From the NCBI RefSeq assembly GCF_003946885.1, contig NZ_RWKQ01000003.1:102742-145164 (forward strand): a stretch of 42,423 nucleotides of DNA, read 5' to 3'. Shown piece by piece: positions 1 to 42,423 of the stretch. Source of the stretch: Specibacter cremeus. GTDB taxonomy: Bacteria; Actinomycetota; Actinomycetes; Actinomycetales; Micrococcaceae. Both the position numbers and the translations under genes were made by a program. The notes under the pieces are model-generated. The model searched no databases, was not told where the DNA came from, and worked only from the letters and a program-made list of their open reading frames with translations. How positions within the stretch are numbered: position 1 is the stretch's first letter; every line of letters begins with the position of its first letter.

Positions 1-83
1 CCCACCTCGCCCACATCGCCGAGGGCATCGAGGACGCCGGCCACACCCGCCAGGAAGCCGCCACCGTCGTCGCCAGTCACTAA
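1..83 (+). CDS. C-terminal end of an unidentified protein (cut by window edge)
   Basis: A reading frame is open from the left edge (first full codon at base 3) and ends at TAA 81-83. The 26 visible residues begin HLAHIAEGIEDAG and end TVVASH. They are too few to assign a family. The gene lies 26 bp before a MetF-like gene on the same strand, so it is probably the upstream member of a folate one-carbon operon. A tetrahydrofolate-dependent methyltransferase of the GcvT/LigM type would fit that setting, but that is inference from neighbours only. Confidence 0.55.
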   Translation, partial: HLAHIAEGIEDAGHTRQEAATVVASH

Positions 84-109
84 CCGCCCGATACCCAAGA
101 GGACCAACG

Positions 110-943
110 ATGCTCCCCACACGCATAGAGATCATCCCTTCGGAGGGAATCGCCAAGAAGGTCCAGGCCGAAGTGCCCTTCACGACGACGCTGACCATCA
201 CGTGCCTTCCCCATCACGGCATTGCAAGGACCATGCGCACGGCCGTCCAGCTGACCCAGGCCGGCTACACCGTGGTTCCGCACGTCGCGGCCAAGGCCCT
301 CAGCAACCGCTCCCAGCTCTCCGGCATCCTCCGGGACTGCGCGGCGGCCGGCATCACTGAGGTCTTTGCCATCGGCGGCGACCCCCAGCAAGCTGCCGGC
401 CCGTATCACTCAAGCCTTCCGCTCCTGGAAGACATCGCCCAATACTCGGGCGGCACCATCACGGCAGGCCTCGCCGGATACCCCGAGGGCCACCCGTCAA
501 TCAACGAGCTCGACCTGCTGGATGCCCTGCTGGCCAAACAACACTTGGCCTCCCATATGGTCACGCAGATGTGCTTCTCCGCACCGCAGATCCTCGACTA
601 CGTGGGGCTCCTGCGCCGCGAAGGCGTGGACCTGCCGGTTTGGGCCGGAGTTGCCGGCACCGTCCCCAGAACCAAGCTGGTCTCCCTGGCCACCCAAATC
701 GGCGTCGGCGCCTCCCTGAAATTCCTCAGCCGCAAAGGCCCCCTGGCCCGTCGGCTGTTGATCGGAGGCCGGTACTCGCCCGAAAGCCTGGTTTCCGAAC
801 TCGCGGCGCACCCGAACAAGATCTCAGGCATCCATCTCTACAGCTTCAACAACCTGGAAACAGATCCTGGTGAACCAAACCGAATGTCAATCCCAGCGGC
901 CATAGAGCCCGTGTCATTTCGAGGAGCAGCACGTGAAAACTGA
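110..943 (+). CDS. Methylenetetrahydrofolate reductase family protein (MetF-like)
   Basis: This 277-residue protein is a FAD-dependent TIM-barrel enzyme of the 5,10-methylene-THF reductase family, which interconverts methylene-THF and methyl-THF in the cytoplasm. Landmarks in family order are VVPHVAAK (about 55-62), AIGGDPQ (about 86-92), AGYPEGHP (about 121-128), TQMCFS (about 151-156) and a C-terminal GIHLYSFN (about 243-250). They match the PH, GDP, YPE-HP, TQ-F and H-Y-N landmarks of MetF. It is slightly shorter than typical MetF (about 290-300). The 3' end overlaps the permease gene by 11 bp, so the two are translationally linked. A methyl-THF-oxidising role, recycling folate after a demethylation reaction, is possible given the upstream gene and the purU remnant, but a plain MetF role cannot be excluded. 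Confidence 0.85.
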   Translation: MLPTRIEIIPSEGIAKKVQAEVPFTTTLTITCLPHHGIARTMRTAVQLTQAGYTVVPHVAAKALSNRSQLSGILRDCAAAGITEVFAIGGDPQQAAGPYHSSLPLLEDIAQYSGGTITAGLAGYPEGHPSINELDLLDALLAKQHLASHMVTQMCFSAPQILDYVGLLRREGVDLPVWAGVAGTVPRTKLVSLATQIGVGASLKFLSRKGPLARRLLIGGRYSPESLVSELAAHPNKISGIHLYSFNNLETDPGEPNRMSIPAAIEPVSFRGAAREN

Positions 944-2384
944 AACTGTCAATGCGAAACAGGTGCCGCATCTTGAGCGTCAGCTCAGCAACCGGCACAT
1001 CCAGCTGATCGCGATCGGCGGCGCCATCGGCACCGGCCTGTTCATGGGCTCCGGCAAGACCATCTCGGTGGCGGGCCCCTCCGTCATCTTCGTCTACATG
1101 ATCATCGGCTTCATGCTGTTCTTCGTCATGCGGGCGATGGGCGAGTTGCTGCTCTCCAACCTGCACTACAAGTCCTTCAGCGACTTCGCCGGCGACCTCC
1201 TGGGCCCCTGGGCCGGCTTCTTCACCGGCTGGACCTACTGGTTCTGCTGGGTGATCACCGGAATCGCGGACGTCATCGCCATCGCCGGCTACGCCAACGA
1301 GCTCTGGCCGGGGCTCCCGCTGTGGGTCCCGGGCCTGGCCACCATCGCCATCCTGCTCCTGCTGAACCTCACCACGGTGAAGGCCTTCGGCGAGACCGAA
1401 TTCTGGTTCGCCCTCATCAAGATCATTGCCATCGCGGCCCTGATCATTGTCGGCCTGTTCATGATCTTCAGCGGCTTCCACTCGGACGCCGGACCGGCCA
1501 GCTTCACCAACCTGTGGAGCCACGGCGGCTTCTTCCCCAAGGAGTTCATGGGCTTCGTGGCCGGCTTCCAGATCGCGGTGTTCGCCTTCGTCGGCATCGA
1601 ACTGGTGGGCACCACGGCGGCGGAAGCCAAGGACCCGGAGAAGAACCTGCCCAAAGCCATCAACTCCATCCCGGTCCGTGTGCTGCTCTTCTACGTGGGC
1701 GCCCTCATCATCCTCATGTCCGTCACGCCGTGGACCGAGTTCAGGGCGGGGCACAGCCCGTTCATCGCCATGTTCTCCCTGGCCGGCCTGGGCATCGCGG
1801 CCACCGTGGTCAACCTCGTGGTGCTGACCAGCGCCATGTCCAGCGCCAACTCGGGCATCTACTCCACCTCACGCATGGTCTATGGCCTGGCCCAAGAGGG
1901 CGACGCCCCCGCGCTGTTCAGCCGCCTGTCCAGCCGCAAGGTGCCCAGCAACGCCCTCTTCCTCTCCTGCGTGCTGCTGCTCTCCGGCGTCGTGCTCATG
2001 TACGCGGGCAAGGACATTGGCAAGGCCTTCGACATGGTGACCACCGTATCCGCGGTCTGCTTCATGTTTGTCTGGTCCATCATCCTGGCCAGCTACCTGG
2101 CCTTCCGCAGGCGCCGCGCGCACCTGCACTCCGCGTCCAAGTTCAAGATGCCCGGCGGCATCCCCATGGTGTGGGCGGTCTTCGCGTTCTTCGCCTTCGT
2201 GCTCTGGGCACTGACCACCCAGCCGGACACGCTCATGGCCCTGCTGGTCACCCCGGTCTGGTTCATCATGCTCGGCATCGCTTGGTTCTTCCTACGCCGC
2301 CGTCCGGCCCACCTGGCACGCTACGCGACGTTCCAGACCGAACTCGCCCAGGACATGCAAGGGTCAGCCACCCAGCGCCCCTGA
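933..2384 (+). CDS. cycA: D-serine/D-alanine/glycine permease, CycA type (APC superfamily)
   Basis: A 483-residue, roughly 12-TM amino acid:proton symporter of the inner membrane. The N-terminus (LSNRHIQLIAIGGAIGTGLF, then GSGKTISVAGPS) and later blocks (GPWAGFFTGWTYWFCW, FAFVGIELVGTTAAEAKDPE, LTSAMSSANSGIYSTSRM) match, as I recall it, nearly residue for residue the E. coli CycA transporter. Start: GTG at 933, inside the end of the MetF-like gene, with a GAGGAG ribosome site at 921-926 six bases upstream. Linkage to a folate reductase and a purU remnant suggests import of glycine or serine as one-carbon donors, which is inference. The family call is secure; the exact substrate preference is not. 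Confidence 0.92.
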   Translation: MKTETVNAKQVPHLERQLSNRHIQLIAIGGAIGTGLFMGSGKTISVAGPSVIFVYMIIGFMLFFVMRAMGELLLSNLHYKSFSDFAGDLLGPWAGFFTGWTYWFCWVITGIADVIAIAGYANELWPGLPLWVPGLATIAILLLLNLTTVKAFGETEFWFALIKIIAIAALIIVGLFMIFSGFHSDAGPASFTNLWSHGGFFPKEFMGFVAGFQIAVFAFVGIELVGTTAAEAKDPEKNLPKAINSIPVRVLLFYVGALIILMSVTPWTEFRAGHSPFIAMFSLAGLGIAATVVNLVVLTSAMSSANSGIYSTSRMVYGLAQEGDAPALFSRLSSRKVPSNALFLSCVLLLSGVVLMYAGKDIGKAFDMVTTVSAVCFMFVWSIILASYLAFRRRRAHLHSASKFKMPGGIPMVWAVFAFFAFVLWALTTQPDTLMALLVTPVWFIMLGIAWFFLRRRPAHLARYATFQTELAQDMQGSATQRP

Positions 2385-2440
2385 CCGCGGGTCTGCGCGC
2401 CCGCATCAACTGGATTTTCATACCGGCGGAACATACCGCC

Positions 2441-2779
2441 ATGGCCGAGCATGTGCTGACGCTGGACTGCGCCGCGTCGCCCGGCACAGTACGGGGGACC
2501 AGCGCCGCGACTTCACACCCCTGGCGGACAAATGGGCGATGAGCTGGCAGCTGGAGCCGCACGGGCGCAAACGCCGCGTCCTGGTCATGGTGTCCAAGAT
2601 GGGCCACTGCCTCAACGACCTGCTGTTCAGGGCACGCACCGGAGATCTTCCGATCGAGATCGTGGCCGTGGTGTCCAATCACCGTGACCAGGAGGACCTG
2701 GTGCAGTGGCATGGCATCCCGTTCTTCCACCTGCCGGTCATGCGAGACGGCAACCCGGCGGCCGAAGCCCGGCGGCAAA
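2441..2779 (+). pseudogene. Decayed formyltetrahydrofolate deformylase gene (purU remnant)
   Basis: Two pieces of PurU survive in different frames. The N-terminal ACT-domain start MAEHVLTLDCAASPGTV reads from ATG 2441. It runs into a frame change and an apparent internal deletion of about 50 codons. The hydrolase-domain start then reads in another frame (FTPLADKWAMSWQLE, then KRRVLVMVSKMGHCLNDLLFR, LPIEIVAVVSNH, GIPFFHLPV) up to about 2779. Everything after that, including the catalytic C-terminal half, is missing, and the 78-bp dispersed repeat follows at 2831. Intact PurU is about 280-290 residues. The gene sits 56 bp after cycA in the same direction. PurU releases formate from 10-formyl-THF, so its loss changes the output of this one-carbon cluster. 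Confidence 0.85.
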
Positions 2780-2830
2780 CCAAACAGGAGCGCCCGCCGA
2801 ACCCCGAACGGGATTCGACGGGCGCCGGGC

Positions 2831-2908
2831 CTCACTCCCCAGCCGCTCCCATTGCTCGCAAGCTCGCAACGGGCCCCTCGCGGCCGTGGGCCCAAGCTCG
2901 ACCACCGG
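2831..2908 (-). repeat. 78-bp dispersed repeat, copy 1 (inverted relative to copy 2 at 19516)
   Basis: Read on the minus strand this begins CCGGTGGTCGAGCTTGGGCC and contains the direct pair GCGAGC-TT-GCGAGC. It aligns over its whole length with 19514-19591 on the plus strand, with only scattered substitutions. Its first bases are the GGTGGTCGAGC core shared with the FRQAQSP-type repeats elsewhere in the window. It lies immediately after the gatB stop codon and after the truncated end of the purU remnant. It may have taken part in the rearrangement that removed the purU 3' half, or it may act as a transcript end for gatCAB. Confidence 0.8.
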
Positions 2909-2915
2909 AGCGGAG

Positions 2916-4424
2916 CTACCCCTCGACGCCGAGCGTCTTGAGGATCAGTTCGCGTACGCGGCCGGGGTCGGCCTGGCCCTTCGTGACCTTCATGACCCCG
3001 CCGACGATCGCGCCGATGGCCTGGAGCTTGCCGCCGCGGATCTTCTCAGCCACGTCCGGCTGGGCGGCCAGGGCCGTGTCGATCGCGGCCTGCAGCGCGC
3101 CGTCGTCGGACACGACGGCCAGGCCGCGCGCATCGACGACCTCGGCCGGGCCGCCCTCGCCGGCGAGCACGCCGTCGAGCACCTCGCGGGCCAGTTTGTC
3201 GTTGATCGCCCCGGAGGCGATGAGCCTGTCGAGTTCGACGACGACGGCGGGCGTGACACCCAGCGCGGCGGGGTCGACGTCGGCCAGCTTGGCGCGGCGG
3301 GCGATCTCGCCCATCCACCACTTGCGGGCGACGGCGGGGGTGGCACCCGCGGCGACGGTCTCCTCGATCTCGCCCATGACGCCGGCGTTGACGACGTCGC
3401 GGAACTCCAGGTCCGTGTAACCCCAGTCGGCCTGCAGGCGCTTGCGGCGCTCGGCCGGCGGCTCGGGCAGGCGGGCGCGCAGCTCCTCGACCCATTCGGG
3501 GGTGGAGACGATCGGCACCAGGTCCGGTTCCGGGAAGTAGCGGTAGTCGTCGGCGTCGGACTTGGGCCGCCCGGACGTCGTGGACTTCGTGTCCTCGTGC
3601 CAGTGCCGCGTCTCCTGCACCACCGACTCGCCCGCGTCCAAAATGGCGGCGTGGCGCTGGATCTCGAACCGGACGGCGTGCTCGATGGCGCGCAGCGAGT
3701 TCACGTTCTTGGTCTCAGAACGCAAGCCGAACTTTTCCCGCCCGTACGGGCGCAGCGAGACGTTGGCGTCGCAGCGGACGTTGCCGCGCTCCATGCGGGC
3801 CTCGGAAACACCCAGGTTCTTCACGATCTCGCGGACCGCGGCCACATACGCCTTGGCCAGCTCGGGGGCGCGCGAGCCGGCACCCTCGATCGGCTTGGTG
3901 ACGATCTCCACGAGTGGCACGCCGGCCCGGTTGTAGTCGACCAGGGAGAAGTCGGCGCCCTGGATGCGCCCGGCCGCGCCGCCCATGTGGGTCAGCTTGC
4001 CGGCGTCCTCCTCCATGTGGGCGCGCTCGATCTCCACACGGAACACCGTCCCGTCCTCCAGTTCCACGTCGAGGTACCCGTCGTACGCGATCGGGTCCTC
4101 GTACTGGGACGTCTGGAAGTTCTTCGGCGTGTCCGGGTAGAAGTACTGCTTGCGCGCGAACGTGCAGTGCTCGGCGATCTTGCAGTTCAGCGCCAGCCCG
4201 ATCAGGATCGACGACTCGACGGCCTTGCGGTTCACCACGGGCAGCACGCCGGGCAGGCCCAGGTCCACTTCGTTGACGTTCGTGTTCGGCTCGTCGCCGA
4301 ACACGTTCGGGGCGGAGGAGAACATCTTGGTGGCGGTGTTCAGCTCCACGTGGACCTCGAAGCCGAGGACCGGGTCGTACTTGGCCATGGCCTCGTCGAA
4401 GCCCAGGATCGTGTCACCGCTCAT
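2916..4424 (-). CDS. gatB: Asp-tRNA(Asn)/Glu-tRNA(Gln) amidotransferase subunit B
   Basis: The 502-residue GatB subunit binds and phosphorylates the misacylated tRNA and receives ammonia from GatA. Visible landmarks are YDPVLGFEVHVELNT near residue 16, GLPGVLPVVN, the metal-site region ARKQYFYPDTPKNFQ, GRPKSDADDYRYFPEPDLVP in the middle, and a helical/tail domain rich in K and L at the C-terminus (VMKVTKGQADPG). An upstream in-frame extension to 4541 is rejected because ATG 4424 has a perfect AAGGAGG site (4438-4432) and overlaps the gatA stop by one base. It ends at TAG 2918-2916. It forms an operon with gatC and gatA. The ribosome site lies just past the repeat that encodes the gatA tail. 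Confidence 0.97.
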   Translation of the reverse strand: MSGDTILGFDEAMAKYDPVLGFEVHVELNTATKMFSSAPNVFGDEPNTNVNEVDLGLPGVLPVVNRKAVESSILIGLALNCKIAEHCTFARKQYFYPDTPKNFQTSQYEDPIAYDGYLDVELEDGTVFRVEIERAHMEEDAGKLTHMGGAAGRIQGADFSLVDYNRAGVPLVEIVTKPIEGAGSRAPELAKAYVAAVREIVKNLGVSEARMERGNVRCDANVSLRPYGREKFGLRSETKNVNSLRAIEHAVRFEIQRHAAILDAGESVVQETRHWHEDTKSTTSGRPKSDADDYRYFPEPDLVPIVSTPEWVEELRARLPEPPAERRKRLQADWGYTDLEFRDVVNAGVMGEIEETVAAGATPAVARKWWMGEIARRAKLADVDPAALGVTPAVVVELDRLIASGAINDKLAREVLDGVLAGEGGPAEVVDARGLAVVSDDGALQAAIDTALAAQPDVAEKIRGGKLQAIGAIVGGVMKVTKGQADPGRVRELILKTLGVEG

Positions 4425-6010
4425 CAGTTTGCCTCCTTGGTTGCAAGGGTCTCGACAGGCTCGACCAACGGTGATTGAGCTTGTCGAAATCCGACAGGCT
4501 CGACCAACGACGGCGCCTTGTCCAGCAGGGGTCCGCCCCACCGGTCCTCGAGCAGGGATTCGAGCACGGCGCCCACGCGGTACAGGCGGGCGTCCTCGCG
4601 GGCCGGGGCCAGCAGCTGGATGCCGACGGGCAGCCCGTCCTCGTCGGCCAAGCCGCCGGGCAGGGTCAGCCCGGGCACGCCGGCCAGGTTCGCCGGGATG
4701 GTGGCCACGTCGTTGAGGTACATGGCCAGCGGGTCGTTGAGCTTCTCGCCCAGCTTGAACGCCGTGGTGGGCGCCGTCGGGGAGATCAGCACGTCGACCT
4801 GGCCGAAGGCGGCGGCGAAGTCGCGCTGGATCAGCGTGCGCACCTTCTGCGCGGAGCCGTAGTAGGCGTCGTAGTAGCCGGCGGACAGCGCGTACGTGCC
4901 CAGGATGATGCGGCGCTTGACCTCGGCGCCGAACCCGGCGGCACGCGTGGCGGCCATGACCCGCTCAATGGTGACGGGTCCGTCGTCGGGCATCTTGCGC
5001 AGGCCGAAGCGGACGCCGTCGAACTTGGCCAGGTTGGAGGAGGCCTCGGACGGCATGATCAGGTAGTAGGCGCCCAGCGCGTAGCCGAAGTTCGGGCAGG
5101 AGACCTCGACGATCGTGGCTCCCGCCGCGCGCAGCAGGTCCAGCGACTCGTTGAACCGGTTCTCGACGCCGGCCTGGTAGCCCTCGCCGTGCAGTTCCTT
5201 GATGATGCCGATCCGCAGGCCCGCCACGTTGCCCACGCGGGCGGCCGCGGCCAGGCCGGTGGACGGGTCGGTCAGCGACGTGGAGTCGAACGGGTCGTGC
5301 CCGCCGATGACCTCCTGCAGCAGGGCGGAGTCGAGCACGGTCCGCGAGACCGGGCCGATCTGGTCCAGCGAGGACGCCATGGCGATGGCGCCGTACCGGG
5401 AGACGGCGCCGTAGGTGGGCTTGACGCCGACGGTGCCGGTGACGGCGCCGGGCTGGCGGATCGAGCCACCCGTGTCCGTGCCCAGGGCCAGGGGCGCCTC
5501 GAACGCGGCCACGGCGGCCGCGGAACCGCCGCCGGAACCGCCGGGGATGCGGTCCAGGTCCCACGGGTTGCGGGTGGGGCCGTAGGCGGAGTGCTCCGTG
5601 GAGGAGCCCATGGCAAATTCGTCCAGGTTCGTCTTGCCGAGGATCGGCATGCGGGCGGCGCGCAGCTTCTTCACGACGGTGGCGTCGTAGGGGCTCATCC
5701 AGCCCTCGAGGATCTTCGAGCCGGCCGTGGTCGGCTGGCCGATCGTGACGATCAGGTCCTTGACGGCGATCGGGACGCCGGCCAGTTCGTGCAGCGCCTC
5801 CCCGGCGGCGCGGCGGGCGTCGACCTCGGCGGCCACGGCCAGTGCCTCATCGGTGTTGACATGTAGGAAGGCGTTGATGCCGCGCTCCCCGCCGTCAACC
5901 TCGGCGATGCGGTCCAGGTGCGCCTGGACGACCTCGACGGCGGTGACGTCCCGGGCGGCCAGCTTGGCGGCGAGATCGGCGGCGCTGGAGCGGATCAGTT
6001 CGTCGGTCAT
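4424..6010 (-). CDS. gatA: Asp-tRNA(Asn)/Glu-tRNA(Gln) amidotransferase subunit A
   Basis: The 528-residue glutaminase/amidase subunit hydrolyses glutamine and passes ammonia to GatB. The amidase-signature triad is visible as Lys84 (AVKDL), cis-Ser159 (PGGSGGGS) and Ser183 (DTGGSIRQP). Start ATG 6010 follows the gatC stop by two bases and has an AGGAGG site inside the gatC end. Oddity: residues about 501-521 ([21 protein letters not shown]) are encoded by a dispersed intergenic-type repeat at 4449-4512, so the native C-terminus has been replaced or extended by repeat-derived sequence. The catalytic core is intact, so activity is expected to be kept, although the tail is next to the region that packs against GatB/GatC. 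Confidence 0.97.
4449..4512. repeat. [13 protein letters not shown] dispersed repeat inside the gatA 3' end
   Basis: The core TCTCGACAGGCTCGACCAACG is followed by GGTGATTGAGCTTGTCGAAA and a second CGACAGGCTCGACCAACG. It has the same inverted-repeat make-up (GGTGATTGAGC / TTTCGACAGGCTCAATCACC) as the copies at 7029, 19436 and 23646. It is read in frame as the last part of GatA and ends about 10 bases before the gatB Shine-Dalgarno sequence. Confidence 0.85.
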
Positions 6011-6012
6011 GG

Positions 6013-6309
6013 TCAGTCCTCCTCCAGGATCGCGGGAACCTTGAAGCGGCCGTCCTCGGTGTCCGGGGCACCCGAGAGCGCCTGCTCGGCGGTCAGCACG
6101 TGGCCCACGACGTCGTCGCGCATCACATTCGCGAGCGGAATCGGATGCGAGGTCGCGGGAACGTCGGCCCCGGCGGCCTCGCTGACGCTCTTGACGGAAT
6201 CGACGATGACGGCCAGCTCCCCGGCCATCTTGTCGAGTTCGGCGTCACTCATCTCAATGTGAGCCAGTTGCGCCAGATGCGCCACGTCGTCACGGTTGAT
6301 CGCAGCCAT
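6013..6309 (-). CDS. gatC: Asp-tRNA(Asn)/Glu-tRNA(Gln) amidotransferase subunit C
   Basis: The 98-residue small subunit wraps around GatA and stabilises the GatA-GatB pair. It opens [20 protein letters not shown], has the typical heptad-like helix [18 protein letters not shown], then P-rich loops ([15 protein letters not shown]) and ends VPAILEED. Start ATG 6309 was chosen over an upstream in-frame extension because a GGGGAG ribosome site lies just before it and the family begins here. It is the first gene of gatC-gatA-gatB. It follows the GNAT gene by 41 bp with no obvious terminator between them, so read-through is possible. Confidence 0.96.
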
Positions 6310-6350
6310 GGATCTCCCCTGCGTAAAAGAAAAATTGTGTCGCCACCAGC

Positions 6351-6890
6351 TTATCGGTCTTGGCCCGCCGGCCGGGCACGGGGTGGCTGGACGGCCATCC
6401 GGTACACGCGCAGCATGGCTCCTGTTTCCGGGATCGGCCAGTCGCGCTCCGGGACGCGGCTGAAGCCCAGCTTGCGGTACAGCGCGTGCGCGCCGTGCCA
6501 TTCGTCGCCCGTGGTGAGTGAGACGGCGTCGATCCCGGCCATGCCCCGCGCCCGGTCCAGGATCGCCTCGACCATGGCCCGGCCGGCGCCGCTGCGCTGG
6601 ACCGCGGGGTCGACGACGAGCAGCCGGAACTCCAGTTCACCGGCGTCGGCGATGTCGGCCCATTCGTCCCCGGCCACGGCGAGCGTCACGGAGCCGATCA
6701 CCGCCCCATCGCGTTCGGCCACGAGGATGGGGGCCACGGCGGCACGCTCGGCGACCTGCAGGATCTTGCGCACGTACGGGTGTTCGGCGCTGTCGAAATA
6801 GCCGGCCCGCAGATACGCGTCCGCCGTGATGCGGGCAATGGCGTCGAAATCGGCGGCGGTGGCGGGGCGGACGGTGACGTCGCGGCTCAT
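6351..6890 (-). CDS. GNAT-family N-acetyltransferase
   Basis: This 179-residue single-domain GNAT protein transfers an acetyl group from acetyl-CoA to an amine; the acceptor is unknown. It begins SRDVTVRPATAADFDAI (beta1/alpha1). It has ELEFRLLVVDPAVQRSGAGRAM, whose Q-R-x-G-A-G/R turn is the acetyl-CoA pyrophosphate loop (about residues 93-98), and ends with the substrate-strand region ALYRKLGFSRVPERDW. The start at 6890 begins MSRDV; an AGGAG lies about 11 bases upstream, and an alternative start at 6950 adds 20 residues lacking family similarity. It precedes gatC in the same direction. No regulation is visible except the repeat array just upstream. Confidence 0.85.
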   Translation of the reverse strand: MSRDVTVRPATAADFDAIARITADAYLRAGYFDSAEHPYVRKILQVAERAAVAPILVAERDGAVIGSVTLAVAGDEWADIADAGELEFRLLVVDPAVQRSGAGRAMVEAILDRARGMAGIDAVSLTTGDEWHGAHALYRKLGFSRVPERDWPIPETGAMLRVYRMAVQPPRARPAGQDR

Positions 6891-7028
6891 GGCGGGGGTT
6901 GCTCCTGTAGGTTGCGGCCGGTTTTCAACGGCGGGGTACGACGGCGGCACGCGCCCTCATATTCTCCCGCGCCGGAGTGCCGCGCGGGTGCCCGCAAGCC
7001 CCCGTTGTCCCGAACATCACACTCCCCC

Positions 7029-7186
7029 GGTGGTCGAGCCCGCCGAGACCCGGTGGTCGGTGATTTCGACAGGCTCAATCACCGGTGGTCGAGCTCGTCG
7101 AGACCCGGTGGTCGGTGATTTCGACAGGCTCAATCACCGGTGGTCGAGCTCGTCGAGACCGGGGATTTCGACAAGCTCAATCACCG
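7029..7186. repeat. Three-unit tandem array (55-bp period) of the dispersed palindromic repeat
   Basis: GGTGGTCGAG recurs at 7029, 7084 and 7139. The first two units are almost identical: GGTGGTCGAGC, then C/T-variant CGTCGAGACC, CGGTGGTCGGTGATTTCGAC and AGGCTCAATCACC. The third is about 8 bases shorter and carries ACAAGCTC in place of ACAGGCTC. The array fills the space between the GNAT gene and the CoA-transferase gene. Its last unit contains the TGA stop (7179-7177) and final residues of the CoA-transferase frame. Confidence 0.9.
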
Positions 7187-8610
7187 GAGGTGCTGGGCCA
7201 CTTCGCGGGTGCCGACCCGTAGCCGCGTGCCGGCAGGCTCGTCCCGGCCTCGACGCCGGGGACGTCCACCGGCCACGGCAACCGCCGCCCGGGACCCCAG
7301 GCCGTCTGCTCCGCCGGCCAGTCGTCCGGTGGGCTGGGAGGCACGGGCGCAGTCACGGCCTCCGCCGCGGCCCGTCCAGCATCCCCATCCGGGGTGCCCC
7401 CACCCTCGCCGGCAAGCGTCGAGGGCCCGGTGCGCAGCAGTTCGACGGCCGTCCGCGCCAGCGACAGCCGGGAGGAGCGGACGGACCCGTCCAGCCGTTC
7501 CCGCCATGCGTGCACCGCGGCGGCCGCGACCAGGTAACCGGTGGCGTGGTCGAGTGCCTGCACGGGCAACGGGTGCGGCGCGTCCGACCCGTAGTGGTCC
7601 ATGCCGGCCTGCGCGATCCCGCAGCTCATCTGCACGAGCGAGTCGAAGCCGCGCCGGGCGGCCCAGGGGCCGGACCAGCCGTACGCATCCAACGCCACGT
7701 CGACGAGCCCCGGATACCGCCCGGCCAGGGCGTCCGCGCCGAGGCCGAGCCGGTCCAGCGCGTCGGGCCGGTAGCCGTGGACGAACAGGTCGGCGCCGGC
7801 CAGCAGCTCGTGCAGCCGGGCGATGCCGTCCGTCGTTTTCAGGTCAAGCCGTGCGCAGGTCTTGCCCACCGTCATCTCGGGTTCGAGCGCCGGCTCATGC
7901 CAGTCCGGCGGGTCGATGCGCAGCACCTCGGCCCCGTACATGGCCAAAAAGCGGGTGGCGACGGGGCCGGCGATGACCCGTGTCAGGTCAAGGACACGCA
8001 CCCCGGCCAGCGGCCGTGCGGCCGTGGCGAGCCGCGCGCGTTCGCGCGTGCCGCCGTCGTCCATCACGGTGTGCCCGGCACCCCAGGCAACCAGCGGTTC
8101 GGACGCCACGGCAGCGCCCTGCGGGTGGGCCTCCCACTGCGGGTGCGTGCGCATGAGCGCCGCGCAGCCATTCGCGGTGACGATGGCCGCTTCGAGCTCC
8201 TCCCCCGCCCGGGACGCCGTCGCTGCGGCCACCTCGTCGCGGGGGGCGTCCACGGGTAGCCCGAGGACGGCGAGCGCGGCGGCCCGGTGATGCGGGGCGT
8301 TGGTGTGCAGGCGGATCCAGCCGTCCGCGCACGGGTAGTCGCCGGCGATGGCGTCCCAGGCCGGCGGCAGGTCCCAGCCGTCCGGGCGGAAGGACATCCC
8401 GAACCACAGCGAGGCCAGGTCCCGGTCCACGGTCACGGCCCCGCGCACGCCGCCGAGCCGTTCGGCCAGCTCGGCCACGGCGTTCCCGGCCGCGGCGATC
8501 GACGCGACGGCCAGGCCGGAGACGTCAAAGGCCGAGTCGAGCGTGCCGCGGCCCGTCACCTCGACGCCATCGGGGACGGTGAAGGTGCCGGTCACGGCGT
8601 TCACATCCAT
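7177..8610 (-). CDS. CaiB/BaiF family III CoA-transferase-like protein
   Basis: A 477-residue protein of the family III acyl-CoA transferases, which move CoA between carboxylic acids. The C-terminal half carries the family start block GVRVLDLTRVIAGPVATRFLAMYGAEVLRIDPP (about 203-235), then CARLDLKTTDG and DLFVHGYRPDALDRLGLG. The N-terminal half looks like a second, degenerate copy of the fold, as in two-module members. The usual catalytic Asp cannot be placed with certainty. The start ATG 8610 has TAGCCT six bases upstream and no ribosome site, so the mRNA may be leaderless; the DUF2087 stop is only 4 bp away. The last residues (STSGD) and the stop lie in the dispersed repeat, so the native C-terminus may be lost. 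Substrate unknown. Confidence 0.82.
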   Translation of the reverse strand: MDVNAVTGTFTVPDGVEVTGRGTLDSAFDVSGLAVASIAAAGNAVAELAERLGGVRGAVTVDRDLASLWFGMSFRPDGWDLPPAWDAIAGDYPCADGWIRLHTNAPHHRAAALAVLGLPVDAPRDEVAAATASRAGEELEAAIVTANGCAALMRTHPQWEAHPQGAAVASEPLVAWGAGHTVMDDGGTRERARLATAARPLAGVRVLDLTRVIAGPVATRFLAMYGAEVLRIDPPDWHEPALEPEMTVGKTCARLDLKTTDGIARLHELLAGADLFVHGYRPDALDRLGLGADALAGRYPGLVDVALDAYGWSGPWAARRGFDSLVQMSCGIAQAGMDHYGSDAPHPLPVQALDHATGYLVAAAAVHAWRERLDGSVRSSRLSLARTAVELLRTGPSTLAGEGGGTPDGDAGRAAAEAVTAPVPPSPPDDWPAEQTAWGPGRRLPWPVDVPGVEAGTSLPARGYGSAPAKWPSTSGD

Positions 8611-8614
8611 GGAA

Positions 8615-9120
8615 TCAGGCTACGCCCGGTGACCGGTCCTGGTCAGAGGGGCGCACGTAACTGCTGCCGTCCGGCGTGCGCTCGAGGAGCCCATGGTCGA
8701 CGAGGGCCCGGCGCAGCGTGGGGACGTCGCCGGTGACCGTGGCCAGCAGCCGGTTGATCTCCACTTCGGTCAGCATGGTCTCGGCGGGGATGAGGCGCCG
8801 CGCCAGATGTTTGAGCACCTCGGCGCGCGACCCCGGGCTCGCGGGGAGCTGTACGAGCATGCCCTGGCTGAAGTACTTGTCGACGCCCTCCGGCCTGGGC
8901 GTGGCATTGGCGGCCAGCAGGGCGGCGAACGCACCGTCGGCCACGGTCCCCTCGGCGGTGAGCAGCCCGACGGCCACCAGCCGGCGGATCTCCTGCTCGG
9001 TGGCGGGCTTGTCGCTTGCCTCCTGGGTGCCCAGCACCCGCGCGGCGTAGACGCGCCGCAGCCGGTCGTTGGCCAGGGCGGCGACGACGGGCTGCCAGGC
9101 GGTGCCCTCGGGGCCGGTGC

Positions 9121-9124
<4 letters not shown>
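8615..9124 (-). CDS. DUF2087 domain protein
   Basis: 169 residues starting at GTG 9124, which overlaps the stop of the phosphatase gene by four bases (GTGA), so the two are coupled. The N-terminal half (PVVAALANDRLRRVYAARVL, then EIRRLVAVGLL) has the look of a winged-helix DNA-binding module. The C-terminal half, KYFSQGMLVQLPASPGSRAE through HLARRLIPAETMLTEVEINR to ALVDHGLLERTPDGSSYVRP, matches DUF2087, often found with HTH domains in small regulators. A regulatory role is inferred. A longer frame to 9697 is rejected because it only shadows the phosphatase gene. Confidence 0.85.
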
Positions 9125-13946
<4,822 letters not shown>

Positions 13947-13954
<8 letters not shown>

Positions 13955-14747
13955 GGTGTCCCCCGAGTGGTGCGTCCTGGACTGGATCCTGTTGAGGCGC
14001 GGCCGCCGCGTCGACCACGATGACCGTCACGTTGTCGCGGCCGCCCGAGTGCAATGCCGCCCGGATGAGCGAATCGGCGGCCTCCTGCGGATTGCCGACG
14101 GTGGTCAGCGTGCGGTGCATGTGGTCGTCAGTGACCTCCCCGCTCAGCCCGTCCGAGCAGACCAGGAGCCGGTCGCCGTGCTCGACGGGTACCAGCCAGT
14201 AGTCCGCCTCGGTGTCGTTGCCGGTGCCCAGCGCGCGGGTCACGACGTTGCGGCGCGGGTGCACCAGCGCCTCGCGGGCCGTGATGTAGCCGGCGTCGAC
14301 CATCTCCTGCACTTCCGAGTGGTCCACGCTGATTTGTTCGAACACGCCCCGGCTGAGCCGGTACGTCCGGGAGTCGCCGACGTTGAAGACCAGCCAATAC
14401 GGGATGCCGTCCTCCTCGACGAGGACGGCACCGGAGAGGGTCGTGCCGGCGCGCGCGTCGGCAACGTCGCGGATGCGCTGGTCGGCTTCTTGCAGGGCCC
14501 GCCGCAGGTCTGCGGTCGTGGCGTTGCGGTTCCCGGCGGCCAGCACGGGCTGGCGCCCCAGCACGGCGATGCACTCGTGGCTGGCGACCTCGCCGGCCTC
14601 GTGGCCGCCCATGCCGTCCGCGACGGCGAACACGGGGTCGGCGGCGATGTGCGCGTCCTCATTCACTTCGCGCAGCAGGCCCCGGTCGGTGCCGTGGCCC
14701 ACGGTGAATGTCATGGCGGGGCGCTGCCCCGGCGGACTGCCGCTCAT
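13947..14747 (-). CDS. PP2C-family protein serine/threonine phosphatase
   Basis: A 266-residue soluble phosphatase. All main PP2C motifs are visible: RGLLREVNEDAH (Asp31), FAVADGMGGHEAG (Asp44), NVGDSRTYRL, LVCSDGLSGEV and GRDNVTVIVVD. It removes phosphate from Ser/Thr of proteins in a Mn/Mg-dependent reaction and probably acts with the adjoining FHA protein. Start: ATG 14747 overlaps the stop of a short upstream frame as ATGA; ATG 14714 (MTFTVGHG) is the other candidate and begins nearer the conserved domain. Neither has a strong ribosome site, which favours coupling to the upstream short frame. Confidence 0.9.
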
Positions 14748-14857
14748 GCGCGGGCCACCCGGGGGATACAGGCGACGACGCCGGCACCCTCGACCCGCGG
14801 ACGTGTCCGGGATACCGGCAGTCCGGGATCCGGGACAGAGAGGAACTGTTCGATCAC
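14744..14857 (-). CDS. Possible 37-residue leaderless small protein upstream of the PP2C gene
   Basis: GTG 14857 opens a 37-codon frame (IEQFLSVPDPGLPVSRT near the start) whose TGA overlaps the ATG of the phosphatase gene (ATGA). The sequence TACGAT lies exactly six bases before the GTG, the layout of a leaderless actinobacterial transcript. No family is recognised. It could be a real small protein or a leader peptide that drives phosphatase translation by coupling. The frame may also be chance in high-GC DNA, so confidence is low. Confidence 0.35.
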   Translation of the reverse strand: MIEQFLSVPDPGLPVSRTRPRVEGAGVVACIPRVARA

Positions 14858-14981
14858 CAGACCATCGTATCCGCAGGACTGGGGCATGCGGCCGACCGGT
14901 GGACCAACATGACGGCGCCGTCGTCATCGGAAGACGTGGGTGCGTGAGCCGGGCGGACCCGCAAAGGCGCGAGTCGACGAT

Positions 14982-16061
14982 TCAGTCGACGATGATCCCC
15001 TCGCCCCGACCGCGCAGGAGCCGCACAGGTGACACCTCGCCGAAGCCGCGCACGGTTTCCACGGGCAGCGTCTCGAGCACGAACCGCTCGTCCCCGTCCA
15101 GGGCGGTGGCCGTCACCGAGTCGATGAGCACGGTGCCCGGTTCTGCCAGCGACGTCAGCCGGGCCGCCAGGTTCACGGTGGGACCGTAGATGTCGCCCAG
15201 GCGCGAGAGCACGCGGCCCCACACCATGGCCACGCGGGCCTCGGGCAGGAATTCGTCGGCGGCCATCGCCTCGGCCAGGGCGAGCGAGATCTGGGCGCCG
15301 GCCACCGGCGTCTCGCAATTGAACAGCACCTCGTCGCCGATGGTCTTCACCAGCCGGCCACCGCCGACCGAGATGATCTCGGCGCACTTGTTCTCGAACC
15401 GCTGCACGAGCTTGGCCAGCGTCTTCTCGTTCATCCGGCGCGACAGCGACGTGTAGGAGACCAGGTCCGCGAAGCCGACGGCCCGGGCCAGCGGCAGCGG
15501 GGTGTCGTCCTCGTCGCCCTCACGGCCGTGCTGGCTGGCCTCCAGGCCCTCCTGTGCCCGGACGGCCAGGCGTTGCACGCCGGCGTTGAGCTGGCGTCGG
15601 TAGGAATACTGGAGGACCCTTTCCAGCGGTTCCACGAGGGCCGGCAGGGTCGAGACGACGGCGCGCCGGGCGTCGGCGTCGGAAACGCCGTGCTCGGCGA
15701 CGAGGTCCTCCACGAGCGCCTCGATCTGCCACACGGCCATGCGGTCGGTCATCTGGCCGATCGAGCGCGTGACGGAGATGGCCGTCTCCTCGGTCAGCAG
15801 CCCCGCACGGACCAGGTTGATGATGGTCTCCAGCGCGTCCTGGTCGGCCGGCGTGAACGCCACGTCGTCGTCACCGAGGTTGGGGAAGCCCATGGCGCGC
15901 CAGATCTTGCGCGCCGACATCAGCGACACGCCGGCGCCGGCGGCGACGTCGCGGCGCCTGAGCGTGCGTTCGCCGCCGAGCAGGGACGCCTCGAGGGCCT
16001 TCAGGTCGCTCCGGGAGGCTGGCGCCAACCGCGAATCCGGCTGTTCAGTCGCCTCTTCCAC
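14982..16061 (-). CDS. Class III adenylate cyclase with N-terminal regulatory domain
   Basis: A 359-residue soluble cyclase that makes a cyclic nucleotide, most likely cAMP. The C-terminal catalytic domain (about 190-350) has both metal aspartates, Asp199 (GFADLVSYT) and Asp243 (KTIGDEV), the purine-specifying Lys239, and the transition-state Asn297 and Arg301 (TVNLAARLT). The N-terminal 180 residues are helical, starting with an HTH-like stretch (RRRDVAAGAGVSLMSARKIW), and resemble the autoinhibitory module of the mycobacterial Rv1264-type cyclases. Start GTG 16061 has a GGGAGG site nine bases upstream; the longer frame to 16376 shadows the PH gene. It overlaps the PH-domain gene by 17 bp, so it is the last gene of birA-PH-cyclase. 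Confidence 0.92.
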   Translation of the reverse strand: MEEATEQPDSRLAPASRSDLKALEASLLGGERTLRRRDVAAGAGVSLMSARKIWRAMGFPNLGDDDVAFTPADQDALETIINLVRAGLLTEETAISVTRSIGQMTDRMAVWQIEALVEDLVAEHGVSDADARRAVVSTLPALVEPLERVLQYSYRRQLNAGVQRLAVRAQEGLEASQHGREGDEDDTPLPLARAVGFADLVSYTSLSRRMNEKTLAKLVQRFENKCAEIISVGGGRLVKTIGDEVLFNCETPVAGAQISLALAEAMAADEFLPEARVAMVWGRVLSRLGDIYGPTVNLAARLTSLAEPGTVLIDSVTATALDGDERFVLETLPVETVRGFGEVSPVRLLRGRGEGIIVD

Positions 16062-16656
16062 CGCGGTCGGCCTCCCAATCGTTGTCGTTGCCTGCGTAAT
16101 TGTCGTCTCCCGGGGCGTGATCGATTCCAGCGTAGCGGCCCGCCCCCGGGTTGCGCGCGTGCAACTCCCCCATCGCCTCGAGGACATAACCCCGAAAGAC
16201 ATTAACCTCCGGGACGTTGCGAATGGTTCCCGGTTTCGCGAAATCGCGTACCAGCACCAGGTCGCCGGCCCCGACCAGCCGCTGCCCCAGGCCGCGCCGG
16301 GTCTCGATCGCGGCCAGGGCCGCGAGCGGGTATTCCGTTTCGACACGCCAGCCACGCTTGACCACCAGGCGCACACTGGTGAGCAGGTAGCGGGTGCGCA
16401 GCCATTCCAGGGTGCGCCGGAGCGGCACCACGACCAGCAGCAGGCCGGCCACCGTCAGCAACAGCACGAGGACCGGCTGCCGAGCCGGCATCAGGTTGGG
16501 GGCCAACCGGTGAAATGGGCCGGGTTGCAGCCAGGCGAGCACCAGGGCCGTGCCCGTGACGACGAGCAACCCCACGATCACCGGCCACACGAGCACGCGG
16601 GGGTGCGGGCGGGTGCGCACGATCAGCTGCTCGCCGGGGGCGAACCTGCTAGGCAT
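16045..16656 (-). CDS. PH-domain membrane protein (bacterial PH-like)
   Basis: 203 residues. A short N-terminus (SRFAPGEQLIVRTRPHPRVL) precedes two membrane spans (about 20-43, VLVWPVIVGLLVV; about 58-76, VLVLLLTVAGLLLVVV). A bacterial PH domain follows, with TRYLLTSVRLVVKRGW and the ETEYPLAALAAIETRR / VPEVNVFRGYVLEAM strands. The C-terminus is acidic (DDNYAGNDNDWEAD). Function unknown; such proteins sit at the cytoplasmic membrane face. Start ATG 16656 overlaps the birA stop by 8 bp, and the 3' end overlaps the cyclase by 17 bp. Confidence 0.87.
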   Translation of the reverse strand: MPSRFAPGEQLIVRTRPHPRVLVWPVIVGLLVVTGTALVLAWLQPGPFHRLAPNLMPARQPVLVLLLTVAGLLLVVVPLRRTLEWLRTRYLLTSVRLVVKRGWRVETEYPLAALAAIETRRGLGQRLVGAGDLVLVRDFAKPGTIRNVPEVNVFRGYVLEAMGELHARNPGAGRYAGIDHAPGDDNYAGNDNDWEADRGGRGD

Positions 16657-17575
16657 GCGCGGCGCCGCCACCCGTGTCCCCGCTGTTCGTGTCACCGGTG
16701 TTCGTGTCCCCGCGCAGGTGGACGACGTCGCCCACGGTGACGGTGTGCTTGACACCGGCCGCATCGGTGAGCAGCAGCCCGCCCCGGGCGTCCAGCCCGA
16801 CGGCCCGGCCGGCGAGCACGGCCCCGGCCGGCAGTTCGGCGCGCACCGCGGCACCCACGGTGACCATGGCCGCCGTCGCACGCTGGTGCAGTGACGCCCC
16901 GCCGGCCAGCGGGGCCATGGCGTCGCCGCCGACGTCGACAAACGCGCGGTACAGCCCGGCCAGCCGGTCCAGGTAGGCCGGCAGCAGCGTGTTGCGGTCC
17001 AACCCGGCCGCGCCCTCGAGGACGAGCGAGGTGGCCGTGTCGACGGGCAGCTGCTCGCGGGTCTGGTGCACGTTGACGCCGCAACCGACGACGACGGCGG
17101 CCCCGGCCGGGTGCCCGGGCGCGGCCGGTATCAACTGGGCTGGTATCAACTGGGCAAGGATCCCGGCGGCCTTGCGTCCGCCCAGCAGCACGTCGTTGGG
17201 CCACTTGAGCGCCGGCGTGAGGCCCGTCTCGGCGGTCACGGCCTCGCGCAGGGCGAGGCCGGCCAGGATGGACAGCCAGGCATAGCCGTCCACGGCGAAC
17301 CCGTCGCCGGGGCGCAGCAGAACGGAGGAAATCATGGCGGCGCCGGCCGGGGCCAGCCAGGTGCGGTCGAGCCGGCCGCGGCCGTGAATCTGGGAGTCCG
17401 CCACGAGCACGCTCAGGTCCGGCCAGTGCTGCGGGTTGGCCGCGGCGTCCGCCGCCACGTCCTCGTTCGTGGACCCGGTTTCCGCCACGATGCGCACGCT
17501 GTTGTAGGCGCCGCCGGGGGCCTGCAGGGCGTGGCGGAGGGCGGCCGGGTCGAGGGAGGGGAAGGACGGTTCCAT
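16649..17575 (-). CDS. birA: Biotin--[acetyl-CoA-carboxylase] ligase (BirA, no HTH)
   Basis: A 308-residue class I biotin protein ligase that makes biotinyl-AMP and attaches biotin to carboxyl-carrier proteins. Motifs: ETGSTNEDV (about 32-40), GRGRLDRTW (biotinyl-AMP loop, about 65-73), KWPNDVLLGGRKAAGIL (about 124-140), GCGVNV (about 164-169), then the C-terminal SH3-like domain. There is no DNA-binding domain, so it is not itself a repressor. Oddities: a 15-bp tandem duplication gives AQLIPAQLIPA, and the C-terminus has GDTNTGDTNSGDT repeats. Start ATG 17575 has TAGGAT seven bases upstream, a leaderless layout. It is divergent from the acyl-CoA carboxylase genes that need biotinylated partners. 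Confidence 0.94.
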   Translation of the reverse strand: MEPSFPSLDPAALRHALQAPGGAYNSVRIVAETGSTNEDVAADAAANPQHWPDLSVLVADSQIHGRGRLDRTWLAPAGAAMISSVLLRPGDGFAVDGYAWLSILAGLALREAVTAETGLTPALKWPNDVLLGGRKAAGILAQLIPAQLIPAAPGHPAGAAVVVGCGVNVHQTREQLPVDTATSLVLEGAAGLDRNTLLPAYLDRLAGLYRAFVDVGGDAMAPLAGGASLHQRATAAMVTVGAAVRAELPAGAVLAGRAVGLDARGGLLLTDAAGVKHTVTVGDVVHLRGDTNTGDTNSGDTGGGAAHA

Positions 17576-17691
17576 GCCCTCGATCCTATCGGCCCCGGCC
17601 GTGCTCGCGCCCGGCGCCGGCCGGCCCGCATCCCGACGCCCGCGATCCCGGCAGGGACGCGGCGGCGCGGCAGACGCCCGCCCCGAGACTT

Positions 17692-17706
17692 TGTAGGGTT
17701 CCTACA
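17692..17706. promoter_or_regulatory. Perfect palindrome, candidate operator between birA and accD
   Basis: TGTAGG-GTT-CCTACA has perfect 6-base arms. TTCCTACA half-copies recur at about 17763 and 17777. It lies 115 bp from the birA start and 130 bp from the accD start, in the only space that can hold both promoters. TAnnnT boxes (TAGACT 17730, TAGGCT 17746) on the plus strand follow it. The cognate regulator is not known; control by fatty-acid or biotin status would fit the flanking genes. Confidence 0.5.
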
Positions 17707-17834
17707 GAAGCTGGCGCAGATTCGGTCACTAGACTGTCACTGGCGTTAGGCTTTTTGTGCAGTTCCTACACCGCCTGTTCCTACACCGTCTGTTTCACAC
17801 CGCCCGTCCGAACCACACCGAGCCGGAGTACACC

Positions 17835-19418
17835 TTGAGCCACGACTTGTCGACCACTGCGGGCAAGATAGCCGATTTCCGTGACCGCCAGGCCCGGGCC
17901 GCACAGCCGTCGGGTCCGGAGGCGATCGAGAAGCAGCACGCACGCGGCAAGCACACGGCCCGCGAACGCATCGACCTGCTCGTGGACCCGGACTCGTTCG
18001 TCGAGTTCGACGCCTTGGCCGTGCACCGGTCCACGGCGTTCGGCATGAAGAAGAAGAAGCCGCTCGGTGACGGCGTCGTCTCCGGGTACGGCACCGTCGA
18101 CGGCCGACTGGTGGCCCTGTACAGCCAGGACTTCAGCGTTTTCGGCGGCTCGCTCAGCCAGGTCAACGGCGAGAAGATCGTCAAGGTGCAGGAGTTTGCG
18201 CTGCGCAACGGCTGCCCGGTCATCGGCATCAACGACGGCGGCGGCGCCCGCATCCAGGAAGGCGTGGCCTCCCTGGCGATGTTCGCCGACATCTTCCGCA
18301 ACAACGTGCACGCCTCCGGTGTGGTGCCGCAGATCTCCCTCATCATGGGCCCGTGCGCCGGCGGCGCGGCCTACTCCCCGGCCCTGACCGACTACGTGGT
18401 CATGGTGGACAAGACGTCCCACATGTTCATCACCGGCCCGGACGTGATCAAGACCGTCACCGGCGAGGACGTGGACATGGAGACCCTCGGCGGCGCCCGC
18501 CAGCACAATGCGACCACGGGCACCTCCACCTACCTGGCCACCGATGAGGCGGACGCGATCGAGTTCGTCCGGGAACTGCTGGACTTCCTGCCGTCGAACA
18601 ACCTGTCCGAACCGCCGCTGACCGACCACGACCAGGAACTGGAGCTCGACGACGCCGACCGGGCCCTGGACACGCTGATCCCGGACTCCGCGAACCACCC
18701 GTATGACATGCGCAAGGTGATCGAACAGGTCACCGACGACGGGCACTTCCTCGAGATGCAGTCGCTGTACGCGCCGAACGTCATCATCGGCTACGGCCGG
18801 ATCGAGGGGCACACGGTCGGCATCGTGGCGAACCAGCCGCTGCAATTCGCCGGCACGCTGGACATCGCCGCGTCGGAGAAGGCGGCCCGGTTCGTCCGGC
18901 ACTGCGACGCGTTCAACATCCCCATCGTCACGCTCGTGGACGTTCCCGGGTTCCTGCCCGGCAAGGACCAGGAATTCCAGGGCATCATCCGCCGCGGCGC
19001 CAAGCTGTTGTACGCGTACGCCGAGGCCACCGTGCCGAAGCTGACCGTCATCACGCGCAAGGCGTACGGCGGCGCGTACATCGTCATGGGCTCCAAGAAG
19101 CTCGGCGCCGACCTGAACCTGGCCTGGCCGACCGCGCAGATCGGTGTCATGGGCGCCCAGGGCGCCGTGAACATCCTGTACCGTCGCGATCTGGCCGCCG
19201 TCGAGGCCGACGGCGGCGATGTCGAGGCCCGCCGTGCGGAGATTGTCCGCGGCTACGAGGAAGAGCTGCTCAACCCGTACCAGGCCGCCGAACTCGGCTA
19301 TGTCGACGCCGTCATCGCCCCCTCCGAAACCCGCCTCCAGCTGATCCGCGGGCTGCGCGCCCTGCGCGACAAGCGGGCCAGCCTGCCGGCCAAGAAGCAT
19401 GGGAACATCCCGCTATGA
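17835..19418 (+). CDS. accD: Acyl-CoA carboxylase beta (carboxyltransferase) subunit
   Basis: A 527-residue carboxyltransferase of the actinobacterial acetyl/propionyl-CoA carboxylase complexes. It moves the carboxyl group from biotin to acyl-CoA to make malonyl- or methylmalonyl-CoA. It shows [16 protein letters not shown], the oxyanion/acyl-CoA blocks [10 protein letters not shown] and [13 protein letters not shown] (N-terminal crotonase-like half), and [12 protein letters not shown] with [16 protein letters not shown] (C-terminal half). Start TTG 17835 has CGGAG six bases upstream; the frame opens earlier at GTG 17757 in sequence without similarity. The acyl substrate (C2 versus C3) is not decided here. 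accE follows with an ATGA overlap. Confidence 0.94.
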
Positions 19419-19786
19419 CGAACGAACCCAGCCCGGTGGTCGAACCCGGATTTCGACAGGCTCAATCACCGGTGGTCGAGCCTGTCGAGACCGGATTTCG
19501 ACAAGCTCAATCACCGGTGGTCGAGCCTGGGCCCACAGCGGCGAGGGACCCGCTGCGAGCTTGCGAGCAGCGGGAGCCGCTGGGGAGCGAGACCCCGTTG
19601 CTCAACGTCACCCGCGGCAACCCGACCGCCGAGGAGCTTGCCGCACTGACCGCCGTCGTGCTTGCCCTGCAGGCCGGAGAGGCCGACGAACCGGCGCGCC
19701 CGGCCGCCCGCCCGTGGATGCGCCGCGCCCAGCTGCACCTGCGGCCCAAGCCCGGTCCCGGGGCGTGGCGCCGCTCGCGGGGCTAA
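19415..19786 (+). CDS. accE: Acyl-CoA carboxylase epsilon subunit carrying a repeat-encoded insertion
   Basis: The conserved part is [20 protein letters not shown] (about 62-81) plus a basic C-terminal tail ending [10 protein letters not shown], the mark of the small epsilon subunit that docks the alpha and beta subunits of actinobacterial acyl-CoA carboxylases. The family is usually 60-90 residues; this one is 123. Residues about 7-60 ([21 protein letters not shown] and [17 protein letters not shown]) are read from dispersed repeats at 19436-19593 inserted after the start codon. The ATG overlaps the accD stop (ATGA), so the long form is expected to be made by coupling. A shorter native start after the repeat is not evident. 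Confidence 0.88.
19436..19593. repeat. Dispersed repeats inside accE, including 78-bp copy 2
   Basis: Two GGTGGTCGA-type units with TTTCGACAGGCTCAATCACC (or ACAAGCTC) lie at 19436-19515. The 78-bp element GGTGGTCGAGCCTGGGCCCA through GCGAGCTTGCGAGC to GGGGAGCGAG follows at about 19514-19591; this last part is the inverse match of 2831-2908. The whole block is in frame with accE and free of stops. Confidence 0.88.
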
Positions 19787-21915
19787 GCAGCCGGGGCGGG
19801 CCGCTCGCGCAGCAGGTGCACCATGGTGTCCACCGCGTTGGCGATCCTGTCCGCCGCATCCAGGATGGCCGGCTGTACCACGTCAGGCCGCATGGCGTGG
19901 GCCTCGAGGCTGTCCTTCAGTGCCACATACGATGCACGCATGTTGACCGCACCGCGCGGGGCCACACCCTCGGCGGCGGCGCGTCCACAGGCCGCCAGCG
20001 TGGTGGAGCAGTCGGCGATGAACGGCGCCACCGGGGCCAGCATTCCCTCCACCGGTTGTTTGCCGGACCACATCGACAACCTGGCGGCGTCAATGACCAT
20101 GGCGGCCTGGATCAGCAGGTGGCTCTGCACCAGCACGCCCTCGCCAACGTATTGCGTGTCGCGGCCGGGGACGGGCTCTGCCTGTGTCCTGTCCAGCGAC
20201 GCCTGCGCGTTGGAGCGTGCCAGCCTTGCGGCGATGCGCGCGGCGTCGATGGCGGCCTTTTTCGAGGCCGGATCCGTGATAGTCACCAGGTAATTCCGGT
20301 AGGCGGCGAGCAGTTCGGCCACCCTGGCGGGCAGGTACGCCCGTTCCCAGGCCGGCCAAATGATGGTTGCGGCCACCACCAACGCGCCGGCCAGCAGCGT
20401 GTCCAGCAGCCGTGGGCCCGCCACGTCGGCGGCCGGGATGCCGGCCAGGTCCAGCAGGGCGACGAGGTACGCCGCCGTCCAAATCCCCATGAAGAACGCG
20501 TTGGGCGCTCCCGAGACGCGGACCCCGAAGACGAAAACGACTATCAGGCCCACCAGCGCATAGTGGCCCTGGGACGCCAGCAGGTAGGTCCCTGCGGTGC
20601 CGATGCCCAGGCCCACCAGCGTTCCCGCCAACCGGGCACTGGTGCGGTGCAGCGTCGCGGCGAAATCCGGACGCAGGAGCAACAGCACCATCAGCGAAAT
20701 CCAATAGCCCCGGTCATTTCCGGGCAACAGCCGGGCAAAACCGTCCGTCGCCGTGACCAACACGGCGAGCCGGATCGCGTGCCGGGCAATGGCGGAATCC
20801 CACCGCAGATTGGCCCGAAGCGTCCCGAACGGCGCCTGCAGGGCAACACGCACCCCGCCCACCTTCGCGGTCTCCTCCACGATGCGCCCTTCAACGGCAC
20901 CCGGGGTGACCATGCGCCCGCAAGCCCGCAACTGACCGGCCAACGCCCGGGCGTGCAACGAGGCGAAGCGGCCGGTGGGCGAATCCGGATGACCGGCCAT
21001 GACGTCCTCGAACCGGGTCAGCGCGTCCGTGGCAGGGTGCAGGTCGGCCTGGTCGAAGGCCCTCCCCCGGCGCAGGGAGCCTGCCACGGCGTCCAGAACC
21101 GTGCCGGCCGCAAGCAGCAGGTCGCGGACGGCATCACGCTGGGCGGTTCGTTCGACGCGTTCGAAGCGTTCAATGCAATACCCCAGGGCCATGACCTCGA
21201 GGCGGATCCGCTCGGCCTCATCGAGCAACCCGCGGTAGGACTGCATGCTCGGGCCGTGACCGTGGCCGAATCCGGTAATGGTGGCGCGGGCCGTCTCAAG
21301 CAGCCGGCCGGCCCCCGGCGCCGTCATTTTCGGGTGCGGCGACCGCGTCCGCCCGGCCAGCCCCTCGTAGAGGTCGGCCAGGACCGCCCGTTCCGGGGCG
21401 TGCCGGTGCAACGGCCAGCCGGCCGTGGCCAGCAGGCTCTGCACCAGGCCGGCCGCCGTCACAAGCACGGCGATACCCAGCGCACCGGAGGCGGGCAGGG
21501 GAAACCTGTTGAGCACGATGGCCACCGCCGTGGCCGCCGTGCCGATCTGCGAAACGTTGATGCCGAAGGAGAGCAGCATGCCCGTGGTGAAGGCGAAAAC
21601 GGCGATCAGCAGCAGGGACAGCGGCACGGAGGGCGCGAACAAGACGGACAACCCGCCACCCAGTCCCGCGGCCAGCGATGTCACGCTCATCCTGGCCAGG
21701 CGCAGCCTGTAGCTGCCCGGGCGGTCGGCGAAGGCGGCGAAGAGGGCGCCCACGGCACCAAACACGCCGATCGCCGGGTTGCCGGTTCCGACGCCGATGA
21801 GCAGCGGGATCGCCACACCGACGGCATTGCGGGCGGCGACCACGGGGTCGGATTGTGAAAAATCCAGCCGCAACGACCGCCTGAACGTCTTGGACACCGC
21901 TGTCAGGGCAGACAC
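19783..21915 (-). CDS. FUSC-family (fusaric-acid-resistance/aromatic acid exporter-like) membrane protein
   Basis: A 710-residue inner-membrane protein with two hydrophobic blocks of about five to six spans each (residues about 25-170 and 365-500), a helical cytoplasmic linker between them and a soluble C-terminal part of about 200 residues. This two-block order is that of FUSC/YccS-type efflux proteins, which export aromatic acids or other organic anions; substrate unknown. Landmarks are NAVGVAIPLLIGVGTGNPAI near the start and DRGYWISLMVLLLLRPDFAA in the second block. GTG 21915 has CATACT six bases upstream, suggesting a leaderless start. Its stop overlaps the end of accE by a few bases on the opposite strand, leaving no room for a terminator. 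Confidence 0.82.
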   Translation of the reverse strand: MSALTAVSKTFRRSLRLDFSQSDPVVAARNAVGVAIPLLIGVGTGNPAIGVFGAVGALFAAFADRPGSYRLRLARMSVTSLAAGLGGGLSVLFAPSVPLSLLLIAVFAFTTGMLLSFGINVSQIGTAATAVAIVLNRFPLPASGALGIAVLVTAAGLVQSLLATAGWPLHRHAPERAVLADLYEGLAGRTRSPHPKMTAPGAGRLLETARATITGFGHGHGPSMQSYRGLLDEAERIRLEVMALGYCIERFERVERTAQRDAVRDLLLAAGTVLDAVAGSLRRGRAFDQADLHPATDALTRFEDVMAGHPDSPTGRFASLHARALAGQLRACGRMVTPGAVEGRIVEETAKVGGVRVALQAPFGTLRANLRWDSAIARHAIRLAVLVTATDGFARLLPGNDRGYWISLMVLLLLRPDFAATLHRTSARLAGTLVGLGIGTAGTYLLASQGHYALVGLIVVFVFGVRVSGAPNAFFMGIWTAAYLVALLDLAGIPAADVAGPRLLDTLLAGALVVAATIIWPAWERAYLPARVAELLAAYRNYLVTITDPASKKAAIDAARIAARLARSNAQASLDRTQAEPVPGRDTQYVGEGVLVQSHLLIQAAMVIDAARLSMWSGKQPVEGMLAPVAPFIADCSTTLAACGRAAAEGVAPRGAVNMRASYVALKDSLEAHAMRPDVVQPAILDAADRIANAVDTMVHLLRERPAPAA

Positions 21916-21953
21916 GCTCCAAGTATGGCAGCCCGTGGCGCTAGGCTCGTGGC
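21916..21953. promoter_or_regulatory. 38-bp divergent region with two putative leaderless promoters
   Basis: On the plus strand TAGGCT is six bases before ATG 21954. On the minus strand CATACT is six bases before GTG 21915. Both fit extended actinobacterial -10 boxes placed so that transcription starts at the start codon. The -35 regions would overlap the opposite gene. Confidence 0.5.
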
Positions 21954-23654
21954 ATGGACCACGAAACCACATTGCCGACACGCGCCACGAGCGCCGTCGA
22001 CGAAATCGCCAACGCCTACACGCACACCCTGATGGAGCTCGATCCGGGCTTCGCCACTCAGCTGGGCATCCCCGGCTACGAGACCCGGTACCGCGACTAT
22101 TCGCCGGCCGGGCTGGCCGCCGCCACCGACGCCGCCTCCGCCGTACTGGCCGAACTGGAGGCGGTGGAGCCCGTCGACGACGTTGACGCCGTGACACTGC
22201 ACGCCATGCGCGAACGACTCGGCCTGCAGCTGGAGCGCGCAGCCACCGGCTGGGATTTGGCCGACCTGAACAACATCGCCTCCCCGGCCCAGGAGATCCG
22301 CGAGATCTTCGACCTCATGCCGACCGCCACCACCCAGGACTGGGAGCACATCTCCGGCCGGCTGGCCAACGTGCCGGCCGCCGTCGACGGCTACGTCGCC
22401 GCACTCCGCCGGGGTGCCGCCGAGGGCCACGTCGCCGCGCGCCGCCAGGTGCTCACCGTCATCGACCAGTGCACCCGGTACGCCGGGCCGGAGGGCTACT
22501 TCGCCCGGCTCGCCGCAAACGCCGGCACGGACGACGGCGCCGCTCCCCTGCCCGCCGCCCTCACCGAGGCGCTGGCCGGCAACGCGGACGCCGCCCGGGC
22601 GGCGTACGCGTCCCTGGCATCGTTCCTGCGGGACGAGCTGTTGGCGGCCGCCCCGGAGCAGGATGCCGTGGGCCGGGAACGCTACGCACTGGCCTCGCGC
22701 GAATTCCTGGGTTCCGCCGTCGACCTCGAGGAGACGTACGCGTGGGGCGTGGCCGAACTGGACCGCATCATCACCGAGCAGGAGGCCGTGGCGGACCAGA
22801 TCAAGCCGGGCGCCTCGATCGAGGAGGCCAAGGCCGTGCTCAACGCGGACCCGGCCCGGACGCTGCACGGCACCGACGCGCTCACCGCCTGGATGCAGGG
22901 TCTTTCCGATGCGGCCGTCACCGACCTGGCCGGCACGCACTTCGACATCCCGGACGTCATGCGCAGGCTCGAGTGCAGGATCGCCCCGACAAAGGACGGC
23001 GGCATCTACTACTCGGGGCCATCGGACGACTTCTCCCGGCCCGGGCGCATGTGGTGGTCGGTGCCCGAGGGCGAGGACACGTTCACCACGTGGGCGGAGA
23101 CCACCACGGTCTACCACGAGGGAGTGCCCGGCCACCACCTGCAGGTCGCCACGGCCACGTACCAGAGCGGGTTGCTGAACATGTGGCGGCGGAACGCGTG
23201 CTGGGTGTCCGGGCACGGCGAGGGGTGGGCGCTGTATGCCGAGCGGCTCATGGAGCAGCTGGGCTACCTGTCCGATCCCGGCGACCGGATGGGCATGCTG
23301 GACGGCCAGCGCATGCGTGCCGCCCGGGTGGTGTTCGACATCGGCGTGCACCTGGCGCTGGAGATTCCCGCCCGGTGGGGGTCCGGGACGTGGACGGCGG
23401 AGGCCGGCCGCGAGTTCCTGGCCGCGAACCTGGACATCTCCCCGGGCATGCTGGACTTCGAGTTCCACCGTTACCTGGGCTGGCCGGGGCAGGCGCCGTC
23501 GTACAAGATCGGCCAGCGGCTGTGGGAGGAGATCCGGGATGCGCGGGCCGCCCGCGAGGGCGACGCATTCGACCTGCGCGCGTTCCACACGCGGGCGCTG
23601 AACGTCGGCTCGGTCGGGCTCGACACGCTGAAGATGGCGCTGCTCGGTGATTGA
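21954..23654 (+). CDS. DUF885 family putative metallopeptidase
   Basis: A 566-residue, mostly helical protein of the DUF885 family, related in fold to zinc metallopeptidases. The probable zinc site is YHEGVPGHHLQ (about 386-396), followed by CWVSGHGEGWALYAERLMEQ with a likely third ligand Glu about 32 residues on. No signal peptide is seen, so it is probably cytoplasmic. Start ATG 21954 is preceded by TAGGCT at six bases, a leaderless pattern. The TGA stop is the first part of the dispersed repeat (GGT GAT TGA), so the native 3' end may have been altered, though the length is normal for the family. The substrate is unknown. Confidence 0.87.
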   Translation: MDHETTLPTRATSAVDEIANAYTHTLMELDPGFATQLGIPGYETRYRDYSPAGLAAATDAASAVLAELEAVEPVDDVDAVTLHAMRERLGLQLERAATGWDLADLNNIASPAQEIREIFDLMPTATTQDWEHISGRLANVPAAVDGYVAALRRGAAEGHVAARRQVLTVIDQCTRYAGPEGYFARLAANAGTDDGAAPLPAALTEALAGNADAARAAYASLASFLRDELLAAAPEQDAVGRERYALASREFLGSAVDLEETYAWGVAELDRIITEQEAVADQIKPGASIEEAKAVLNADPARTLHGTDALTAWMQGLSDAAVTDLAGTHFDIPDVMRRLECRIAPTKDGGIYYSGPSDDFSRPGRMWWSVPEGEDTFTTWAETTTVYHEGVPGHHLQVATATYQSGLLNMWRRNACWVSGHGEGWALYAERLMEQLGYLSDPGDRMGMLDGQRMRAARVVFDIGVHLALEIPARWGSGTWTAEAGREFLAANLDISPGMLDFEFHRYLGWPGQAPSYKIGQRLWEEIRDARAAREGDAFDLRAFHTRALNVGSVGLDTLKMALLGD

Positions 23655-23695
23655 GCCTGTCGAAATCACCGGTGGTTTCGACAAGCTCAACCACC
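23646..23695. repeat. 50-bp near-perfect inverted repeat between convergent genes
   Basis: Two 25-base arms abut directly: 23646-23670 (GGTGATTGAGC...GAAATCACC) and 23671-23695 (GGTGGTTTCGAC...CAACCACC), with about three mismatches. A further GGTGGTCGAGCCTGTCGAGACC unit follows to about 23717. The element sits between the DUF885 gene (+), whose stop it contains, and the thiolase gene (-). In RNA it would form a long hairpin in either direction and could stop or stabilise both transcripts, but there is no U tract. Confidence 0.8.
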
Positions 23696-23744
23696 GGTGG
23701 TCGAGCCTGTCGAGACCCCGATGGTCGAGCCGCGTCGGGCCCGG

Positions 23745-24929
23745 CTAGGAGCTGCGGCAGAACAACGCGGCGAGTGCCTGGCCGCCGCCGATGCACATGG
23801 TGACGACGCCCAGTTCAAGGTCACGCCGCGTCAGGTCCTTGGCCACGCGCAGGCTGAGCATTGCCCCCGTCGCCCCAACGGGATGCCCCAACGCGATGGC
23901 GCCGCCATACGGGTTCACTTTCTGCGGGTCGAGCTTCGCGTCGCGGATCACGGCGACCGCCTGGGCGGCGAAGGCCTCGTTCACCTCGAACGTATCGATG
24001 TCGGCCGGCGTGGTTCCCGTCTGCGCGAACAACTTCTCCAGGGCCAGCACGGGAGCATACCCCATCAGCTCCGGTTCCAGCGCCGCGGTGGTGACCGCCT
24101 CCAGGGTGGCCAGGCCGGCCAGGCCCCTTTCGGCGGCAGCGGAGGCGCGTGCCAGCACGACGGCGGCCCCGCCGTCGTTGATGCCGGAGGCGTTTCCCGC
24201 GGTCACCGTGCCGCCCTTTTCAAAGACCGGCCGAAGACCGGCGAGGGTCTCCAGGGTGGTGCCGGGTTTGGGGTGCTCGTCGAATTCCACCACGCGCGGG
24301 CCCCGCCCGCCAACGGGCACGGCGACGATTTCCTCCGCAAATGCCGCCCGAGCCGTGTCCGCCGCGGCCCTGTGCTGGGATTCGAGCGCGAATTCGTCCT
24401 GTGCCTGCCGCGATATGCCGTACGTGCGGGCGACGTTCTCCGCGGTGACACCCATGTGGATGTCGTTGAACGGATCGGTCAGCATGGCCACCGTGCCGTC
24501 GACCAGGGCGCGGTCACCGAGCCGGTAGCCGGACCGGGCGTTGAAATCGTAGAACGGCATCCGGGTCATGGACTCGTTGCCGCCGGCCAGCGTGAAGTCC
24601 GCGCCGCCCCACCGCATTTGCATGGCCGCCGACCAGATGGCCTGCAGTCCGCTGCCGCATAACCTGTTCACCGTGTAGGCCGGCGTTGACGTGGCAAGGC
24701 CGGCCGCCAGGGCCACCCGGCGGGCATTGTAGGCATCGGGACCCACTTGTCCGATGCACCCCATGACGACCTCGTCGATGTCCCCGGCGGGGACCCCTGA
24801 CCGTTCCATGGCGGCTTTGGCCGCGGCCGCCCCCAGCTCGTGGGCCGGCACGTCCTTGAAGACGCCGCCAAAACTTCCGATCGGTGTGCGGGCACCGTCG
24901 AGAATGACAATCTTTTCCATATCGGCCAT
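23745..24929 (-). CDS. Thiolase (acetyl-CoA C-acyltransferase)
   Basis: A 394-residue thiolase that cleaves 3-ketoacyl-CoA with CoA or condenses two acyl-CoAs. The catalytic set is present: Cys91 (NRLCGSG), NEAFAAQ (about 332-338), His in ALGHPVGATG (about 351-360) and the second Cys in MCIGGGQ near the C-terminus. It is a cytoplasmic tetramer in the family. ATG 24929 is preceded by TAGGTT at six bases, so it may have its own leaderless promoter, or it may be the last gene of the long operon; it begins 76 bp after the cytochrome gene. With acyl-CoA synthetase, dehydrogenase and SDR genes upstream, it completes a beta-oxidation-like set. A hydratase is not present in the window. Confidence 0.95.
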   Translation of the reverse strand: MADMEKIVILDGARTPIGSFGGVFKDVPAHELGAAAAKAAMERSGVPAGDIDEVVMGCIGQVGPDAYNARRVALAAGLATSTPAYTVNRLCGSGLQAIWSAAMQMRWGGADFTLAGGNESMTRMPFYDFNARSGYRLGDRALVDGTVAMLTDPFNDIHMGVTAENVARTYGISRQAQDEFALESQHRAAADTARAAFAEEIVAVPVGGRGPRVVEFDEHPKPGTTLETLAGLRPVFEKGGTVTAGNASGINDGGAAVVLARASAAAERGLAGLATLEAVTTAALEPELMGYAPVLALEKLFAQTGTTPADIDTFEVNEAFAAQAVAVIRDAKLDPQKVNPYGGAIALGHPVGATGAMLSLRVAKDLTRRDLELGVVTMCIGGGQALAALFCRSS

Positions 24930-25005
24930 GAGGGCAACCTATTCTTCGTCGTCGGATCGCTGCGGGTGGTGAACAATATTCGGTTGAGGGAAGGTAGCCG
25001 CTGAT

Positions 25006-25935
25006 TCAGCGGGTGACGGCTCCGGTCAGCGACGCGATGGGGCGCAGAAACAATGGCCTGGCCAGGAACCAGGCAGCGACCATGACCACCAGGGAGGCGG
25101 CGAAGAACCAAAAACCCACCCAGGAGGCGTCATCACGCGCCCCGTACATGTGGTTGAGATTGTTCAACGCCCCGGTCGCCAGGACCAGTGTCACATGCAC
25201 GATGACGAACGCGACGAAATACAGCATGACCGGAAGGTGGATGGCCCGTGCGGCCCGGACCGGGTAGATCGTGTTGAGCCGTCCGGTGTTTTTCGGCCAG
25301 GCCGGGGACATGCGCAGGCCTGTGATCAATGCCAAGGGGGCTGCGATGAAAACGGTGACGAAGTACGTCAGCAGCTGCAGACCGTTGTAATTGGCCCACC
25401 CGTTTTCGACCGGCCAGTTTAGCGACGCATACTGGATCACGGCGGAGACCGCGTTCGGGAACACATCCCACCGTGTCGGCACCATGCGCATCCACTGCCC
25501 GGTCGCGAAAAGCAGCACAAAGAACACCACCCCGTTGAGCACCCACAGGGCATCAAGGCTCAGATGGAACCACAGGTCCAGGCTGATTTTCGCCGGCGCG
25601 TTCCTTGTCCGGACCAGCCCCTTGTTGTTCCGCGTCCAGTACGCCGTCGGCCGAGTCGTGGTCCGGACCTGCCACCCCGAACGGATGATCAACACAATGA
25701 AGAATCCATTCAGGAAATGCTGCCAACCCAGCCACGCCGGCAAGCCGACAGGGGCCGTTGCGGGCAGCGCCGAACGGCCGGGAAACTCGGCCATGAACGA
25801 CTCCATGGCCGGCAGGTCCCGCAACCACCTGGCGACGAGGACCAGCACCAGCAGGATCACCACCGCGACAAGGATGACGCCGGCCGGCTTGAACCACTTG
25901 TTCCTGGTTATTGACGTCGATTTCGTGAGGGTCAT
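25006..25935 (-). CDS. Cytochrome b561/b6-type diheme membrane protein linked to ETF
   Basis: A 309-residue membrane protein with about five to six spans. Histidines His73 (WQHFLNG), His124 (WFHLSLD), His233 (AIHLPV) and His247 (IVHVTL) sit in four separate hydrophobic segments, the arrangement expected for two b hemes in the cytochrome b561/Ni-Fe hydrogenase cytochrome b fold. It overlaps etfA by four bases (ATGA), so it is made together with ETF. I infer that it passes electrons from ETF, or from a partner, to menaquinone. No ETF-quinone oxidoreductase (FixC/FixX or DUF224 type) is present nearby. Its true partner could also be a molybdopterin or other dehydrogenase encoded elsewhere. Confidence 0.8.
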
Positions 25936-26903
25936 CGGCTGGCACGCGCCTTGATCGCCTCGATCAGCTGCGGGACCACCGTGAAGACATCCCCGACGAC
26001 ACCGAAGTCCGCGACGTCGAAAATCGGCGCGTCCGCATCCGTATTGATTGCGACGATCGTTTTCGCCGTCTGCATCCCGGCCCGGTGCTGGATGGCCCCG
26101 GAAATACCCAACGCCACGTACAGCTGCGGTGAGACCGTGATACCGGTCTGGCCGACCTGCGAGGTCTGCGCGACATATCCGGCGTCGACGGCGGCGCGGG
26201 ACGCGCCCACCGCCGCGCCCAGGGCATCGGCGAGCTGCTCAACGAGCACGAAGCTCTCCCGGGAACCCAGCCCCCGTCCCCCGGAGACAACCCGTGCCGC
26301 ACCCCGCAGTTCCGGACGATCCGAACCGGCATCCCTGGCGCTGACGGACTCGATCACGGCGGAGTGGGCGGGATCCGCGGACACCGTCACGGTGGTCACG
26401 GCCGGCGTGGCCGCGTTGGCCCGTTCCTCGATCGCCCCCTGGCGGACCGTCACAATGGCCGGTGCGCCCTCGACGGTGGACTCGACCGCATACGCGCCGC
26501 CAAACACCGAATGGGTCGCCACGATCCTCTCGCCCTCCGACCGCACATCGACCGCGTCGACAATCAACCCTGCACGGGTGCGGGCGGCCAGCCGGGCCGC
26601 AACGTCGCGGCCCTCCGCGGAGTTGGCGACGACAACCGCCACGGGCTGCAGTGCCGTCATCGCCGCTGACAGCGCCTCCAGCTGCGGGCCCACCAACAGC
26701 TTGCCAACCTGGTCGCTCTCCGCCAGGTAGACATGTTCGGCGCCCAGCGAGCCCAGTTCGGCCACAAGACCGGTCCCCCCTCCCGGGGCGACGGCCACGA
26801 CGGCCACGGGGGTACCCAGCCTGGCCGCGGCGGCCAGCAGCCCGGGGGTGGTACTGCACATCTCGCCGCCGGACATTTCAATGAGCGCCAGTATCTTGTT
26901 CAT
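25932..26903 (-). CDS. etfA: Electron transfer flavoprotein alpha subunit
   Basis: A 323-residue FAD-binding subunit. The N-terminal domain starts [12 protein letters not shown]. The C-terminal FAD domain has [14 protein letters not shown], the [20 protein letters not shown] stretch, [19 protein letters not shown] and [19 protein letters not shown], which are standard EtfA/FixB blocks. With EtfB it carries electrons from acyl-CoA dehydrogenases. The start ATG 26903 follows the etfB stop by 15 bp. The four-base overlap with a membrane cytochrome is unusual. Confidence 0.95.
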
Positions 26904-26918
26904 CGTTCAGTCCCTCCC

Positions 26919-27695
26919 TCAGACCAGTTGTTCCGCAACAAGGAACTCGGCAAGCCGTGTGCCGGCATTTCCCTCATCGACGATCTTCTTCCCGGCGGTG
27001 CGCAGCGGGCGTGCACTCGTTGTCACGACAACGGAGCGCCCCATCCCCGCAAAATCCGGGTCCATCCCCAGATCCGCCAGGGAAACCACCGACAGCGGCT
27101 TACGCTTGGCCATCATGATCCCCCTGAAGTTGGGGAAGCGGGCCTCTGCGGAACGTTCGGTCACCGAGATCACGGCGGGCAGCGGGGCACTGACCACCAT
27201 CGATCCGCTGTCGGTGCCGCGCTCACCCGTGACGCTGCCCGCCGAGATCTCCACCGCATCGAGGAAGCTCAGGTGTGGGAGGCCCAGCTGCTCGGCCACC
27301 ATCGCCGGAACCACGCCGCCGCGACCATCGGTGGACTCATTGCCGGCCACCACAAGGTCGACGCCGGCCTGCTTCACGGCCGCCGCCAGCACGACGGCCG
27401 TACGTCCCGCGTCGGCTCCGGCCAGCGCCTCATCGAGAACGTGAACGGCGGAGTCGGCGCCCATCGACAGCACCTTGCGCAGCGCCTTGGTCACCGACTC
27501 GGGGCCCAGGGAGATGACCACCACCTCGGTCCCTTTGTGCGAGTCCTTGTGGCTCAGCGCCACCTCCAACGCCCGTTCGTTGATCTCGTCGGCAACGTTT
27601 TCGCCTGCCAGACGGTCAAGAAGGCCGGACGCCGGATCGAGCCGGCGCTCCTCGTCGGTATCCGGCACCTGCTTCACCAACACTGCAATCTTCAC
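26919..27695 (-). CDS. etfB: Electron transfer flavoprotein beta subunit
   Basis: A 258-residue partner of EtfA that binds AMP. It begins KIAVLVKQVPDTDEER, has LVVAGNESTDGRGGVVPAMVAE in the middle (the family signature region) and ends TRLAEFLVAEQLV. Start GTG 27695 has a GGGAG site seven bases upstream; the in-frame ATG at 27752 adds unrelated residues. It lies 96 bp after the acyl-CoA dehydrogenase gene and just before etfA. The dehydrogenase upstream is its likely electron donor. Confidence 0.95.
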   Translation of the reverse strand: MKIAVLVKQVPDTDEERRLDPASGLLDRLAGENVADEINERALEVALSHKDSHKGTEVVVISLGPESVTKALRKVLSMGADSAVHVLDEALAGADAGRTAVVLAAAVKQAGVDLVVAGNESTDGRGGVVPAMVAEQLGLPHLSFLDAVEISAGSVTGERGTDSGSMVVSAPLPAVISVTERSAEARFPNFRGIMMAKRKPLSVVSLADLGMDPDFAGMGRSVVVTTSARPLRTAGKKIVDEGNAGTRLAEFLVAEQLV

Positions 27696-27791
27696 AACGG
27701 TTCTCCCTGCAATCCCGTCAACGATAAAAATGAACCCGGCCCGGCCGAACACCGGGGACGGCGGCTGCCTTCACCCACCGTGCCGCGGCAC

Positions 27792-28949
27792 CTAGAGGTT
27801 TCGGGAGATCACCAGGCGCATGATGTCCGAGGTGCCCTCTTCGATTTCCTCGAGCTTGACGTCGCGCATCCACTGCTCGACCGGGTACTCGCGCGAGTAC
27901 CCCCAACCGCCCAGCGTCTGGACGGCGGCCCAGGTGCAGAACATGGCCGTCTCGGATGCCTGGAGCTTGGCCATCGCGGCAAGCCCCGTGACGTTTTCGC
28001 CGGCGTCGAGCTGGCGGGCGGCATGCAGGGTCATCAGCCAGGCCGACTCGATCCGGGTCGCCATGTCGGCAAGGCGGAACGCCACGGCCTGGTGCTCGAT
28101 GATCGGCTTGCCGAACTGCGTCCGCGTGCGCGCATAGTCGAGCGCGTACTCATACGCCGCCCGGGCCGCACCGGTTGCGGCGGCGGCGAGGACCACGCGG
28201 GATATGTCGAACGTCTCCATGAGCCCGTAGAAGCCCTGGCCCTCCTCACCGAGGCGGTCGTCATCGGCGACGAACACGTTGTCGAAAAAGATTTCACGGC
28301 AGACGATCGCGCGCTGCCCCATCTTCTTCATGGGCTCGCCGAATGTCATCCCCTCGGCGCCCTTTTTCACCAGGAACGCCGTGACCCCCTTGGCCCGCTG
28401 CGTCGGATCGGTCTTGGCGAACACCACGTACTGGTCGGCCAGCCCCGCGTTGGAGATCCATGCCTTTTGGCCGTTGATCACATAGCCGCCGTCGACCTTC
28501 GTGGCGCGTGTCACGATCGACGCGGAGTCCGACCCTGACCCGGGTTCGGTCGTTGCCAGCGCGGTGAACGGCGCGTTGGGGCCGGCGAGCGGGCTCAGCC
28601 ATTTCTTCTTCTGCTCGGGGGTGCCGAGGGCAAGGATGGGATCGGCGAAGAAACCGTTCGAGCACACGAAGTTGCCGATGCCCGGGTCCCCCCAGCACAG
28701 CTGCTCCTGGACCAGGCACTGGGTGAAGACGTCGGTGAACCCGCCGCCGCCATACTCCTCGGGGAGCATGAAATCGGTGATGCCGACCTTCGCCGCGCTC
28801 TGGAAGATGTCGACGGGTGGCACCACATCCGCCTCATCCACCTCACGGCCGCGCGGCCGGATTTCGTTGGTGGCAAAGTCCTTGCACAACTCGACGATGG
28901 CCCGCTGCTCGTCGGTCAGCGGCCAGTATTCGGTGGCTTTTTTGGCCAT
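27792..28949 (-). CDS. Acyl-CoA dehydrogenase
   Basis: A 385-residue FAD enzyme that introduces the alpha-beta double bond into an acyl-CoA and reduces ETF. Visible blocks are MLPEEYGGGGF, ALATTEPGSGSDSASI (FAD/acyl-CoA loop), GYVINGQKAWISNAG, ARTRTQFGKPI, QTLGGWGYSREYPVE and the catalytic base Glu371 in EEGTSDIMRL. Start ATG 28949 has a GGAG site six bases upstream; the longer frame to 29549 is a shadow of the ThDP enzyme gene. It is the fourth gene of the operon, 38 bp after the ThDP-enzyme gene. Chain length or branching preference cannot be told. Confidence 0.95.
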   Translation of the reverse strand: MAKKATEYWPLTDEQRAIVELCKDFATNEIRPRGREVDEADVVPPVDIFQSAAKVGITDFMLPEEYGGGGFTDVFTQCLVQEQLCWGDPGIGNFVCSNGFFADPILALGTPEQKKKWLSPLAGPNAPFTALATTEPGSGSDSASIVTRATKVDGGYVINGQKAWISNAGLADQYVVFAKTDPTQRAKGVTAFLVKKGAEGMTFGEPMKKMGQRAIVCREIFFDNVFVADDDRLGEEGQGFYGLMETFDISRVVLAAAATGAARAAYEYALDYARTRTQFGKPIIEHQAVAFRLADMATRIESAWLMTLHAARQLDAGENVTGLAAMAKLQASETAMFCTWAAVQTLGGWGYSREYPVEQWMRDVKLEEIEEGTSDIMRLVISRNL

Positions 28950-28987
28950 GGCGTTCTCCAGTCTCTTGTGGTGCGGGTGGTTGGTTG

Positions 28988-30610
28988 TCAGTTCGAATGG
29001 CGCACGGCTTGCAGCATGTCCTCGGCGGCGCGGCTCTGCTCGCGGATGTGCAGGAGCGTCGGCCGGTCGCTGTCGAGGGCCGACTTGATCGCCCCGGTCA
29101 GGTCCGCGGTGGACTCCACCCGGACGCCGTGGCACCCCAGGGATTCGGCGAGGGCCGCGAAGTCCGGATGCCCGAGCGCAACGGCGTGGACGGGTTCGTT
29201 GCGGTCGGCCATCTCGTTGCGGATCTCGCCGTACCCGCCATTGTCGACGACGACGATCGGCAAGGCGATGCCCAATTCGGCGGCGGTGGCGAGTTCGGCG
29301 ATCGTGAACATGATGCCGCCGTCGCCCTGCAGCACCAGGACGGGTGCGTCCGGGGAGCCGACCTTGGCGCCGATGCCCGCCGGCAGCCCAAATCCGAGGG
29401 TGCCCACTCCGGTCGGGTACAGGAACGCGTTGGGCCGGTACAGCGGCAGGTTTGACAGCGCGCCGTAGTAGCAGGCCATCGCGCTGTCGCCGGCGACGAT
29501 CGCGTCGCGGGGCAGTGCCTCGGCGATCGCGCCCACGATGTCCAGCCACGGCGCGCCCTCGGTTTGCGCGTCGGCCTGGATCTTCACGCGCCAGGCGGCG
29601 GCGCGTGCGGCGCCGTCGACCGTCACCCCGCCGAGAAGCGGGAGGAGTGAATCCAGCACGGTCGCGGCGTCGCCAACCAGCCCCTGCGTGGGCACGGCAT
29701 TCGTGTTGATGGCGGCCGCGTCGATGTCGATGCGGACCAGTGTGCCGTCAAACGCGGGCCGGCCGATCCACCAGTCCGACGGGGCGAGCTCGGTGCCAAT
29801 GGCCAGCACGCAATCGCTGTCGGCCACGGCGTCGAGCACGCTGGGGTGTTGCACACCGGCGCCAAGCGCCAACGCATGGTCCTCGGGGAAAACGCCCTTG
29901 CCGTTGGTCGTGGCCAGGACCGGGGCGCCAAGGGCTTCGGCGACCGCCCTGACCTGGTGGGCGGCGCGCGAGGCACCGCCGCCCACGATGATGAGCGGCC
30001 TCGCCGCCGCTCTGAGGACGTCAGCGGCCTCGGCGAGCACCGTGGCCGGGGCGTTGCAGACGCCCGCCGGGACAGGCCCGACGAGGACGACGTGAGCCGA
30101 CTCATCGAGGAGGTCCAGCGGAATCTCCAGATGCACCGGACGGGGGCGCCCCGTCGCCATTGCGGCGAACGCCTGGGCAACCGCCAAGGGGATTTCCTCG
30201 ACGCTGGTGACGCGATGGCTGTAGGCGACCACCGAGGCCATTGCGGCCCCCTGATCCTTGATCTCGTGGAGCAGTCCGTTCCCGCGACCCGGATGGCGCA
30301 ACGGCATGCCCGGGGAGATGAACAGCACCGGAACCGAATCCGAATACGCCTGGGCGGCGGCCGCGGCGGCATTCAGGATCGCCGGGCCCGTGGTGGTCAG
30401 CACGACCCCGGGACGGCCGGTCGAGCGGGCAAAGCCGTCGGCGGCATAGCCTGCGCCTTGTTCGTGTCGCGGCGAGACATGGGTGATGCCGTACTTCGAC
30501 AGTGCCGCGTACACCGCAAGGTTGTGGGTGCCCGGGATGCCGAACACCGTGTCGACACCGTGCGCCGCCAACGCCGCGACCAGCGCTTCGCCTCCGGTCA
30601 GCGTATTCAT
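28988..30610 (-). CDS. ThDP-dependent enzyme, 2-oxoacid decarboxylase/acetolactate synthase-like
   Basis: 540 residues in the three-domain Pyr-central-PP fold. The cofactor-activating Glu50 (PRHEQGAGYAADGFAR) and the ThDP/Mg motif GDGGIMF with a downstream VVVDNGGYGEIRN are intact. The PRHEQGAG and LHEIKDQ stretches resemble 5-guanidino-2-oxopentanoate decarboxylase (AruI) more than true acetolactate synthases. 2-Hydroxyacyl-CoA lyase is another possible activity in this fold. The start ATG 30610 overlaps the SDR stop (ATGA), with AAAGG eight bases upstream. In this operon I infer decarboxylation of a 2-oxo acid formed from an amino acid, or carbon-carbon cleavage of a CoA ester; the substrate is open. 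Confidence 0.85.
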   Translation of the reverse strand: MNTLTGGEALVAALAAHGVDTVFGIPGTHNLAVYAALSKYGITHVSPRHEQGAGYAADGFARSTGRPGVVLTTTGPAILNAAAAAAQAYSDSVPVLFISPGMPLRHPGRGNGLLHEIKDQGAAMASVVAYSHRVTSVEEIPLAVAQAFAAMATGRPRPVHLEIPLDLLDESAHVVLVGPVPAGVCNAPATVLAEAADVLRAAARPLIIVGGGASRAAHQVRAVAEALGAPVLATTNGKGVFPEDHALALGAGVQHPSVLDAVADSDCVLAIGTELAPSDWWIGRPAFDGTLVRIDIDAAAINTNAVPTQGLVGDAATVLDSLLPLLGGVTVDGAARAAAWRVKIQADAQTEGAPWLDIVGAIAEALPRDAIVAGDSAMACYYGALSNLPLYRPNAFLYPTGVGTLGFGLPAGIGAKVGSPDAPVLVLQGDGGIMFTIAELATAAELGIALPIVVVDNGGYGEIRNEMADRNEPVHAVALGHPDFAALAESLGCHGVRVESTADLTGAIKSALDSDRPTLLHIREQSRAAEDMLQAVRHSN

Positions 30611-31413
30611 GCCCTGGCCCTTTCATCCGTGTAGACGGATTTGCCGAGCCACTGGCCGCCGTCGACGACGAGGACTTCCCCCGTGATGTAGTCGGCACGG
30701 TCGCTCATCAGGAAGGACGCCGATTCGGCGATTTCCTCGGGGCTGGCAAAACGTCCGGCCGGCACCCCGCCCTGGACGCGGGCGCGCGCGGCGTCGGTCC
30801 CCCACAACGCCTTGCCGGCCCCTTCGGTCTCGGTCGGTCCGGGCGCGATGCAGTTGACGCGCACGCCGCGGGCGGCCCATTCGACGGCAAGCGTGCGCGT
30901 CATGGCGACGATGCCGCCCTTGGCGGCGGCGCTGTGCACGGTGCCGGGGTGGCCGTGCCAGGCATAGGTCGCGATGACGTTGAGGATCGATCCGGTTCCG
31001 GCGGACAGCATGTGTTGCGCGGCGGCATGCGTCGCATAGAACGAACCGTTGAGGACGATGTCGATGACGGCCTTCCAGCCGTTCGGGCTCAGATTCTCCC
31101 CCGGTGTCACGAAGTTGCCGGCGGCATTGTTCACGAGGGCATCGATGCGCCCTTCGCGGGCCACGACGCCGTCGATCGCCTCGGCCACCCCCGAGGCATC
31201 GCGGACATCGCAGGAAACGTAGTCGGCGGCGCCGCCGGCGGCACGGATGAGCTCGACGGTTTCCGCCAGGGGTTCTTCGCGACGGCCGAGGACGACGATC
31301 TTGCCGCCGGCGGCCCCATACCGCCGGGCGACGGCGCGGCCGATGCCCGAACCGCCGCCGGTGATGACCGCGACGCGGCCATCGAATTCGTTCGCGAGGT
31401 TGGGAATCTTCAT
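30607..31413 (-). CDS. SDR-family reductase, 2,4-dienoyl-CoA reductase-like
   Basis: A 268-residue short-chain dehydrogenase/reductase. The nucleotide loop is TGGGSGIG (about 18-25) with a following GRREE, which favours NADPH. The active-site region NNAAGNFVTP and the C-terminal LAVEWAARGVRVNCIAPGP with TEG are landmarks of the DECR/peroxisomal dienoyl-CoA reductase subgroup. The usual YxxxK is not present: the position reads TVHSAAAKGG, keeping Lys but not Tyr, as in the peroxisomal-type DECR subgroup. Start ATG 31413 has GGAG with six to seven bases spacing; ATG 31428 is an alternative. It lies 11 bp after the acyl-CoA synthetase gene and overlaps the ThDP gene. Confidence 0.87.
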   Translation of the reverse strand: MKIPNLANEFDGRVAVITGGGSGIGRAVARRYGAAGGKIVVLGRREEPLAETVELIRAAGGAADYVSCDVRDASGVAEAIDGVVAREGRIDALVNNAAGNFVTPGENLSPNGWKAVIDIVLNGSFYATHAAAQHMLSAGTGSILNVIATYAWHGHPGTVHSAAAKGGIVAMTRTLAVEWAARGVRVNCIAPGPTETEGAGKALWGTDAARARVQGGVPAGRFASPEEIAESASFLMSDRADYITGEVLVVDGGQWLGKSVYTDERARA

Positions 31414-31424
31414 GGCGTTCTCCT

Positions 31425-33503
31425 TCATGCTTTGACCGCGACCGCCGCTACGACGAGCGCATCGACGGCGAGGGCGCCCTCGGGCGCCACGCGGATGGGG
31501 TTGAGTTCAAGTTCGGTGATGTGGCCGTTGGCCGCGATGGCTTCAGACACGGAGACGACGACGGCCGCGAGGGCTTCGATGTCGGTGGCCGGCTTGCCGC
31601 GCCAGCCATTGAGCAGCGGAAGGCATTTGAGCCGCCCGATCATGCCCAGTGCCGTTGCGTGATCGACCGGTGCCAGTTCGACGCAGACGTCACGGTGCAG
31701 CTCGGTCTCGGTGCCGCCCGCGCCGACTGCGATCACGGGCCCGAAGTCCCGGTCCAGCCGGCCGCCGACCAGCACCTCAATCGCGTTGGCCCGCTCGTCC
31801 TGTTCCTCGACAACATAGTTGCCGTCGCCGAGGCGCGCGTGCATGTCGTCGTAGGCGGCCGCGAGCTGTTCAAGCGTGTCGAGGCCGAGCTTGACACCAC
31901 CATGCTCGCTCTTGTGCTCAAGCCACCCCGCCTTGAGGACGACCGGAAAGGTCAATTGCGTGGCGGCATGCTCCAGGTCGCCTCTGCACGTGACCAGCAG
32001 TCCGGCCGGCGTGGCGATGCCGAGATCGGCAAGCAGGCTCCGGGCGGCCCAGTAGCCCGGCTCCGAAACGGTCAAGTCGGCATCGGGAACCTTCAGGTGC
32101 CGGCCCGGCCAGGCCGCCAGGTCCGCTGCCTGGGCCAACGCCTTCATCGCGAACTCGATGCCGTGGAACGCGGGAATCCCGTGGTCCCACATCCGGCCGA
32201 CGGCCGGCGAGGCGGCACTCATGCTGTGCACCAGGAGCGGCAGGTGCGAGGCGTGGACGATCTCCCCCATGCGGTCAACCACCGCCAGTTCGGCATCCTC
32301 GATCACAGGATTGTCTTCGCCGTAGCAACCCAGGTAGCCGGACATCACGACGGCGTCGACCTCGCCGGAGGCGAGGAGCCGTTCGTTCAGGTCGGCATAC
32401 ACCTGCAGGTTCGCTTCGCCGGCACCGGCCAGGTCGACGGGGTTGGAAACCGCCGCGCCGTCCGGCAGGATTTGGGCGAGGCTCATCTGCAGGCCCGACG
32501 AAAACACCGGGGTGGACAATCCCGATGCCGCGGCGGCATCGGCGGCAATGCCACCTTGGCCCCCGCTGTCGCTGACGACGGCGACCCGTCGGCCGCCCGG
32601 TTTCGGGGCAACGCTCAGATACCGGGCCACATTGACCAGTTCGGTGGGCGTCGATACTCGAATGGCGCCGGCCGCGCGGCAGGCCGCATCGATGGTGTCC
32701 AGCGCCGAAGTCAACGACCCGGTGTGCGATTGGGCGAGCCGCTGGCTTCCCTCACTGGCACCCGTGGTCAGGATGATCGTCTGTTTGCCGGTCCCGGCCA
32801 GGGTGCGCAGCGTCCCCACCAGGTCTGCGCCACCGGCAAAGCTTTCGAGGTAGAGGGCTATCATCCGTGTCGCATCATGGTCGGCCAGGTCATCGAGCAG
32901 TTCCGCGGCGCCGACGTCGAGTTGGTTGCCCACCGAGATGAAGCGCGATACGCCAAGTCCGGCGCCGGCGCCAAGGTTGGCGATCTCCGAACCGAGTTGG
33001 CCGCTCTGCGAAACGATCGCCAGCGGTCCCGGGGTGAAGTGGCCCCAGGCGAGCTGGAGTTCGGCGGAACTGTCATAAAGCCCGAGGCTGTTGGGGCCGA
33101 TGATGCGCGCGCCGGCCGCACGGATCAATTCGCCGATGCGCGCTTCGTTGGGCACGCCCGCGGTGATGCCCAGGAATGCCTTGACCCCCTTGGCCAGCGC
33201 CTCCACGACGACGTCTTCGATGAATTGCGGCGGGACGCAGAGGACGAGCAGGTCGGGCGCTTCGGGCAGGGCCGAAACGCTCGCGAAGGCAGCCTCCCCC
33301 TGCACCGTCCCGGCTGAGCGGTTGACGAAATAGACGGAACGGCGGTGCTTTCCACCCAAGGCGCCGCGCGCCAGCCAATATCCCCACTTGGACCGGTCGT
33401 CGGTTGCCCCGACAACCGCAACGGATGCGGGATTGCGGAACGGATCGAGCGAGGACGCCAACCCCACACCGGGCAGGCCGGTCGCTTCGGATCTCATCGC
33501 CAT
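31425..33503 (-). CDS. NDP-forming acyl-CoA synthetase (acetate--CoA ligase family)
   Basis: A 692-residue single-chain enzyme with the CoA-binding domain first (LDPFRNPASVAVVGATDD), then succinyl-CoA-synthetase-like domains with the phospho-histidine in LAQSHTGSL (about 280), and a C-terminal ATP-grasp part (FPVVLKAGWLEHKSEHGGVKLG; GGRLDRDFGPVIAVGAGG; ITELELNPIRV). It would make an acyl-CoA from a free acid with NTP hydrolysis to NDP. Start ATG 33503 has GGAG nine bases upstream; ATG 33518 is an alternative. It is the first gene of the eight-gene operon, downstream of a strong-looking promoter with a candidate operator. The acid substrate is unknown. Confidence 0.9.
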   Translation of the reverse strand: MAMRSEATGLPGVGLASSLDPFRNPASVAVVGATDDRSKWGYWLARGALGGKHRRSVYFVNRSAGTVQGEAAFASVSALPEAPDLLVLCVPPQFIEDVVVEALAKGVKAFLGITAGVPNEARIGELIRAAGARIIGPNSLGLYDSSAELQLAWGHFTPGPLAIVSQSGQLGSEIANLGAGAGLGVSRFISVGNQLDVGAAELLDDLADHDATRMIALYLESFAGGADLVGTLRTLAGTGKQTIILTTGASEGSQRLAQSHTGSLTSALDTIDAACRAAGAIRVSTPTELVNVARYLSVAPKPGGRRVAVVSDSGGQGGIAADAAAASGLSTPVFSSGLQMSLAQILPDGAAVSNPVDLAGAGEANLQVYADLNERLLASGEVDAVVMSGYLGCYGEDNPVIEDAELAVVDRMGEIVHASHLPLLVHSMSAASPAVGRMWDHGIPAFHGIEFAMKALAQAADLAAWPGRHLKVPDADLTVSEPGYWAARSLLADLGIATPAGLLVTCRGDLEHAATQLTFPVVLKAGWLEHKSEHGGVKLGLDTLEQLAAAYDDMHARLGDGNYVVEEQDERANAIEVLVGGRLDRDFGPVIAVGAGGTETELHRDVCVELAPVDHATALGMIGRLKCLPLLNGWRGKPATDIEALAAVVVSVSEAIAANGHITELELNPIRVAPEGALAVDALVVAAVAVKA

Positions 33504-33521
33504 CGGACAACACTCCATTTT

Positions 33522-33539
33522 TAACTAATGCGTCAGTTA
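33522..33539. promoter_or_regulatory. Candidate TetR operator s1 for the acyl-CoA operon
   Basis: TAACTAATGCGTCAGTTA is an imperfect palindrome with TAACT/AGTTA arms. It starts about two bases past the predicted transcription start and before the acyl-CoA synthetase gene. On the minus strand it reads TAACTGACGCATTAGTTA and aligns without gaps with sites s2, s3 and s4. Confidence 0.6.
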
Positions 33540-33547
33540 TTAATGAA

Positions 33548-33576
33548 ACTGTGCCTGTGCCAGCCCGGAATGTCAA
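33548..33576 (-). promoter_or_regulatory. Promoter of the acyl-CoA synthetase operon
   Basis: Minus strand: TTGACA (33576-33571), a 17-base spacer and CACAGT (33553-33548). The -35 box is a perfect consensus. The same TTGACA-17-CACAGT layout occurs at 40273-40301 in front of the ABC binding-protein gene. Confidence 0.6.
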
Positions 33577-33585
33577 GCAGTTTTT

Positions 33586-34179
33586 CTAACGGATCGCCAC
33601 GGAGTCGATGAATGCATTGCAGGTGGCCTGCATCCTCTCGACCGTCATGTGTTTCGAGCCGATGAGCACCTGGATCGCCAGCCCGTCGAGCATGCCGACG
33701 AAGGCGTCGGCAAAGGCCACGGGGTCGCCCACGGCGATGAGTCCCAGGTCAATTCCAGCCTTCGTCGTCTCAATCACGGTCTGTCGCCAGTCGCCGTAGT
33801 AGACCTCGTTGACTTCACCCAGGGACCTGTCCCCCACGGCCGAGACCCAGAACTCGAGCCACACGCGCCACGACCGGACAGCGGCCGCGGAGATCGGCAG
33901 ATATCCGTCCGCCAACTTGCGAAGGCGCGCGACCGGGTCGTCATCCTCCTCGAAATGGCCATCTCGTCGCCCCAGCGATTGGTCGTACTGGAAGCGGAAG
34001 GCGTCCTTGAGCAGGTCTTCCTTGGAATCGAAGTAGTAGTGCACGGTTCCGGTGCTGTAGCCGGCCACTTTGGCCACATCGGCGATGCGCAGGTCACGGA
34101 AGCCACGTTCGGCAACCACCTCACAGGTCGCCTCCAGGATCTCGCGTCGTCGTTGGGCAACTGCGCTCGGACGGGCCAT
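33586..34179 (-). CDS. TetR-family regulator 1
   Basis: A 197-residue repressor-like protein. The N-terminal HTH is RREILEATCEVVAERGFRDL then IADVAKVAGYSTGTVHYYF (recognition helix about 40-50). The C-terminal ligand domain resembles the BetI-like TetR_C group (GMLDGLAIQVLIGSKHMTVERM). Start ATG 34179 has AAAGG nine bases upstream. It lies just upstream of the acyl-CoA operon on the same strand and has candidate operator s2 in its own promoter, pointing to autoregulation. Its recognition helix is nearly identical to that of the XRE-TetR protein, so both may bind the same sites. The ligand may be an acyl-CoA or the amine substrate; this is inference. Confidence 0.92.
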   Translation of the reverse strand: MARPSAVAQRRREILEATCEVVAERGFRDLRIADVAKVAGYSTGTVHYYFDSKEDLLKDAFRFQYDQSLGRRDGHFEEDDDPVARLRKLADGYLPISAAAVRSWRVWLEFWVSAVGDRSLGEVNEVYYGDWRQTVIETTKAGIDLGLIAVGDPVAFADAFVGMLDGLAIQVLIGSKHMTVERMQATCNAFIDSVAIR

Positions 34180-34214
34180 GCATCAACGCCTTTCAGTGGT
34201 CAGGTCAACATTTC

Positions 34215-34232
34215 TGACTATAGCGTCAATTA
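34215..34232. promoter_or_regulatory. Candidate TetR operator s2
   Basis: TGACTATAGCGTCAATTA (minus strand TAATTGACGCTATAGTCA) is closely similar to s1 and overlaps a TATAGT -10 box for tetR1 on the minus strand. It lies between tetR1 and the XRE-TetR gene. Confidence 0.5.
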
Positions 34233-34248
34233 AGGTCGTCGCGCAGGG

Positions 34249-35118
34249 CTACCGCAACGTGATGTGGGGCTCAAAGGCATCAAGCAGGAGCTCTCGCATC
34301 CGGTCAACCGTCATGTCACCCGATCCTGTGACGACCTGGATGGCGAGCCCGTCCACCATGCCGGTGAATCGCCCGGCAAGGGCGTCGACATCGACACCCG
34401 CGGCCAAGCCCTCGCCCTGCCCACGTGTCAACAAATTCACGACGATGGCACGCCACCGCCCATACACAAGCCTGTGTTCCTGCCGCAACTCCGGCTGGAG
34501 CATCGCCTCGTTCCAGGACTGGATCCACACCGACCACTCATCAAGGTCCGCCTCGCTGGCGGGCAATTGTACCTCGATCAAGCGACGCAGCATCTCGACG
34601 GTGTTGCCTGACCGGCGGAACTCGTCGTCCAGTTGCGCATGAAACCGGTCCGCATAGAGTCGGAGGGCGGCACGCAACGTCTCGTCCTTCGACGGAAAGT
34701 GATAATGGACGGTTCCCGTGCTGGTGCCGCACTCCCGGGCGATATCGGCAACGCGCACGTTGTGGAATCCCTTGCGCGCAATGAGGCGGGCCGTGGCCTC
34801 AAGGATCTGGACCCGCCGTTCTTCGGCGTCCAGGCTCTCGGCCCGCCGACGCGAGGACACGCCGGCCGCCGCGGCGATGCGCACGGGGGCGTGGCCGGCC
34901 CCCGTGCGCAAATAATCGATGGGAACCCTGCCCACCCGGGCGATGGCCTTGAGCTCATGGTCCTGCAGCCGCCGCACGCCGCGCAACGCCTTCGAAAGGG
35001 CCGTCGCATCCATCCCGATCCTGGCGGCGAACTCCCGTTGGGTCAGGTCCGCGGACAGGACGACGTTCCGCACACGGCCGACCACCGGGTCGGGGGGTTC
35101 CTGTTTCGACTCGGTCAT
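34249..35118 (-). CDS. XRE-TetR fusion transcriptional regulator
   Basis: 289 residues with two DNA-binding domains. Residues about 14-72 are an XRE/Cro-type HTH (VLSADLTQREFAARIGMDAT, then ALSKALRGVRRL). After a linker (about 73-100) comes a TetR HTH (RRVQILEATARLIARKGFHN; IARECGTSTGTVHYHF at about 126-141) and a TetR ligand domain (GMVDGLAIQVVTGSGDMTVDRM). The last part is paralogous to TetR1. Start ATG 35118 is preceded by CATAAT at ten bases; ATG 35130 is an alternative. An extension to 35289 shadows the amine oxidase gene. It lies 25 bp after the amine oxidase gene and may be co-transcribed with it. This domain pairing is uncommon. Confidence 0.9.
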   Translation of the reverse strand: MTESKQEPPDPVVGRVRNVVLSADLTQREFAARIGMDATALSKALRGVRRLQDHELKAIARVGRVPIDYLRTGAGHAPVRIAAAAGVSSRRRAESLDAEERRVQILEATARLIARKGFHNVRVADIARECGTSTGTVHYHFPSKDETLRAALRLYADRFHAQLDDEFRRSGNTVEMLRRLIEVQLPASEADLDEWSVWIQSWNEAMLQPELRQEHRLVYGRWRAIVVNLLTRGQGEGLAAGVDVDALAGRFTGMVDGLAIQVVTGSGDMTVDRMRELLLDAFEPHITLR

Positions 35119-35143
35119 GGCGGAGATCATTATGCTGGAGAGA

Positions 35144-36562
35144 TCACCGGGCGTCAACCATGGCGGCCAGGACCTCGTCCGCGGCGCGGTAGCCCGACCC
35201 GATCGCACCATCGATATAGCCGTTCCATCGGCCGGCGGTCTCCGTTCCGGCCCAGTGGATGACGCCGCTCGGCGTGCGCCAGCCGTCACGGGCGTAGCCC
35301 GTCCAGCCGCCCGGGGTCACATACGCCTCATAGCCGCCTTGCGCAAACTCATCGTACGGCCAGATCTTCTCGGTGTAGTCCACGGGGTCGGTCGCCTGCG
35401 GCCCCGCGATGGCTGCCAGGGTTTCCAGGACGGCGGCCCGGCGTTCGGCGGCCGGGCGCTCGGCCCAATCACTCACCCGGTCCCCGTAGACGAAACCCAC
35501 GAGGATGCCCATCGAGGCATCGGCCGGCGAGTTGTCGAACACGACCCCGACCGGTCCGTCGTCGTACACCGTGGCGATACCTGAGAGCCCGGCCGCCCGC
35601 CAGAATGGTTGCGTGTAGACGGCATGGACCTTCGCGACCCGCCCCATCGGACTGTGCGCCAGCCAGCCACGCCTGCTGATCGACAGGGTGGGCGTGAAGG
35701 AAATCCCGGACGTCGCCGGCGGCGGCAGGGCAACGACCACCCGCCGGGCCCGGATGACTCCCGAACCCGTGCGGACCATTGCTCCCTGCTCGTCCTGTTC
35801 CACCGCTTCGACCGGCGTATTCAGGCACAGACGGTCGCCCAGTTCCACGGCGAGAGCCGTTGCCGGTGCCGCCGCACCGCCGTGGAAGCGGCTGTCCTGG
35901 GCGCAATCGCGCGTCTCCATCAACTGCTCATAGCCGTCGGCCGCCGCGATGTAGAACACGACGTGGAACAGCGAGATTTCCCGGGGCTCGCACGACCACA
36001 CGCCCTGGATCGCCAGTGCGAGCCGGCGTATGGCATCCTCGTCGCCGGTCTGGGCGCGGAAGAAGGATTCGGCGGTTTGACTGTCCCACAGCTCGAAGTC
36101 CGGGGTCAGCCACGGCTGGTCCAGGTCCACGGATTTCGCCATGGCGTCAAGGAGGGTGGTGACGCGGCAATAGTCATCGATTCCGGGGCCCGCCTCCGGT
36201 GCGGCACCGTCATACGCCACGCGTGACCCGTCCCGCCACACCTCAATGTGACGCCCTTCCTCCCAGCTGGGGAACGTCTCGCAACCGAAACGCTCGGCCA
36301 GGGCAAGCAGGTTTTTCTGCGTCGGCCCCACCCACTGGCCGCCCTGATCCACGACGGCGCCGCCTTCGCGCACCTCACTGAGCACGCGCCCGCCGACCCG
36401 CCCGGAGGCCTCGAGGACCACGAAGTCGATTCCCTCGTCCTTCAGCCGAAGGGCCGCGGCCAGCCCGGCATAACCCGCGCCCACGACGACGACGTCAACC
36501 TGGCCATCCATCTCGCCGTCGGTGATCCCCTGTTTCTGACCTGTCCACATGCCTCCAAGCAT
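35144..36562 (-). CDS. Flavin-containing amine oxidase (MAO-like)
   Basis: A 472-residue FAD amine oxidase that oxidises an amine to an aldehyde with release of ammonia and H2O2. The Rossmann motif is VVVVGAGYAGLAAALRL (about 25-41), followed by VLEASGRVGGRVLS and DQGGQWVGPTQ. The C-terminal FAD block is IHWAGTETAGRWNGYIDGAI (about 436-455). These are as in bacterial putrescine/tyramine oxidases. No signal peptide is seen. The start is uncertain: ATG 36562 is listed, ATG 36511 (MDGQVDVVVVG) is the alternative. It is divergent from an APC permease, with operator-like sites s3 and s4 between. The likely role is first oxidation of the imported amine; a true amino acid oxidase cannot be excluded. 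Confidence 0.9.
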   Translation of the reverse strand: MLGGMWTGQKQGITDGEMDGQVDVVVVGAGYAGLAAALRLKDEGIDFVVLEASGRVGGRVLSEVREGGAVVDQGGQWVGPTQKNLLALAERFGCETFPSWEEGRHIEVWRDGSRVAYDGAAPEAGPGIDDYCRVTTLLDAMAKSVDLDQPWLTPDFELWDSQTAESFFRAQTGDEDAIRRLALAIQGVWSCEPREISLFHVVFYIAAADGYEQLMETRDCAQDSRFHGGAAAPATALAVELGDRLCLNTPVEAVEQDEQGAMVRTGSGVIRARRVVVALPPPATSGISFTPTLSISRRGWLAHSPMGRVAKVHAVYTQPFWRAAGLSGIATVYDDGPVGVVFDNSPADASMGILVGFVYGDRVSDWAERPAAERRAAVLETLAAIAGPQATDPVDYTEKIWPYDEFAQGGYEAYVTPGGWTGYARDGWRTPSGVIHWAGTETAGRWNGYIDGAIGSGYRAADEVLAAMVDAR

Positions 36563-36572
36563 GCAGCAAGAC

Positions 36573-36590
36573 TGAACAATGCGTCAATAG
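36573..36590. promoter_or_regulatory. Candidate TetR operator s3
   Basis: TGAACAATGCGTCAATAG shares the AATGCGTCA core with s1. It lies about 10 bp upstream of the amine oxidase start. On the minus strand it reads CTATTGACGCATTGTTCA. Confidence 0.5.
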
Positions 36591-36614
36591 TTGCGATTTG
36601 GACGATCGAAACTC

Positions 36615-36643
36615 TTGACAACCATCACCGCATCAGCAACATT
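36615..36643 (+). promoter_or_regulatory. Promoter of the APC permease gene
   Basis: TTGACA (36615-36620), a 17-base spacer and AACATT (36638-36643). The -10 is weak, but the layout matches the two other TTGACA-17 promoters of this island. Confidence 0.45.
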
Positions 36644-36660
36644 GATTATTCAGTCAATTG
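36643..36660. promoter_or_regulatory. Candidate TetR operator s4
   Basis: TGATTATTCAGTCAATTG (minus strand CAATTGACTGAATAATCA) has ATTGA/TCAAT arms and aligns with s1-s3. It overlaps the end of the predicted -10 box of the permease promoter. Confidence 0.45.
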
Positions 36661-36704
36661 CGATTTGCGTCACAGTCGCGCCCATGGCAACCAAAGGAAT
36701 CCTC

Positions 36705-38282
36705 ATGGCATGGATCAGCAAATCAGAGTCGGTCCAGACCGAATCCCCAGATCTGCGCCCGGGTGGCAAGGGCCTGCGCCCGGGTGCGCTGGGCATGGTC
36801 GCCAGCGTCATTCTGGCCACGGCCTCCGCGGCGCCGGCCTATAGCCTCGCCGCCACCATTGCATTCGTCGTGGCCTTCGTCGGCGTCCAGGCCCCGGTCG
36901 TCGTCGCCCTGGCCTTCGTGCCGATCCTGTTCGTCGCGCTCGGGTATTCGGCGCTCAACCGGCGCGATCCCGACTGCGGCACGATCTTCACCTGGGGCAG
37001 CAAGATCTTGGGACCGAGAATAGGGTTCATGGCCGGATGGGCCATCATCGCCTCATTCGTCCTCGTCATGGGCAGTCTCGCCCAGGTGGCAGGTCAATAC
37101 GGCTTCTTGCTCTTCGGCGCCGACCGCATCGGGAACGACCCATCCAACCCGTGGGTGCTCCTCGTCGGGCTCAGCTGGATCGCTCTCATGTCGTGGGTCT
37201 GCTATCGGGGCATCGAGGTCGCCGCGGCCGTCCAACGTGTGCTGCTGTTCCTCGAGTTCGGCATGCTGGTGATCTTCTCGGTTGTCGCCTTGGTCCGAGT
37301 CTATGCCGGCAACGCCGGGACCGGCGCCTTGCAACCGCACATCTCCTGGCTCAATCCGTTCGCGATTTCATCGCCGAGCGCGTTCGTCAGCGGGATTGTC
37401 CTCATGCTCTTCATTTACTGGGGCTGGGAGACCTCCCTGACAGTCAGCGAGGAGACCGCCGACCGCAAACGGACCCCCGGACGGGCCGCCACGATTTCTA
37501 CATTTCTCCTGTTGGCGCTTTACCTCATCGCCACCGTCGCCACGATCGCCGTCGCCGGCATCGGCACGACGGGAAATGGTCTGGGCAACCCCGATAACTC
37601 CGGCAATGTCTTCGCGGCGCTTGGCGATGCCGTCTTCGGCACCAGCCCCATTGGATCGTTTTGTGCCCACCTGATGGTCCTGATGGTCTTGTCCTCGGCG
37701 GCCGCCTCAACCGAAACCACCATCCTGACGCTCGGCCGTACGATGCTTGCCATGGGCAGTTACGGCGCGCTCCCACGGGTGTTCGCGAAGGTCCATCCGA
37801 AATACGCCAGCCCCAAGGTCGGCACGATCGTGACGGGCGTCGCCGGGGCGCTGTTCTACATCGTGATGAACTTCCTGAGCGACGGACACGTCATCGGCGA
37901 CGCCGTTGCCGCCTGCGGGCTCATGATCGCGTTCTACTATGGGCTGACCGGACTGACCGCGGCGTGGCAGTATCGCCAGACACCCCGGCCCGAACGCGGC
38001 CACCCCTGGCTTCGCGCCGTATTCCCGGCCCTGGGCGGACTCATGCTTTTCACCGCCGGGATATGGAGCCTCATCAACGATTGGAACCCGGCCTCAAGCT
38101 ACACCTCGTGGACGCTGCCGTTCGCGCCACACTGGCACATCGGCGGCGTCTTCATCATCGGCGCCGGAGCCTTCGCCGTGGGAATCGTCGCCATGGTCGT
38201 CCTCAGCCGCCGGCAGCCCGAGTTCTTCCGCGGCAAGCTCGCCCAAACCGCAAGCCTCGACTCCCTGGACACCGCCGAATAG
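36705..38282 (+). CDS. APC-family amino acid/amine permease
   Basis: A 525-residue inner-membrane transporter with about 12 spans. It opens with a soluble stretch, then GALGMVASVILATASAAPAY (span 1, with the APC G-x-x-A turn) and continues through GPRIGFMAGWAIIASFVLVM and IYWGWETSLTVSEETADRKR (conserved E in the span 6-8 region). Start ATG 36705 has AAAGGA six bases upstream; ATG 36684 is an alternative. It is divergent from the amine oxidase, with three control elements between them, so it probably imports that enzyme's substrate. Substrate specificity cannot be read. Confidence 0.9.
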   Translation: MAWISKSESVQTESPDLRPGGKGLRPGALGMVASVILATASAAPAYSLAATIAFVVAFVGVQAPVVVALAFVPILFVALGYSALNRRDPDCGTIFTWGSKILGPRIGFMAGWAIIASFVLVMGSLAQVAGQYGFLLFGADRIGNDPSNPWVLLVGLSWIALMSWVCYRGIEVAAAVQRVLLFLEFGMLVIFSVVALVRVYAGNAGTGALQPHISWLNPFAISSPSAFVSGIVLMLFIYWGWETSLTVSEETADRKRTPGRAATISTFLLLALYLIATVATIAVAGIGTTGNGLGNPDNSGNVFAALGDAVFGTSPIGSFCAHLMVLMVLSSAAASTETTILTLGRTMLAMGSYGALPRVFAKVHPKYASPKVGTIVTGVAGALFYIVMNFLSDGHVIGDAVAACGLMIAFYYGLTGLTAAWQYRQTPRPERGHPWLRAVFPALGGLMLFTAGIWSLINDWNPASSYTSWTLPFAPHWHIGGVFIIGAGAFAVGIVAMVVLSRRQPEFFRGKLAQTASLDSLDTAE

Positions 38283-38298
38283 CCTGGGCCGACTGGCG

Positions 38299-39510
38299 TC
38301 ATGACCGACCGAAGCGGGTTTCAATCGCCTGCAGCTGGTCCGCCGTGAACGCCAAAGCCGCTTCCCGGAGTGTGGTTCCGTCCCGATCCGCCCGACGGAA
38401 CATGTCGGTGACGATGCGCCTCATCTCGGAACGAATCTTCGCCTCGGACTGGCCGTGGTCGGCATCGATGTCGCCAAACAGCATCCACCACCACCACGCG
38501 TTGGTTGCCGAGTTGGAGACGAAGTCCGGCACGACCCGTGTCCCGCGAGCACCCAGCAGGGCTTCGGCCTCCGGCAGCACCGGCATGTTCGCCGCCTCAA
38601 CCACAAGCGAGGCGGTGATCTGGGCCTGGTTCTCCGCAGTGATGCAATATGAGATCGCGGCCGGAATCAGGACGTCGGTCTCCACGGCCAGCCAGTCGTC
38701 TCGCGGCAGTTCGTTATCGTCGGGCCCCAGGCTCGACCGGTCGATCTCCCCGAAACCATTCCTCGACCTCAGCAGCATCTCGACGTCGAGGCCCTCGGGG
38801 TTGACGATGACCCCGTTGGCATCGGCGATTCCCACAACCAGCATGCCGGCCCGGGCCAGATAGCGGGCCGTCGCGCCGCCCATCGAACCAAAGCCCTGGA
38901 TGACGACTCGAGACCCGGCGACGGGCCGGCCCAATTCGTTGAGTGCGGTCAGTACCGATTCGGCGACACCCAGCCCGCCGACCAACTCGCCCAATCCAAC
39001 CCCGTCGACATCGATGCCGAAGGCCTTCTCCAACCGCTCAATCGCCTCATCCCGGTTCTCCAGCAACGGGTAGACGGCCTGAATCGAGCTCTGTAACCCG
39101 AGTTCGCCGATCACTTCGTCAATCAACTTTTGCTGCAGCCCGAGGTCCTCACCCATCGTCCAATGCGCCTGGAGCAGGGCGCTGATTCCTTGAACATAGC
39201 GCTTCAAGACGGCGCGCATCTCGGGATCGTGCGGGTCGCAGTCGATACCGCCCTTGGCGCCGCCCAGTGGCACATAGCGGTTTCCGGGCCGGTAGTGCAG
39301 GCTCTCCTTCAACGTCATGCCGGCGGCAAGACCCCGAACCTCGTCAAGGGTGCATCCCTTGCGCATGCGAAGCCCCCCGCTGCAGACGCCCCGAACAAGA
39401 CGATCGATGACGAGGAAGCCTTGCCGCCCGCTCTCGGGATCTGTCCAAATCACCTCGAGGAAAGGCGATGTCATGGTCTTCGTTGACTTCTCTTCAACTG
39501 CGATCGGCAT
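38299..39510 (-). CDS. Glu/Leu/Phe/Val-type amino acid dehydrogenase
   Basis: A 403-residue oxidative deaminase converting an amino acid to a 2-oxo acid plus ammonium with NAD(P)+. The catalytic Lys86 is in PLGGAKGGIDCDP; upstream GLRM-K-C and MTLKESLHY fit the substrate-binding region. The Rossmann domain has VIQGFGSMGGATARYLARAG (about 204-223) and EAANMPV. The N-terminal segment is shorter than in classic glutamate dehydrogenase, nearer to Leu/Phe dehydrogenases. Start ATG 39510 has AGGAG seven bases upstream. It has its own promoter (39584-39555) and operator s5. With the ThDP decarboxylase-like enzyme it could feed 2-oxo acids onward; it may alternatively assimilate released ammonia. Confidence 0.88.
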   Translation of the reverse strand: MPIAVEEKSTKTMTSPFLEVIWTDPESGRQGFLVIDRLVRGVCSGGLRMRKGCTLDEVRGLAAGMTLKESLHYRPGNRYVPLGGAKGGIDCDPHDPEMRAVLKRYVQGISALLQAHWTMGEDLGLQQKLIDEVIGELGLQSSIQAVYPLLENRDEAIERLEKAFGIDVDGVGLGELVGGLGVAESVLTALNELGRPVAGSRVVIQGFGSMGGATARYLARAGMLVVGIADANGVIVNPEGLDVEMLLRSRNGFGEIDRSSLGPDDNELPRDDWLAVETDVLIPAAISYCITAENQAQITASLVVEAANMPVLPEAEALLGARGTRVVPDFVSNSATNAWWWWMLFGDIDADHGQSEAKIRSEMRRIVTDMFRRADRDGTTLREAALAFTADQLQAIETRFGRS

Positions 39511-39539
39511 AGTGTCACTCCTGGCTCGCGTGCATTTTT

Positions 39540-39557
39540 ACTGAATCACGAGTCAGT
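39540..39557. promoter_or_regulatory. Candidate TetR operator s5
   Basis: ACTGAATCACGAGTCAGT has nearly perfect eight-base arms (ACTGAnTC / GAnTCAGT). It overlaps the -10 box of the dehydrogenase promoter and the tetR3 stop codon. It shares CGAGTCAG with s6 at 40312. Confidence 0.6.
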
Positions 39558-40209
39558 TTGCATTGGGCTCAAATGACTTGTCAAGAGGCAGGCTTCCCGC
39601 TTCCCGGCGGCCAAGTTCACCCGGATCGACACCAAGCTCCCAGGCGACCTGGCGGACCAGCCACCCCTGCAGAACGTCCCGCTTGAAGTCGTCCTTGTGC
39701 ACCACCATGCGCACGGCGAGCCCGTCGAGCATGGACGTGATCCGGGTTGCCGCGTCACGCGAGTCATCGACGCGAAAGACTCCTTGGACCACCCCTTCGT
39801 CGATCACGGCGGCGATCTCGTCGGTCCACCTGTCTTGCAGGTCGGAGAGGACCTTGCGCAGCGTCTTGTCCCGCATGGCGGTCGACCAGGCGTCAATCCA
39901 TATTTGCCAGCCCCTGGCTTGGCCTGTTGGCGCGTACCACTCAAGGGCCACCATCAAGCGGTCCGCCGGCGAGCGGGCTTCGTGCATGATTCGGCGCAAC
40001 TTCAACAGATCACGCTCGGCGGCATGCATCAACGCTTCGACGAGCAGGTTCTCCTTGGTCTCGAAGTGGTAGATGATCAGCGCCGCGCTGACATTCATGG
40101 CGGCGGCGACATCCGCGATTCGCATCGTCGACATGCCCTTTTCACGGATCTGCCGCAGGGTCTCCCCGAGCACTTCCACTCGCCGCGCCTGGGCATTCAT
40201 TCTCTTCAT
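39553..40209 (-). CDS. TetR-family regulator 3
   Basis: 218 residues. The HTH is RRVEVLGETLRQIREKG then RIADVAAAMNVSAALIIYHF, a recognition helix unlike those of the two other TetR proteins in the island. The ligand domain has WYAPTGQARGWQIWIDAW and SMLDGLAVRMVVHKDDFKRD, of the BetI-like group. Start ATG 40209 has TAGAGT seven bases upstream, so it may be leaderless; ATG 40200 and 40260 are alternatives. It lies between the dehydrogenase gene (operator s5) and the divergent ABC binding-protein gene (operator s6), the two sites most likely bound by it. Confidence 0.9.
   Translation of the reverse strand: MKRMNAQARRVEVLGETLRQIREKGMSTMRIADVAAAMNVSAALIIYHFETKENLLVEALMHAAERDLLKLRRIMHEARSPADRLMVALEWYAPTGQARGWQIWIDAWSTAMRDKTLRKVLSDLQDRWTDEIAAVIDEGVVQGVFRVDDSRDAATRITSMLDGLAVRMVVHKDDFKRDVLQGWLVRQVAWELGVDPGELGRREAGSLPLDKSFEPNAN
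39555..39584 (-). promoter_or_regulatory. Promoter of the amino acid dehydrogenase gene
   Basis: Minus strand: TTGACA (39584-39579), an 18-base spacer and CAAACT (39560-39555). It lies inside the 3' end of tetR3, with s5 directly downstream. Confidence 0.5.
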
Positions 40210-40272
40210 GAATGGCACTCTATCCCCCGCCGCCGGCCCAACGCCCCGGCGAAGAAACATTCTTTTCAGTGG

Positions 40273-40301
40273 TTGACATCGCCTGTGATGAACGGCACAG
40301 T
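40273..40301 (+). promoter_or_regulatory. Promoter of the ABC binding-protein gene
   Basis: TTGACA (40273-40278), a 17-base spacer and CACAGT (40296-40301), the same hexamers and spacing as at 33576-33548. Operator s6 starts 10 bases downstream of the -10. Confidence 0.6.
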
Positions 40302-40311
40302 CTACGTATTA

Positions 40312-40329
40312 CCTGTACGGCGAGTCAGG
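40312..40329. promoter_or_regulatory. Candidate TetR operator s6
   Basis: CCTGTACGGCGAGTCAGG has CCTG/CAGG outer arms and the CGAGTCAG core of s5. It lies in the 5' leader of the ABC transporter genes. Confidence 0.5.
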
Positions 40330-40372
40330 AACGAGGACCGCCTTTCATCAACAGATCCAAGGAAGCAGGACC

Positions 40373-41236
40373 ATGGCTGGATACCGATTTGGGACCCTTG
40401 CGGCCGTTGCCGCCGTGGCAAGTCTCGCCCTGACCGGCTGCGGCGGTTCCAGTACGGCCGCCGGCGGCTACGGCTCGTGCGAAGTCACGGGCGCCAAGGG
40501 CTCGATGTCACTCAAGCCCGTCGTCGAGAACACGCTCACCGTCGAGACGAATCTGCCCTCACCAGGCTGGTGGAAGGGCTTGTCACCTGAAGGCATCGAC
40601 GGCGGCTATGAATACTGCCTTGCCGCCAACATCGCCTACCGGGCCGGACTTGACCATGTCAAGGTCGTCAATGCATCCTTCGACGCGCTGGTCGCGGGCC
40701 AGACCAAAGACTACGACATTGCCATGGCCCAGGTGTCCATCACGCCGGCCCGCGAAAAGGTCGTGCAGTTCTCCAAGCCGTACTTCGACTCCAACGTCGC
40801 GGTTCTGGTCAAGGAGGGTGCCGGCGTCACGGCGTCGAACATCGCGTCGAAGAAGCTGGGTGTGGCGCTTGGCACCACAGCCGTCGACTTCGTGAAGAAC
40901 AAGATCAATCCGGCGACCCCTGCCCGCGTGTTCCAGGACACCGACACGATGGTGACGGCCGTCGCCTCCGGGCAGATCGATGCGGCCATCCAGGACACGG
41001 CCACCCTGCTGGGTTTCGCCAAGGGATCCTCGGGGGCCATGACCGTCATCGGCCAATACAAGACCGGTGAACAATATGGTGCGATCTATCCCAAGGACTC
41101 GCCAAACGCGGGGGCCATGAACCAGGCCATCGACGCCATGTCCGCCGACGGAACCCTTGACAAGTTGTCGGCCACCTGGCTCGGCCCCACCCTCGGCGGA
41201 GATCCTGCCAAGGTTCCGGCGTTCCCGATCCCATGA
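40373..41236 (+). CDS. Amino-acid ABC transporter substrate-binding lipoprotein
   Basis: A 287-residue secreted lipoprotein with signal peptide 1-22 and lipobox LTGC at Cys23, anchoring it to the outer face of the membrane. The mature part is a type II periplasmic-binding fold of the SBP family 3: NTLTVETNLPSPGWW, GGYEYCLAANIAYRAG, VNASFDALVAGQTKDYDIAM, ITPAREKVVQFSKPYF, TMVTAVASGQIDAAIQD. Start ATG 40373 has GGAAG/AGGA upstream. Extra length in the early region (VTGAKGSMSLKPVVEN) is seen before the first strand. It overlaps the permease gene by four bases. It likely binds an amino acid or amine used by this island. Confidence 0.93.
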   Translation: MAGYRFGTLAAVAAVASLALTGCGGSSTAAGGYGSCEVTGAKGSMSLKPVVENTLTVETNLPSPGWWKGLSPEGIDGGYEYCLAANIAYRAGLDHVKVVNASFDALVAGQTKDYDIAMAQVSITPAREKVVQFSKPYFDSNVAVLVKEGAGVTASNIASKKLGVALGTTAVDFVKNKINPATPARVFQDTDTMVTAVASGQIDAAIQDTATLLGFAKGSSGAMTVIGQYKTGEQYGAIYPKDSPNAGAMNQAIDAMSADGTLDKLSATWLGPTLGGDPAKVPAFPIP

Positions 41237-42345
41237 GCAACTTGATTCCCACGCGCGAAGGAGGCCTGAAGTCATTCCGGCCTCCCCAAGCAGCCCCGCC
41301 TATCGTCATGCCGCTCGCCGCCTCGGCGGTCCTGGCGGTGGTGGCCACGGCGGCCGTTTCCTTCTACGCCCTCCAAGGCATGTATGCCCTCTCCGGTTCG
41401 TCCGGCATGCCCCTCATCGTGCTGTTCATCCTGGCGGGTGTGGCCGCGGTTACGCCGATCATTCCCGCCACCCGTGCCATCCGGGGCGCGACGCGGCGCA
41501 ATTCCCTCCTGCGGGACGGCCACATTGTCGAGGCCAGGCACGTCGCGGCCCTCGGGCGGGAGTCCGCGGCAACGAGCCTGGGCTATTCTGCCGCCGTGTT
41601 CGTGCTCGCCTGCATTCTGGTGTTCGTCGGCACGAACGACGGCGCCATCGCGCACACCTTCCTTCGCCCGTCGTTCATCACCCAAGCCTGGAGCGACGTG
41701 CTCAAGGCGTTCTGGGTGAACGTGCGGGTCGCCGTGGGCGCCGAAGTGCTTGTCTTGGTCCTGGGTCTCGCGATAGCCATCATGCGGATGCTTCCGGGCC
41801 GGGCAGGCCGGCCACTGCGTATGCTCGCGATCATGTACGCCGACGTGTTCCGGGCGATCCCCGGCATCATCGTCCTTTACCTGGTCGGGTTCGGTTTGTC
41901 ATTGGCCAAGGTCCCCGTCTTCAAGGACCTGCCGCCGATCTGGTTGGCCATTTTCGCGCTGACCCTCACCTACGGGGCCTACGTTGCCGAGGTGTACCGC
42001 GCCGGACTCGAATCCATTCACCGCAGCCAGTGGGCGGCGGCTCGTTCGCTCGGCCTGTCCTATCCGCAGGCCCTCCGGACCGTGATCGTTCCGCAGGCCG
42101 TACGCCGGGTGATCCCGCCGCTGCTGAACGATTTCATCGGCCTCCAGAAGGACACGGCCCTGATCGGCGTCATGGGAGTCATCGACGCATTCACCCAATC
42201 ACGGCTGGTTGCCTCGTCCGTTTTCAACCTGTCACCGGTAACCGTCGTTGCCATCATCTTTGTCCTGGCCACCATCCCGCAGTCACGCTTCGTCGACCGG
42301 ATGATCCAAAAGGACCAGGCCCGGCAGCGGGCCGGATCAAGCTAG
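41233..42345 (+). CDS. Amino-acid ABC transporter permease
   Basis: A 370-residue permease of the His/Glu/Gln/Arg/opine group. The N-terminal 150 residues hold two to three extra spans (VVATAAVSFYALQGM; VLFILAGVAAVTPII). The transport domain follows, with RAIPGIIVLYLVGFGL and the ATPase-contact EAA-type loop EVYRAGLESIHRSQWAAARS. ATG 41233 overlaps the binding-protein stop (ATGA). No ATPase subunit is encoded in the window, and the DNA after the stop codon looks like the end of an insertion sequence. The C-terminus (RMIQKDQARQRAGSS) looks complete. Confidence 0.92.
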   Translation: MSNLIPTREGGLKSFRPPQAAPPIVMPLAASAVLAVVATAAVSFYALQGMYALSGSSGMPLIVLFILAGVAAVTPIIPATRAIRGATRRNSLLRDGHIVEARHVAALGRESAATSLGYSAAVFVLACILVFVGTNDGAIAHTFLRPSFITQAWSDVLKAFWVNVRVAVGAEVLVLVLGLAIAIMRMLPGRAGRPLRMLAIMYADVFRAIPGIIVLYLVGFGLSLAKVPVFKDLPPIWLAIFALTLTYGAYVAEVYRAGLESIHRSQWAAARSLGLSYPQALRTVIVPQAVRRVIPPLLNDFIGLQKDTALIGVMGVIDAFTQSRLVASSVFNLSPVTVVAIIFVLATIPQSRFVDRMIQKDQARQRAGSS

Positions 42346-42423
42346 TGGCGTGTCTCCAAAATAGTTCATGTTTTGAGGGTTAAGCTTGGGTCATGTCGAA
42401 TCACGCCCCCGCATTGCCCCTCA
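42346..42423 (+). mobile_element. Possible left end of an IS630-type insertion sequence (cut by window edge)
   Basis: Right after the permease stop codon CTAG the sequence changes in style to A/T-richer TGGCGTGTCTCCAAAATAG. A new frame then opens at ATG 42393 (MSNHAPALPL), which resembles the N-terminus of some actinobacterial IS630 transposases. IS630 elements insert at TA, and a TA is part of the TAG stop. Only 78 bases are visible and the second end is outside the window, so this is a tentative call. Confidence 0.4.

Follow-up and report, generated by a model that had tools for sequence, protein, structure and literature searches.

The window, the whole 42,423-nucleotide stretch of Specibacter cremeus DNA analyzed here, encodes three TetR-type regulators beside catabolic and transport genes, which raises the question of which regulator reads which of the palindromic sites at the neighboring promoters. 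The original prediction was an island-wide regulon with one promoter design and two operator classes (s1 to s4, class A, and s5/s6), matched to two types of TetR recognition helix.

Regulators, promoters, and palindromic sites

The recognition helices of the three regulators read as had been described (Table 1), and all three proteins match TetR_N (PF00440; 52.2, 61.1, and 36.3 bits against a cut-off of 24) and TetR_C_6 (PF13977; 79.8, 90.6, and 74.0 bits against a cut-off of 27). XRE-TetR has an N-terminal XRE domain (HTH_3, PF01381; 37.0 bits against a cut-off of 23, residues 21-70), followed by the TetR helix STGTVHYHF and a BetI-type C-terminal domain. This architecture recurs in other genera, with both domains matched in 13 of 65 loci and the two-part arrangement found in 19 of the 298 genomes of family f24; in the tree set, 38 of 56 rows, counting that of the window, have the XRE region. 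The tree for the origin of the XRE fusion needed three changes, one from a partial match (L070), and in it two XRE clades are separated by an XRE-less group (85/90 support).

Table 1. Genes, promoters, and predicted operator elements of the locus
Feature	Positions	Strand	Details
ACS, acyl-CoA synthetase, NDP-forming type	31425..33518	-	PF13549, PF13607, PF13380
s1 operator, TetR1 type	33522..33539	-	TAACTGACGCATTAGTTA; directly after ACS operon promoter
ACS promoter	33548..33576	-	TTGACA-17-CACAGT
TetR1, BetI-type TetR	33586..34179	-	PF00440, PF13977; helix STGTVHYYF
s2, before TetR1	34215..34232	-	TAATTGACGCTATAGTCA; predicted site
XRE-TetR	34249..35118	-	PF01381 21-70, PF00440 105-150, PF13977 175-281
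MAO, flavin amine oxidase	35144..36562	-	PF01593
s3	36569..36586	-	TGACGCATTGTTCAGTCT; register suggested by orthologues (originally 36573-36590)
Element beside s3	36591..36599	+	TTGCGATTT; 4 bp from s3; proposed XRE half-site
APC promoter	36615..36643	+	TTGACA-17-AACATT
s4	36639..36656	-	TGACTGAATAATCAATGT; register suggested by orthologues (originally 36643-36660)
Element beside s4	36658..36666	+	TTGCGATTT; 1 bp from s4; proposed XRE half-site
APC-type amino acid permease	36687..38282	+	PF13520
GDH, Glu/Leu/Phe/Val-type dehydrogenase	38299..39510	-	PF00208, PF02812
s5, TetR3 type	39540..39557	-	ACTGACTCGTGATTCAGT; conserved in G006 and G007
TetR3, BetI-type TetR	39553..40209	-	helix VSAALIIYHF
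Dehydrogenase promoter	39555..39584	-	TTGACA-18-CAAACT; TTGACA kept in G006 and G007
SBP promoter	40273..40301	+	TTGACA-17-CACAGT; TTGACA and CACAGT kept in G006 and G007
s6, TetR3 type	40312..40329	+	CCTGTACGGCGAGTCAGG; conserved in G006 and G007
SBP, ABC transporter solute-binding protein, family 3	40373..41236	+	PF00497
PERM, ABC transporter permease	41233..42345	+	PF00528

The four TTGACA promoters with spacers of 17 to 18 bp were recovered where they had been placed: the pattern TTGACAN{17,18}MAMANT, written post hoc from these same promoters, matched the window exactly four times, at these positions, versus a mean of 0.01 in shuffles. The idea of a single design shared by the promoters of four genes is supported. 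TTGACA alone was not enriched in the window (13 matches versus 9.19 expected), and general promoter and terminator scans gave chance level only. At orthologous intergenic regions the APC promoter retains TTGAC in 13 of 13 and exact TTGACA in 10 of 13, the aligned fragments having been cut using this anchor. From its position, s3 seems to overlap the probable -35 of MAO, a gene whose true start may lie further inside the frame, rather than to follow a TTGACA promoter, and the 190 bp upstream of s2 contain no TTGACA.

All six palindromes are present in the window, and a matrix of 25 XRE-TetR sites, every one from other genomes, ranked them as its top six positions (s4, s5, s1, s3, s2, and s6, in that order). 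Against 15 Markov-simulated windows, neither s2 nor s6, taken singly, outscored the best that chance gave in 42 kb; what secures s6 is its conservation in two congeners (G006 and G007), and s2 is the weakest of the six. The motif search over the genome that had been suggested gave rare matches when strict: in the 4.31-Mb genome the class-A pattern matched nowhere else with fewer than 2 mismatches and at two further places with 2, and the s5/s6 pattern matched nowhere else with up to 2, a rarity of patterns that were fitted to the sites themselves (class A to s1 to s3, with s4 at 3 mismatches). At up to 3 mismatches, the search fell to chance level for both (class A, 19 versus 24 in reversed controls; s5/s6, 8 versus 8). 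As candidate class-A sites, C28:41645 (one of the two class-A matches with 2 mismatches, within an integrase-like reading frame), C28:44591 (directly before a ketosynthase-like gene), and C26:1157 (before an ArsR-like gene, and looking like a different palindrome) were set aside; C18:34784 and C69:8922 are further genome-wide look-alikes with 2 mismatches.

The background level at 3 mismatches and the nonsignificant single scores of s2 and s6 would fit six chance resemblances; this is very improbable, because the sites recur at corresponding promoters in several lineages, which largely contradicts it. Rather, s1 to s6 look like real repressor-binding sites.

Conservation of the locus in relatives

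Judged from gene conservation, the "island" falls into two modules whose histories are separate, one shared with congeners and one with Streptomyces-type loci, and the idea of a single island-wide regulon was not upheld. GDH, TetR3, SBP, and PERM are kept together in G006 and G007 (18 kb each), and MAO, APC, ACS, and SDR have no match in the same 18 kb of either. The APC-MAO-XRE-TetR arrangement is kept in 13 loci (L053-L065; 10 to 17 kb each) from Streptomyces, Streptacidiphilus, Catenulispora, and Amycolatopsis, with ACS nearby in all 13, in varying order; at 1e-8, none of GDH, TetR3, SBP, or PERM is the best match at any place in these loci.

Each of the 13 APC-MAO intergenic regions carries counterparts of s3 and s4, the APC -35, and two to five CGCAA/TTGCG elements. 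A near-identical counterpart of s1 (TAACTGACGCATCAGTCA) precedes ACS in Streptacidiphilus (L065:9788), and a site at 4139 in the Amycolatopsis locus L064 lies about 115 bp upstream of the start of the TetR1 relative there; s2 is a probable autoregulation site of TetR1. The TetR1 orthologues of G006 and G007 follow an EamA-like gene (its identity read from sequence). No clear class-A site precedes that gene in either congener, which counts against TetR1 keeping one operator within the genus.

Three proposed site groups and the TTGCG element

The single class A for s1 to s4 was dropped after matrix comparison split it. The XRE-less TetR matrix scored s1 and s2 at 26.0 and 13.5, versus 18.0 and 9.8 with the XRE-TetR matrix, while s3 and s4 reached 17.9 and 20.0 with the XRE-TetR matrix versus 6.1 and 13.4 with the XRE-less one, scores from different matrices being only roughly comparable. 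The XRE-less matrix held six sites at first and 12 later, of which two lie on a different contig of the genome that contains the window (L048); the XRE-TetR matrix excludes several degenerate right-hand sites together with L131, L132, L136, L144, L146, and L147, each with a weak or ambiguous palindrome. Two results count against the grouping that we prefer: the TetR3 matrix, built on four sites only, ranks s4 (14.3) and s3 (12.6) above s6 (12.1), and s5 scores high with the other two matrices too (17.5 and 18.8). On balance, the sites seem to form three groups by sequence, s1/s2 with TetR1, s3/s4 with XRE-TetR, and s5/s6 with TetR3, in place of the two classes predicted.

The s3/s4 group is also marked by TTGCGATTT, whose only two occurrences in the window lie beside these sites. 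A TTGCG or CGCAA lies no more than 12 bp from 47 of the 52 XRE-TetR-type sites; none of the 27 sites belonging to XRE-less TetRs has one that close, and 2.5% of random positions do. Within 25 bp, TTGCG occurs at 1 of 21 XRE-less sites. The 52 comprise two window sites, 26 from L053-L065, 22 from distant XRE-TetR loci (chosen by eye, with TTGCG disregarded as far as possible, and including the six weak ones), and L157 and L172, which lie elsewhere in XRE-TetR genomes and were reached via the XRE motif itself; without these two the count is 45 of 50. Many of the 52 come from close relatives, so that the Fisher value of 2e-16 overstates the evidence. In L064 and L065, both kinds of site occur 2 to 3 kb apart, the TetR1 type without TTGCG and the XRE type with it.

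Since s3/s4 adjoin TTGCGATTT and s1/s2 do not, the TetR helix alone seems not to set the map, and the XRE domain appears to add site specificity; that the site difference follows the type of TetR, as predicted, is supported. TetR1 and XRE-TetR could still form one class with s1 to s4, cross-regulating these sites with the XRE domain irrelevant to the choice: the two share the TGTVHY helix, and the scores of s1 with the XRE-TetR matrix (18.0) and of s4 with the XRE-less matrix (13.4) make some cross-binding likely. Because TTGCG tracks the XRE domain, and s1/s2 and s3/s4 favor different matrices, we consider the two-class arrangement quite unlikely.

Upstream of the 22 distant XRE-TetR genes, TGACT-N8-AGTCA with at least 9 of 10 bases was found in 15 and the exact XRE palindrome TTGCGAWNWTCGCNA in 19. 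As TTGCGAWNWTCGCNA was defined from these loci, its presence at 19 of the 27 places found is built in; one of the remaining eight precedes an XRE gene. Outside the defining loci, TTGCGAWNWTCGCNA precedes two weaker XRE-TetRs (L180 and L181) and a pair of XRE-ImmA-like genes whose XRE domain is related: L170, from the same genome as the window, and its orthologue L186 (44% identity over the whole length), a place that was looked up afterwards. Twenty genomes lacking a strong XRE-TetR match had TTGCGAWNWTCGCNA at 12 places in 10 of them, three before XRE genes and nine not, and a reversed-control palindrome matched once. No exact TTGCGAWNWTCGCNA was found at the XRE-TetR loci checked in the MAO/APC clade, nor in G683 (of that clade), G657, or G734 (distant clade), all three of which have XRE-TetRs. 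At s3/s4 a full XRE palindrome was rejected: the elements are half-sites, and the better one fits the palindrome with two mismatches, a fit within what chance gives in 42 kb.

These observations bear on whether XRE-TetR uses both domains at s3/s4. TTGCGATTT might belong to another regulator or to the promoter, with XRE-TetR using only its TetR half there and its XRE half acting only at TTGCGAWNWTCGCNA before the XRE-TetR genes of other species. The window, after all, has no full XRE palindrome, and in the distant clade TTGCGAWNWTCGCNA is found a short way ahead of the XRE-TetR start, at a place where TTGCGA might act as a -35, with the TetR palindrome often 50 to 150 bp further upstream. We consider this unlikely, because among the 22 distant loci 11 have TTGCG 2 bp from the TetR palindrome, and in the MAO/APC loci the distance is -1 to 4 bp. 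Overall the spacing varies from about -1 to 9 bp, so that simultaneous binding by the two domains is not proven.

We propose, as the probable explanation, that three BetI-like repressors act on three site groups, with XRE-TetR contacting DNA through two modules at an operator of two parts. We infer that they keep catabolic-gene promoters shut until a ligand, which would be amine-like or amino-acid-derived, binds the C-terminal domain. TetR1 would read TRACTGAYGCRTYAGTYA at s1 (ACS operon) and s2 (its own gene), and TetR3 would read ACTGAMTNNNNAKTCAGT at s5 (dehydrogenase) and s6 (ABC transporter). XRE-TetR would control the divergent MAO and APC promoters via two-part operators, its TetR dimer occupying s3 and s4, which are degenerate palindromes, while the XRE domains take the neighboring TTGCGATTT elements as half-sites of the palindrome TTGCGAWNWTCGCAA. 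More generally, with a chance that we put at little better than even, XRE-TetRs may be bidentate ligand-responsive repressors in which two unrelated folds of one chain read TGACTNATNNNNMAGTCA and TTGCGAWNWTCGCAA adjacently at divergent catabolic promoters. As the XRE word is common to XRE-ImmA-like regulators of the same genome, such a chimera might link the catabolism of amines with another regulatory network. The proposal offers a testable map of three paralogous repressors to their sites in one stretch, which itself allows TetR folds that carry an XRE head to be compared with those that do not, and likewise operators that carry or lack the XRE word; it also predicts from sequence alone the target of an XRE subfamily.

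Relation to known regulators

All three regulators resemble BetI/TetR_C_6 repressors in their TetR_N and TetR_C_6 domains, in the palindromic predicted operators near catabolic or transport promoters, and in likely autoregulation; the half-site of the Escherichia coli BetI box, T-R-A-Y-T-G-A, is similar to the window sites. Unlike BetI, they score far below the equivalog cut-off (TIGR03384; 83.3, 81.9, and 66.3 versus 201.3), no neighbor was named betA or betB in profile searches, and XRE-TetR has a second DNA-binding domain. The XRE-less TGT[VI]HY TetRs (Mycobacterium, Tsukamurella, G000:C9, G013, and G022) have operators such as TGACTGATGCATCAGTTA, nearly s1, which in Mycobacterium and Tsukamurella adjoin SDR and ACS relatives; unlike XRE-TetR they have no XRE domain, and TTGCG lies within 12 bp at 0 of the 17 sites counted.

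L170 and L186, like XRE-TetR, have a related XRE domain, and TTGCGA-N3-TCGCAA lies about 20 bp before their starts. Unlike it, they have no TetR domain, and the best TGACT-N8-AGTCA near the palindrome keeps 7 and 6 of 10 bases, respectively; both appear ImmA/IrrE-like from their HELGH/HELAH motifs, and L170 had no NCBIfam match at 1e-20.

The closest structural comparison is with PDB 4ICH, whose title is "Transcriptional regulator" only and whose chain 4ich_A is a full-length homologue that aligns with residues 9-287 of XRE-TetR, XRE and TetR domains included; 4KWA, 4JNN, and 4NEL match the TetR part. A literature search by these four entry codes returned no paper naming two of them, and among the matches listed, the titles and opening parts of abstracts indicated no operator for an XRE-TetR. 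For 4ICH, which we take to come from Saccharomonospora viridis and to have been solved with choline-like ligands, the proposed two-part operator suggests a possible function.

Gene layout and two separately kept modules

The window (G000:C23:102742-145164) lies at a contig end in a genome of 4.31 Mb, probably actinobacterial to judge from base composition and best matches. All three of its regulators combine a TetR_N domain with a BetI-type C-terminal domain, and one, XRE-TetR, has an extra N-terminal XRE domain.

Features of the window and of two related regulator genes elsewhere in the genome (G000)
Feature	Position	Strand	Remark
SDR, ACS, TetR1, XRE-TetR, MAO	in this order, left to right	minus	
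APC	right of MAO	plus	
GDH (Glu/Leu/Phe/Val-type dehydrogenase), TetR3	right of APC	minus	
ABC solute-binding protein (SBP), permease	right of TetR3	plus	
Fourth BetI-like TetR region	G000:C9:44042-44865 (L048:6004-6870)		two predicted class-A (s1-type) operators
XRE-ImmA/IrrE-like gene	G000:C68 ~7105 (L170:1501-2622)		perfect TTGCGAAGATCGCAA ~20 bp upstream of start

The presence of an oxidase, permease, acyl-CoA synthetase, SDR, TPP enzyme, acyl-CoA dehydrogenase, ETF subunits and thiolase fits amine or amino-acid catabolism. The TPP enzyme (28988-30610) scores 503.8 with the NCBIfam model for 5-guanidino-2-oxopentanoate decarboxylase, whose cut-off is 500, which may hint at arginine or related compounds as substrates. 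The same minus-strand run also contains the acyl-CoA dehydrogenase, ETF subunits and thiolase. For XRE-TetR, the TetR_C_6 domain and four tryptophans (W195, W198, W202 and W222), shared by all 17 sequences of the alignment, suggest an amine-like ligand. A gene that reads like carnitine dehydrogenase adjoins XRE-TetR in L121 and L122, the two loci of the distant (second) XRE clade whose neighbours were read, and this would fit quaternary amines.

The original prediction envisaged one island-wide regulon. Instead, the island is a composite, since two modules are each kept without the other. In the congeners G006 and G007, GDH, TetR3, SBP and the permease stay together (68-81% identity), with TTGACA and palindromes retained at both the GDH and SBP promoters and CACAGT also at the SBP promoter, while no match to MAO, APC, ACS or SDR was found in the 18 kb examined of each, and XRE-TetR is absent from both genomes at E up to 1e-55. 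Conversely, APC, MAO and XRE-TetR are retained in 13 loci of Streptomyces, Streptacidiphilus, Catenulispora and Amycolatopsis, all with ACS nearby; none of the places in the 10-17 kb examined of these loci matched GDH, TetR3, SBP or the permease best. Their APC promoters keep TTGAC in 13 of 13 cases and TTGACA in 10. Among 295 genomes of the family a single one carries XRE-TetR at E up to 1e-55, and among 394 of the class three do; the window's own genome is one of them in each count. At L044:8962-10697, TetR1 of two congeners comes after an EamA-like gene, not before ACS.

Promoters and proposed assignment of operators to regulators

The four promoters of one design and all six palindromes (s1-s6) were recovered; TTGACAN{17,18}MAMANT has exactly four matches in the window against 0.01 expected, an optimistic expectation as the pattern was fitted to these promoters. 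Genome-wide, strict matches to the predicted motifs are rare in 4.31 Mb, but loose ones are no more frequent than chance. The general palindrome TRACTGAYNNRTCAGTYA, with up to two mismatches, occurs at three places: s1, C69:8922 and C9:44848. C9:44848 stands upstream of the gene for a fourth BetI-like TetR (helix TGTIHY), which is divergent from a gene reading like an ABC solute-binding protein and whose relatives in G022 and G013 retain two class-A-like sites. A palindrome TTTAACGCATCAGTTAAA at G000:C26:1157-1174 precedes an ArsR-like gene, its likeness to s1 being due to chance or kinship.

Three matrices were built from sites outside the window: 12 of XRE-less TetRs (two of which lie on contig C9 of the window's own genome), 25 of XRE-TetRs (all from other genomes) and four of TetR3 orthologues. 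With the XRE-TetR matrix, the top six positions of the 42-kb window were s4, s5, s1, s3, s2 and s6, in that order. The highest-scoring matrix was XRE-less for s1/s2 (26.0, 13.5), XRE-TetR for s3/s4 (17.9, 20.0) and TetR3 for s5/s6 (21.7, 12.1). Thus sites do appear to differ by regulator, as originally predicted, but in a three-way map rather than two classes. Compared with the best scores over 15 simulated windows (16.8, 19.6 and 21.2 for the XRE-less, XRE-TetR and TetR3 matrices), s1 alone is clearly above chance, s4 and s5 are marginally so, and s2, s3 and s6 do not individually exceed them. The TetR3 matrix also places s4 and s3 higher than s6, and s5 scores high with the XRE-less and XRE-TetR matrices (17.5, 18.8). 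Joint ranking and conservation carry the case for the six predicted sites.

A proposed second DNA word at XRE-TetR operators

Alignment of the APC-MAO intergenic regions, from fragments cut on the APC -35, revealed two predicted operators, the APC -35 and two to five CGCAA/TTGCG elements per locus. Both occurrences of TTGCGATTT in the window (0.14 expected) fall in this intergenic region. Within 12 bp, TTGCG or CGCAA accompanies 47 of 52 XRE-TetR-type sites (45 of 50 when L157 and L172 are left out) versus 0 of 27 XRE-less sites and 2.5% of random positions, and within 25 bp 49 of 52 versus 1 of 21, although close relatives inflate these counts. The association is seen across both XRE clades, and the element is missing at the 17 counted sites of the XRE-less group between them in the tree.

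Inspection of 22 upstream regions revealed a separate palindrome, TTGCGAWNWTCGCNA, shortly before the start of distant XRE-TetR genes. An exact search of 23 genomes gave 27 places in 20 genomes (reversed control, 0), 19 of them the loci that defined it. One of the eight others, C68:7105 in the window's own genome, precedes an XRE gene (L170) whose XRE domain is akin to the one in XRE-TetR. At L157 and L172 the palindrome and a TetR palindrome stand next to a gene reading like a BCCT transporter, with no XRE-TetR match within the 3 kb examined; these are second copies of the predicted operator pair (TetR palindrome plus TTGCGAAAATCGCCA). Three genomes have TTGCGATTATCGCAA close to a putative solute-binding protein gene (L153, L168, L174), a possible further XRE-TetR target. 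The L161 copy falls within a long frame, and the L150 copy where several frames are open and the DNA is probably coding. G657, G734 and G683 have XRE-TetRs, yet no exact match.

In a set of 20 genomes lacking a strong XRE-TetR match, the palindrome was found at 12 places, spread over 10 of them (reversed control, 1). Two lie upstream of weaker XRE-TetRs (L180, L181), and a perfect copy at L186, looked up afterwards, lies upstream of a gene related to that of L170 along its full length (44% identity overall, 58% in the XRE part); no XRE gene was found near the remaining nine. Outside the defining loci, the palindrome thus precedes genes of this XRE subfamily at 4 of 20 places.

Reading and relation to known proteins

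Judged from sequence, the simplest account would be that two DNA words are recognised by the two domains of one protein, XRE-TetR. Search listings of the open-licence PMC literature yielded no paper on an operator of the XRE-TetR/4ICH type, and as far as these searches reach, the two-part operator and the three-way regulator-site map are unreported. The architecture of XRE-TetR itself is already known, since PDB entry 4ICH is a full-length homologue.
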